A DNA stretch of 45,904 nt, taken from NCBI GenBank assembly GCA_020050685.1, contig JAGVKG010000039.1, forward strand, positions 1 through 45,904. The letters are read 5' to 3'. Under the pieces are notes generated by a model that made no database searches, had not been told where the DNA came from, and saw nothing but the letters and a program-made list of their open reading frames with translations. Below are positions 1-45,904 of the stretch, piece after piece. Source of the DNA: Candidatus Obscuribacterales bacterium. GTDB lineage: Bacteria; Cyanobacteriota; Vampirovibrionia; Obscuribacterales; Obscuribacteraceae. The position numbers and the translations under genes were made by a program. Positions within the stretch are counted from its first letter, which is position 1. Each line of letters starts with the position of its first letter.

Positions 1-133
1 AAAGTGGGAAGCCTTCGCGCAAATCGTATTTGGCTTGCATACCAAATAGCGAAATTGTGCCGGTGCCAGTTCGGTCGGCTTTCGTTTCCCCTTCTTTGAG
101 GATCTTCTCAATTAATGCCAAATATTGTTTCAT
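1..133 (-). CDS. thyA: Thymidylate synthase, N-terminal fragment cut by the window edge
   Basis: The reverse strand opens with ATG at 133 and reads 44 codons before the window ends. The peptide begins [12 protein letters not shown] and contains DRTGTGT followed by DLREGFPL, which are the hallmark N-terminal segments of ThyA; Arg21 corresponds to the family's dUMP-phosphate-binding arginine. The enzyme methylates dUMP to dTMP with methylene-tetrahydrofolate in the cytoplasm. The gene runs divergently from the P5C dehydrogenase gene at 299, so the 165-bp gap should hold both promoters. Only the first sixth or so of the protein is visible, so its integrity cannot be judged. The family assignment is secure from the motif order. 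Confidence 0.9.
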
Positions 134-222
134 GCTCGAACAATTAGGATACATCAACCCAAGAGGATCGTGGTCAAGTGTTTACGTGCGGACTCTGTGA
201 AAAAAATTAACAGGAGCCATCT

Positions 223-238
223 GCCTCTGATAAGAGGC
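223..238 (+). promoter_or_regulatory. Small perfect hairpin in the leader of the P5C dehydrogenase gene
   Basis: GCCTCT and AGAGGC form a perfect 6-bp stem closed by a GATA loop, about 60 bases before the chosen ATG at 299. It may be an operator dyad or a 5'-UTR stem. There is no U-tract, so a terminator is unlikely. No function can be assigned. Confidence 0.35.
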
Positions 239-298
239 GATAATAAACGCTATTGGACTATGCGTGTCCATCCAGTGAGCCGAAGGAGATATATAACC

Positions 299-1879
299 AT
301 GGTTGTTGAGACAAAGCTTGCACCATTTCACAATGAGCCCTTCACTGATTTTTCTCAGGCGGCAAACAGAGAGGCCATGCAAAAGGCTCTTGCCAAAGTC
401 AAGTCTGAACTGGGTCGCAGTCAGAGCCTGGTTATTGGTAAGGAGAAGTTTGATACGCCAACAAATCCTGACAATTGGCTGGTTTCCACTAATCCGGCAA
501 AGCCAAATGAAGTGATTGCTCGCTTTGTTAAGGCCTCGACGCAAGAAGCAGAAAAGGCTATGCAAGTCGCACTTCGCGCTTTTGAGTCCTGGAAGAAAGT
601 CAAGGCAGAAAAGCGGGCGCAAATTTTGCTTGATGCCGCGGCAATTATGCGCAAGCGCAAACATGAGCTTTCCGCTTGGATGATTTTGGAAGTAGGCAAG
701 TCCTGGGCCGAAGCAGACGGTGATACTGCTGAAGCTATCGATTTTTGTGAATTTTATGCGCGAGAGATGATCCGCTTGAACGATGGTCATAAACTTCATC
801 CATTGCCAGGTGAAGAAAACAAGTTGAGCTATATTCCTTTGGGTGTTGGTCTTGTCATTCCACCCTGGAATTTCCCCCTGGCAATCTGCGCGGGTATGAC
901 AACCGCTGCCTTGGTTGCCGGCAACAGCGTAATTTTGAAGCCGTCTTCGGAAAGCCCAGCCATTGCTCATCAATTTATTTCCATTTTGGAAGAAGTTGGT
1001 CTGCCGCAAGGCGTTGTGACTTTCTTGCCCGGTTCCGGTGCCGAAGTTGGTGACTATCTGGTTACGCATGCAAAGACTCGCTTCATTGCCTTTACTGGTT
1101 CGAAGGAAGTCGGCTTGCGCATTAATGAACTGGCTGCCAAGCCTCAAGCAAAACAAATTTGGATCAAGCGAGTGATTGCCGAAATGGGCGGTAAGGATTC
1201 AATCGTTGTCGACAAAGACGTTGATATCGAAAAGGCCGCAGACGGAATCGTTGCTTCTGCATTTGGCTTCCAAGGTCAAAAATGTTCTGCATGCTCAAGA
1301 GCAATCATTCACAAAGATGTTTACGACCAGATTCTGGAAAAGGTTGTGGCAAAAACCAAGAGCCTCAAAATTGGTACACCGGAAGCGCCAGAAAATAACT
1401 TTGGTCCAGTTGCCTCCAAATCCGCTTACGAAAGTATTCTCAAATACATCGAAGTAGGTAAAGGCGAGGGTAAAGTTGCTATCGGTGGTGCCGAGCACAA
1501 AAACGACGATAAAGGTTTCTATATCCAGCCGACAGTGATTGCTGATATCAAACCGGATGCCAGAATTTCTCAAGAGGAAATTTTTGGACCAGTGCTTGCG
1601 TTCATTAAAGCGGACAGCTTCGATCAGGCAATTGAAATTGCTAATAACACCGAGTTTGGTTTAACTGGAGCCGTGTATTCCGGAAGCCGCCAGCACTTGG
1701 AAAAGGCGAGAGAAGAATTCCATGCCGGTAACTTGTATTTGAACCGCAAATGCACAGGCGCTCTAGTTGGCGTCCACCCATTTGGTGGTTTCAATATGAG
1801 CGGCACAGACTCGAAAGCTGGCGGTCAAGATTACCTTTTGCTCTTTTCTCAAGCAAAAGTAGTTTCGGAAAAAGTCTAA
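299..1879 (+). CDS. rocA: L-glutamate gamma-semialdehyde (1-pyrroline-5-carboxylate) dehydrogenase, RocA type
   Basis: This 526-residue aldehyde dehydrogenase oxidises glutamate-gamma-semialdehyde to glutamate with NAD+, the second step of proline and arginine breakdown. The sequence follows Bacillus RocA closely: the N-terminal HNEPFTDF, a PWNFPLAI segment near 190, FTGSKEVG (about 265-272) of the NAD site, the general-base Glu295 in AEMGGKD, the catalytic Cys329 in GQKCSACSR, and the C-terminal PFGGFNMSGTDSKAGG. ATG 299 was chosen because AAGGAG lies 10 bases upstream and because homologues start with this short MVV-type N-terminus; the frame stays open back to 125 without a matching domain. 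No proline dehydrogenase is adjacent, so it is a stand-alone enzyme rather than a PutA fusion. Confidence 0.93.
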   Translation: MVVETKLAPFHNEPFTDFSQAANREAMQKALAKVKSELGRSQSLVIGKEKFDTPTNPDNWLVSTNPAKPNEVIARFVKASTQEAEKAMQVALRAFESWKKVKAEKRAQILLDAAAIMRKRKHELSAWMILEVGKSWAEADGDTAEAIDFCEFYAREMIRLNDGHKLHPLPGEENKLSYIPLGVGLVIPPWNFPLAICAGMTTAALVAGNSVILKPSSESPAIAHQFISILEEVGLPQGVVTFLPGSGAEVGDYLVTHAKTRFIAFTGSKEVGLRINELAAKPQAKQIWIKRVIAEMGGKDSIVVDKDVDIEKAADGIVASAFGFQGQKCSACSRAIIHKDVYDQILEKVVAKTKSLKIGTPEAPENNFGPVASKSAYESILKYIEVGKGEGKVAIGGAEHKNDDKGFYIQPTVIADIKPDARISQEEIFGPVLAFIKADSFDQAIEIANNTEFGLTGAVYSGSRQHLEKAREEFHAGNLYLNRKCTGALVGVHPFGGFNMSGTDSKAGGQDYLLLFSQAKVVSEKV

Positions 1880-1930
1880 TTCAGACAATAAAAGCCTAAG
1901 TTCGGCAATAAAAGTCTACGTCCGACAATC
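1871..1930 (+). repeat. Three 20-bp tandem units with covarying mini-stems
   Basis: Units start at 1871, 1891 and 1911 with the pattern AAAGYCTA...GRCAAT; the first overlaps the rocA stop codon. Each unit can form a 3-bp stem with a 7-base loop (GTC/GAC, GCC/GGC, GTC/GAC). The middle unit differs by paired changes that preserve pairing. No U-rich end follows. Confidence 0.6.
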
Positions 1931-1985
1931 TGACTCATTTTGCGTTGCAAAGATACTCGTGGTTGGCGGGGCATGTCTAATTTGG

Positions 1986-2090
1986 TTGACGGCGTATACG
2001 CCGTCAAATATAACCTATACGCCGTCAATGATAACGTATACGCCGTCAATGATAACGTATACGCCGTCAATGATAACCTATACGTTATCA
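1986..2090. repeat. 21-bp-period palindromic repeat array between rocA and ylqD
   Basis: A perfect 22-bp palindrome (arms TTGACGGC and GCCGTCAA around GTATAC, 1986-2007) is followed by copies of TATACGCCGTCAA at 1995, 2016, 2037 and 2058, a 21-bp period with TGATAACG-type linkers. The array closes with TGATAAC / GTTATCA as an inverted repeat at 2071-2090. The rest of the 411-bp gap (1880-2290) holds the upstream 20-bp tandem repeat and the ylqD ribosome binding site; no gene is seen in it. The same palindrome recurs at 23096-23119. The two-fold symmetry and two arm families suggest protein-binding sites or a small non-autonomous repeat. Confidence 0.85.
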
Positions 2091-2290
2091 ACCATTTGGG
2101 AGACGGTGCGCACCGGCCGACAATGACGATTGTTTTCAGGTGATTTGGCAGGTTTGCCAAGGGTGCGGTGATTTGCTTGTTGGGTGCATGATAATACGGT
2201 TGTCATTTGCTCTATTCTTTTAGGAGGCAAAAACAAGAAATTCTTGGTCTGATTTTGCCCAAAAAATGATCATGTTTATAGGAGGTTTTC

Positions 2291-2728
2291 ATGGCTGAGT
2301 CAATTCAACTTGTACGACAAGTTTCTGTCCGGACAATTGTCACTGAAAACTTCAAGACGCAAGTTGCCTCCGAAATTAGTCGCAACCTGCAGCAAATTGA
2401 TGCGGAGCTTCAACAATTGGAATTTAAAGGCAAGCGTGCCATTGCTGATATCGAGAAAAGATCCGTACAGCCAATGGGACCAGACGCCAAAGCCCAAATT
2501 GAAGGCATCAAGGCTCAAGTCGATGCTGAGAAAGCGCGCTTGGGGCAAATGAAAGAAGAAATGCAAGGACAATCACAAGCCTTGACCGAACTGCCAATCG
2601 GATCTGTTGTTACGCAATTCACTTTGGAAAACCCAGTCGAAGTACGCGTCGGCGACAACATTTTCCAACGTCTTGAAGGCGGCGAGATCTTGATCAAAGA
2701 TGGCATCATCCAAGAAATAAAAGCTTAG
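2291..2728 (+). CDS. ylqD: YlqD-family protein
   Basis: This 145-residue protein matches the YlqD family found in Firmicutes and Cyanobacteria. Recognisable features are VRQVSVRTIVTENFK at the N-terminus, a central coiled coil (about 25-95, with the LQQLEFKGKRAI and PMGPDAKAQIE segments) and a C-terminal beta region around VTQFTLENPVEVRVGDN ending in IIQEIKA. The biochemical role of the family is not established. A strong AGGAGG precedes ATG 2291. A second AGGAGG at about 2222 has no convincing start codon at proper spacing. The gene ends head-on against the next gene: its TAG at 2726-2728 directly touches the stop codon of the convergent gene. Confidence 0.8.
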   Translation: MAESIQLVRQVSVRTIVTENFKTQVASEISRNLQQIDAELQQLEFKGKRAIADIEKRSVQPMGPDAKAQIEGIKAQVDAEKARLGQMKEEMQGQSQALTELPIGSVVTQFTLENPVEVRVGDNIFQRLEGGEILIKDGIIQEIKA

Positions 2729-2741
2729 CTATTTTGCTTTT
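2719..2741. terminator. Possible shared hairpin at two abutting stop codons
   Basis: AAAAGC (2719-2724) and GCTTTT (2736-2741) pair across both stop codons of the convergent genes. The stem is only 6 bp, and the A/T-rich flanks would serve both directions. The case for a bidirectional terminator is weak. Confidence 0.3.
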
Positions 2742-3829
2742 GGATCGCTTTCCGCCAGTAGTTGGCCCTCAATGGTTACATTGCATTCGCTGGAATTAGC
2801 CACTTCCGCATAGACATAACGCTCTTGTCCAGGATGAACAACGATGTGTACCCAGCTGGTACCGTTGAAAGGATAGGGGCTTTGTGATTCATGTGCAATC
2901 AACCATCCAGCAATTCGTAAAATAAACTCACCACGACCATTTGAATCGCCCTTTGCCAGGCCATTGTAAGTGACCTTATTGACCAGCCAAACTTTTCCTT
3001 TTGGTACAAAGCCGCCGGAATAATAGGCTGTTGACTCATCATTCGAATCAATAGTTTTTGTCATCGCGATTGGTGTCCATTGAACTTTGTCAACGTAGAT
3101 GCTTGAATCACCTGCCATGGAAATTTGGTTGGGATTCCCTCCACCAGCTCCAGCTCGTAGCTGTAGCTTAACAATGCCTGTTTTCATCGCACGCGTAGCT
3201 CGATCATCAGGATGTCCACGATTGTCGGCATAATATCTCCCATCCCATCGTAGCCCGCTTCTTGTGCCAGTTATCTGTGCCGTGTCATTCAATCTCTCCC
3301 ATCTGAAAATGATCCACTGCCCGGCCTGCATTTCAAGTATTTGCATTTTGGCCCACATATCATAGTCAGAGCAGTGAATTGCCATCAGGTAAACGTGTTT
3401 GTTTGCAGCTTTTGCTTCACCCGCATTACCTATTGCCGGAGTTGCTTTCACGTCGTTGAAATTAACAGCTCCCATATCGCGGATTACGCTATCGTTGCCA
3501 CCATTGAAATTTAAGGTAAATGTATCGCCTCGGCCATATTCCAGATCCCGGTTGACTCGTCCCCCAATTTTTGGATGCGGTTCGTCATAACGAACTCCAT
3601 AGTAGAAGCAATATGCATCAGCAGTGTTTGCAAAGTCACGACACAGCAAAACGCCCACAGGACAGGAGTGTTTTTCTTGTTTGCTGAGAGTCGCTTGGTA
3701 GCTGGCTGCACGATAAGTCAGACGCGCCAAGAGTTGCTGTGGGGTTTCCTGTGCTTGAGCCCAACTTATAGTGCTGATCAGGATCATAACTAGAAACAAC
3801 GTTCTGCAAATAAAAAATATCGTGCGCAT
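2729..3829 (-). CDS. Exported protein of unknown function
   Basis: The 366-residue product has a clear signal peptide (MRTIFFICRTLFLVMILISTISWAQA, cleavage near AQA-QE), so it should be exported. ATG 3829 is preferred over ATG 3841 because GGAGG lies 5 bases before it, inside the longer version. The mature protein has several Cys in the first third (around CPVGVLLCRD, YCFYYG and HCSDYD), a Gly-rich centre and a C-terminal beta-like half (YSGGFVPKGKVWLVNKVTYNG, EFILRIAGWLIAHESQSPYP, ending SECNVTIEGQLL). I do not recognise a named family. It is followed at 22 bp by a TPR lipoprotein on the same strand and may belong to a set of envelope genes from 5686 to 2729. Confidence 0.65.
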   Translation of the reverse strand: MRTIFFICRTLFLVMILISTISWAQAQETPQQLLARLTYRAASYQATLSKQEKHSCPVGVLLCRDFANTADAYCFYYGVRYDEPHPKIGGRVNRDLEYGRGDTFTLNFNGGNDSVIRDMGAVNFNDVKATPAIGNAGEAKAANKHVYLMAIHCSDYDMWAKMQILEMQAGQWIIFRWERLNDTAQITGTRSGLRWDGRYYADNRGHPDDRATRAMKTGIVKLQLRAGAGGGNPNQISMAGDSSIYVDKVQWTPIAMTKTIDSNDESTAYYSGGFVPKGKVWLVNKVTYNGLAKGDSNGRGEFILRIAGWLIAHESQSPYPFNGTSWVHIVVHPGQERYVYAEVANSSECNVTIEGQLLAESDPKAK

Positions 3830-3850
3830 ACGATCCTCCATTGGTCTAAA

Positions 3851-4714
3851 TTATCTACCTGCTTGCTGCATTTGATGCCAGGCTTGATCCATTTGCTGAC
3901 GAAAATACTCGGCTCTTTCATTGTTGCCTTGATTTCTGCTTGACTGGCACTCGTTGCGCAAGCGTTCGTATTGCAAGCGGTAGCGATCTATTTCTTGTTG
4001 GTGTAATGCATCCTCGGCTTCGCTTGCTCTCCGCTGCGATTGATACAGTTGCATCTGTTGTTGTTGCATTCGTTCCTGCTCGGCCATGAATTGAGCTTGC
4101 TGCTGTTCTTCTTCTTCATGAAGTTTCTTGCGGGTGGCCATCGCCTTGGTCTCTTGATCTTCTTGAATCTGAATGATCTTGTCTATCAGTGGATTGACAA
4201 ATGGATTATTGCCAGTCGCCTTCTTGGCCAAATTCTTTTCCAGACCAAGAGCATCTTTTTGAGCAGCCTCGAAATTTCCCAGCTTGGCATTAACTGCTGC
4301 GCGCACTCCATAAGCCTCGGCGTTTTTGGGATCAAGACTAATGGCAGCGGTGGCGTCTTGGCAGGCGCCATTTAAATCGTTGCTCTTCAATTTGATGAGC
4401 GCACGCACCGCAAACACCGAGCTTGATTTTGAATTGAGAGCCACCGCTTGATTTAAATCCTTGAGAGCACTGATGTTGTTTCCCAATTGAGCTTGAGCCA
4501 AACCCCGCTCTGTATAGGCTTTACAGTCTTTTGGATTGAGCTCAATTGCCTTGTTGAAATTTTCGACTGCCTGTTTGTAATTGTGTTCCTTGTAGGCTTG
4601 TCTGCCAAGTTGTTCATAGCGATCGGCGGAATTGGAGGAACCGCAAGCTACTAATTGCAGTGTAACTAGCAATGTACTGACGGTACGCACGAAGATGATG
4701 AATTGTTTTCGCAT
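3851..4714 (-). CDS. TPR-repeat lipoprotein with Gln/Glu-rich coiled-coil tail
   Basis: This is a 287-residue product. The signal peptide ends in a lipobox (LVAC, acylated Cys24), which predicts a lipoprotein. Residues about 30-165 hold roughly four TPR motifs (for example YKQAVENFNKAIELNPKDCKAY, ISALKDLNQAVALNSKS, and a motif with SLDPKNAEAYGVRAA). The C-terminal third is an EEEEQQQAQ-type charged coiled coil. TPR lipoproteins usually scaffold envelope complexes; the partner here is unknown. It lies only 12 bp downstream of a second protein of the same build, which suggests duplication and co-transcription. Confidence 0.8.
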   Translation of the reverse strand: MRKQFIIFVRTVSTLLVTLQLVACGSSNSADRYEQLGRQAYKEHNYKQAVENFNKAIELNPKDCKAYTERGLAQAQLGNNISALKDLNQAVALNSKSSSVFAVRALIKLKSNDLNGACQDATAAISLDPKNAEAYGVRAAVNAKLGNFEAAQKDALGLEKNLAKKATGNNPFVNPLIDKIIQIQEDQETKAMATRKKLHEEEEQQQAQFMAEQERMQQQQMQLYQSQRRASEAEDALHQQEIDRYRLQYERLRNECQSSRNQGNNERAEYFRQQMDQAWHQMQQAGR

Positions 4715-4726
4715 TGTCTCTGACCC

Positions 4727-5686
4727 TTAATGGGAGCCTTGTCTTTGTTCTGCATCCTCTTCCAGGCTTTGCAGTCCTCGTTGCACTTGTTGTTGTCGGA
4801 TCTGCTGAGCCTCTTGCTGATATCGTTGCCTTTGTATTGCTAATTGTTCCTGCAGTTGTTGTCGTTGTTGTTCGTTTTGCTGAATCTGTTGTTGCTGCTC
4901 CTGCTGCATCTGCTGAATTCTTTGATTGTCGGCATTGATGGCGTATTGTCGATTCTTTTGCTCCAACGTATATATGTAGCGTGAGGCCAAAACCGCCAAC
5001 ATCTCATTGGCGTCAGCTCGCGGTATCGGTGGTTTTTCCGTGGCCGGGTTCTGTAGGAAATTTGTAAGTTGCTTGAGCTGCTTGTCGGATTCAGTGTGTA
5101 GGCGCTTATGGTAAATCTCGCCCTGTTCTCTGAAATCTAGCAAGTCAAGCTCAGAGCATAATACTCCGCAGACAGATCCTTCCTTGGGGTTGAAGGATAC
5201 GACTTTTTGCACATCTTCAGCGGCTCCATTAATATTGCCTTGCTTGTAGCGAGCAATAACTCTGCCTAAGTAAGGCCAACTCTCTTTCGGTGATGTTGCG
5301 ACAGCTTTGTTGAAATCGATCAAGGCAAATTGCGCGCCTGACAGATCTTTCTTCATACGGACCAGTCCGCGCATTACCAGTGCTTGGGAGTTTGTCGGAT
5401 CGCCTTTTAAGACAAGTGAGCAGTCCTCGATGGCCTTGTCCGGCTTTTCATCTATTGCATAAATCGTAGCGCGTATTAAGTATGCTTCCTTGTCGTTTGG
5501 ATGAGCGCTAATCACGGAATTGAGAAGATCTATGGACTGTTGTGTTTGCCCTAGTACCATCAGGTCTACGGATGATCTTTTCATCTGATCCGGAAATATA
5601 TAGGCGCATCCGCTAAGCAATGTTGCAGCGGCCAGGGATGAGAAAGCTAACGATAGAATAACTATCTTTGATTGTGCATGTTTCAT
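4727..5686 (-). CDS. TPR-repeat lipoprotein with poly-Gln coiled-coil tail
   Basis: The 319-residue product starts at ATG 5686, which is preceded by GGGGGAAGG at good spacing and begins the signal peptide MKHAQSKIVILSLAFSSL; a longer frame to 5728 adds 14 unlikely residues. A lipobox LLSGC marks a lipoprotein. Three to four TPR units follow (SIDLLNSVISAHPNDKEAYL, AIEDCSLVLKGDPTNSQALV and others). The tail from about 265 is very Gln-rich (QQEQQQQIQQNEQQRQQLQEQ). It matches the architecture of the adjacent gene at 3851. Function is unknown; a tethered scaffold role is plausible. Confidence 0.8.
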   Translation of the reverse strand: MKHAQSKIVILSLAFSSLAAATLLSGCAYIFPDQMKRSSVDLMVLGQTQQSIDLLNSVISAHPNDKEAYLIRATIYAIDEKPDKAIEDCSLVLKGDPTNSQALVMRGLVRMKKDLSGAQFALIDFNKAVATSPKESWPYLGRVIARYKQGNINGAAEDVQKVVSFNPKEGSVCGVLCSELDLLDFREQGEIYHKRLHTESDKQLKQLTNFLQNPATEKPPIPRADANEMLAVLASRYIYTLEQKNRQYAINADNQRIQQMQQEQQQQIQQNEQQRQQLQEQLAIQRQRYQQEAQQIRQQQVQRGLQSLEEDAEQRQGSH

Positions 5687-5892
5687 TTGGTGTACCTTCC
5701 CCCAGTTCTCTTTGTACCCGGAAGACACGAGGCCATTGCCTGTTGTGAAGATATTTAATCGTGCATTGTCAGGACATGGCAGACGTGTATATTTTTTTTC
5801 GAATAAAATCCGCGACGAGTGGGTGTCTGATAACGCTCCTTGCGGAAGTTGATTGGGTATGATCGATTTAGGTGGTTGTGAGGGTGAATTGA

Positions 5893-6678
5893 TTGGGACG
5901 CAGTGGCAATCGTATCTGCAATAGACTTTTTACTTTCAGCCTGGCTGTTGCTTTTGGCATTACAGGTCTGTTTCCGGCCGAGGCCAGACGGTCCAACGAG
6001 GAGCAAGATGCAATTGCGTATTTTAATGCTCATCGCTATAGCGAAGCCGCGGCACTGTTTAGAAATATTGTTGAGTCCAGTGGTTGCTGGGCAAGAGATT
6101 ATTATTATTTGGCGCTTTGTTTAACGCAGCTCAAACAACCGGCTTTAGCAACGGAATATATTTGGAAGGCATACATGCGCAATGCCGATTCGACTGAGCC
6201 AGATCCTCAAATTACTAACCAATGCGTTCAAGCATTGGCAAATGCTGCATATTGCAAGACTCTTAAACTTAAGGGTAATACTCCACAAAGCTTTCGGTTT
6301 TTTGACCGAAACGGAAAGTCACTTGTGCAAGGGCAACTTGCCTATGGTCCGAAAGGATTATCTGGTGAAATGGATTCGACTATTGATGTGAAGTTTGGTC
6401 GATTTGTTTTACCGGGTCTGATAGATCAGCAGGCAGGCGGTGGCTTTATTGGTGATCAATCAGGCTATCGTTATGTATATAACGGCGGCGGCGTTAATAT
6501 AAAAGTCAATCGCAAAGAATTTGCCAAAGAAATGACCGATGAGGAGTATGCTAAATACGATCCCGAAGAAGCGACGCGCAAAGCAAAACTTGCGCCGAAG
6601 ATGTTCGTTGCCTTTAATAAAGCATTAAATAAGGATGGCTCAGCCGACGTGTTTTTGGTTGTCTACCCAAACCGTTAA
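5893..6678 (+). CDS. Exported protein with TPR-like N-terminal half
   Basis: The 261-residue product begins at TTG 5893, the first codon after an in-frame TGA; GAGGG lies 8 bases upstream and no ATG fits. Residues 1-32 form a signal peptide (RLFTFSLAVAFGITGLFPAEA). The segment AIAYFNAHRYSEAAALFRNIVE...YYYLALCLTQLKQPALATEYIWKAY resembles one or two TPR helices. The second half (FGRFVLPGLIDQQAGGGFIG, VNIKVNRKEFAKEM) is not recognised. It is divergent from the TPR lipoprotein genes, which hints at joint envelope roles. The unusual TTG start suggests modest translation. Confidence 0.65.
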   Translation: MGRSGNRICNRLFTFSLAVAFGITGLFPAEARRSNEEQDAIAYFNAHRYSEAAALFRNIVESSGCWARDYYYLALCLTQLKQPALATEYIWKAYMRNADSTEPDPQITNQCVQALANAAYCKTLKLKGNTPQSFRFFDRNGKSLVQGQLAYGPKGLSGEMDSTIDVKFGRFVLPGLIDQQAGGGFIGDQSGYRYVYNGGGVNIKVNRKEFAKEMTDEEYAKYDPEEATRKAKLAPKMFVAFNKALNKDGSADVFLVVYPNR

Positions 6679-6685
6679 AAAGGGT

Positions 6686-6715
6686 ACAAGGTGCACAAAA
6701 AAATGTGCACCTTGT
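6686..6715. terminator. Strong 12-bp stem between convergent genes
   Basis: ACAAGGTGCACA (6686-6697) pairs perfectly with TGTGCACCTTGT (6704-6715) around a six-A loop. On the minus strand the stem is followed by ACCCTTTTT, so it fits a terminator for the sigma factor gene and probably also stops the gene ending at 6678. Confidence 0.75.
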
Positions 6716-6739
6716 TGGGGTTGGCGGGGGAGAAAACTT

Positions 6740-7717
6740 TTATGAATCCAAGTAATCTTTCAACTTAGATGTAATTGATGGTTGCCTCAAGGCTCGTAAT
6801 GCCTTAATTTCAATTTGGCGCGTGCGCTCGCGAGTGATACCAACTAGCTTGCCGACTTGCTCTAAGGTTTTTGGTTGACCATCATTCAATCCAAACCGTA
6901 AAGTCAATATATCACGTTCGCGCGGAGTAAGTGTTGCCAGGGCTCGACGAATATCGTTGAGCAAAAGATGCGTTTCTGTAGAAACTTCTGGTGGCACGGA
7001 TGCTTCATCTTCCACAAGTTCCGCAAGTGAATTATCTTCATCATCACCATACGGTGTATCAAGTGATAGTGGCATGCGTGTGGCAGCAACAATTTCTTTA
7101 ATGCGATTGACAGTCACACCAAGTCCTTTGGCTAGCTCTTCCATGTTTGGTCTACGACCAAGTTCTTGAGCTAACTTGCGTGTCGTCTTGCGCAATTGAT
7201 TGATTGTTTCCACCATGTGCACTGGTACGCGAATCGTACGTGATTTGTCAGCCAAGGCTCGTGTAATGCCTTGACGGATCCACCAAGTCGCATAAGTGGA
7301 AAACTTGAAGCCGCGTTCCGCATCAAATTTTTCTGCTGCTCTAATCAAACCGAGATTGCCTTCTTGAATTAAATCAAGAAATGGTAAACCACGACCTTGA
7401 TATTTTTTGGCCACTGATACCACTAAACGCAGATTGGCTTGAATCAAGCGTTTCTTAGCTAGCTGATCGCCTTTGGCGATGCGGCGCGCCAATTTGATTT
7501 CTTCTTGGGCGGTTAAGAGTTTAATCCGTCCAATCGAGCGTAGATAAAACTGAACCGAATCCTCTGCAGGAACCTTGGGAGACGCTTCCAGCTCCTCTGC
7601 CTCTTCGGCATCGGAGTCCATTGACTCTCCGGTTGGCGCGAACGACAAGGCGCCCAGACCAGGCATCAAATCATCTAGTCCAAAATCTTCTATTGCTTGT
7701 GAATATTGTCTTGCCAT
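6740..7717 (-). CDS. rpoD: Primary RNA polymerase sigma factor, sigma-70 (RpoD/SigA) family
   Basis: This 325-residue protein confers promoter recognition on RNA polymerase. Region 1.2 ([28 protein letters not shown]), region 2 ([56 protein letters not shown]), region 3 ([16 protein letters not shown]) and region 4 with its helix-turn-helix ([34 protein letters not shown]) are all present. The rather short N-terminus is as in cyanobacterial group 1/2 factors. ATG 7717 (MARQYSQA) is preferred over GTG 7750, although neither has a strong ribosome binding site. Group 1 (essential) versus group 2 (alternative) cannot be settled from this copy alone. Confidence 0.92.
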
Positions 7718-7790
7718 TGTTCTGCACTTCTTAAATGAAGGATCCACCACACCGGGGTATTCTCGATAGATCTTGTGATCTTTACGGGCA

Positions 7791-7859
7791 ACCCTGAATA
7801 GGGTGACGCCTACCTCAATTAAAATGTTCCGGGCGTTCTTGGCAAACAGGGTTAACCCT
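7791..7859. promoter_or_regulatory. Two ACCCT-based dyads upstream of the sigma factor gene
   Basis: ACCCT-GAAT-AGGGT (7791-7804) and the perfect palindrome AGGGTTAACCCT (7848-7859) share the same half-site and lie 74-142 bp upstream of ATG 7717. Paired half-sites of this kind suggest a transcription-factor operator. The remainder of the 262-bp gap (7718-7979) shows nothing else I can support. Confidence 0.4.
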
Positions 7860-7979
7860 ACAAAGTGTCTAAAAACCGCCGCCTAGGCTATTTTTATTGC
7901 CAGCCGCCTCAATCCCAGGACAAACTCTTGCCTCGGTTTAATCATTTAATTTAGACTTTCTACCTATTTATAGGTGCTT

Positions 7980-8972
7980 TTATTTGAACTTGCCGTAAGA
8001 ATGCAGGCCGCCAAAGCCCAGGGAATTGAAGCCCAAGAAGGTTAAAAGCGTGAGTAAAAGCCCGCAGATTGTCACCAAGGACAAAGACTCTGCCTTGCAC
8101 TCGCGATGCACTCTTAAATGGATATAGGCGGCATAGGAAAGCCAGGTGACAAGCGCCATTGATTCTTTGGGATCCCAGGACCAATAGGTGCCCCAGGCAT
8201 GGTTTGCCCAAAGTCCGCCCGTAATAATGCCGATGGTTAAAAGGGGAAAGCCAATTGTGATGGCTCGATATGCCACTTCATCGAAAAGTTCAGCGCGCTT
8301 CTGGTCGGCTTTCTTTTCGTCAATCTTCTTCAATGATTTTGCCGCACCGAGAACGCCAGCCAAACTGCCGAAGACAAACATGCCTTGCAAGACAAATGTA
8401 TTGGTGTCGGTGAAGGTGCCGAGCGCAATTGCTGTCGCGGCAAGCGCCAAAGCCGCTATACAAGACCATACTGAAAGGATGCGACCGGATGCCCAAAGTT
8501 GGCAGAAGCCGGAAAGACCGGCCAGGAAAAACATGGCATAAGAACAAATCAGTGGTGGCACGTGAATTTGTCGCCAATAACTAACAAGGGCAGGCACCAG
8601 AGGGGAAATCTCGTGTTGGCTTTGTGGGAGCCAACTGCCGTAAATAAAAAATAGGGCGGCCGTCATGGAAGCCAGCCAACCAAGTTGGTGTACGCCGTAA
8701 GATTTGGCCAAGAATAAATAGGCACCGGTGGTTGCCCAGGCAAACCAAAGCAAGGCTTCGTATAAATTAGCAAGCGGGAAACGATTTGCTTCGATGCCGC
8801 GACCGACAATCGCCATACTGAGAGCAATGAAGCCGACCGCCATGACAAAGGTGGCGATTTTGATCATCAAAGGCTGCCAGCGTTTGAAGGCATTGGAGCC
8901 GACGAATACCCAGAACGACATGACAGAAGAAATGCCGGCGGTGTTGGTTAGTGCTAGTTGGAGGTCGGACAT
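7980..8972 (-). CDS. ccsA: System II cytochrome c biogenesis haem-handling protein CcsA (also called CcsB or ResC)
   Basis: This 330-residue polytopic membrane protein has about eight hydrophobic segments. The tryptophan-rich WWD motif WGTYWSWDPKE lies at about 260-270. Conserved histidines at 137 (QIHVPP), 258 (just before the WWD motif) and 324 (GLHSYG) fit haem-ligand positions. With Ccs1 it forms the synthase that delivers and attaches haem to CXXCH apocytochromes on the outer face of the membrane. Its ATG overlaps the end of ccs1 by 19 bp, so the two are translationally coupled. Length and ending match the family. It indicates that the organism makes c-type cytochromes and therefore respires. 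Confidence 0.92.
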   Translation of the reverse strand: MSDLQLALTNTAGISSVMSFWVFVGSNAFKRWQPLMIKIATFVMAVGFIALSMAIVGRGIEANRFPLANLYEALLWFAWATTGAYLFLAKSYGVHQLGWLASMTAALFFIYGSWLPQSQHEISPLVPALVSYWRQIHVPPLICSYAMFFLAGLSGFCQLWASGRILSVWSCIAALALAATAIALGTFTDTNTFVLQGMFVFGSLAGVLGAAKSLKKIDEKKADQKRAELFDEVAYRAITIGFPLLTIGIITGGLWANHAWGTYWSWDPKESMALVTWLSYAAYIHLRVHRECKAESLSLVTICGLLLTLLTFLGFNSLGFGGLHSYGKFK

Positions 8973-10414
8973 AGGGCTATATTTCCTTCGTTTTCCGGGT
9001 CATTTTTTTGGTCGTCTATTTTCGTTGATTGTGCTTCTTGGGCTAATGCTTCTTCAATTTCTGCGGCAATTTTTTGCAGATCTTTTTCGAAGGCTTGTTT
9101 GGCTTTGTAAGAAGTGCCACCAAAGACAAGCTGGCAAGCCGCCTTTCCATTCACGTCGAGATCTTGGGCTTGGGCCCAAACTTGGCGGTAAGGCACGGAA
9201 GCCAGCAATACTCCGAGCATGATGAAGCCAAATGCCGTGTACGTTAAAGGCAGCGCTGGATCGCATTTGTATTGTAAGCCAGTAACCGGAACCACTTTGT
9301 TGAATTGGATTTTGACTGAGCCAAAGTCTTTCGCTTGGTTGGGGGAAATTTCCGCCAGCAATTTTGGCGCCTGCCAATTTGGTGTCTTGCCGAAAACGCG
9401 CAAGGGTGCAGTTTGATTGCGTGCTGAAAATATCAAAATGGTTCCGGAACCCAGTGGCAAAAACGCGGCATAGAGTTTGCCCATTGGTCTGAGTTCTAGT
9501 TCTTGTTTGTGATCATTAAAGGTTAAGGCGACTGTGTCCAATCCCCAGCTTGATTGATAGATGTCCACACCATCGTACGTCAGGGGATTGTTGACGGATA
9601 TTTGTTGGCGCTTAACCGGCTTGCCTTGAGAATCAATTACCACCAGATCCGAATACCATTGCTTTGGATCGCCAGAAGGATAATCTTCCCTCTCGGTTTT
9701 TTCTACTTTGACTCGCCAATTAGGCAGCTTACCAATCCAGAGTTTAGAATGTTCAGAGTCGGCAAAGGAAAGACTATCGCCTAAGCGTACAGGTTGAAAA
9801 CCAGAAAAACCTGTCCAAGAAGTAATGGTTACACCGCAAAGCAAAGACAAAAGACCAACGTGCGTCACACTCGGTGCTAGTCGGCCGAACTTGCCTTGCT
9901 CACCGGCCAATTGTGATTCTTGCAAATAGACTTTGTAAAATTTCTTCTTCAATTTTTGGGCAAGCAAACTCATGGCCTGGTTCTTGCTGACTGGCAAAAT
10001 CAGCGATTGGCTAATGGGTAGTTTTTCGATTGCTGCTTTTTTTAGAAATATTGGTGGCTTTCTGAGGAGAATAAGTTTCGGAAAGACTCTTTGAAAAGAT
10101 GCCGCTACCAAACTTACTGTGAGGAAACCGATTAAAACGAGAAACCAAACAGAGTGAAAAATATCGCTTATGCCGGCGTTGATCAAAACTTGAGCAAACT
10201 GTTCGCCGAACTGATCAATCACTTTCTGCTGCCCGACTTGTGATTCTTGCGGGCACCAAGCACCAATCAAAACAGTCAGCGCGGTTAAACTTAAAAGCGT
10301 GACTGCCAGGCGCACGGAGCCGAGAAAGCGAATCACGCTATTGTATGCGGCTTGCCAATCACTCGGTGGAGCTGTCGTCTGTGTTTCTGGTTTTTCTGTT
10401 TTTGTAAGAGTCAT
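8954..10414 (-). CDS. ccs1: System II cytochrome c biogenesis protein Ccs1 (ResB family)
   Basis: The 486-residue product has transmembrane segments near 28-47, 87-104, 182-200 and 393-412, with a large extracytoplasmic domain between the last two, the ResB/Ccs1 layout. Typical segments are FLGSVRLAVTLL at the N-terminus, GRLAPSVTHVGLLSLL and LTYDGVDIYQSSWG. It partners CcsA in cytochrome c assembly. The gene follows the polyprenyl synthase gene by 14 bp and overlaps ccsA, giving a three-gene operon. The last 60 residues are charged and cytoplasmic. No CcdA or thioredoxin-like reductase gene is nearby; those are presumably elsewhere. Confidence 0.9.
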   Translation of the reverse strand: MTLTKTEKPETQTTAPPSDWQAAYNSVIRFLGSVRLAVTLLSLTALTVLIGAWCPQESQVGQQKVIDQFGEQFAQVLINAGISDIFHSVWFLVLIGFLTVSLVAASFQRVFPKLILLRKPPIFLKKAAIEKLPISQSLILPVSKNQAMSLLAQKLKKKFYKVYLQESQLAGEQGKFGRLAPSVTHVGLLSLLCGVTITSWTGFSGFQPVRLGDSLSFADSEHSKLWIGKLPNWRVKVEKTEREDYPSGDPKQWYSDLVVIDSQGKPVKRQQISVNNPLTYDGVDIYQSSWGLDTVALTFNDHKQELELRPMGKLYAAFLPLGSGTILIFSARNQTAPLRVFGKTPNWQAPKLLAEISPNQAKDFGSVKIQFNKVVPVTGLQYKCDPALPLTYTAFGFIMLGVLLASVPYRQVWAQAQDLDVNGKAACQLVFGGTSYKAKQAFEKDLQKIAAEIEEALAQEAQSTKIDDQKNDPENEGNIALCPTSN

Positions 10415-10428
10415 GCCGGTAGGTTTTT

Positions 10429-11535
10429 TTATGTGCTGCGTTGAAGCATGAAATCAGCTAGTGAATGAAGCGATTGACGATAAGGGCTTTCGGGCAGATA
10501 ATCCGCGAGCAACTGGTGACAGACCTTAGCGTAACCGTGAGCCAGCGCCATCGTTGATTCTATTGCGCCCGTGTCTCGAATAATCTCAAGTGCTTCTGCC
10601 AGTGCTTCTTCGTTACTCTCACTGGAAATAGCTCGCGACGTAATCAATTTTTCCAAGTTCTTTGCGGCTTGGTCTTTGCGTTCAAGGACGAAAAGTGCCG
10701 GTGCTGTGATTACGCCATTGGCCAAATCAGATCCGGCCGGTTTGCCGAGTTTGCTTTCACTTGAAGTTACATCCAACAGGTCATCAATTATTTGGAAACA
10801 GATGCCGAGGTTCAAGCCATAGTCACTCATGGCTGTTACAACCCGATCACTTTGATTGTTGAGAATGGCGGCGGACTTGCAACCAGCCGCAAACAATGAG
10901 GCTGTCTTGCAGACGGATTTGCGAATGTAATTATCCCAATTGACTGTGCAGAGATACTTCTGCTGCATCTGGGCTAGTTCACCAGCGCACAAATCACCAA
11001 GCACCTGTCCATAAATCCCGACAATCGTCGGGCTTTGCAATTTAGCTAAACAAATAGAAGCTTGGGCAAACAAAAGATCGCCAACCAAAACAGCAAGCTT
11101 ATCATTCCACTTGCGATTGACCGTTTCCTTGCCGCGGCGCAAGTTGGCTTGATCGATTACATCATCGTGTACAAGGGAGGCTGTGTGAATCAGCTCAGTC
11201 AAAACGGAAAGTATGATTTGCAATTGGTCAACATCATTGCCGGATGTGGCACGCGCCGAAAGCAAACATAAGGCGGGGCGAATTCTCTTGCCACCAGCTT
11301 GGAAAATCTGAGACAAAAGTTCCGTGACAAAAGTGCTGTTATCTACCAAGTTGCTGCGCAGAAAGCTTTCCGACTCAGTCAATTCCTTTTGCACTGGTGC
11401 AAGAATGGTGCTTAGGTCTTGTGGTCTTTCCGAAGCTGCACAAGGCGGTGCACAAGAAGTATCCGCTCCGGGAGAAGAATTCTTCTGGGAAACGTCTTGA
11501 TTTTCGCCGACACTGTTTGCGCCGATTTGGGTCAT
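10429..11535 (-). CDS. ispB: All-trans polyprenyl diphosphate synthase (IspB/solanesyl type)
   Basis: This 368-residue enzyme elongates allylic diphosphates with isopentenyl diphosphate to make the isoprenoid tail of quinones. The first aspartate-rich motif is in LVHDDVID followed by RRGKETVN; the second is QIIDDLLDVT, followed by LGKPAGSDL. The G-G-K-R-I-R-P-A-L segment that binds substrate is intact. The first 45 or so residues are low-complexity and poorly conserved, so a later start is possible, and no clear ribosome binding site precedes ATG 11535. Co-transcription with ccs1-ccsA links quinone-tail and cytochrome synthesis, a respiratory theme. Product chain length cannot be read from the sequence. 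Confidence 0.88.
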   Translation of the reverse strand: MTQIGANSVGENQDVSQKNSSPGADTSCAPPCAASERPQDLSTILAPVQKELTESESFLRSNLVDNSTFVTELLSQIFQAGGKRIRPALCLLSARATSGNDVDQLQIILSVLTELIHTASLVHDDVIDQANLRRGKETVNRKWNDKLAVLVGDLLFAQASICLAKLQSPTIVGIYGQVLGDLCAGELAQMQQKYLCTVNWDNYIRKSVCKTASLFAAGCKSAAILNNQSDRVVTAMSDYGLNLGICFQIIDDLLDVTSSESKLGKPAGSDLANGVITAPALFVLERKDQAAKNLEKLITSRAISSESNEEALAEALEIIRDTGAIESTMALAHGYAKVCHQLLADYLPESPYRQSLHSLADFMLQRST

Positions 11536-11702
11536 GGAGAAATCAGTCTCTCTTATGAGTGGTCATCTGAGCTAGCTTTCCACATTGCCTAGAGGCAGTC
11601 AAGTAAAAGGCCGTAATGTCTATAAAATAGAAAAGTGAACCTAAAACTGGCAAATGTGAGACAAATCAAAACTGGTCAGGCTGATTAATCGCCAGGTGGA
11701 TG

Positions 11703-11732
11703 TTGACAAGCTTTACAAGACGTCAAAATAAT
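11703..11732 (+). promoter_or_regulatory. Candidate sigma-70 promoter for the small ORF and dapL
   Basis: TTGACA (11703-11708) matches the -35 consensus fully and AATAAT (11727-11732) matches -10 at five of six positions, with an 18-bp spacer. It would start transcription near 11740, just before the ribosome binding site of the 32-codon ORF. The rest of this roughly 345-bp gap holds nothing else I can support, apart from the undetermined promoter of the divergent polyprenyl synthase operon. Confidence 0.55.
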
Positions 11733-11767
11733 GGCGCCTATTGCCCATTTCTCAAGGATTCTAGATT

Positions 11768-11866
11768 ATGATTAGTTTGCTTGCGAACTGGTTTTTTGGC
11801 AGAAAAATTTATGGTGCTTGCCAAGAAATTATCAGTGACTTTGTGCAAATTAGTGCATTCTTATGA
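11768..11866 (+). CDS. Putative 32-residue leader or small protein upstream of dapL
   Basis: ATG 11768 is preceded by AAGGA with a 9-base spacer (11754-11758), and the frame ends at TGA 11864-11866, directly against ATG 11867 and 15 bp before the chosen dapL start. The peptide begins MISLLANWFFGRKIYGACQE and is hydrophobic to amphipathic. The match of promoter, ribosome binding site and stop/start junction argues for translation, perhaps coupled to dapL. It is not lysine-rich, so a classical attenuation leader for lysine is not evident. It could also be a chance ORF. Confidence 0.45.
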   Translation: MISLLANWFFGRKIYGACQEIISDFVQISAFL

Positions 11867-11881
11867 ATGGAGATTGAGATT

Positions 11882-13069
11882 ATGGAAGTTGCCAAACGAA
11901 TGAAAGCGATTCCGCCTTACGTTTTTGCTGCCATTGGCAAGCGGGCGGCAGAAAAGGCGGCAGCCGGCGTTGATGTAATCAATCTAGGAATTGGCGATCC
12001 CGATCAACCGACGCCAAAACATATAGTAGATGCGATGCATAAAGCCATTGATGATCCGGTCAATCATCGTTATCCACCATTTGGTGGCACGCCGGCTTTT
12101 AAACAAGCAGCCAGCAAGTGGTGCAAGACTCGCTTTGGTATAGATATTGATCCAGCTTCGGAAATTACTTCCTTGATTGGTACAAAGGAAGGCTTGCACA
12201 ATATCATCATGGCTTATGTTGATGCCGGCGATATTACTTTGGTACCGGATCCGGCTTATCCGGTGTATCAAAACTCGACTTATCTGGCTGGCGGGACGCC
12301 GCATTTCATGCCGCTTCTGCCTGAGCGCGGCTACTTGCCGAGCCTTGCGGCAATTCCGCAAAACATTGCCCAAAAGGCCAAGTTGATGTTGATCAACTAT
12401 CCCAACAATCCCACTGCCGGCGTTTGTGATTTGGCATTTTTGGAAGAAGTGGTGGCATTTGCCCGAAAGCACGACATACTTTTGGTGTCGGATCTGGCTT
12501 ATTCGGAAATGACTTTTGATGGTTACAAGGCGCATTCCATATTTGAAATTCCTGGTGCAAAAGATATAGCCATCGAACTGCAAACTTTGTCCAAGGCCTT
12601 CAACATGACGGGATGGCGCGTTGGTTATGCAATTGGCAATCAGGAAGCCGTTAAGAATTTGGCGGCAATTAAATCCAATATTGACACGGATATTTTCCGC
12701 GCTATACAGATGGCAGCCATTGCTGCTTTTGAGGGACCGCAGGATCATATCGCTCTCTGCAATAAGCTTTATACGGGAAGGCGCGATTTGGCAATTAAGA
12801 ATTTACGCAAACTTGGTTGGAGTGTAGAACCAAACAAAGCGACATTTTATATGTGGTTGCCTGTGCCAAAGGGAATGACTTCCAATGACTTTTCTACAAT
12901 GATGTTGGACAAGTGCGGCATTGTTGTTCCGCCAGGCACTGCTTATGGTCCGAGCGGTGAAGGTTACTTCCGCATTTCGCTTTGCTGTGATGAAGCTCGT
13001 TTACAACAAGCTTTCGACCGTATGGTGGAGCACGCTGTTTACTTTGAACCACAAGCCGCTAAAGTCTAA
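11882..13069 (+). CDS. dapL: LL-diaminopimelate aminotransferase
   Basis: This 395-residue fold-type I PLP enzyme converts tetrahydrodipicolinate directly to LL-diaminopimelate, the shortcut lysine and peptidoglycan route used by Cyanobacteria and plants. Visible signatures are INLGIGDPDQPTP at the N-terminus, HRYPPFGGTPAFKQA, NYPNNPTAG, and the PLP-binding Lys238 in TLSKAFNMTGWRVGY. ATG 11882 was chosen because GGAG lies 9 bases upstream; ATG 11867 in frame would add five residues. Homologous aminotransferases of class I/II with other substrates are the main alternative, but the N-terminal KRMKAIPPYVFAAI and overall pattern favour DapL. It lies directly downstream of a 32-codon ORF. Confidence 0.85.
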   Translation: MEVAKRMKAIPPYVFAAIGKRAAEKAAAGVDVINLGIGDPDQPTPKHIVDAMHKAIDDPVNHRYPPFGGTPAFKQAASKWCKTRFGIDIDPASEITSLIGTKEGLHNIIMAYVDAGDITLVPDPAYPVYQNSTYLAGGTPHFMPLLPERGYLPSLAAIPQNIAQKAKLMLINYPNNPTAGVCDLAFLEEVVAFARKHDILLVSDLAYSEMTFDGYKAHSIFEIPGAKDIAIELQTLSKAFNMTGWRVGYAIGNQEAVKNLAAIKSNIDTDIFRAIQMAAIAAFEGPQDHIALCNKLYTGRRDLAIKNLRKLGWSVEPNKATFYMWLPVPKGMTSNDFSTMMLDKCGIVVPPGTAYGPSGEGYFRISLCCDEARLQQAFDRMVEHAVYFEPQAAKV

Positions 13070-13119
13070 TAAAATGTTCGTGACCGAGACCGTATTTGCT
13101 GTTTAAGAAAGGTAAGATT

Positions 13120-13869
13120 GTGCCAGATCTAGCAGAAGTCAAATTGTATGAAGACTATTTTGAGCTTGATATGGGACAAGAAAGAATGCCGGTCTATACG
13201 GCAGGACCGAAAGATTCCAAAGCGTATCCTGGTTTGATTGTCATTCACGAGATCTTTGGCTTCAACGATCATATAGCCGATCTGGCTCGGCGATTTGCTA
13301 GAACAGGCATGCGGGTTTTTGCGCCAGACTTATTTTCTGCTGCCGATCGTTTGCGCCTTGATCGTAACGATTTGGATTCAATGCGCAAGCTTTGGTCCGG
13401 CATTGCCGATGCGCACATCATTGAAGCTTTGCAAAAGTTACTTGTCCATATTCGGGCCGAGAAAAATGTCGTGTCCGATCAAATTGGTGTAATTGGCTAT
13501 TGCATGGGTGGTGCCATTGCTTTCATGTTTGCTGGTGAAACAAAGGAATTAGCCTTCGTTTGTGATTACTACGGACGAATTCAATATCCCCAACTTTCAG
13601 AGGATAAACCCAAGCATCCAATTGATTATGCAAGTGGTATCAATTGCCCGGTTCTAGGATTGTTTTCCAAGACCGATGAATTGATTCCTCTGGAACAAGT
13701 TAATGCGCTTGAGTCGCGATTGAAGGAATTAGGCAAGACAACTGAATTCAAAGTCTATGATGCACCGCATGCATTCTTTAACGATACACGCGAGCATTAT
13801 GACAAGGATGCCGCAGAAGATGCCTGGACTCGCACGCTTGCCTTCATCGATAAAGCTATCCGGACCTAA
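13120..13869 (+). CDS. Dienelactone hydrolase family protein
   Basis: This 249-residue alpha/beta hydrolase starts at GTG 13120, with AAAGG 7 bases upstream; the TTG at 13096 is less likely. The catalytic triad is clear: Cys128 in GYCMGG, Asp186 in KTDELIP and His217 in PHAFFND. IHEIFGFNDHI carries the family Glu that orients the Cys. Family members hydrolyse dienelactone and related esters or lactones; the substrate here is unknown because no aromatic-degradation genes are close. It follows dapL by 50 bp on the same strand and may be co-transcribed. Confidence 0.85.
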   Translation: MPDLAEVKLYEDYFELDMGQERMPVYTAGPKDSKAYPGLIVIHEIFGFNDHIADLARRFARTGMRVFAPDLFSAADRLRLDRNDLDSMRKLWSGIADAHIIEALQKLLVHIRAEKNVVSDQIGVIGYCMGGAIAFMFAGETKELAFVCDYYGRIQYPQLSEDKPKHPIDYASGINCPVLGLFSKTDELIPLEQVNALESRLKELGKTTEFKVYDAPHAFFNDTREHYDKDAAEDAWTRTLAFIDKAIRT

Positions 13870-13893
13870 TCAAAACCAAGGGCAAGCACATTC

Positions 13894-16281
13894 ATGAGAG
13901 AAAGACAAAATAATCTTGCTCAATTGAGAAGGCTTGTTCTAGAAACAACTCAATCTGAATCAGAATTGGAAAATCGTCGGTCTCTGGTTGGCCTCTTGCT
14001 TTTGTTTGCCATTAAATTGATTGAAGCAAATCAGGATAACAGGACTTTTTCAGCGGCAATTGAGCAGAAGGTGGCAAATCTTTATCGAGAGCTTGCCAAA
14101 ATAACTACAAAAGATATTCTCTCAGCTCTTCCTGATCTTGCAAGCATTAGCAATCAGAAGCTTGAAACACTTTGGCAAAAACTTAGTCAACCAAAAATGC
14201 AGTCACTGTTTTCGGATGAGTCTTACCTGGGATATATTTATCAATTTTTCTCCACTGGATTACGTAAGGGAATCCATCTTGATTTGGAACAGGGAAATAA
14301 GACTCTCTCCCATAAGCAGTTGGTTGCCTTCACTCAACTTTATACACCAGACTGGGTGGTGGACTTTCTTTTGCAAAATACAGTTTTACCGCAATGGAAA
14401 TCCGGTTTGTCGGAAAGTGTAAATAGAAACTTTTGTCTGGAAGATCTGAGCCTATCGCGTCCGAAACATCATGGGAAAACGGCAGGCGAATTGAAGTTGA
14501 TTGATCCGGCTTGCGGTGCTGGCCATTTTTTGGTGCGAGCTTTGGATTTGTTTGGCAATCTTTATGCTTCTGAGGGAATGTCTTCTGATCAAGCTTTGCA
14601 GGCGGCTATCGAAAATAACTTGTTCGGAACAGATATTGATCCCATGGCATTATGGGTCTGTTCGCTTGTGCTTTTGACAAGGTGTTTGCGTTTGGGTGTG
14701 GAAGAAATTCCACGGCTGAACCTAGTGTCAGTCAAAGATAATGGTAAAGACGACACAGATAATTTGCATAACTTGTTGGGTAGTCTTTCTCAGGATTTCC
14801 CCGCAGGTCACATCCTCAAGCAAAGCTACGATGTTGTCGTGACCAATCCACCATATATTGGTCGGAAGCTTTTGGATAGAAGCTTGAAGGTGCAACTTAA
14901 AAGGCTTTATCCGACTGCACATCACGACTTGTGTGCGGCATTTGTGGCGCGTGGAATTGAACTGCTCAAAGCTGATGGACGCTTGGGTCTAATTGGCCAA
15001 GCATCATTGCTTTATTTGCCCAGTTATCAGGATCTCAGGAAAGAACTAATTGAAAAATGCAATCTGATTTCTGTCGTAGAAGCAGGACCGGGTGTATTCC
15101 CATTGCATGGCGGTGAAAAGGTTAATAGCGCACTGATGGTGATTGCTAATCAGGCTGCCACTACGTCCCACCGCTCATGTTTTATTGATCTGACAAGCTT
15201 CGAGAAAAAGGCAGATGGCTTGAATGAATTGATTAAGACGGGCAATTATCAAACTAGTGAGCACGTTTTTCTGCGACAACAAAATGCGTTTCTGGCTTAT
15301 GACAGATGCTCATACAACTATCGCTGCCCGGATGTTGTGCTTAAGCTAATGAAGATTTTGCCACCATTGTCCAACGTTGCAGATGTGCGTCAGGGACTTG
15401 CCACCACGGATAACAAACGTTTCGTGCGTTATTGGCAAGATGTTGATGCGCGCGAAATCGGCAAACGTTGGTTCCCGTACATAAAAGGAGGCGGCAGTCA
15501 GCGATGGTTGGGCACCATTGAGTATCTAGTTGATTGGCAAGACAATGGTGCAGCAATCAAACAAGCGGTTCAAACTGCTTATCCTTATCTCAAAGGCAAG
15601 ATCAAATGGGTAGTTAAGAATGAGGAATTTTACTTCCGCGCCGGTTTGACATTCTCATTTGTAAACACAGGTGATTTTGCAGTGAGAAAAATGCCTGCTG
15701 GTTGTATTTTTGACGTTGGTGGCAGTGCCATTTTTGCATACGATCTTCAAGAGCAAGACTACTTGCTTGCCTGTCTGAACTCGACATTCTCGCGGGCTGT
15801 TGCCCGCGTTCTCAATCCAACCGTTAACATGCAAGTTGGCGATTTAAGGAGACTGCCAGTTGTGACCGCAAGCCAGACTGAGAAAAGGCAACTGGCTGAA
15901 TTGGCTGGCAGCTGTTGCTTGATCACCGAGTGGCTTCTGCGCTTCGAGGAAGCTCGACTGGGCCGTTCCATACCGCAAGAAGTCATCGCTTGCCGGGAAG
16001 GTGCTGATTTAGGCTCTGTCTGGCAAAAATATTTTGATGAACGCAAAGTCAATTTGCTGAAGCTTGAAGAACTGGAAAAATCAATAGACGATCTCATTGT
16101 GAAGATAATCTCAAGACAAGCCGAACTGACTTTCCAGGAAAAGGAACAATTGGTTAATTGGTTGGCGCATCATCAGCACAAACAAAAATCAAATATGCTT
16201 GGCCCTAATGACTTTGAAACCTTTGAACAACTAATTGAAGCGTTTAGTTGCTCAACTCTTAGTTCTCGATCAATAAAATGA
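13894..16281 (+). CDS. PglX-like adenine-specific DNA methyltransferase, solitary
   Basis: This 795-residue N6-adenine methyltransferase has the SAM-binding motif DPACGAGHF (204-212), GTDIDPMALWVC (245-256) and the catalytic NPPYIG (318-323), i.e. Eco57I-type order. The C-terminal part carries QGLATTDNKRFVRYW, KRWFPYIKGGGSQRWLG and VDWQDNGAAIK, which resemble BREX PglX proteins and are probably target recognition. It is shorter than most PglX (about 1,200 residues). No BREX partner (brxA, B, C, pglZ, brxL), nuclease or specificity subunit occurs in the window. It may be an orphan epigenetic methylase, a type IIG-like relic or a defence remnant. A hairpin with a T-tract follows the gene. Confidence 0.82.
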   Translation: MRERQNNLAQLRRLVLETTQSESELENRRSLVGLLLLFAIKLIEANQDNRTFSAAIEQKVANLYRELAKITTKDILSALPDLASISNQKLETLWQKLSQPKMQSLFSDESYLGYIYQFFSTGLRKGIHLDLEQGNKTLSHKQLVAFTQLYTPDWVVDFLLQNTVLPQWKSGLSESVNRNFCLEDLSLSRPKHHGKTAGELKLIDPACGAGHFLVRALDLFGNLYASEGMSSDQALQAAIENNLFGTDIDPMALWVCSLVLLTRCLRLGVEEIPRLNLVSVKDNGKDDTDNLHNLLGSLSQDFPAGHILKQSYDVVVTNPPYIGRKLLDRSLKVQLKRLYPTAHHDLCAAFVARGIELLKADGRLGLIGQASLLYLPSYQDLRKELIEKCNLISVVEAGPGVFPLHGGEKVNSALMVIANQAATTSHRSCFIDLTSFEKKADGLNELIKTGNYQTSEHVFLRQQNAFLAYDRCSYNYRCPDVVLKLMKILPPLSNVADVRQGLATTDNKRFVRYWQDVDAREIGKRWFPYIKGGGSQRWLGTIEYLVDWQDNGAAIKQAVQTAYPYLKGKIKWVVKNEEFYFRAGLTFSFVNTGDFAVRKMPAGCIFDVGGSAIFAYDLQEQDYLLACLNSTFSRAVARVLNPTVNMQVGDLRRLPVVTASQTEKRQLAELAGSCCLITEWLLRFEEARLGRSIPQEVIACREGADLGSVWQKYFDERKVNLLKLEELEKSIDDLIVKIISRQAELTFQEKEQLVNWLAHHQHKQKSNMLGPNDFETFEQLIEAFSCSTLSSRSIK

Positions 16282-16329
16282 GATTGCGTCAGGATGTCTA
16301 AATAGTTTGAGTGGAAATTTGACTCATTC

Positions 16330-16356
16330 ATCCCTTATAGGGGATAGCGATTTTTT
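16330..16356 (+). terminator. Candidate intrinsic terminator after the methyltransferase gene
   Basis: ATCCC (16330-16334) and GGGAT (16341-16345) form a short stem around TTATAG. A six-T run follows at 16351-16356. The stem is short, so efficiency is uncertain. Confidence 0.5.
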
Positions 16357-16365
16357 CTTCCCAAG

Positions 16366-17463
16366 CTATTTGCTTAGAGCCTGAATTGATTCTTTTAATG
16401 CAGCCAATACGGTCAACATATCGCGCTCGTATACATAACCCATGTGGCTGATGCGGAAGATTTTTCCTTTTAGATCTTCTTGCCCATCGGCAACAGTAAT
16501 TTTGAATTTGTCCTTTAGCTCTTTGCGAATTGCATCAACCGAAATATTATCCGGTGGCAAAATGGCCGTGACAGAGGGGCTTGCACAACTTTCGTCGGCT
16601 AGCAATTTCAGACCCAGCGCCTTAGCACCAGCACGCAGTGTATCGCGCAACTTCTTGTGACGAGCATAGCAAGCCTCTTTTCCTTCTTCTTTGATTAGCT
16701 TGAGGGAAGCGTTGAGTGCAAGAATTAAAGAAACATTTGGCGTGAACGGAGTCGTATCAGCGTCAATTGATTTTTTCTGTTTAGCAAAATCAAAATAAAA
16801 ACGCGGGTTCTTGCATTTTGTACTGGCTTCCCAAGCTTTGGGGCTGACAAAAACAAATGAGAGTCCTGGTGGCAGCATCATAGCCTTCTGGCTGCCGGAG
16901 ATCAACAAATCTACTTTCCATTTGTCAATTGGCAAAGCCGTGGCCCCAAAACTTGTCACTGCATCAACAATCGAAAGAGCGCCATGCTCGGAAACCAGTT
17001 GTGCCAACTTTTCCAGATCGTTTATCACACCAGTGGAAGTCTCGTTGTGTGTGATTGTCACGGCTTTAATTGATTTGCCGGTATCGCTTGCCAATTTTTT
17101 CTTCAATACTTCCGGTTCAATACAATGACCTGGTTGAACATTTACTCGTTCAACTTTGGCACCAAAAGCCTCGGCAATTTTTGCCCAGCGTTCGCCAAAT
17201 ACACCACAAATCAAACTGAGTACATGATCGCCTGGATTAATTGTGTTGGCAATTGCTGCTTCCATGGCGCCTGTACCAGATGCTGTCAAAACAAACACGT
17301 CGTTACTTGTATCAGCTAACCATTTGAGATCGGCTACAACCTCATGCAAAACCTTTGAAAGTTCTTGAGAACGATGCCCAATTGGCTGACGGGAAACCTG
17401 AGCTAAGACAGGATCCGGCACCGGCGTCGGTCCCGGAATCAAAAGCAGTTCTCTTGGCGGCAT
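16366..17463 (-). CDS. Alanine-glyoxylate/serine-pyruvate type aminotransferase
   Basis: This 365-residue class V PLP enzyme starts at ATG 17463 (MPPRELLLIPGPTP), with CCGGAG 7 bases upstream. The cofactor pocket is seen in LTASGTGAMEAA (about 60-70), SIVDAVTSFGA and the Schiff-base Lys193 in SGSQKAMMLPPG. Cyanobacterial members act as alanine- or serine-glyoxylate aminotransferases; the name small subunit of soluble hydrogenase sometimes attached to this family is misleading. The product probably moves amino groups among glyoxylate, pyruvate, serine and alanine in the cytoplasm. Donor specificity cannot be read directly. Confidence 0.88.
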   Translation of the reverse strand: MPPRELLLIPGPTPVPDPVLAQVSRQPIGHRSQELSKVLHEVVADLKWLADTSNDVFVLTASGTGAMEAAIANTINPGDHVLSLICGVFGERWAKIAEAFGAKVERVNVQPGHCIEPEVLKKKLASDTGKSIKAVTITHNETSTGVINDLEKLAQLVSEHGALSIVDAVTSFGATALPIDKWKVDLLISGSQKAMMLPPGLSFVFVSPKAWEASTKCKNPRFYFDFAKQKKSIDADTTPFTPNVSLILALNASLKLIKEEGKEACYARHKKLRDTLRAGAKALGLKLLADESCASPSVTAILPPDNISVDAIRKELKDKFKITVADGQEDLKGKIFRISHMGYVYERDMLTVLAALKESIQALSK

Positions 17464-17520
17464 CGCAAATCTCCGGATGGCTAGAAAAGACATAGACATA
17501 GTAGCACTGCTTTTAGCTAT

Positions 17521-18216
17521 CTAGTACTCTTCGCGCACCCGTTCGACATCGTTCTTAATCCAGTTATATCCAGGAACCACGTGGTGCCCAGCAACATAAT
17601 CGGCTTCGTAAGTGACAACTTGCCTTTGAGATTTCGCTGGGAAAGTCAGACCAACGTTTCCATCCAAAGACATAACGGCAGACATAAGTGATTCTTGAAA
17701 TTCATAATTTCCATCCACGGATATGATGCGAGCTGAGATGCTGCGGTTGCGCTTAACCGTAATTGCCACTGTCGCTTTGCCTGGACGTCGAGCAATTTTG
17801 CTCCAGCGTTGATAAATTGCCGACGATAATTGTCTGTGCCATGCTTCCCAGGCTAACTGCATTTCGCGCGAGCCGCGCTCGGCTTCCTCGTCAAAATGTT
17901 TTGCCGGAGCAATTGTAAAATTGTCTGGACGCACCACTCCTGAGCGCAATCCTCCTTGATCGTTTATCTTGCCTTGCAACGGTGGCGCTACGGAAATTTG
18001 ATCGGACGTTGGTTTGCCCGCGCTGAAATTAGCTGCGGGTCTGGCAATGCGCAACGATCTGGGTGGAGCCGGCTGCACTGGTGGGCTTGAATTGTGTTGG
18101 ATATGACCTTGCAGCATTTGTGCCGCAAGTGGATAGTTTGATGAGGCAGCCAGTGTCACCATGCAAAAAATCAAAAGTCCTAGTATTCTCGGATAATTCA
18201 TTTCCCTACGTTTCAT
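17521..18216 (-). CDS. Exported or membrane-anchored protein with TonB-C-like domain
   Basis: The 231-residue product starts at ATG 18216 with GGGAGAGGG upstream. A hydrophobic N-terminal segment (ILGLLIFCMVTLAASSNYPLAA) acts as a signal or anchor. A Pro-rich linker follows (SSPPVQPAPPRSL). The C-terminal 100 or so residues (WHRQLSSAIYQRWSKIARRPGKATVAITVKRN...SARIISVDGN) look like a TonB C-terminal or TolA-type domain, which transmits force or contacts across the periplasm. It lies 34 bp downstream of a TPR protein gene, and the pair is probably co-expressed. No ExbB/ExbD is close, so a transport role is only inferred. Confidence 0.65.
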   Translation of the reverse strand: MKRREMNYPRILGLLIFCMVTLAASSNYPLAAQMLQGHIQHNSSPPVQPAPPRSLRIARPAANFSAGKPTSDQISVAPPLQGKINDQGGLRSGVVRPDNFTIAPAKHFDEEAERGSREMQLAWEAWHRQLSSAIYQRWSKIARRPGKATVAITVKRNRSISARIISVDGNYEFQESLMSAVMSLDGNVGLTFPAKSQRQVVTYEADYVAGHHVVPGYNWIKNDVERVREEY

Positions 18217-18250
18217 AATCCCTCTCCCAGATTTCCCAGATTCCAGATCC

Positions 18251-19765
18251 CTAGATTCCTCCAAACAATAAACCAACCGCGCCACCAAATAAGGCGCCTT
18301 TCTTCAGGCTGCCACCATTGGCGCGATTCATCATGGCCCCCATTGCTGCGCCGGCAATGCCATCAGTAATTACACGTTTGATTCGTCTGTTTCCTCTCAG
18401 CGGCTGATCGCCACCGCGGAAAAATTGTGGTGCTAACATCAGTGCTCCCAATCCTAAACCGGCAGCAGGTAAGTACGATGCCAGACCAGAGCCTGAGGAA
18501 AGAGAACCATAGCCGCGCTCAAGACCCATCGGTTCGGATGCAAGATCGCCACCACTAAATGGCACTATCTCGCCGGCTTGATCGGAAGTATCCTGAGATT
18601 GTGAATTGCCATAACCACCGTATCCTCTGTATCCACCGAAGTCATCGGACTGTTGGGGATACCTGGACGGAGCGGTGCGCGGCGCATTGGCCATTTGATG
18701 TGATTTGGAAGTTGCTGTTTGGCTTAAGTCTGTTAAGGCTTGTCTATAAGATGAATTATTCGGATCAATGGCAATTGCCTTTTGCAGATGATTACGTGCC
18801 GCGTCCAAATTACCGCGATTGGGGCTTGCGGAATTCTTGCCTCTCCAGGCTTGTGCTAGTGCGTAGTGCACATCCGGATCGTTAGGTGTTTGCGCTACCA
18901 CTTGATTCAATTTCAATATGGCTTGGTCATAATTTCCACGTTGAAAATCTGCTGCTGCTTGGGCTGCAAGTTGCTTGAGGCTATCGTGCTGCTTTTTGGC
19001 ATTCTGAGCACTAACTTCGGCTTGCTTGGCTAAAGTTTCACGAGTCTTTTGCTCTTGCATTTTGGCTTTCATCGAAGCCACGGCTTGGCGAATTTCGTTG
19101 TCACCTTGGTTAGCACCCTGAGCGGTTTGATAGTAATTCAAAGCCTTACTGTAATTGCCTTCACCTTCGGCAATTGCCCCAAGGTTATAGTTGGCATCAG
19201 CATTTTTCGGATCAGTTGCCAGCACTTGTCTAAAAAGACTGCTTGCCGCTGTTATGTCTCCTTTGGCATATAAATCGGTGGCGCGAGCCAGAAGTGTTTG
19301 TGTCCGATCGCTTGGCCGATCATTTGAATAGTATCTGTCCGAATCATAACCTGTGCCCACGCCGGAGTTTACGATTTCTGGCGGCTGAACGATTTTATTA
19401 ATCTCGGAAGTATCCAGTTGCGGGGCAATCGCCGGCTGCAATTTGTTGTGAGCCGTGAGGTCCAATTGCTTGGCTATGGCTTCCATGCGACTGTTTTTGT
19501 CCGCAGTTTGCACTTTGCCAAAGACTGTTTTCTCCAGATTCTCAAGCCGCTCATCAGGGCTCAAGTTGGGATAATCCTGACCAAACACTGATTCTTCAAA
19601 CTTGGTAAGGTTAGCTTGAGAGCCGAGCATCTCTTGCTTCTTGTTGCTCGCCAGAACCGGTTGGGCCTCGCTCACTAAGAGCCCGACGCTCAAAAAGCTG
19701 CTGCTTAATAGAAGGGATTGCCCAACGCAAATTAGGTTACGCCCTAGCCAAAATGATAGCCTCAT
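18251..19765 (-). CDS. Exported TPR protein with C-terminal glycine-rich hydrophobic tail
   Basis: The 504-residue product starts at ATG 19765 with GGGGAAA upstream and has a signal peptide (ending near EAQPVLA). Residues about 45-90 contain two related short motifs around SVFGQDYPNLSPDERLENLEKTVFGK. At least four TPR units follow (about 130-200 and 255-330: DITAASSLFRQVLATDPKNADANY, YSKALNYYQTAQGANQGD, YDQAILKLNQVVAQTPNDPDVHY). The C-terminus is Gly/Tyr-rich (GGYRGYGGYG) and ends in a glycine-zipper-like segment (GIAGAAMGAM...GALFGGAVGLLFGG) that may insert in a membrane. It probably scaffolds envelope proteins together with the TonB-C-like product downstream. Confidence 0.75.
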   Translation of the reverse strand: MRLSFWLGRNLICVGQSLLLSSSFLSVGLLVSEAQPVLASNKKQEMLGSQANLTKFEESVFGQDYPNLSPDERLENLEKTVFGKVQTADKNSRMEAIAKQLDLTAHNKLQPAIAPQLDTSEINKIVQPPEIVNSGVGTGYDSDRYYSNDRPSDRTQTLLARATDLYAKGDITAASSLFRQVLATDPKNADANYNLGAIAEGEGNYSKALNYYQTAQGANQGDNEIRQAVASMKAKMQEQKTRETLAKQAEVSAQNAKKQHDSLKQLAAQAAADFQRGNYDQAILKLNQVVAQTPNDPDVHYALAQAWRGKNSASPNRGNLDAARNHLQKAIAIDPNNSSYRQALTDLSQTATSKSHQMANAPRTAPSRYPQQSDDFGGYRGYGGYGNSQSQDTSDQAGEIVPFSGGDLASEPMGLERGYGSLSSGSGLASYLPAAGLGLGALMLAPQFFRGGDQPLRGNRRIKRVITDGIAGAAMGAMMNRANGGSLKKGALFGGAVGLLFGGI

Positions 19766-19853
19766 TTCTTTTTCCCCGGTCATCCATAGAGACATCGACG
19801 ACGGGTTGAGAAAAGTGTTTCCGACTTTTGCCAGAATTTATTGAACTTTATTA

Positions 19854-21068
19854 CTAGTTTATTTTTGCCTTGCCTGCCCAAACGTAGCGCTTTAGCAGGG
19901 GGGCTGGGCGGAAGCGCTCGCCGTGGGTTTTGAAGTTTGCCTCAAGCTTTTCCAGGCATTGGGCCAGACCCATGTCTTCTGCCAGGGCTAAGGGACCCTT
20001 GCGCATGCCAAGCCCAGCCATCAAGGCTTTATCCAAATCCTCGACTTTGCAGATGCTTTCCTGCAAGGCAAGAAAGGCCTCATTAATCATGGGCAGGAAC
20101 AAACGCTCGGCGCTAAAGTCCTGAGTGGATTTTTCTTTTGCTGGTTTGTTAGGATTTTTATTCAGTTCGGCAACCAATTCTTGAATTTGCGGATTAATGC
20201 CCGTCTTCTTGCGTGTTTCCGGATCGTACAAATAAAATCCAGCTTGTGTCTTTTGCCCAAGAATTTTTCTTTCCACCATCGCCTCAATAATTGGTGCGGG
20301 GCGGAAGCGCTCGCCATATTCTTGGAAATTAAATTGCGCCACTGCCAGGCCAATGTCTGCACCGTTCATATCACGCAAAGCCAAAGGACCGATTGGTACA
20401 ACATAATCTACAGCGGCTTGATCAATTTGCTCGGCAGTCGCGACACCTTCTTGCAAGCACCAAAGCGCTTCATTCATGTAACGACCTAAAAGACGATTGA
20501 CCAAAAACGATGCGCACTCTTCGACACGCACAGAAAGCTTGCCCAGACTCTCGGCAAAAGCTAAACACGTTTCTATCGTTTGCTCATCTGTTTGCAATGC
20601 TGGTATCACTTCCACCAATTTCATCAAATGTGCTGGGTTGAAAAAGTGCAGGCCAATAACTTTATTTGGGCGCTTAGTGAAAGAAGCTAATTGTGTGATG
20701 GAAAGACTGGAAGTATTAGTGGCAATGATTGCCTGTTCTGGCAATTCGCGGTCGAGCTCGGTCAAGACGGCTCTCTTGATCTCGAGCACCTCTGGCACCG
20801 CCTCAATTACCAGATCGACATCCTTGAGACTTTTGGGATCGCAACTTGCGGTAATCAAGGCCCGCTTGAGCTGAGCCTCTTCAACCGAAAGTCCCTTTTT
20901 GACTTTCGATTCAAAAATGCGATCGATTTTGGTTAAGCCACCAAAAACGGTTTTTTCATCGACGTCTTTTAGTACACAAGCAATGTTCGCGCTTGCCACC
21001 GCGGCTGCAATAGAGGCACCCATTGTTCCGGCACCGATAACGGCAACTTTTTTGATTTCTTGAATCAT
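19854..21068 (-). CDS. 3-hydroxyacyl-CoA dehydrogenase (3-hydroxybutyryl-CoA type)
   Basis: This 404-residue NAD(P)-dependent enzyme interconverts 3-hydroxyacyl-CoA and 3-ketoacyl-CoA in fatty-acid or butanoate metabolism. The Rossmann motif GAGTMG is at 12-17, ATNTSSLSITQLA and the catalytic-His segment GLHFFNPAHLMKLVEV follow, and NRLLGRYMNEAL starts the helical dimerisation domain. There are two C-terminal HCDH modules, each with an RFRPAP motif (GERFRPAPI near 255, GERFRPAPL near 390), hence the length above the usual 280. ATG 21068 has AAGGA 9 bases upstream and is preferred over the longer start at 21113. No thiolase or enoyl-CoA hydratase is adjacent. Confidence 0.88.
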   Translation of the reverse strand: MIQEIKKVAVIGAGTMGASIAAAVASANIACVLKDVDEKTVFGGLTKIDRIFESKVKKGLSVEEAQLKRALITASCDPKSLKDVDLVIEAVPEVLEIKRAVLTELDRELPEQAIIATNTSSLSITQLASFTKRPNKVIGLHFFNPAHLMKLVEVIPALQTDEQTIETCLAFAESLGKLSVRVEECASFLVNRLLGRYMNEALWCLQEGVATAEQIDQAAVDYVVPIGPLALRDMNGADIGLAVAQFNFQEYGERFRPAPIIEAMVERKILGQKTQAGFYLYDPETRKKTGINPQIQELVAELNKNPNKPAKEKSTQDFSAERLFLPMINEAFLALQESICKVEDLDKALMAGLGMRKGPLALAEDMGLAQCLEKLEANFKTHGERFRPAPLLKRYVWAGKAKIN

Positions 21069-21312
21069 TACATCCGATCCTTGACTACTCTTTCTGTCTA
21101 GCGTGTGAATCATTTTCGTCCGACCTGCTTTCCGTCTGCTTCTTTTGCTGTCTGGTCATTTGGTTTTCTGGCAAGCACCGCCCCTTGGCTACTAATTCGC
21201 TAGAGTGGCAGCTGACCAAATTACTTTCTCAAAAATAACTTTGCCAGAGGTGAGCCAGGAAAAACAGTTATAGAAATTAACCACTTGGAAAGTCGCCTGC
21301 CATCGGAATCTT

Positions 21313-21354
21313 GGTAACCATTCGCTAGAATGAAATACCGCATGGATGGTTACC
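21313..21354 (+). promoter_or_regulatory. 9-bp inverted repeat flanking a -10-like box and abutting the start codon
   Basis: GGTAACCAT (21313-21321) is the exact inverse of ATGGTTACC (21346-21354), which ends one base before ATG 21356. Between them lies CATTC-GCTA-GAATG, containing TAGAAT (21326-21331), a good -10 box. ATTCGCTAGAGTG at 21195 partly repeats this inner motif. It may be an operator over the promoter, or an RNA stem hiding the start region, which has no clear Shine-Dalgarno. Nothing else was identified in the 287-bp gap. Confidence 0.5.
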
Positions 21355-21355
21355 T

Positions 21356-21586
21356 ATGGAACCCTTTTTAATCATCGCTTTCGAGCTGGCAATTCTCTCC
21401 TTCATTTTTTGGTATATGTTCTTGCGCGGCCAAAAGCGCCCGGAAGTAAAGCGCGGACTGTGGGGGAAATATCCCGAAGCGAAGCAAAACGCTTTGACTC
21501 TCGGTCAACCTTCGGGACAATTCACAGGTGCTCAAGACAGTCAGTCACTCTACAGCACGACCGAGAAAGAGACACTTTCACGATGA
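21356..21586 (+). CDS. Small single-pass membrane protein coupled to an ABC ATPase gene
   Basis: The 76-residue product has one transmembrane segment (about residues 4-23, [20 protein letters not shown]) followed by a basic, polar tail. Its TGA overlaps the ATG of the ATPase gene (ATGA at 21583-21586), which supports real translation and coupling. No family is recognised. A role as an accessory or anchor for the ATPase is inferred from context only. There is no obvious ribosome binding site, and an inverted repeat ends just before its ATG. Confidence 0.6.
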
Positions 21587-22623
21587 CATTGCCGGATAGT
21601 GCTTCTCAGATTGATACCACCGCCGCATCTGTACCTGTTGAGCAAAAGCAAGTACTTTTACATGTACAGGACGTAAAAAAACATTTTCCAATCCGCAAGG
21701 GATTTTTCAATCGCCAAGTTGGTGCGGTCCGGGCGATTGATGGAGTTAGTTTGGATGTTTTTGCCGGCGAAACCCTTGGTTTGGTTGGGGAGTCCGGTTG
21801 CGGTAAATCGACTCTTGGCAGAGTGATTTTGCGCTTGTTGCCGGCCAGTGCAGGCTCAGTCAATTTTGCTGGTGTTGATGTCTTGAATTGCGATGCCAAA
21901 GCATTAAAACAATTGCGCTCGCAAATGCAAATAGTTTTTCAAAATCCATATGCCAGTTTGGACCCGCGCATGACTGTTGGGCAAATAATTGCCGAGCCAC
22001 TTGAAGTGCATAAAGTAGCCAGCGGTAAAGCCCTCAAAGATCAAGTGCGTGGACTGATGGATTTAGTTGGTTTATCCAAGGATATGATCGATCGTTATCC
22101 GCATGAATTCTCTGGCGGACAACGTCAGCGTGTTGGCATTGCCCGCGCGCTTGCTCTGCGTCCTCGTCTGATCGTAGCCGACGAGCCGGTGTCCGCCTTG
22201 GATGTATCCGTGCAAGCCCAAATTCTCAATTTGTTGCAGGACTTGGGCAAATCACTCAAGCTTACTTATTTGTTCATTGCCCACAATTTGGACGTGGTGC
22301 GTTACATCAGCAATCGCATTGCAGTTATGTATCTGGGCAAAATTGTCGAGCTTGGTGCTTGCGAGGATGTTTACAAAAAACCATTGCATCCGTATTCGCA
22401 AGCATTGATAAGCGCTGCTCCCATTCCTGATCCGAATTATGATCGTTCTAGTCGAATAATTTTGAAAGGCGATTTGCCTAGTCCGGCTGATCCACCTCCG
22501 GGATGTGCGTTCCATACGCGCTGCCCGATTGTCCAGGACCGGTGCAAACAAGAAGTGCCTGAGTTGCGTGAAATAATTCCGGGCCATTATTCTGCCTGCC
22601 ACTTTGCGGAGACTCTTCTATGA
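21583..22623 (+). CDS. Oligopeptide/dipeptide ABC transporter ATP-binding protein (OppF/DppF type)
   Basis: This 346-residue ABC ATPase has Walker [10 protein letters not shown] (69-77), the signature [15 protein letters not shown] (about 177-191), Walker [13 protein letters not shown] and the H-loop [12 protein letters not shown]. The C-terminal oligo_HPN region with [15 protein letters not shown] and further Cys is diagnostic of Opp/Dpp ATPases. ATG 21583 overlaps the previous stop. No permease (OppB/C), binding protein (OppA) or OppD gene lies beside it, so it must work with permeases encoded elsewhere or has been adopted by the neighbouring small membrane protein. Its own stop overlaps the next ATG. 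Confidence 0.88.
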
Positions 22624-23000
22624 AGCGTATTCATCATACTGCCGTAATTTGTTCTGACTATAAAACTTCCAAGCACTTTTATGTTGATGTCTTGGGATTT
22701 TCTGTAATCAAAGAAACTTATCGCCAAGAGCGTGACAGCTATAAGTTAGATCTACGCGTTGGTGCGGAAGATCAAATTGAACTTTTTTCCTTTCCTAATC
22801 CGCCAAGACGTGTCTCAAATCCTGAAGCTTGTGGCCTTAGACATCTGGCGTTTGAAGTGGATGATATTGAGCAAAAGTTTGCTGAACTGAAGTCGAAGGG
22901 TTTGACTCTGGAAGATATTCGCTTGGATGAAATTACCGGCAAGCGATTTACTTTCTTCCGTGACCCGGATGATCTGCCGCTGGAAATCTACGAGCAATAA
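22620..23000 (+). CDS. VOC (glyoxalase/bleomycin resistance) family protein, GloA2-like
   Basis: The 126-residue product has the paired beta-alpha-beta-beta-beta modules of the vicinal-oxygen-chelate fold. Likely metal ligands are His5 or His6 (RIHHTAV), Glu in QIELFSF, His in LRHLAFEV and Glu in PLEIYEQ, so an active metalloenzyme is expected. It resembles the small GloA2-type lyases, which are often annotated as lactoylglutathione lyase although their substrate is usually unproven. Its ATG overlaps the ABC ATPase stop, completing a three-gene coupled operon. Confidence 0.8.
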
Positions 23001-23056
23001 GTTTGAGTGGCAAAAATGCTAATTGCATTGCTGACTCAGGGGGATCGATTTTGGTC

Positions 23057-23119
23057 TATACCCTATACACCATAATTTATGGCTTATAGGGTATATTTGA
23101 CGGCGTATACGCCGTCAAA
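23057..23119. repeat. Nested palindromic element sharing a core with the 1986-2090 array
   Basis: TATACCCTATA (23057-23067) and TATAGGGTATA (23085-23095) are exact 11-bp inverted arms; inside them CCATAA-T-TTATGG is a second dyad. Directly adjacent is a perfect 24-bp palindrome (TTTGACGGC...GCCGTCAAA, 23096-23119) with the same core as at 1986. It lies between convergent genes. The folding potential suggests a small mobile repeat or a bidirectional terminator or binding site. Confidence 0.8.
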
Positions 23120-23170
23120 CAAAAACACATGCCCAGGGTTTGCCCAAATACATTATCAAAGACGTAACCC

Positions 23171-23983
23171 TTATGAGGTTAACGGTGTAATCTTACCGGC
23201 AGTGTCATACCAATTAGCTGCAAATATGCCGGACTCGGCAATGTCGTCGAAGACAGCAAACAAACATTGACTGGCCTTTGCCTTGGCGCCTGCCAAAAGT
23301 GGCTCCGTCCAGGCTCTCAGAGTGGCCATTCGTCCTGAGTTCAATGTCACCACCCAAATTGGAAAACCGCTTTGCAGAAATCGGCGTAATTTGGGTTCCC
23401 AATGTTTTCCTTGACGCAAATTGCCGGTGTCGACCTCTAAGAGTGCAATCATTTTCTCTTTACCCGGAAAAGTATAGGAAATGGTGGCATCTGCTACTTG
23501 ATTGTTGGCTGATTGACTATCAAGCGGTCTTGCCAAATATGCTCCACCGCTTTGCCATTCATATTCGGAGATCAGTTTTTTTCTTTGAGCCTCTTCCAGT
23601 GCTAAACGCATATCGACAAGTTTCAAAAGATGTTCAACGTGATAGGTATGCGGTGGGCCATAGGCGATTTCGTCAGAGGAAATATTGGCGTATCGTTCCA
23701 ATTCGCGAGTCGCCAACTGTGTCAAGTAAAAGACATATTCCGGTCGACCGCGGCCCTCTATGCGCTCGCTGGCTTGCGCTCCTAGAATTCCGCCTTGCTT
23801 GAGCTTGCGGATGCGCTTGCGGGACGTTTCATAAGTAACGTCAGGGAAACACAGCCGAGCCAATTGTGTTGAGGTCATAGCCCTGTGCAAATGAATTTGG
23901 CTGAGCGCCTCAATGTCCCTAGGCGTAAGCTGTAAGATTGGCCGCTTTGCTTTTGATTTCAAAGGTTTGCCCAACATGCGCAT
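23171..23983 (-). CDS. Replication-relaxation family protein (Replic_Relax-like)
   Basis: The product has about 270 residues; a frame to TTG 24052 would add 23. The N-terminal winged-helix region (LTPRDIEALSQIHLHRAMTSTQLARLCFP...SRKRIRKLKQGGILG) is followed by GRGRPEYVFYLTQLA and HHxxH-like YHVEHLLKLVDMRLALEEA. A nuclease-like core follows, with VADATISYTFPGKEKMIALLEVDTG and a LRRFLQSGFPIWVVTL strand. This pattern fits the replication-relaxation family common on conjugative plasmids, whose exact activity is unproven. ATG 23977 with GGGGA 6 bases upstream is also possible. It follows the toxin-antitoxin genes and the coupling-protein gene on the same strand, supporting a mobile-element origin. 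Confidence 0.65.
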   Translation of the reverse strand: MRMLGKPLKSKAKRPILQLTPRDIEALSQIHLHRAMTSTQLARLCFPDVTYETSRKRIRKLKQGGILGAQASERIEGRGRPEYVFYLTQLATRELERYANISSDEIAYGPPHTYHVEHLLKLVDMRLALEEAQRKKLISEYEWQSGGAYLARPLDSQSANNQVADATISYTFPGKEKMIALLEVDTGNLRQGKHWEPKLRRFLQSGFPIWVVTLNSGRMATLRAWTEPLLAGAKAKASQCLFAVFDDIAESGIFAANWYDTAGKITPLTS

Positions 23984-24020
23984 TCCCCAGTTGCCTACCC
24001 CATAAATAAAATTGTAAGTG

Positions 24021-24064
24021 GATCGATTCCGTTTTGGATCAATTGTGATCAATCGTGATCGATC
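24021..24064. promoter_or_regulatory. Cluster of five GATC sites, three at 10-bp phase
   Basis: GATC occurs at 24021, 24037, 24047, 24057 and 24061. The middle three lie in TGATCAA-like units with a 10-bp period. The cluster sits between the antitoxin stop and the likely start of the replication-relaxation gene, so it may be an operator with helical phasing or a methylation-sensitive switch. Confidence 0.45.
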
Positions 24065-24085
24065 CTGCTTACCATTGAAAATGGG

Positions 24086-24415
24086 TTATGCTGGGCGCCG
24101 CCTTTTGGGTTTGTTGACGAAATGTATTTCAATTCTTTTGTTCAATGCGTATGCAATTCTACCTAGCATCGTCAATGAATGCCCATGATAATCGGCATCC
24201 TCCAATCGTGATATCACCGATGGAGTTGTGCCGATTAGTTTTGCCAGCTGCGCTTGTGTCAGCTTGGCGCGTTCCCTGAGATCGTAGATTTTTTGTGCAA
24301 TATCCAAATTGACGAGTTCATTTGCTATGAATTCTTCCGCCTTCGGATAATCCTTCGGGAAATTCTCACGAAAGAATTCAGCAACTTTAGAGTGTCTAGG
24401 CTTCTTTGATTTCAT
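24086..24415 (-). CDS. higA: XRE-family antitoxin (HigA type)
   Basis: The 109-residue product contains a Cro/C1-type helix-turn-helix (about 53-78: LTQAQLAKLIGTTPSVISRLEDADY) and LGRIAYALNKRIEIHF at the C-terminus, a common pattern in HigA/XRE antitoxins. ATG 24415 overlaps the toxin stop by 4 bp, with GAGGG inside the toxin coding end. It should neutralise the toxin and repress the operon from the palindrome upstream of it. The basic N-terminus (MKSKKPRHSK) and basic C-terminus (KPKRRRP) fit DNA binding. Confidence 0.85.
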   Translation of the reverse strand: MKSKKPRHSKVAEFFRENFPKDYPKAEEFIANELVNLDIAQKIYDLRERAKLTQAQLAKLIGTTPSVISRLEDADYHGHSLTMLGRIAYALNKRIEIHFVNKPKRRRPA

Positions 24416-24792
24416 AATACCCTCAACTGAGAAATGTGGCCGTGCTTGAACGGATCAGAGAGAAACAGTGTCTTATGTTGTATTGCTAATTCAATTGCTG
24501 TTGGTGGAATTTCTCTTTCTTTGATTAAGCCATGGCTTACAACAACAGCTTGGGTGCCATGAAAGAAATAGAGCAGTCGATATTGGGTGGTACGATACCT
24601 CGTTCTTAGTTCATAAATTCCGCTGCCTAAATTCTCACAATGTGGTCGCCTCAATTCGTGTCCCAATCTTTCAAGCAACTGTAGGCGAGAGTTAAGCTTG
24701 GCCCTTGCTTTGACCGAAATATTGGCGAAGAATTCCTTTGCTGGAATTGCGCCATCGTTGTCCTTGAAGAAGATAATCGTGACCGCTGACAT
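24412..24792 (-). CDS. higB: HigB/Gp49-like RelE-superfamily toxin
   Basis: The 126-residue product matches the phage-derived Gp49-like/HigB family: KEFFANISVKARAKLNSRLQLLE, NLGSGIYELRTRYRTTQYRLLYFF, VVVSHGLIKEREIPPTAIELA. Such toxins cut mRNA on the ribosome and arrest growth. The toxin-first order and 4-bp overlap with the XRE gene are typical of HigBA. GAGGAG precedes ATG 24792. The extra C-terminal 20 residues are unusual but fit length variation in the family. The pair lies next to a conjugation-like locus, where toxin-antitoxin modules often stabilise mobile DNA. Confidence 0.85.
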   Translation of the reverse strand: MSAVTIIFFKDNDGAIPAKEFFANISVKARAKLNSRLQLLERLGHELRRPHCENLGSGIYELRTRYRTTQYRLLYFFHGTQAVVVSHGLIKEREIPPTAIELAIQHKTLFLSDPFKHGHISQLRVL

Positions 24793-24808
24793 CTATTATA
24801 CTCCTCAT

Positions 24809-24824
24809 TTCGCAATATTGCGAA
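24809..24824. promoter_or_regulatory. Perfect 16-bp palindrome, probable HigBA operator
   Basis: TTCGCAATATTGCGAA lies 17-32 bp upstream of the toxin start, immediately before its ribosome binding site. The position and symmetry fit autoregulation by the antitoxin dimer. Confidence 0.65.
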
Positions 24825-24830
24825 GCCGAT

Positions 24831-24863
24831 TTCTTTGGCGTGCTGTCAAGTGACGCCAAAGAA
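24831..24863. terminator. 11-bp perfect stem upstream of higBA
   Basis: TTCTTTGGCGT (24831-24841) pairs with ACGCCAAAGAA (24853-24863) around an 11-base loop. It lies downstream of the coupling-protein gene and upstream of the toxin promoter, so it could end the secretion operon. No long T-tract follows on either strand. Confidence 0.45.
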
Positions 24864-24936
24864 TCTATTTGCCCTGCTATTTAATAAGACGGAGAAGCCA
24901 CCAAAAAGTTCAAATTTGAGCAGTGGAATTAATATT

Positions 24937-25004
24937 GCCGAGGGCCGGGTACATTAACGCGCCCAGCACTCGGCCGAATAAGTTTGTGAAAGACCGTTGG
25001 GTCT
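24937..25004. terminator. Two further stem-loops just after the coupling-protein gene
   Basis: GCCGAG/CTCGGC (24937-24942 and 24969-24974) enclose a second pairing, GCTGGG with CCCGGC on the minus strand. AGACC-GTTG-GGTCT (24991-25004) forms a small hairpin 22 bp past the coupling-protein stop. Together they probably terminate or stabilise the long secretion transcript. No gene is seen in 24793-25025. Confidence 0.45.
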
Positions 25005-25025
25005 TAGAACTAATATTGATTGATC

Positions 25026-27938
25026 TTATAGTTCTATTTTTTTGTTAGCGCCGATTTGTTGGGCGAAGTTGTCGTCCGGGTGACGGAAACGGTTGTGATC
25101 CAGATTCAAACTTGTCACTGGTGGACGTTGTGGTGGCACGCCGGCTTGTGATTGAATCACGTCGCTTAGTGTTTGACCACTGGCCATTGTCTGTCCAATT
25201 TGGTTATTGGTAGATTGGACACGAGCAGCTAACAACGATTGCGCGTCACTGGCGGAGACACCTGCATGTGAGGCTTGCGCAACTTCGGCAACTGGTGTGG
25301 CAGCTGGTGCGGCATCAGATGTGGCTGCGCCAATTTCCTTGCCGCATTCGATGCAGAAGCGTCCTTTGCCAGCTGCTTGCCAGCAATGTGGGCAAGTGCG
25401 CAAGTTTGCCGCTTGTGCAGGGGCTTGAACTTCAGATCTGACATTTGATACCGGAGGTTCATGAACTTGCGGATCATATGTAGTGGTTTGCGTATTGGCT
25501 TGGACAGCTGTGTCTTGAGCAAGAGCGTTTGGATTAACTTGCGCTGCGGTACCAACTTCTTGTGTCATGCCATTTCGTGATGGTGGCACGAGCATTTGTT
25601 GGGCTTGGGCAAAAGCCGGCGCTTGTTGCTGAGAGCTATCGCCCTGAGCCGCTTGTGCTTGCGCATGAGCATTTGCCTCAGCGCGGCTGGACATGTTGTG
25701 CATCAAGTGCATGCGAGCAATTTCTTCAATACCACGCAAGTCAACCATGAGCGGTTTGATTTCACCGTGCTCACTGTCACCGGCTGGTGCTAAGAACACA
25801 AGGGCGTGGTGCTTTTCCATCCGCTTGATAGAGTCTTGATCAATTCGTGGTACCACTTGTTGTGAGTGGATTCTTCTCCATGCAATCGGGAAAATATTCG
25901 AGCCGTCAAATTGGTCGGCAATACCCGGAACAATTACAGCATGTTTACCAATTTCATCCGAGAAGAACTTCGAGGTTGATTCGTCTGCGTTGTGCAAACA
26001 AATACGTATGGCTGAGTTGGAGAAGATTGTCTTCAATTCAGCCGCTCCACCGGATGTGGGGTCGGCACCAACTTTGCCAGCAATCTGGCTGATGTTTTGC
26101 AAGATAATTGCCAAACCGCCATTAGCACCACGGACGATAGCAGATAAACGACCAGCCATGTCGATGTTCAATGTTTGGTACTCGTCGAAGAAGGCAAACA
26201 ATGGCAGAACTGAGGCTGTACCATAACGTGTATGGAGGGCTTGTTCCATCTGGTAGACAAAGCAAGCTGCCAAAGATTCTGCGTCCGGACCCAATGAGGC
26301 TGGAGCGCCGAAAATAAGCACTGTCGGTTTGTGCATGGAGATCTTCAAGTTGACGTTTGATTCTTCTGTCACCTTGAGAATGAACTTGTTCTTGAACATG
26401 CGCAGACGTCCACGCACACCTTGAATGTTGTTGTTGAAGTCGCTATTGCTTTGAATCAGCTGACTCAAAGTACCGTTAACTTTGCTGAATTCTTTTGGTT
26501 CAACTTCCGGATTGGTCTTTGCCCGGCGCAACGATTCAACAATATTGTCACGGCTATAAACAAGCTCCATCAAGCCACGTGGATTGCATGGCAGTTCATT
26601 GAACTCGCAAGCTGCACCGGCTTCATCACGATTGATGACTTCGACGGCTCCCCATTTGAGCAGGCGGGCCATGGCTTCGATATAACCAAAGTCGCGTTCT
26701 GCCCAGTGCTGTTGTTCCGCTTCCAGCGAGTTAACATCCTGCACAATAGAAGATGCAAACTGAGTCGGATCGGCTTCGAGCGGATTCCAGTGAATGGACG
26801 CTTCTTCATCCAAGGGGTTGAAATAGAGTGTTTCAAAACCAGCTTGTTTCGCTTCCGGCAACACTGTGTACTTGAAGCCTTCTTTCTTTTGGTCCAGGTT
26901 CGGATCGTTAGCCTTAGCTTCCAAAGCAATGATTACGCATGGCTTGGCTAACATGGCCTTGATCACAGCCCGCATCAATGTTGTTTTACCGGAACCGGAT
27001 GGTGCTACCAGGAACATATTTTTGTTTGGCAATCTGCCAAGCGGAATGGTGACCGGCAATTGTGTGCGAGCCATAAATCCAAAAGGTAGCACAATACCAT
27101 CTTGTTCAGTCCAAGTCGCACTGGGGTTTACTTTGCCCCAGCGACCATGCCGTCTTAGGTTGGGTGGACACAAAAATGATTTTTGATATTCATTAGGACT
27201 CATCAAACCGGAAGGCGGATTGAAGGTTTTAATTGTTTGCCAGGGGAAGAGACGCTTCTTGTGAGCAGCAGCAATAATAATTGCCAATAAAACTAATGAT
27301 GGCAACAAGATGGCAACTGAGGTTGAATCCAAAAATGCATGTGACTTAGTTCTCATGCCACCAGATTCTGGAGTGGAATTGGCTGCATAGAAACGCATTG
27401 ATTTTGCCTGCGCTGGTGTTGCTTGTGCTGGAGCCGTTTGACCTTGGGTCAACATCTTGGCGCCTGGCATGATTAATGGATTCCCGCCGCTTTGTTCTTG
27501 CGGTGCGGTAGGCAATGTACTAGTTGGTATACCCGCTTGTGTAACGGTTTCTACTCCAGGTTGTCCAACCGGAGCCCCGGCTTGACCTTGGGAATCACCA
27601 CCTTGAACCAGAGGTTGTCCGGCAATCATTGGTTGAGCGGATTGTTGTTGAGCCGGTGCCATCTGCCCTGGCGCTAAGTAAACACCAGTATCAGAAATGC
27701 GTGCCTTGCCAGCAATTGCTGCGCCACCACCGTCGGTGCCACTATTAGGATTGGCAATGCCGGAAACTGTACCTTGCGGTGCAGCCGTCATCTGAGGATA
27801 ACTAGGCGTAACAATGTATTGACCTTGTTGCATTTGCACGCGGCGCTCATACTCCTTGGCAGAAACGATTTCGCCAGTTTCGGAGTTCTTGTAGCGTGCA
27901 ATCACGCCGCGATCGTTAATTTGTGCTCTCCAAGCCAT
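25026..27938 (-). CDS. VirD4/TraG-type coupling ATPase with long N-terminal extension and C-terminal zinc ribbon
   Basis: The 970-residue product begins with about 200 Gln/Ala/Pro/Gly-rich soluble residues, then a single transmembrane segment (about 205-225). The motor domain has Walker A APSGSGKT (312-319), the Walker B-like LFAFFDEYQTL (about 580-590), LAIILQNISQIAG (about 609-621) and RICLHNADESTSKFFS, as in type IV coupling proteins, which bring substrate DNA or protein to the channel. After another low-complexity stretch a zinc ribbon is formed by CPHC (849-852) and CIEC (862-865). Classical VirD4 has its membrane segments at the very N-terminus, so this layout is unusual. The start overlaps the previous stop (TAATG), with GGAGG upstream. 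Confidence 0.85.
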   Translation of the reverse strand: MAWRAQINDRGVIARYKNSETGEIVSAKEYERRVQMQQGQYIVTPSYPQMTAAPQGTVSGIANPNSGTDGGGAAIAGKARISDTGVYLAPGQMAPAQQQSAQPMIAGQPLVQGGDSQGQAGAPVGQPGVETVTQAGIPTSTLPTAPQEQSGGNPLIMPGAKMLTQGQTAPAQATPAQAKSMRFYAANSTPESGGMRTKSHAFLDSTSVAILLPSLVLLAIIIAAAHKKRLFPWQTIKTFNPPSGLMSPNEYQKSFLCPPNLRRHGRWGKVNPSATWTEQDGIVLPFGFMARTQLPVTIPLGRLPNKNMFLVAPSGSGKTTLMRAVIKAMLAKPCVIIALEAKANDPNLDQKKEGFKYTVLPEAKQAGFETLYFNPLDEEASIHWNPLEADPTQFASSIVQDVNSLEAEQQHWAERDFGYIEAMARLLKWGAVEVINRDEAGAACEFNELPCNPRGLMELVYSRDNIVESLRRAKTNPEVEPKEFSKVNGTLSQLIQSNSDFNNNIQGVRGRLRMFKNKFILKVTEESNVNLKISMHKPTVLIFGAPASLGPDAESLAACFVYQMEQALHTRYGTASVLPLFAFFDEYQTLNIDMAGRLSAIVRGANGGLAIILQNISQIAGKVGADPTSGGAAELKTIFSNSAIRICLHNADESTSKFFSDEIGKHAVIVPGIADQFDGSNIFPIAWRRIHSQQVVPRIDQDSIKRMEKHHALVFLAPAGDSEHGEIKPLMVDLRGIEEIARMHLMHNMSSRAEANAHAQAQAAQGDSSQQQAPAFAQAQQMLVPPSRNGMTQEVGTAAQVNPNALAQDTAVQANTQTTTYDPQVHEPPVSNVRSEVQAPAQAANLRTCPHCWQAAGKGRFCIECGKEIGAATSDAAPAATPVAEVAQASHAGVSASDAQSLLAARVQSTNNQIGQTMASGQTLSDVIQSQAGVPPQRPPVTSLNLDHNRFRHPDDNFAQQIGANKKIEL

Positions 27939-28597
27939 TAGCTCTTTTGACCTCCCTCGGAAATGCCAACAATGCGCATGCCATCTTTGCTCAACCGTAC
28001 CAAATATTCAAGATGGACATTACGAACAGATGAACCTTTTTCTGGAACTGCAAGCGTTTGTATACCAGTAACGAAAACTACAACTGCACCATCAGCTTGC
28101 GGGTGCCCAGCTAAAATTTGAATCGGCTTGAATGAACTTTTTACGCCAGATTCGTCAATTTGTTTTTCAATCTCAGATGTCCAGACATTTTGGCGATAAG
28201 CTGCCGCTACTTCTGGTGACATATAAGCGATAGCCTTTTCTTGGTTACCGCGCGCAGAGCCTGCGCTCAAGTCCCAAGCAATCGGTAGCCATTGTTCAAT
28301 GAAGGCTTTGGCGGAGTTCGGGTCGGTAGTAGCTCCTGCTGCTTGGGCCGAGCCGGCAGTGGTATCACTGGCATAACCTTCGTTTGGATATCGCGAGTCT
28401 GATTGTCTGGCACCGGAAATTCTTTGACCGCCACCGGTTACATCCGGATCGCTCATCCATTTTTGACGTGGACGACTATGCGTTGGTTCTGGTGTGGGCA
28501 TGAGCAAGAGGGTGAAGAATATTCCTGCCATCAGTCCTGCTAATCCAACCATGATTAGCGTCATACGATATTTTTGGCCGGCTTGATAGTCAAACAT
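27938..28597 (-). CDS. Membrane-anchored VirB8-like protein (tentative)
   Basis: The 219-residue product has one transmembrane segment (about 12-32, LIMVGLAGLMAGIFFTLLLM), a Pro/Gly-rich linker and a C-terminal domain from about 95. That domain has AKAFIEQWLPIAWDLSAGSARGNQEKAIAYMSPEVAAAYRQNVW and then strands (FKPIQILAGHPQADGAVVVFVTGIQTLAV, VHLEYLVRLSKDGMRIVGISE). One helix-rich half plus a beta sheet is the NTF2-like plan of VirB8/TrbF/TraE, and the position between virB4 and the coupling gene supports this. AAGGTGG precedes ATG 28597. Sequence similarity alone is not decisive. Confidence 0.55.
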   Translation of the reverse strand: MFDYQAGQKYRMTLIMVGLAGLMAGIFFTLLLMPTPEPTHSRPRQKWMSDPDVTGGGQRISGARQSDSRYPNEGYASDTTAGSAQAAGATTDPNSAKAFIEQWLPIAWDLSAGSARGNQEKAIAYMSPEVAAAYRQNVWTSEIEKQIDESGVKSSFKPIQILAGHPQADGAVVVFVTGIQTLAVPEKGSSVRNVHLEYLVRLSKDGMRIVGISEGGQKS

Positions 28598-28600
28598 TTT

Positions 28601-31426
28601 TTAGCCCACCTTTAATAACTGGGGACTGAAGGTTTGCGGCGTTATACCTTGAGCAAGTAAGTGACATGCCCAGCGTGAATCACCATTACAAAGCTCGGTC
28701 ATGCGCGCGCGCATCGGCTGATCGGAGTTTGGTTCTGTAGTTGCTACCCAGTACATGAAACGGGGGACAACCAACTTAACCACACCGCGCGACATCTTGT
28801 GATAAATCAAGAATGCTTCCGAGTATTCTCTGTTTTTACGAGTTAAATGTCCGATGGAGGACATCTCAGCCGGTGTCAGTCCGCAAGCATCTTTGATAAG
28901 CTCAAAGTTTGCCGGGTCATTACCCAAGATAATTTTGATTGAGCTATTGCTGGCTAGTGTGCGCGCTCTGTCGTCACGCAAAAGGTCACCGAGCTCTTGC
29001 GATATGCCAATGAACAATAGACCTAAGTGTCGGCTGGTGCGTGATGCATCTTCAACCAAAGTCTTTCCGCCTTCGTAGCGCAAAAGTCTCCACAATTCGT
29101 CTATACAGAAGACAAATCGTGCTGGTTTGCCTTTCTTCATTTGCTCAAGCTTGTGAGCTGCCGCCCGTCTCAAGACAAAGTCGGAAACAAACAAAGTAAC
29201 TACTGCTTCCAAAGTCTTATCGTGAGAAAGTTCGGATGTGTCGAAAACCATGATTTGCGAATCCATCGGAATGGATGTCGGTCCATCGAAGAGTTTGCCA
29301 AAGATAGCACCCTTGCAATAAAGTCCCAAACGGCTTGCTAGATCATCGGAAACATCACCGCGACGCGAACCTTTGCATTTTGCTGCTTCTTCTTTCAACC
29401 AGAAAACCAAATCAGATTCTGTCGGTATGCGGTTCTCAGCTGCGCAACTCTTATAGATATGTTGAATGCCTTGCATGAGCAAAGGTTTTTCATCTTTAGT
29501 CATAGCTTGCTCACCACTTTCGCCCAGCATGACGGAGTGGAAGTTCAACAATTTGATGATGTGTGACTCCGGTGGATTAGCCGGATCAATTGCCTTGCCA
29601 TCGGCACCCATTGGTGGCAAATCGTATAAGTTGATTGTTACCGATCCATCCGGACCAAGCCGAATGTAAGCCGCATTGTCATAGACTTCGGTAATCAACT
29701 TATAACTGCCGGAACGGTCGATGATCACTGCCTTGGCGCCAGCCAAAGTTTTCATTTGAATGATTTGCTGGGCCACCATGGATTTACCTTCACCAGGTTG
29801 ACCGAAGACAATGCAAAGGGCATTCGGTAATTTTTCATCATAAGCATTGAGGAATACCGGTTCCAAAGTTTCTTTGGAGAAACCAAGCCAATCACCTTGC
29901 TCGGATCCTAATTTGGCATGAACAAAGGGGAATGAATTGCGCAAGGTTGGTGTGCGAACTGCCTTGCCGCGACGCGTAACGTCTACACCAAGACCGATCA
30001 GGCTGCCGACGAAGAGTTGCTTTTGTTCATGATGACCGACGACAAAGCGTGCTCCACGACATTGGGCAGCAGCTGATCGCACAAGTTCAGTATTGCGATT
30101 GAGCTCGTCTAAGGTTTCGGAATTGATCGTGAAGTAAATGGCATTGTTGAACACTTCCATATTGGTGGTGTACAGTTCAGATCCGATGCTGGCTGCTTCT
30201 TGAGCTTTCTCAGCTTCTTCTTGGTTTGGTGCAGAGCGTGGACCCATCAGACCCTGATAAGTGTTGGCTGTTGCTTGAGCTTGTTTGCGTTGCAAGCGCT
30301 TTCTAAAGATTTCTTTGTCCAGCTTGTGAGCAAAAATGTTTAAGCGCCATTCGCAGTTGAGGCGAAGCAATGGTTGCAACCAAAGCGGTGCCGTCCGCTC
30401 AGGTAAGCGGTTCATATAAAGTGTACGGCTGTATCTTCCAACTGCTTCTTCACCTTCAGCACCTTGGTGCGATAGATCGGAAATGAAGGCATAGTCCGGA
30501 TGACTAAAGTCATAACAAGATTCTGTTAACTGCTGACGCAAGGTTGGCGGATCCATGTCTGGGAAAATCCGTCGTATCGATTCCGGCACCGTCTCTTGTT
30601 TCGGGCGCATTGGTATCGGTAGATCGTCTGTCTTTTGTTGATCGTGCTCAGGATTTAGCTCGCGATAGAGCATGCGGAAATATTCCAGAGCAGAAATTGG
30701 TCTGGCTGTAATTGAACAATGGTTGAGCTGGGCAATATGTCCGTGCGAACGTTGAATCAAGGTCGTGACATTTTTTGCATGCTGTCCAGTCGATTGTCTT
30801 GATCCTTGGCTGTTGAATGTATCAAGAATTTGATTGACGGTCGACTCGAGTATGCCTTGTTTCGGCAAGCGCTCTTTGGGCGGACGATAACAGAAGGTAA
30901 CAAAGAACTTGAGTTCCGGAATAAAGTTTTTGGACAACAAGAATGCTTCGTCGTTTTCCACACCGCGGGCGACGTATTTCAAAAACTCATCATCAACCAC
31001 TTCAACCGGATGGCGAGAGAAATATTCGCGCTTGCCGATGTTGTGGCAAACAACAGTTAATTGTACTGAGGTGTCTACTGCATTGAGGAAGCCGGTAAAG
31101 TGATTCATCAAGGAAACCAGGCGTACTTCATCAAATCCAGAAACGTGAACACCATCAAGTTCAAAGCAGCAGCGATAGCTGCCATCTTTCAAAACAATTG
31201 TGCCGATGCCTGTAGCATCGTCTTGGAACATATCCCAAAGAGGCAGAAGTCCGGCAGCCGATGAATGCGGTCTTGGCACAGCACCGACAGGAAGTTTAGC
31301 TAAAGCGCTTGTGGAAACTGAGTCGTTTTCCGAATTGCCTTTGGCCCAAGGCAAGATACCTAAGAGGCTATTGCCTTGCAGTCTGTTTTCTTTCGATTGT
31401 GATCTGAGAATTGATCTGGCGTCCAT
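28601..31426 (-). CDS. virB4: VirB4-family type IV secretion ATPase
   Basis: This 941-residue protein is the energising ATPase of conjugation-type secretion. Walker A GQPGEGKS is at 542-549, preceded by PNALCIVF and followed by IIDRSGSY. Walker B is in ARFVFCIDELWRLL (about 769-782), and RTSRHLGLLFIGISQELGDLL carries the expected Arg/Gln positions. The N-terminal half (about 60-500) is the less conserved VirB4 interaction domain, including NAIYFTINSETLDEL. It is the strongest evidence that this locus encodes a type IV machine. It is flanked by VirB3-like and VirB8-like genes with gaps of 3-6 bp, indicating an operon. Confidence 0.9.
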   Translation of the reverse strand: MDARSILRSQSKENRLQGNSLLGILPWAKGNSENDSVSTSALAKLPVGAVPRPHSSAAGLLPLWDMFQDDATGIGTIVLKDGSYRCCFELDGVHVSGFDEVRLVSLMNHFTGFLNAVDTSVQLTVVCHNIGKREYFSRHPVEVVDDEFLKYVARGVENDEAFLLSKNFIPELKFFVTFCYRPPKERLPKQGILESTVNQILDTFNSQGSRQSTGQHAKNVTTLIQRSHGHIAQLNHCSITARPISALEYFRMLYRELNPEHDQQKTDDLPIPMRPKQETVPESIRRIFPDMDPPTLRQQLTESCYDFSHPDYAFISDLSHQGAEGEEAVGRYSRTLYMNRLPERTAPLWLQPLLRLNCEWRLNIFAHKLDKEIFRKRLQRKQAQATANTYQGLMGPRSAPNQEEAEKAQEAASIGSELYTTNMEVFNNAIYFTINSETLDELNRNTELVRSAAAQCRGARFVVGHHEQKQLFVGSLIGLGVDVTRRGKAVRTPTLRNSFPFVHAKLGSEQGDWLGFSKETLEPVFLNAYDEKLPNALCIVFGQPGEGKSMVAQQIIQMKTLAGAKAVIIDRSGSYKLITEVYDNAAYIRLGPDGSVTINLYDLPPMGADGKAIDPANPPESHIIKLLNFHSVMLGESGEQAMTKDEKPLLMQGIQHIYKSCAAENRIPTESDLVFWLKEEAAKCKGSRRGDVSDDLASRLGLYCKGAIFGKLFDGPTSIPMDSQIMVFDTSELSHDKTLEAVVTLFVSDFVLRRAAAHKLEQMKKGKPARFVFCIDELWRLLRYEGGKTLVEDASRTSRHLGLLFIGISQELGDLLRDDRARTLASNSSIKIILGNDPANFELIKDACGLTPAEMSSIGHLTRKNREYSEAFLIYHKMSRGVVKLVVPRFMYWVATTEPNSDQPMRARMTELCNGDSRWACHLLAQGITPQTFSPQLLKVG

Positions 31427-31432
31427 AATCTG

Positions 31433-31771
31433 CTACTCGGTGAAGGGAACTAGGGTTTCGTCTGTCAAAAAGCGGGTTGGTGTTGGGTCTGGTCCGGGAA
31501 TGTAAATGTGCGTGGAGAAAAAGAAATTGAGGGCGTTTTCCAAGGCTCCAGTTGAATTGTTGAGAGTGAATAAGCAATACACTGGTCCAATTAACATGAT
31601 CAGGATTGTCAGATCCAAACGCAGGTCTTGTCCGCAAACATGTACTGGGCTCATCCAGGAATAAAGCTGTGTACCAACCAAAAGGCTTAAGAGAAGGGCG
31701 ATGAGCTGGTCATAGCGCAAGCCAAACAACTTTGGTTGGTCTTCGAGATTTAGAGGTGTAATGTCTTCCAT
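31433..31771 (-). CDS. VirB3/PrgI-like inner-membrane protein
   Basis: The 112-residue product has two close transmembrane segments (about 24-42 and 54-72: LIALLLSLLVGTQLYSW and LTILIMLIGPVYCLF) and polar ends. The position directly upstream of virB4 and the size match VirB3/PrgI proteins, which associate with VirB4 at the inner membrane. TAGGGGA precedes ATG 31771 at 6 bases. The segment NFFFSTHIYIPGP resembles the short region after the helices in this family. Context carries much of the assignment. Confidence 0.65.
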   Translation of the reverse strand: MEDITPLNLEDQPKLFGLRYDQLIALLLSLLVGTQLYSWMSPVHVCGQDLRLDLTILIMLIGPVYCLFTLNNSTGALENALNFFFSTHIYIPGPDPTPTRFLTDETLVPFTE

Positions 31772-31780
31772 AGTAGTCCC

Positions 31781-32482
31781 CTAAGAAACCTTGAGCATTG
31801 AATCTTCTTCATCGCTCATGAAAAGTGATTCCACCAAATGTGGTGGTAAAGCTTGAGGCTCCGCATTGCGAGCAAAGGCTTTCGCGCGCTGCAAGTCAAC
31901 TAACTCTTGCGGTAAGCGAGAAACGCTTGTTACTTGATCAAAGTGGCTAATTGCCTTCTGAAAGAATTTGAGCTGACGATAAATTTCGCCCAGCAAATAG
32001 TGATAGTAGGCAACTAAGCTTACATACTGTTCGTCCGCCAGAGCTGCTAAAAGTTCTGTAACCGCAAGCTCCAACCAACGCGTGTCTGCCTTGCCAGACT
32101 CACGGGTGCATCGATAGCCTTCTAATGCCAGCAACGCCAGATCATATCTGTGGGCGTCCATTTGCCGTCCGCATAGAATTGCATGAGCAAATAATTTTGA
32201 GTATTCAGTATCGGGCGACTGCGGTACGAGCTTGGGATTATAAGGATGTATGTTGAAAAAGGTGGACCACCAGGTGAATTGGCAGCCGGGACACATTGCC
32301 ACCATTGCTGCTCTGAATTTGGCATCGGGAAAGAGGCGGCCTAAGTCAGTTTCAATCCGAGTTTCCGTTGTGATTTTCGGCAGATTGGACAAAAACGACG
32401 TAGAAAAAATGCAATTGCATTTGGGACAAACTACGCTTGTCTCTTTTAGGCTAAATTCGTTAGTCGGCTCTTTTGTGTGCAT
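31781..32482 (-). CDS. DUF2225-like zinc-binding protein in the secretion operon
   Basis: The 233-residue product has CPKC (19-22) with a further Cys, then CPGCQFTWW (64-67), the Cys pairs and spacing of DUF2225-family proteins. The C-terminal half is helical with TPR-like character (YYHYLLGEIYRQLKFFQKAISHFDQVTSV). Function is unknown. ATG 32482 is preferred; a longer frame opens with TTG 32515. It is the first gene of the block that continues into VirB3, VirB4, VirB8 and VirD4-like genes, which is an unusual place for this family. No signal peptide is present, so it should be cytoplasmic. Confidence 0.6.
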   Translation of the reverse strand: MHTKEPTNEFSLKETSVVCPKCNCIFSTSFLSNLPKITTETRIETDLGRLFPDAKFRAAMVAMCPGCQFTWWSTFFNIHPYNPKLVPQSPDTEYSKLFAHAILCGRQMDAHRYDLALLALEGYRCTRESGKADTRWLELAVTELLAALADEQYVSLVAYYHYLLGEIYRQLKFFQKAISHFDQVTSVSRLPQELVDLQRAKAFARNAEPQALPPHLVESLFMSDEEDSMLKVS

Positions 32483-32545
32483 TGGTCTTCGCCAGTTAGA
32501 ATCTGTTATGCACAAGCTTAGGACTTACTTATCTCCAGGTAAATC

Positions 32546-32578
32546 GGGGGAAATCCCATAAGAGTGGGAATTTGCCCA
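32546..32578. promoter_or_regulatory. GGGAA/TTCCC-type dyads upstream of the DUF2225-VirB3-VirB4 block
   Basis: GGGGGAAATCCC (32546-32557) is followed by AGTGGGAATTTGCCCA (32563-32578), 64-96 bp upstream of ATG 32482. The pair and its spacing closely repeat the elements at 37771-37805. Confidence 0.6.
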
Positions 32579-32647
32579 TCCAGAGAGGAATTGCCTGGGG
32601 AAAATACGAAATAGCTTGAAATTCAAGCCGGACAAATGGTCCTAATC

Positions 32648-35629
32648 CTAGGTCCAAAGGTGAGGCATGCTAGTTCTAAATTGATCAAGCGACTGAGCAT
32701 CATTGATGTTCACCCCGGCAGTGTTCATTGCGCTAACCACCTGACGAGCATTGACCTTGGTGATTTTTTCTTGGTGTCTAATCAATTTGCCAGGAGCGCC
32801 GCTTGGCAGATTGGGGGACTGTACTCCCCAGTGGTTCGAAACGGTCTGCAACCAAGCTTTGGATTGTTCAACTGTTTGATTCGGGTTCTGTTGCAGAAGC
32901 TCAGCATGCACCTCATAGACGACTCCTGCTGTGCCTTCCGGCGCGATATGGTGCATATCGAGAATTTGCTGCACAAATTCTGCATTTTTACTGTGAGCGA
33001 CAGAAGCAATCAGTGACACTCTTTGTGTGGCAGTTGCATTAGGATACAAACTGTCAACTTCTTTGGTGACTAGAGCTCCCATTTCTGGAATGACAATTTG
33101 TTGCTCGCCCTTGCCCAAAATTTTGACGTTATCATTACCATAAGAGTTCATGTTGGCGGCACTGTCCTTAATGCCCAATTTTTCCAAGTGACTCTTGATG
33201 GCAGCAAACTTAGTGCTTTCAGGCGAGTAGTCGTTTATCGGATCGCCATATAAACCATGTATGGCACCGGCCAGTTCTGGGGTATATGCGCCGCCTAATT
33301 CCCGTGCTAAGTACTGGTCATAACCATTACCTTTCTTGCCGGCCATGTAAGCCTGTGAATCTAATATGCCGGCTTTAAACATGTTCTTTGCTAGCTTTGC
33401 CTGGCCATAGGCGCTATCTTCAAAGCGTATGCCTTTTCTGGCTAATCGTGCCGCATAAAACTTTTCCTCGGCTGTTTCCGGTTTGTCAAATCCATAAGCT
33501 ATAGCAGATACGCGCTTCGCTTCATCTGCTTCTTCACCGGTAAAGCTGGCCATCCCGCTCACAATGTCGTTGCGCTCCGCATCCTCGTCGCTTGCATTTT
33601 CACTGCGGTGGTACGAAATACCGTCTTTGCTACCGCTGAATTCGTCCTTTCCGTTTTTGCTCCACTTTCTAATCCGCTTGTTGGCAAGCACAGCCTTTGC
33701 ATTGCCGGCAATGGCTCCTTTTTTATCGTTATCACTTGCAAGTTTGCCGGTGCCGGACCATGGGCTTTGCCATGGATTCGGATCTGGTATTTTTGGCAGT
33801 CCAGCTATATTGGCTTGACCTGGATTTATGCCCAGATTACCTTGTGCACCGGCTCCTGCTATGTTCACTCCAGCACCAAGCTGTCCTTGTCCATTGGCCA
33901 TTTGACCTTGTGCCATATTTAGTTGTTGTCCCTGCTGGTTCTGGGCAGCAGCGGCTTGCGCATTTTGTGCCTGTGCGTTTTGTGCTTGCGCATTTTGATT
34001 GTTTGCGTTCTGCACGTTGAGATTGGCACCACCAGCAGCTTGAGCGCCAGCGGCTGGTCCTCCTAGCCCGTTTAATTGTGGCGTTGACGTAGACATTGTA
34101 GAAAGCCCCGGTGGTCCGCTTCCAGGAAGGTGGGGTTCCAGCTTACTTGTTATTGCATTGCCCACAAACTCCATGCCTTCAGCAACTTTGCCGAGAAGAT
34201 CTCTCGGGTTGAGGAAAGGAGAAGTTGGTTCAATTACACCAGCCATTTGGAAAGCCGGTGCATAAAGCATTAGGGTAAGGGCCCCAATAGCAATCAAGAT
34301 TTTTCCCCAGGGCTCGTAATCGGAGTTCATTACAATGACCAGGATTCTCAGGCATCCAATCCAGAAAAATGACCAAAGGTTTACCGCCACAAATCCATAC
34401 ATGAATTTGGTTGTGTACATTTCTGTGTCCGGGGCGGCAAACATGACAATGAAAAGTGGCGCAAACATGTATTGCGCTAACAGAAGTATTGTTTGAATAC
34501 CTTTTAAAATAATTAGCGAAATTAGCTCAACGACGATTATGCCACCAAGGAAAGTGAAAATGAAACCGGCAACAAAAGATATTACGTCTCCGGCAAGCGG
34601 ACCGAACTTGCCCGCGATGGCTATCGGATATGCAGCATCCCCTAGGATCGGAGCTATTCCTTTTACTAATCCGGCAAGACCCGCAATAAACCCGAGTCGA
34701 ATGGAATCCGCAATGGCCGTATCGAGTTGGGCTGCCTCAGCGGCAGAATTGAACCAGATTGCTTTAATCATTTCATTGGAAATCTGGACTACGAATGTGT
34801 ATAAGGTCGGCCAAGCAATTAATATGCCCGTAGTTGTAATCAAACGCAAAACTGGCGACATGATATTGACCATGCCGCGCCATTGAGCTTCTGTCCAGTA
34901 TTTCCAAATACACAAAATGAACCAGAGCAAAAGTAAATCTGTGGCAATTGCATAAATTATGTCAGCTACTTGGCGAATACCTCTATCAATATCTGTATTG
35001 CCGATGGCAACATTATGGTTCAACATAAAGGTTCGGAGCACACCGCTTAGAAATTGTGCTGCTGGACAAATCCAACCGTTGACGAATTCGGTGATCCATT
35101 TGCTCATTAATTGGCCGATTGAACGGAAGAGTCGGGAAACGACATCATCCGAGTACCATTTGTGCAGGCCTTGGTAAACATCGTTTTGGACACCAAGCCC
35201 ATCACCAAGAGCATTTTCAATACCGGTGACGGAGTTGTCTAAGCGCTGTTCGCCGGCTTGCTGAGCCAAGGTAGTAAGATCAGCGCCGCGCAGATAGTTT
35301 TCTACGGCATTGCCTGCATTGCGAACGCCTTGGTCCGCTGCGCTTTTCCCCGCGGTATTATTCTCGGTTGTATTGGTTAATGGTGATTTCGGGCTTGTAT
35401 CTTCTGCAGCCTGCCTGGCACCAGGAGCTATTTCATAAGTGTTATCACTTGTGGCTGCATCAGCATCTTGTTGAGCGTAGCTTGCTTGTGGCAAAAAGAG
35501 TTGCACACCAACCATTAAGTGCATCAACAAAAAAAGCGCAGAACAAAAACGTATTGCCAACCTTGTACTTTTCTTGGTTGGCGACAGTTTTGTTCTGTCT
35601 CGTTTGTTGACTGCTGACACTTTTTTCAT
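32648..35629 (-). CDS. VirB6/TrbL-like polytopic protein with long C-terminal domain
   Basis: This 993-residue product has a signal/anchor (about 25-52, ending SYA-QQ), a periplasmic stretch, then six to seven hydrophobic segments between about 220 and 465 (for example IIYAIATDLLLLWFILCIWKYW, AGFIFTFLGGIIVVELISLIIL, ILIAIGALTLMLYAPAF). Residues about 535-600 are a low-complexity Asn/Gln/Ala linker, and about 640-993 is a charged soluble domain with no recognised fold. VirB6/TrbL proteins form the inner-membrane channel, and extended C-terminal domains occur in some. It is the only gene in its block. A cargo or regulatory role for the tail is speculation. Confidence 0.7.
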   Translation of the reverse strand: MKKVSAVNKRDRTKLSPTKKSTRLAIRFCSALFLLMHLMVGVQLFLPQASYAQQDADAATSDNTYEIAPGARQAAEDTSPKSPLTNTTENNTAGKSAADQGVRNAGNAVENYLRGADLTTLAQQAGEQRLDNSVTGIENALGDGLGVQNDVYQGLHKWYSDDVVSRLFRSIGQLMSKWITEFVNGWICPAAQFLSGVLRTFMLNHNVAIGNTDIDRGIRQVADIIYAIATDLLLLWFILCIWKYWTEAQWRGMVNIMSPVLRLITTTGILIAWPTLYTFVVQISNEMIKAIWFNSAAEAAQLDTAIADSIRLGFIAGLAGLVKGIAPILGDAAYPIAIAGKFGPLAGDVISFVAGFIFTFLGGIIVVELISLIILKGIQTILLLAQYMFAPLFIVMFAAPDTEMYTTKFMYGFVAVNLWSFFWIGCLRILVIVMNSDYEPWGKILIAIGALTLMLYAPAFQMAGVIEPTSPFLNPRDLLGKVAEGMEFVGNAITSKLEPHLPGSGPPGLSTMSTSTPQLNGLGGPAAGAQAAGGANLNVQNANNQNAQAQNAQAQNAQAAAAQNQQGQQLNMAQGQMANGQGQLGAGVNIAGAGAQGNLGINPGQANIAGLPKIPDPNPWQSPWSGTGKLASDNDKKGAIAGNAKAVLANKRIRKWSKNGKDEFSGSKDGISYHRSENASDEDAERNDIVSGMASFTGEEADEAKRVSAIAYGFDKPETAEEKFYAARLARKGIRFEDSAYGQAKLAKNMFKAGILDSQAYMAGKKGNGYDQYLARELGGAYTPELAGAIHGLYGDPINDYSPESTKFAAIKSHLEKLGIKDSAANMNSYGNDNVKILGKGEQQIVIPEMGALVTKEVDSLYPNATATQRVSLIASVAHSKNAEFVQQILDMHHIAPEGTAGVVYEVHAELLQQNPNQTVEQSKAWLQTVSNHWGVQSPNLPSGAPGKLIRHQEKITKVNARQVVSAMNTAGVNINDAQSLDQFRTSMPHLWT
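33954..34013. repeat. In-frame 15-bp tandem repeat
   Basis: Four units of about 15 bp encode NAQAQ-like pentapeptides in the linker of the VirB6-like protein. Length variation between strains would be expected. Confidence 0.75.
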
Positions 35630-35682
35630 TCCATTGTCTTGCAGGACTGGATTGGTCGAAGGCAGAGGGTTCCGCCGCCTTC

Positions 35683-35698
35683 AGTGGGGAAATTCCCC
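35683..35698. promoter_or_regulatory. GGGAA/TTCCC-type dyad upstream of the VirB6-like gene
   Basis: AGTGGGGAAATTCCCC lies 54-69 bp upstream of ATG 35629 and matches the AGTGGGAA-NN-TTCCC pattern found upstream of three other blocks. Confidence 0.6.
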
Positions 35699-35707
35699 TT
35701 ATAGGAT

Positions 35708-35736
35708 ATGGGCCGGTATCAATGACACCGGCCCAT
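35708..35736. terminator. Strong 10-bp GC-rich stem after the pilin-like gene
   Basis: ATGGGCCGGT (35708-35717) and ACCGGCCCAT (35727-35736) pair perfectly around a 9-base loop, 14 bp beyond the pilin-like stop. TTTT follows only on the plus strand, so on the transcribed minus strand it may be a partial terminator or an mRNA-stabilising stem separating pilin and VirB6 expression. Confidence 0.6.
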
Positions 35737-35749
35737 TTTGGAGCGAGCT

Positions 35750-36178
35750 TTAGAGACCGCCGCCCAAGCCACCGAAGTTGTTGATGGCGTAGGTTCCGAT
35801 CATGTGAACCGCAGTTGGTCCACCGAAGCCAATTCCTAATCCTTTGGCTACGTTCATGGCAGACTCACCACCGTCCCGGCTACCGAAAGCAACTTTCATT
35901 CCAGCTACTGAAGAAGGAATTGTGGAAAGAGCTGTGGCAATACGGGAAATGTCACGTGCGGAGTCATAGCCGAAGTCAGCCAATTGACCAACTTCATTTG
36001 ATTGTCCGTAACGTGGGTCTACCGGAGGTCCAACCAAACCTTGCGCATGGGCTACTTGATCATAGACACCGATGGCGATGAGTAAGAGTTGGGGAGCCAA
36101 AAGAAAGCCTACTTTCGTAGCAACCTTGAAGGTTGTTGAAGAAGCAATCTTCTTGCTGAGGGTACTGATCTTTAACAT
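35750..36178 (-). CDS. Small exported protein, candidate VirB2-like pilin subunit
   Basis: ATG 36178 has AGGAGG at ideal spacing, giving 142 residues; the longer frame to 36241 is unlikely. A long signal sequence with hydrophobic core VGFLLAPQLLLIAIGVYD ends at VAHA-QG. The mature protein of about 96 residues is Gly-rich, with a second moderately hydrophobic region (about 108-135, VAKGLGIGFGGPTAVHMIGTYAINNF). The size, long leader, strong ribosome binding site and position before VirB6 fit a VirB2/TrbC-type pilin, but two strong transmembrane helices, as usual in VirB2, are not obvious. An exported adaptor is the alternative. Confidence 0.5.
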   Translation of the reverse strand: MLKISTLSKKIASSTTFKVATKVGFLLAPQLLLIAIGVYDQVAHAQGLVGPPVDPRYGQSNEVGQLADFGYDSARDISRIATALSTIPSSVAGMKVAFGSRDGGESAMNVAKGLGIGFGGPTAVHMIGTYAINNFGGLGGGL

Positions 36179-36258
36179 TTTAAGCCTCCTAAAAGGGAAT
36201 GTTTTTGAGTTGAGTGAACGAGTGAGTGAGCTATGGGACAAAAAACCTATTCAAAAAA

Positions 36259-36888
36259 TTAGTGACGCAAAAGTTTTCCTTGTACTTCGGTGTGTCTGCT
36301 TAGACCATCGCTAGCCGAGGACGGTAGAAACGATCCAGGCACGTAGCCGAAGTTCTTATCGTAAGAAGCAATTTGTTCTGCAGGTGGTGCTGCAAGACCA
36401 GTTGCTTTCGGCTTGTTAACCAGTTGAGCATGGACTGCCGTTTTGGCATGGCCGCCACGGGAGACTGCTCTGCGTGGTGAATGAGCCTGATTGTGAAGCG
36501 GGAGAGATTGTGCTTGTGCCACTTTTGGCACTTCTGCTTTCTTTGCTTGAGTAGGCAGAGATTCTGGTGTACCGAAAGCAGCATCAAATTGTCCTTTTGG
36601 TGGCAACATTTGTGGTGTCACTTGCGTAAATGCTGGGCGTACTGCCACTTGAGGCAACTTTGGTTTAGCCAACATCTGAGGATCGAGTCCTAAGAATTTC
36701 GAGCCGACTGGCACCGAACCATCTCTGACTGAGTGTTCTGGTTGCGGCATGCGGGCTTGCTCTTGCTTCCAAACATTAGGCGCAAATGAGAAGCGGGCAG
36801 ATCCAGGTTCGGCTTGTGATGGCAAAGTCGACATCAAGCTTAGTGCTAGTGCTCCTGCGATATTTAAAATTTTGGTTTGCGTATTCAT
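36259..36888 (-). CDS. Exported basic protein of unknown function
   Basis: The 209-residue product has a signal peptide (ILNIAGALALSLMSTLPSQA-EP). The mature part is rich in Pro, Gln, Lys and His and lacks obvious secondary-structure-rich domains (PKLPQVAVRPAFTQVTPQMLPPKGQ, HSPRRAVSRGGHAK). It lies between the Gly/Tyr-rich exported protein and the pilin-like gene on the same strand and is probably co-transcribed. It could be a periplasmic or surface component replacing the missing VirB7/9/10 parts; this is inference from location only. No family is recognised. Confidence 0.55.
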   Translation of the reverse strand: MNTQTKILNIAGALALSLMSTLPSQAEPGSARFSFAPNVWKQEQARMPQPEHSVRDGSVPVGSKFLGLDPQMLAKPKLPQVAVRPAFTQVTPQMLPPKGQFDAAFGTPESLPTQAKKAEVPKVAQAQSLPLHNQAHSPRRAVSRGGHAKTAVHAQLVNKPKATGLAAPPAEQIASYDKNFGYVPGSFLPSSASDGLSRHTEVQGKLLRH

Positions 36889-36947
36889 GGTCCTAATCTC
36901 TTATATGTATTTGTGGTTGGAAGTAGTTTGAAAATCTTTTGTTAGCT

Positions 36948-37685
36948 TTAGAAGAATCGGCGTCTTCCGAGTGAGCCTAGACCCATGCCCATTATTCCGC
37001 GGTTGTAATTGGTGTAGCCACCGTAGCCACGACCGTAGCCACCATAATAGCCACCACCACCGTAGCCGCCATAGTAGCGACCGCCGCCACCATTCATTGA
37101 TCTACTGATTGCATAACCGGCACCCATGGCGATAGCTGCCATTCCTAATCCACCAGCCAATGTGCTGATGCGGCTAATTGCCGAAGGCTTGCCAGTGTTG
37201 CGCATCGTTTTAGAAGATGCGGTATTTCTTTTCACACCAGCCGAAAGAGTTTGTGATTGTGTATTGGTTGGATTTGTGTGGTTGACGCAGTCTTCACAAA
37301 TTTCACCTGTGCTGGACATATTTGGATTTAATTGTCCAACCTTTTGCTCACCAGTTAAACTTGGTGGCAAATCACCTTTATTCATCAGTTGATCAAAAGC
37401 GTCATTACGCATTTGTTGTGCCGATGGTTGCATTGGCATTTGACCCATGCCCAGTTGAGCTTGCCTTGCTTGTACTTGGCTCTGTTGCATTTGCTGAGCC
37501 GCTTGTGCGTTGAGCGGTATCACTTCTGGCGGTAGAAGCAAATCTTCTCCAGCGTTTGGTGAAAAACCTTGAGCTAATACTTGAGACTCAAATGCAAATC
37601 CGCAAATTAGACCAAGCGACAAAGCGACTTGAGCAAGCTTGAACTTGCTTTGCATTTTATTTTTGCTGTCGTTGTGTGTCTTCAT
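36948..37685 (-). CDS. Exported protein with Gly/Tyr-rich C-terminus
   Basis: The 245-residue product has a signal peptide (LAQVALSLGLICGFAFESQVLA-QG), a Gln/Met-rich region (about 60-95, AAQQMQQSQVQARQAQLGMGQMPMQP), one CEDC pair (about 135-138), then a short hydrophobic glycine-zipper-like stretch (AGGLGMAAIAMGAGYAI). It ends in a GGYGGGGYYGGYGRGYGG-type tail. Such tails occur in adhesive or self-assembling surface proteins. The glycine zipper plus Gly/Tyr tail also occurs in the TPR protein at 18251. ATG 37685 has only a weak ribosome binding site; ATG 37655 is possible. It begins a block preceded by the shared dyad. Confidence 0.6.
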   Translation of the reverse strand: MKTHNDSKNKMQSKFKLAQVALSLGLICGFAFESQVLAQGFSPNAGEDLLLPPEVIPLNAQAAQQMQQSQVQARQAQLGMGQMPMQPSAQQMRNDAFDQLMNKGDLPPSLTGEQKVGQLNPNMSSTGEICEDCVNHTNPTNTQSQTLSAGVKRNTASSKTMRNTGKPSAISRISTLAGGLGMAAIAMGAGYAISRSMNGGGGRYYGGYGGGGYYGGYGRGYGGYTNYNRGIMGMGLGSLGRRRFF

Positions 37686-37770
37686 GGTCTTTTCTTTGGT
37701 TTGCCGACCGGCTTGCGGTCGTATGGGTTAAGTAGTGGGATTTTAAGTGATTGCCTCTGTTCAAGATATC

Positions 37771-37805
37771 GGGGGAATTCCCATTTCAGTGGGAAGATTC
37801 CCCCC
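37771..37805. promoter_or_regulatory. Paired GGGAA/TTCCC-type dyads upstream of the Gly/Tyr-rich protein block
   Basis: GGGGGAATTCCC (37771-37782) and AGTGGGAAGATTCCCC (37788-37803, extending in C to 37805) lie 86-120 bp upstream of ATG 37685. The order and 5-6-bp gap match the pair at 32546-32578. Confidence 0.65.
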
Positions 37806-37824
37806 GCTGGTCTTAGACCGGCTT

Positions 37825-38775
37825 TTAGAAGTTGGTCTCAATGGCAGATGGCACCATGAGTTGGTCCATTTTTTGTGGGTTAGTGTTGGCTGGATTAAAC
37901 TGCATATAAGGTAAGCCAAAGTCGGTTGTGTTCGAGCTATAAAGCGGGATGCGCCTCCAGCCTTGACCAAATTCAAACGATTGTTGGGCATTAATACCTT
38001 CAACTGGGCAGTCTCTTGTGGAGGACAAGCCGTAATCTTGCAGCGAGGTGCCGGTGGGAATTTTTACTCCGCCAACCGAGTAGCGCATACCGCCACCCAA
38101 GTCGATTGAGTTGTTTCTCAAACCGTCACCGGTTGGTACACCATATGGTACGCCCCAGCCGGCCCATGGTCCAAGTCTGGTTACTTCGTCTTGGCTATCG
38201 CCACCGCCGCCCATGACTGAATTGCGGCCGCGATATCCCCATTGGTGAGTTTCCTGACCACCACGACGAACGGTTGGAATAGTTGTGTAATAACCACCAG
38301 TTCCAGGCAGTCCGCCACCAGGCATGACATTAACCAATTGAGCCGGATTGAATGAACCCATTGGTGCGGTCAATTGACCTGGATCTGGTCCAGGTGTGGA
38401 AGGCGGTGGTGGAATAAATGGTGAAAGTGCTGGACCCAAAACACCGGGAGGTGATACCACTCCTGGTGACACAGGCAATGGAATACCGGAGCTGTACTGG
38501 TCGATTGTATTTGAAGGAATGGATGTTACCCATGGTTTAAGTTCAGGCGATCCGCCCATACCAGGAGTGACTGGCACTGGTGTCGGTCCATCACCAATCG
38601 GTGGTGGCTGACCTTCTGGTGCCGGCACGAATGGTGCGTTTGCCGGTGCACAAGGTACTAACGGATTGCGCAAGGTGGCGGACATTTGCGCTGAGCACGA
38701 TTGGCTCGTCGCCAATTGGCACATGCCAATTATGCTTGCCGCAATTGCGATTCTGGTGATGGTTAACTTAAGCAT
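37825..38775 (-). CDS. Proline-rich exported protein, paralogue A
   Basis: The 316-residue product has a signal peptide (ITRIAIAASIIGMCQLATSQSCSA-QM) and a Pro/Gly-rich body (GQPPPIGDGPTPVPVTPGMGGSP, SPFIPPPPSTPGPDPGQL). Later segments AQLVNVMPGGGLPG and TSLQDYGLSSTRDCPVEG have counterparts in the upstream gene, showing a tandem duplication. GGAGG precedes ATG 38775. Mature cysteines are few (near LVPCAP and RDCPVEG). No named family is recognised. Strong co-orientation with the secretion genes suggests a surface or periplasmic role. The gene ends about 20 bp from the shared dyad of the next block. Confidence 0.6.
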   Translation of the reverse strand: MLKLTITRIAIAASIIGMCQLATSQSCSAQMSATLRNPLVPCAPANAPFVPAPEGQPPPIGDGPTPVPVTPGMGGSPELKPWVTSIPSNTIDQYSSGIPLPVSPGVVSPPGVLGPALSPFIPPPPSTPGPDPGQLTAPMGSFNPAQLVNVMPGGGLPGTGGYYTTIPTVRRGGQETHQWGYRGRNSVMGGGGDSQDEVTRLGPWAGWGVPYGVPTGDGLRNNSIDLGGGMRYSVGGVKIPTGTSLQDYGLSSTRDCPVEGINAQQSFEFGQGWRRIPLYSSNTTDFGLPYMQFNPANTNPQKMDQLMVPSAIETNF

Positions 38776-38795
38776 TTTAAAAAGCCTCCGGAGCT

Positions 38796-39551
38796 TTAGT
38801 AATTGGCTTGAGTCATGCGTGCACGAAGCACGGGACCCTTGAAGAGTTGTCTGTTACCGTGAAGGTCTTGGGTGTTTTGGGCGCTATTTAGGTTTGGATC
38901 ACGGTTTTGGCTGGCACCAATTGGTGCCGGGAAAATAAAAGGTCTGGGGCCGTCATCGGACTTTGTGCGTACCACACCGCGGCTAACCATGGATGGCATT
39001 CTGTCGATGTCGAGGCCAAAATCTGTCAATCTGGAACCGTACATTTTCGGGTATCCAAGATCTCTTGTGGTTTGAGCGCTCCAGCGTTCGCGTGGTGCGA
39101 AATCTCCGGGCATGCCACCATCCGGGTTGATGTTTACCAAAGCAGCCGGTGGAATCCAACCAGATGTCGTACCTGGTATCGAACCATAATCAACCGGATC
39201 ATTTTGGGCTGATGGCTGCCAGTAAGGTGCAAACTCTGCATTGACTAGATCTTTTTCGAGGGGGCTAGTAGGCGATATATAGACATGCGATGGTGGTGGC
39301 ATCGGACCACCCCAATCACCACCAGGTGTTGGGATCCAAAGATCGCCACTGCCAATTGGGGGAGGCTGTCCGGGATCTGCTGCCGTATCAGGCGGCATTA
39401 CCGAAGCCGTTGGTATATATGGATTACGTAGCGTTTCATATGACTGGGCAAACGATGGGCAAACCGTGGTCAAAGATGCCACCACAAAAAGGGCCGTCGA
39501 CAGAATTAGTGTCTTTGGCTTTAGTTGCAGATTGTGAATTGAATTAAGCAT
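38796..39551 (-). CDS. Proline-rich exported protein, paralogue B
   Basis: The 251-residue product starts at ATG 39551; the open frame back to 39695 has no signal or ribosome binding site. The signal peptide is LILSTALFVVASLTTVCPSFA-QS. Alignable landmarks with paralogue A in the same order are TLRNPYIP (versus TLRNPLVP), GQPPPIGSG (versus GQPPPIGDG), AALVNINPDGGMPG (versus AQLVNVMPGGGLPG) and LTDFGLDI (versus LQDYGLSS). It is the first gene of the whole minus-strand locus, with paralogue A 20 bp downstream. Function is unknown. Confidence 0.6.
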   Translation of the reverse strand: MLNSIHNLQLKPKTLILSTALFVVASLTTVCPSFAQSYETLRNPYIPTASVMPPDTAADPGQPPPIGSGDLWIPTPGGDWGGPMPPPSHVYISPTSPLEKDLVNAEFAPYWQPSAQNDPVDYGSIPGTTSGWIPPAALVNINPDGGMPGDFAPRERWSAQTTRDLGYPKMYGSRLTDFGLDIDRMPSMVSRGVVRTKSDDGPRPFIFPAPIGASQNRDPNLNSAQNTQDLHGNRQLFKGPVLRARMTQANY

Positions 39552-39680
39552 TTTTGATCCGGTTGGATTTTTTCTGTTGTGCCTTATCTTTGGCGCCCTG
39601 CCCAATTTGGTACTGGTACGGGCATCCCAAACGATAACTTTTAGATAAGCCCGCGTCTCTGGGGGTCTTACGTAATGGCA

Positions 39681-39696
39681 TGGGAATTTTCCCACT
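39681..39696. promoter_or_regulatory. GGGAA/TTCCC-type dyad between the secretion locus and the coiled-coil gene
   Basis: TGGGAATTTTCCCACT reads AGTGGGAAAATTCCCA on the minus strand, 130-145 bp upstream of ATG 39551 and about 142 bp from GTG 39838. The 286-bp gap also holds the palindrome TTAGGCCTAA (39726-39735) and the inverted repeat AGATCAG/CTGATCT (39736-39742 and 39753-39759), which may serve the plus-strand gene. Confidence 0.6.
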
Positions 39697-39837
39697 GAGC
39701 TTAATGTGAAAATTAAATAGAAGGCTTAGGCCTAAAGATCAGTTATAAAGATCTGATCTGAAAATTAGATTTGAAAAAGTATTTGTACAAAAGATCAATT
39801 ATCGGTATCATTGTTTTGCTAGAAAGGCGGACCGCGC

Positions 39838-40458
39838 GTGACCAGTCAAAATTTAGAAGCAAAAGCTTTAAATAGAAATTCCAATCAGACATTGACCCAC
39901 GAAGAGGCAGTCACTGTAGATGGTTTAGAAGATATCTTTAAATGGGCCCAAGACGTGGTGTCAGATGGCCAACATGCCGAAGATAATCGGGCCAAAAAAG
40001 TACGTGAACAAAGAATCCGCCGCCGCGTTCTTGAACTTGTTCAATCAGCCAAAGAACAAAAGCAAAAAGATCAAGCCAAAGATGAGATCACTTATCTGCA
40101 AAGAAGAGTGATTGCACTTTTGCAAAAGCTTTCCGAATCGATTGAAGAAAATTCTTCGCTCAAGCAAACTGTGGTTGCTCAGCAACTTACTTTGGTGAAA
40201 CTGCCGGAGTTGGAAGCTGAAGTCAAGCGACTACAAGATATTGAACTTGATCGCGAAGCATTCGATGAGTCTCGTCGTGAACTAACGAACACACTTTCTA
40301 AATTGAAAAAAGACAGAGACTATTTAGAAGAACTTGTAATTGTAAACGAGCGTGAAAATTCTCGACTAACTCACCTCTTCCGTGAAACGAAAGACGAGTT
40401 GGATAAATTAAAAGGACGTCGCTGGTGGCATTGGCTAATTAGCCCATGGTCACCTTAG
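39838..40458 (+). CDS. Coiled-coil protein of unknown function
   Basis: The 206-residue product starts at GTG 39838 with AAAGG upstream. From about 55 to 190 it is a nearly continuous charged coiled coil (RRRVLELVQSAKEQKQKDQAKDE, LAPEL-like LPELEAEVKRLQDIE, FRETKDELDKLKGRR). It ends in an aromatic tail, RRWWHWLISPW, which could dip into a membrane. No signal peptide is present. It is divergent from the secretion locus, sharing an upstream region that holds the locus dyad, so a linked role is possible but unproven. Confidence 0.65.
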   Translation: MTSQNLEAKALNRNSNQTLTHEEAVTVDGLEDIFKWAQDVVSDGQHAEDNRAKKVREQRIRRRVLELVQSAKEQKQKDQAKDEITYLQRRVIALLQKLSESIEENSSLKQTVVAQQLTLVKLPELEAEVKRLQDIELDREAFDESRRELTNTLSKLKKDRDYLEELVIVNERENSRLTHLFRETKDELDKLKGRRWWHWLISPWSP

Positions 40459-40459
40459 G

Positions 40460-40509
40460 GGTGAGGTACCTTGGACTGGTGTCCTAACACCCGGCCAAGG
40501 ACCTCATCC
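40460..40509. terminator. Large bulged stem with nested hairpin after the coiled-coil gene
   Basis: GGTGAGGT and CCTTGG (40460-40474, separated by one bulged A) pair with CCAAGGACCTCATCC (40495-40509), giving about 14 pairs. Within the loop GGTGT-CCTA-ACACC forms a second hairpin. No T-tract follows, so Rho-independent termination is uncertain; it could stabilise mRNA or be a structured RNA. Confidence 0.55.
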
Positions 40510-40559
40510 GCAGCGATCTCGACTTAGGCTGCTTTTCTAAGCTGGGAGATCGTTTCGGG

Positions 40560-42590
40560 ATGTTTTGTAAGAATTTCAAATTGACTTTGAGCCGTTTGGC
40601 TTTCCAGTTGTTGCCTTTGCTTTTTTTCCTGGTTGGATTGATGTCTTTTGGCACCGGGGGATCTTTGGCAGCAAGTCAAGGAGAGGTCCCATTGATTCCT
40701 CGCTCGGTCATCTTTGCCGAGCTGGAAAAGGAGAACTTGAAGATTTCTCCAAATGCAAAATATCTTGCTTATTTGGCCCCGGATGCAAACAAAGTTTCGC
40801 AAATTTGCTGCGTCGAGCTTCAGCAATTAGAGCAAAAGCGAAACTTTGATTTGGAAAAATGCATTCAGCTGACTGAAGGTAAAAACACTATCGACAGATA
40901 TCGGTGGTGCTTTGATAACAAACATCTTTTGTTCTTGCGCGACAACGATGGCGATCAGAATTTCCATCTTTATGCCGTCAATCGGTTGACGAAGGAGCAA
41001 AAGGATCTCACTCCCTTTGATGGAGTTCATTGTGAAATAGTCGCGTTGAGTCCGCGATTTCCTAATGAGGTATTAGTTGCCATCAATAAGCGAGATAAGA
41101 ATAAGCATGATGTATATACAATTCAAATTGATTCGGGAAAGATAAATCTAAATACAGTCAATCCAGGCAATGTTGATGCACACTATTTTGTTGCTAATCT
41201 AAATCTGCGCGTTTGTGCGGCAGTGACCACCAATGCCGATGGTGGCAAGACGCTCTTATTTCGGCCGCGCAAACAGAGTAAGTGGCAAAAGATCTTGACT
41301 GCATCAGTTTATGAGGAAATTGAGCCGTTGGCAATTTCGCGTGACGAGAAAAGGATTTTTTGCGACACCGATAAGTTTTCCAACTGCGCATCTTTAGTTT
41401 CAGTTGATACTCAAACGCACAAGCCCACGATAATTGTTAACGACAAAGAAAACGATATTAATGGTGATCTAATCAATCCATTAACTGGGCAAATCGTAGC
41501 AATTGGCGTTCTAAAAGACAAAAGAAAATGGTACGCCGTCGATCCACGTGTTGCACTAGATCTTCAAATTCTGCAAAAGAAGCGCGCTGCATCATTGAAT
41601 TTATTGCAAAGCGATTTGACGAATCGCTTTTGGACGGTTGCTTATACCTATGATGATCGCCCGACTGAATATTGCCTTTATGACCGAGTGACAAAAAGGC
41701 TGGACACCGTATTTGAGGATTGCCCACAACTTCGCAATTACAATCTGGCGAAAATGCAACCGTTCACATTCAAGGCTCGTGATGGCATGACCATACATGG
41801 CTATCTCACCTTACCGCCGAATGCTGAACCAAAGGTACTACCTGCGGTGCTTGTTGCGCATGGGGGACCAGACTCGCGCGATCGTTGGGGGTTGAATCTT
41901 CTCACCCAGTGGTTAGCTAACCGAGGCTATGCTGTAGTTTCGATCAATTATCGTGGTTCGGTTGGCTTCGGAAAAAGGTATGTCCAAGCTGGCGCACGCC
42001 AAATTGGTAGCAAGCTTCCCCAAGATTTAATTGATGGAATAGATTCTCTGATTGGTAAAGGAATAATCAATCCAAATAAAGTGGCAATTATGGGTGGATC
42101 ATTTGGTGGCTACTTAACGCTTTATGGACTTTGTTTTTATCCGGAAAGATTTGCCTGTGGTGTGGATTTGTACGGGCCGACCGATTGGCTAAGCATGATC
42201 AAGGAGTATCCAGTTCACTATGCAGCCTTGCAAGCCCACATAAAAATGTACTTGGGTGATCTGAAGTCGCCTGCCGATCGAAAAATGCTTACCGAATGTT
42301 CGCCTTTATTTTACGCGTCACAGATCAAGGCTCCCCTTTTGATGGCGCAAGGGGCAAACGATCCAAAAGTCAGACCATCGCAAAGCCAAAAAATCTATGA
42401 CACCCTAAAACAAAAAGGCATTCCCGTGCAGTACACCTTATACAAAGACGAGGGGCATGGATTAGCCAAAGAAAGTAATCGCCTGCATTTTTTTGCTCAA
42501 ACGGAAGCTTTCTTAGCTGAGCATTTGGGCGGGCAGGCTGAGCCTCAGGACTCAGCCACTCAAACTAGCGCCGCTATAATCATGAAATAG
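40560..42590 (+). CDS. S9-family prolyl oligopeptidase/acylaminoacyl-peptidase-like serine peptidase
   Basis: The 676-residue product has an N-terminal signal or anchor (FQLLPLLFFLVGLMSFGTGGSLA), so it probably acts outside the cytoplasm. Residues about 50-400 are a WD-like beta-propeller with repeated segments such as NAKYLAYLAPDANK and NKHLLFLRDNDGDQNFHLY. The alpha/beta-hydrolase domain carries the triad Ser514 (GGSFGGY), Asp601 (GANDPKVRP) and His633 (DEGHGLA). Such enzymes cleave short peptides or acyl-amino-acid ends. ATG 40560 has GGGAG 11 bases upstream. A companion substrate system is not apparent. Confidence 0.88.
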   Translation: MFCKNFKLTLSRLAFQLLPLLFFLVGLMSFGTGGSLAASQGEVPLIPRSVIFAELEKENLKISPNAKYLAYLAPDANKVSQICCVELQQLEQKRNFDLEKCIQLTEGKNTIDRYRWCFDNKHLLFLRDNDGDQNFHLYAVNRLTKEQKDLTPFDGVHCEIVALSPRFPNEVLVAINKRDKNKHDVYTIQIDSGKINLNTVNPGNVDAHYFVANLNLRVCAAVTTNADGGKTLLFRPRKQSKWQKILTASVYEEIEPLAISRDEKRIFCDTDKFSNCASLVSVDTQTHKPTIIVNDKENDINGDLINPLTGQIVAIGVLKDKRKWYAVDPRVALDLQILQKKRAASLNLLQSDLTNRFWTVAYTYDDRPTEYCLYDRVTKRLDTVFEDCPQLRNYNLAKMQPFTFKARDGMTIHGYLTLPPNAEPKVLPAVLVAHGGPDSRDRWGLNLLTQWLANRGYAVVSINYRGSVGFGKRYVQAGARQIGSKLPQDLIDGIDSLIGKGIINPNKVAIMGGSFGGYLTLYGLCFYPERFACGVDLYGPTDWLSMIKEYPVHYAALQAHIKMYLGDLKSPADRKMLTECSPLFYASQIKAPLLMAQGANDPKVRPSQSQKIYDTLKQKGIPVQYTLYKDEGHGLAKESNRLHFFAQTEAFLAEHLGGQAEPQDSATQTSAAIIMK

Positions 42591-42628
42591 CAAGACAATT
42601 CAACGTAAAAGTGCCGAGGCGGATGTGG

Positions 42629-43105
42629 CTAGGCGATGTTGCGCTTGTCCGTCGTATGTCTTCTGTGGACCCAGGTGATTAGCCGCTCTGTTTCTTCTTG
42701 CATTTGTTTGAGGGAGTCTTCGTGCGAGCCGATATTGAGAGGATCGCCTGCCTCGACTGCATTCCAGTTATCGATAGCTTGTTTGTAAAGTGTGTGAGCA
42801 ATCATGGACATGCCCCGGCTGGCGTAAAGTTCGGCCAAATTGTATTGAACAACGGCCAAAATTCGCTTATCGGGCTCAGCTGAATGCTCTTCGATATCCA
42901 CGATGTCTTTCAAGAGAGCGATGGCTTCATTTGCCAATCCACGTCTACGGTAGATTGTCGCCATTTGTAAAAGCTCTCCTAGGGAGATTAAATCTGTAAA
43001 CATAACAACTCCGCCTGGGCAGGCAATGCCCTCTGGCATACGAAACCGAAAAAATTTTTTGAGACAAGCTGCACATTTGCTCAGTGGGTGCGACGGCAAT
43101 TTCAT
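42629..43105 (-). CDS. Small TPR-like protein with N-terminal cysteine cluster
   Basis: ATG 43105 gives 158 residues; a longer frame begins at 43138. The first 35 residues hold CAAC and a third Cys (ACPGG), possibly a zinc site. The remainder contains two helical TPR-like repeats (LLQMATIYRRRGLANEAIALLKDIVDI and LAVVQYNLAELYASRGMSMIAHTLYKQAIDNW). No signal peptide is clear, so it is likely cytoplasmic. A repeat element lies just upstream. Function is unknown; a protein-binding adaptor is plausible. Confidence 0.6.
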   Translation of the reverse strand: MKLPSHPLSKCAACLKKFFRFRMPEGIACPGGVVMFTDLISLGELLQMATIYRRRGLANEAIALLKDIVDIEEHSAEPDKRILAVVQYNLAELYASRGMSMIAHTLYKQAIDNWNAVEAGDPLNIGSHEDSLKQMQEETERLITWVHRRHTTDKRNIA

Positions 43106-43149
43106 CTCGAGGTTCCCGTTATTGGCAAAATATGTCAAACAAAAAATTC

Positions 43150-43219
43150 GTAGGGGCGGGGTTTCCCCGCCCTGATTGCCGGCATGTCCCTGCTGAGGGC
43201 GAGGAAACCTCGCCCCTAC
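43150..43219. repeat. GTAGGGGCG-type palindromic repeat, two-arm copy
   Basis: GTAGGGGCGGGGTTTCCCCG (from 43150, arm to 43172) and an inverted arm at 43197-43219 (GGGCGAGGAAACCTCGCCCC and so on) face each other across 24 bp. Each arm is itself palindromic. The right arm contains the rarA stop codon. Similar GTAGGGGCG elements are widespread in cyanobacterial and other genomes. Confidence 0.85.
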
Positions 43220-44490
43220 AGTGTTTCAATTTTGCCCTCAAAACCACGCTTGCTTGGTACGAAGTACTTTCTGCCCGCTAATTCGTCGGGTAAACACTTC
43301 ATATCGGTTTTGGCATTTTCATAACTGTGGGCGTATTTATAGCCCTCGGAATAACCAAGTTCTTTCATCAGTTTGGTCGGCGCATTGCGCAAATGCAGGG
43401 GAACCGGGTGGGCGATTGTATTGAGGGCATCGCCGCTCGCCTCCGAGTAAGCCTTATAGATGGAATTGGATTTTGGGGCAAGCGCACAGTAAACAACCGC
43501 TTGAGCTAATGCCAGCTTAGCTTCCGGCAGTCCGATTAGCTCGACTGCTTGCATTGATGCCACGGTTTGTGGCAAAGCTTGTGGTGCGGCTAGCCCAATG
43601 TCTTCCGAGGCAAAGCGCACGACACGCCTGGCAATGTATAGAGGATCTTCGCCTGCTTCCAACATGCGCGCGAGCCAATATAAGGACGCATCACAATCGG
43701 AATTGCGCATGGACTTATGCAAGGCGGAAATTATGTTGAAGTGATTTTCGCCCGCCTTGTCGTACTTGAGTATGGTTTGTTGTACAGCTTGCTTGATGTC
43801 GTTTTCTGAGATTTGTTTTTTCTCTTTTCTTGATGCTAAAAGTGCAGCAAGCTCAAGGGAATTGAGTGCCGTGCGTGCATCACCGGATGAATAAACCGCA
43901 AGCAACTTAAGTAGATCATCACTGACTGCCAATTTCTCATTGCCCAGTCCGAGCCTGCAATCTGTAAGCGCGCGGCGCAATATGAGCAAAAGATCCGCAC
44001 CACTTAGTTCTTCCATGACAAAAACTTTTAAGCGTGAAAGCAGAGCGGAATTGATCTCGAAAGAAGGGTTCTCCGTGGTGGCACCAATCAACAAAATTGT
44101 GCCAGCTTCTACATAAGGGAGGAATGCATCTTGTTGGGCTTTGTTGAAGCGATGAATTTCATCGACAAACAAAACGGTACGTTTGCCCTCGAAGCTCATG
44201 AAGGCTTCCGCCTCAGCCATCACGGCCTTAATTTCTTTGATGCCGGATGTGACTGCCGAAAATGAAACCCACTTACTATTTGTTTTGTGAGCAATGATTC
44301 GGGCAAGCGTTGTTTTGCCAACGCCAGGTGGTCCCCACAAAATGAACGATGCCAAATCATCCGATTCGATCATTTGTCTCAATACAGCGTCTGAGCCGAG
44401 CAATTTTTCTTGGCCAACAAACTCATCCAAAGTAGCCGGGCGCATGCGCTCAGCTAAAGGAGGTTTAGTAGCTCTTGGTTGCTCGGTCAA
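43216..44490 (-). CDS. rarA: Replication-associated recombination protein A (RarA/MgsA)
   Basis: This 424-residue AAA+ ATPase of the clamp-loader-like RarA family acts at stalled replication forks. Typical features are [16 protein letters not shown] near the N-terminus, Walker A GPPGVGKT (53-60), [17 protein letters not shown], the sensor [13 protein letters not shown], and the C-terminal [26 protein letters not shown] and [21 protein letters not shown]. The start is TTG 44490, because the frame closes at a TGA 18 bp further up and homologues begin just before PLAERMRP. The usual last charged helix after RGFEGKI is cut short, since the stop codon TAG is supplied by the adjacent repeat. Confidence 0.92.
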
Positions 44491-44497
44491 AACAAGA

Positions 44498-44599
44498 TTA
44501 CCGCATCATGAAAAACACTGATGGGACTAGCGTTATGAGGAAGCTGATGATCATCAGCCAAATTACCGCCTTATAGTGTTGACGAAAGAAGTCAAGCAT
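44498..44599 (-). CDS. 33-residue membrane ORF between uvrC and rarA
   Basis: ATG 44599 has GGAG 8 bases upstream and the frame closes at TAA 44498-44500, only 7 bases before the rarA TTG start. The peptide begins [16 protein letters not shown] and continues as a single hydrophobic helix ([16 protein letters not shown]). The good ribosome binding site and tight position support a real small protein or a translational leader for the TTG-started rarA. No homologue is recognised. Confidence 0.5.
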
Positions 44600-44646
44600 G
44601 AGGTGCGCTCCGTGTCCTTTGCAGATATATATTATAGGCAGAAATT

Positions 44647-44669
44647 GGGCGGGGAAACCCCGCCCCTAC
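44647..44669. repeat. GTAGGGGCG-type palindromic repeat, one-arm copy at the end of uvrC
   Basis: GGGCGGGGAAACCCCGCCCC and so on (44647-44669) is a single palindromic arm matching those at 43150-43219. Read on the minus strand it begins GTAGGGGCG and contributes the uvrC stop codon TAG. Confidence 0.85.
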
Positions 44670-45904
44670 AGGATCGAACCTTCGTTTTCATGTAAGGCGT
44701 TGTAAATACCTTCGGCGACTTTGGCCGAGATGCCAGGCGCTTGGGTGATTTCTGCCAGTGTGGCTTCTTGCAGTTTGGCAAAGGTGCCGAAATGCGCCAA
44801 GAGTTTCTTGCGCCGGCCTGGGCCAATTTGCGGCAGACTGTCAAAATTAGAGACAAGCGAGCGCTTGGCGCGCAACTTTCTGTGGAATGTGACAGCGAAG
44901 CGGTGTGCCTCGTCGCGCACATGTTGCAGCAAGTGCAGAGCCGGGCAAGCTCGGCTTAAAAGTTGCGGTTGCGATTTCCCAGGCAAGTAAATTTCTTCTT
45001 GGCGTTTTGCCAAGCCAATGATATCGACGTCCAAAATATCCAAGGCGGAAAGCGCATCAAGGGCTGCATTCAGTTGCCCTTTGCCACCATCGATAACAAT
45101 TAGGTCGGGAAAGACTTTGTTTTCTTCCTTCAAACGTTTGTAACGCCTGGTCACCACTTCATTCATCGAGGCAAAGTCGTTCGGTTCGCCTTCAACCGAT
45201 CTGATTTTAAATGTACGGTAGTCTTCTTTTTTCGCCGCACCATTTTCAAACACTACCATGCTTGCCACATTGTCTGTGCCTTGAATGTTGGAGATATCAA
45301 AACACTCAATGCGATAGGGTAATTTGGTCAAAGAAAGCTCATCTTGCAGATTTGTCAGCACTTCAAGGGCTTGGGCGTTTTTGCTTTCGTGCTCATGCAA
45401 TTGCTTGTCTAAAGCTAGCTTCGCATTTTTCTGTGCCATCTCGATAAGAGAAAGTTTTTTGCCGCGCGCTGGAACTTGGACAGTCACGTTCCTGCCTGCC
45501 CGGGCACTCAGTATGTCGGCAAGCGCATCCATTGATTCTATTTTGTGGGCCAGCAACAGTTCTTTGGCAATGGCGATGTCTTCGCAAGTTGTATAGTACT
45601 GATCAACAAAACTCTCATAGGCTTCATCAAAGTTTGTTTTGTCGGTCAGCGGCAAAGAAAACGATTCAGACGAAATTAATTTGCCTTCGCGCACTTTCAA
45701 AAGTCCAAAACAAATAAATCGTTCTGTATGTGCTTCTGCCAAAATATCTTGACTGATGGATTGATCTTGAAAGAATACTTGTTGTTGCTCAATTACCTTT
45801 TCGAGAGTGAAAATCCGATTTCTCAGTTTTGCGGCTTCTTCAAATTGCAGATCATCTGAGAGCCTTTCCATTTGTTTTTTCAACTCGGAGACAACTTCTT
45901 TCTG
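44666..45904 (-). CDS. uvrC: Excinuclease ABC subunit C, 3' part (5' end outside the window)
   Basis: The visible part of about 412 residues begins in the UVR domain (MERLSDDLQFEEAAKLRNRI) that binds UvrB. It continues through the RNase H-like endonuclease domain, with YRIECFDISNIQGT, VIDGGKGQLNAAL and the VRDEAHRFAVTFHR His, and ends with the helix-hairpin-helix pair (LPQIGPGRRKKLLAHFG, APGISAKVAEGIY). UvrC makes both incisions during nucleotide excision repair. The N-terminal GIY-YIG nuclease lies outside the window. The C-terminus is complete but ends in a TAG contributed by a GTAGGGGCG repeat. Confidence 0.95.
   Translation of the reverse strand, partial: QKEVVSELKKQMERLSDDLQFEEAAKLRNRIFTLEKVIEQQQVFFQDQSISQDILAEAHTERFICFGLLKVREGKLISSESFSLPLTDKTNFDEAYESFVDQYYTTCEDIAIAKELLLAHKIESMDALADILSARAGRNVTVQVPARGKKLSLIEMAQKNAKLALDKQLHEHESKNAQALEVLTNLQDELSLTKLPYRIECFDISNIQGTDNVASMVVFENGAAKKEDYRTFKIRSVEGEPNDFASMNEVVTRRYKRLKEENKVFPDLIVIDGGKGQLNAALDALSALDILDVDIIGLAKRQEEIYLPGKSQPQLLSRACPALHLLQHVRDEAHRFAVTFHRKLRAKRSLVSNFDSLPQIGPGRRKKLLAHFGTFAKLQEATLAEITQAPGISAKVAEGIYNALHENEGSIL

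Follow-up and report, generated by a model that had tools for sequence, protein, structure and literature searches.

What do two exported, proline-rich proteins do at the head of a secretion locus that is kept across a bacterial order? The two genes lie on the minus strand of the window (the whole stretch of DNA analysed, 45,904 nucleotides), separated by 20 bases. Protein A (37825..38775, 316 aa) is Pro/Gly-rich and ends in TNF, and protein B (38796..39551, 251 aa) is proline-rich and ends in MTQANY, where the family mostly has TIAPY. The start of B is most likely the ATG at 39551 rather than the GTG at 39695 given in the ORF list. An earlier note had described a tandem pair of paralogous exported proteins, and this description held. 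Both open reading frames begin with a Sec-type signal peptide, as read from the sequence, with no strongly hydrophobic segment past it in either protein, and the mature parts contain 16% proline and 15% glycine in A and 15% and 10% in B. The similarity of A and B exceeds chance and makes them tandem paralogues: BLASTP aligned them at E 2e-11, the Smith-Waterman score of the mature parts was 150 (1000 shuffles reached at most 86, and 1000 block shuffles at most 98), and profile-profile comparison gave 99.9% and E 6.6e-34 over the N-terminal ~180 positions. The four motifs that the note had listed as shared were found exactly and in order in both window proteins, at residues 34, 55, 145 and 245 of A and 40, 61, 136 and 175 of B, and a relaxed version of the ordered set occurs in 33/47 A rows and 22/44 B rows of the family alignments. 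Outside the motifs the products differ, as had been noted, and the C-terminal halves were not aligned by hhalign.

The C-terminal half of A carries S/T-x-[DE]-[FYL]-G repeats, at positions 223, 244, 265 and 283 in the window (~20-residue spacing). The motif [STQ]x(1-2)[DE][FYLWH]G, with overlapping matches counted in real proteins and shuffles alike, occurs 5.0 times per A protein (0.15 in shuffles) and 2.5 times per B protein (0.10 in shuffles). Start codons, motifs and repeats were all scored by simple script rules. The terminal TNF is present in 46 of the 47 A rows, the remaining row being cut by a contig end, and a terminal APY in 33 of the 44 B rows. In G006 (L071/L029; L029 16079-17727), A and B share a 250-nt tract that is 81% identical, with the middle clearly higher, which is likely the result of gene conversion; in other loci such a tract reaches at most about 213 nt at 67%. 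L035 was set apart in this comparison, its assumed A start being too long and overlapping B.

The pair stands at the head of a minus-strand VirB4/VirD4 cluster, where the earlier note had placed it. After B and A follow the genes for an exported Gly/Tyr-rich protein of 245 aa (GY, 36948..37685), an exported 209-aa protein (P209, 36259..36888), a pilin-like protein (35750..36241), a large VirB6/TrbL-like protein (32648..35629), a DUF2225/TPR protein (31781..32482), a VirB3-like small protein of 112 aa (31433..31771), a VirB4-type ATPase (28601..31426), a VirB8-like protein with a single N-terminal hydrophobic segment (27938..28597) and a VirD4-type coupling ATPase (25026..27938). Past VirD4, on the same strand, are a Gp49/RelE-like toxin-type gene that adjoins this end of the locus (24412-24792, PF05973 7e-17) and a Replication-relaxation family HTH gene (23171..24052, PF13814 1.7e-14). 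A divergent coiled-coil gene lies behind A/B on the plus strand (39838..40458) and is a conserved neighbor in 38/48 loci. Pfam supports the names of VirB4 (PF19044 8e-17, above cut-off), VirD4 (PF02534 4.8e-15 and PF12696, both above cut-off) and the HTH protein; the other VirB names come from position, size and topology. VirB4 also matched TIGR02746 at E 2e-45, under the equivalog cut-off, and the DUF2225/TPR protein matched PF09986 at 4e-5, with its start placed at the ATG at 32482 (TTG 32515 in the ORF list). Searches of Pfam, NCBIfam and PHROGs gave no convincing family match for VirB2, VirB3, VirB6 or VirB8, so named here from position and topology: the pilin-like protein is VirB2-like by its position and hydrophobic segments, without a family match, the VirB3-like and VirB8-like proteins are named by position, and the VirB6-like protein, without a Pfam or NCBIfam match, by position and size. 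In the same three databases no scanned protein matched a VirB7/VirB9/VirB10 outer-membrane core, of which remote homologues are possible. A Pfam scan of 16 window proteins, of which 13 belong to the locus or lie at its end, recognised no relaxase; only the PF13814 HTH protein turned up.

The VirB6-like ORF ranges from 765 to 1,871 aa across genomes (window, L023, L024, L026, L029, L030, L032). The pilin-like gene is multiplied in some genomes, with 3 tandem copies in G013 (L032) and, in G439 (L104), an additional copy immediately following A. Nearly every Obscuribacterales genome also has a second, distant VirB4 locus (31-33% identity; L021 at G000:C1:30001-50000, L097, L098, L099), which likewise has VirB3-like and DUF2225/TPR genes; the L021 stretch gave no match to VirD4.

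To what extent do A and B belong to this locus? Their genes were found in 50/53 Obscuribacterales genomes, both in 49 and only B, next to a contig end, in G010. The A profile matched 51/53 at E <= 1e-3; the count is 50 because the match in G019 is to a third paralogue only. The class-level search with A, in which at most five candidates were scored per genome, matched 50/382 genomes at E <= 1e-5, all of them Obscuribacterales, and neither protein was found in the 329 class genomes outside the order. A draw of 386 genomes from the phylum gave no A match except in the window's own genome. Among the relatives carrying the locus is Candidatus Obscuribacter phosphatis EBPR_351 (L053), and a few order genomes are labelled Chloroflexi, Proteobacteria or Actinobacteria, probably as mislabelled bins. 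A plasmid-borne pair was rejected, since a search of 72,556 plasmid records with A returned nothing at E <= 0.01.

The VirB4 of this locus (62% identity or more) is present in 48/53 genomes. The co-occurrence with virB4 that the earlier note had looked to is broad but incomplete: 47/53 genomes have both, A/B occur without this VirB4 in G028, G442 and G443 (MAGs, 64-75% complete), VirB4 occurs without A/B in G445 (a MAG, 77% complete), and G026 and G019 have neither. The MAGs behind these counts are incomplete. With the set narrowed to the 22 genomes of 90% completeness or more and contamination no higher than 5%, both are found in 21, and G026 is the one without either. G026 (91% complete) lacks A/B, the VirB4 of this locus and the element R1 described below, and retains the second VirB4 and the third paralogue. 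Co-occurrence alone is weak evidence because both A/B and VirB4 are near-universal in the order. Conserved synteny and locus-specific promoter elements, both seen in sequence comparisons, are better evidence for the association.

The order B-A-GY-P209-pilin-VirB6-like-TPR-VirB3-like-VirB4-VirB8-like-VirD4 is kept in all seven genomes in which the locus was read. Insertions or contig breaks interrupt it in some of them, and in some GY or P209 was identified by position alone. A B-like gene precedes A in 46/48 contigs, 45 by the B profile plus L078, whose upstream copy scored higher with the A profile; the two others are L070, where the contig begins in A, and L077. The pilin-like gene follows A in 43/48 loci, and the other 5 have at most 1,810 bases downstream. 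In G027 the locus sits on a 3.2-Mb contig. A fixed location with fixed neighbors is what would be expected if inheritance is vertical and chromosomal.

The two proteins diverge at different rates. Across 48 loci, counting hits that cover over half of the query, the median identity to the window protein is 61% for A (48 loci), 36% for B (44 loci), 79% for the pilin-like protein (42 loci), 33% for P209 (39 loci) and 48% for the coiled-coil gene product (38 loci), with few loci covered for VirB4 (75%, 4 loci) and the VirB3-like protein (63%, 10 loci). A is thus less conserved than the pilin-like, VirB4 and VirB3-like proteins and more conserved than the coiled-coil, TPR, VirB6-like, B, P209 and GY proteins. 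The rapid divergence that the earlier note ascribed to both proteins fits B, and for A it was rejected on the 61% median.

These rates bear on whether A and B are cargo and not parts, that is, effectors or surface-decorating proteins that are secreted through the machine or alongside it. We consider this unlikely. Both proteins are exported, look disordered and sit at the head of the locus behind their own promoter region, and B diverges quickly, all of which would suit substrates. Their N-terminal Sec-type signals, however, mean that a T4SS is not needed for export, A ranks with the better conserved locus proteins and has a TNF end in every complete row, which is atypical of effectors, and both A and B are nearly order-wide. 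The disorder itself is suggested by AlphaFold2 models that are unfolded for A (47 sequences, mean pLDDT 41, pTM 0.17) and for B (44 sequences, mean pLDDT 52, pTM 0.21). We grade it as likely only, because a shallow alignment alone can yield an unfolded model. Neither protein matched any family in Pfam, NCBIfam or PHROGs, and profile searches of PDB sequences with A and B gave nothing better than E >= 0.29; membership of a known family was rejected on the missing matches and the unfolded models.

Upstream of B lies a conserved region, R2 (39647..39700, minus strand), with the family consensus AGTGGGARAAACCG-N8-TGCGTA-N4-CACC followed by a -35-like GACA, which reads GACG in the window copy, where a -10-like TATCGT follows 18 nt after GAC. 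A TAnnnT follows the GAC of the -35 in 41/41 sites, at 18 nt in 33 and 19 nt in 8. At E <= 7e-4, a threshold that just excludes the row after it, which is a partial match at a different place in G021 (7.8e-4), R2 gave 49 rows in 49 genomes, one per genome, and 48 of them lie just upstream of B; in G031 the A/B contig ends at this point, which puts its row on a different contig. The R1 and R2 searches that spanned more than 40 genomes were run with tighter filters. G440 has A/B with a weak R2 row (0.064). The R2 model used 36/41 sites, drawn from 42 upstream regions; the sequence pattern missed the L080 site, which is nevertheless aligned with the others. The right TGGGAA arm in R2 forms a clear palindrome in few loci (window, L066, L076).

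A second element, R1, has the consensus GGGGGGATnTTCCCATGnnnnTGGGAATTCCCCCGATTTC and occurs twice in the window, on the minus strand. The copy between the A and GY genes (37740..37813) consists of a palindrome (37760-37813) and a -10-like TAAAAT (37740-37745), and the copy before the DUF2225/TPR-VirB3-like-VirB4-VirB8-like-VirD4 module (32515..32588) of a palindrome (32535-32588) and TAAGCT (32515-32520). The core palindrome is found in 2 places in its own 4.2-Mb genome, and R1 is absent from the searched pieces of the second VirB4 locus and the genome's own locus for the third paralogue. At E <= 0.1, R1 was detected in 50/53 genomes and is missing in exactly the three without A/B. It follows A, or precedes GY if a pilin copy intervenes, in 45/53 genomes; it lies shortly upstream of the TPR-VirB4 module in 17/53, and both positions are occupied in 12. 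In L036, L040 and L104 a pilin copy stands after A and R1 is before the GY gene instead, and within 260 nt after A no R1 was found in 11/45 loci with a complete A. All 59 rows with E <= 1e-3, 3 of which are the opposite strand of an already counted site, are on contigs carrying genes of the VirB4/VirD4 locus. Hits outside the locus, without locus genes, were G017:C356 (E 0.0016), G438:C125 (0.027) and G015:C203 (0.062).

R1 could also be read as RNA. Its stem has 13 pairs with 90.6% of cells paired, including one pair that switches from A-U to G-C in 10/31 sequences, and the 45 regions downstream of A had a mean folding z of -2.5, with 27 below -2. A hairpin that sets stoichiometry as an attenuator or processing site, and is not a promoter, is nevertheless quite improbable in our judgement. 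Outside the stem, at a fixed distance and beyond the 54 model-building columns, lies TAnnAT, with T69, A70 and T74 invariant in 34/34 sites and A73 in 33/34; given this motif, we rejected R1 as mainly an RNA element. Covariation is weak because 7/13 pairs never vary, and no U-run follows the stem. The covariation model used 31/35 sites (four near-duplicates omitted) and the -10 column analysis 34/35. In the four VirB4-module copies that were read, TAnnnT stands at the -10 column in three and not clearly in L028. No Rfam family was found at R1 or R2: six loci were empty at E <= 1, and a scan of the window from 23 to 40.5 kb gave one sub-threshold match, away from both elements (MIR535, 26 bits vs 64).

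Judged by their conservation, R1 and R2 are probably promoters with operators. Both contain the half-site TGGGAA, a likeness noted by eye that suggests a single regulator. These promoter-like elements would give B-A its own transcription unit, so its membership of one operon with the machine genes cannot be assumed. New here, at the level of sequence, are the conserved promoter region of B and a promoter-like palindrome whose strong matches are confined to this locus.

The N-terminal segment of A and B is not confined to the pair. It recurs in a third paralogue, C, which has a signal peptide and a C-terminal two-span hydrophobic region (hairpin); kinship of this hairpin with the pilin-like protein was unsupported (hhalign probability 0.4%). 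In some genomes C carries long, variable arrays of ~11-residue GNGGxGxFESGA-like Gly-rich repeats. It lies at G000:C15:12480-13523 (L095) in the window's genome, and a C query at E <= 1e-5 matched 41/53 genomes, among them G026, which lacks A/B. Four C-like copies were seen in G019. An extra RNA polymerase beta (rpoB) gene is beside C in 10/12 full-length C loci read, and a TPR gene, a small exported protein and an HTH gene are usual around it. The extra RpoB is ~44% identical to canonical RpoB and was identified by Pfam in L081 (PF00562 4e-99) and by clustering elsewhere. A second RpoB gene was matched at 68% identity or more in 45/53 order genomes (L095, G000:C15, 8555-12436; also L081-L086, L088, L090, L092), with internal stop codons in the copies of G008 and G439. 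One MAG (L077) has a lone second A without B; the surrounding sequence, 7.3 kb on its upstream side and 0.7 kb on its downstream side, contains no gene recognised as belonging to the locus.

The earlier note would have taken a wide occurrence of its motifs apart from secretion genes as evidence against its reading. The N-terminal half of the set does recur in C, and L077 has its lone A, so the exclusivity of the motifs is weakened and not overturned. A, B and C might form a general cell-envelope or matrix family of the order, with a regulatory or historical link to the T4SS. C shares the N-terminal segment and usually sits near extra rpoB, TPR and HTH genes; it is retained in G026, which lacks the T4SS locus; A can stand alone, as in L077; and the HTH proteins found next to C and at the end of the T4SS locus are related (hhalign 96%, E 1.8e-9). 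Against these points, the A+B pair with R2 is found at the T4SS locus and is missing from G026 along with it, and we regard a family of this kind as an improbable account of the pair.

Position, joint absence and promoter architecture, as read from the genomes, tie A and B to one order-wide VirB4/VirD4 locus. The explanation that we favor, with a probability of roughly 0.5, is that A and B are Sec-exported structural, extracytoplasmic parts of a VirB4/VirD4-type machine and are co-regulated with it. The machine would perform VirB4/VirD4-type translocation and would be chromosomal and vertically inherited, with the pair acting as duplicated low-complexity proteins in the periplasm or at the surface; the earlier note had raised a place in the outer channel or a contact function as possibilities. 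Once the proteins have been exported by Sec and their signal peptides removed, docking onto machine partners would fall to the N-terminal TLRxPLI/GQPPPIGDG segment and to the S/T-x-[DE]-[FYL]-G repeats. These partners may be an outer-membrane port, the pilin-like protein, or GY and P209, and the tail at the C-terminus (TNF in A, TIAPY in B) may serve for assembly or anchoring. One regulator at the TGGGAA half-sites would switch on the B-A and GY-P209-pilin-VirB6-like modules and, in the window and some relatives, the TPR-VirB3-like-VirB4-VirB8-like-VirD4 module as well; the outer parts would thus be made with the machine, at levels that are not necessarily equal. Several observations count against this explanation. 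The AlphaFold2 models are unfolded and show no binding surface, the N-terminal motifs occur in C away from secretion genes and A occurs alone in L077, and the R1 copy of the VirB4 module was found in only 17/53 genomes.

A bolder version, which is rather doubtful, sees in A and B the founders of a new class of outer T4SS component: disordered, repeat-bearing, Sec-exported scaffolds that replace the VirB7/9/10 core or sheathe the pilus, under a locus-specific TGGGAA regulator. If that were true, the secretion system would be a permanent organ shared by an entire order of bacteria. The locus itself represents a conjugation-type machine that has held its position in almost all examined genomes of a non-photosynthetic order in the cyanobacterial phylum, and the two exported families together with the locus-specific promoter elements offer handles on its purpose, be it predation, DNA exchange or contact.

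Among the titles and abstract openings that searches of an open-licence paper collection listed, none concerned this A/B secretion locus. Like the conjugative plasmids of cyanobacteria (MPF_C), as described in excerpts of PMC8600333, the locus has VirB4 and VirD4 ATPases. The MPF_C systems of that excerpted account are plasmid-borne and include a relaxase, whereas no relaxase was recognised among the scanned proteins of the locus described here and A was unmatched in the plasmid records. Another known counterpart is the VirB/VirD4-type T4SS of Vampirovibrio chlorellavorus, proposed to be a predation device in the excerpted text of PMC4451040, where the one mention of Obscuribacter concerns respiration. 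Both are VirB4-type machines in a non-photosynthetic lineage of the cyanobacterial phylum. The V. chlorellavorus system is, according to the same excerpts, T-type (trb genes) with 2/3 operons on plasmids, whereas the system analysed here is an order-wide locus with the lineage-specific exported proteins A and B.
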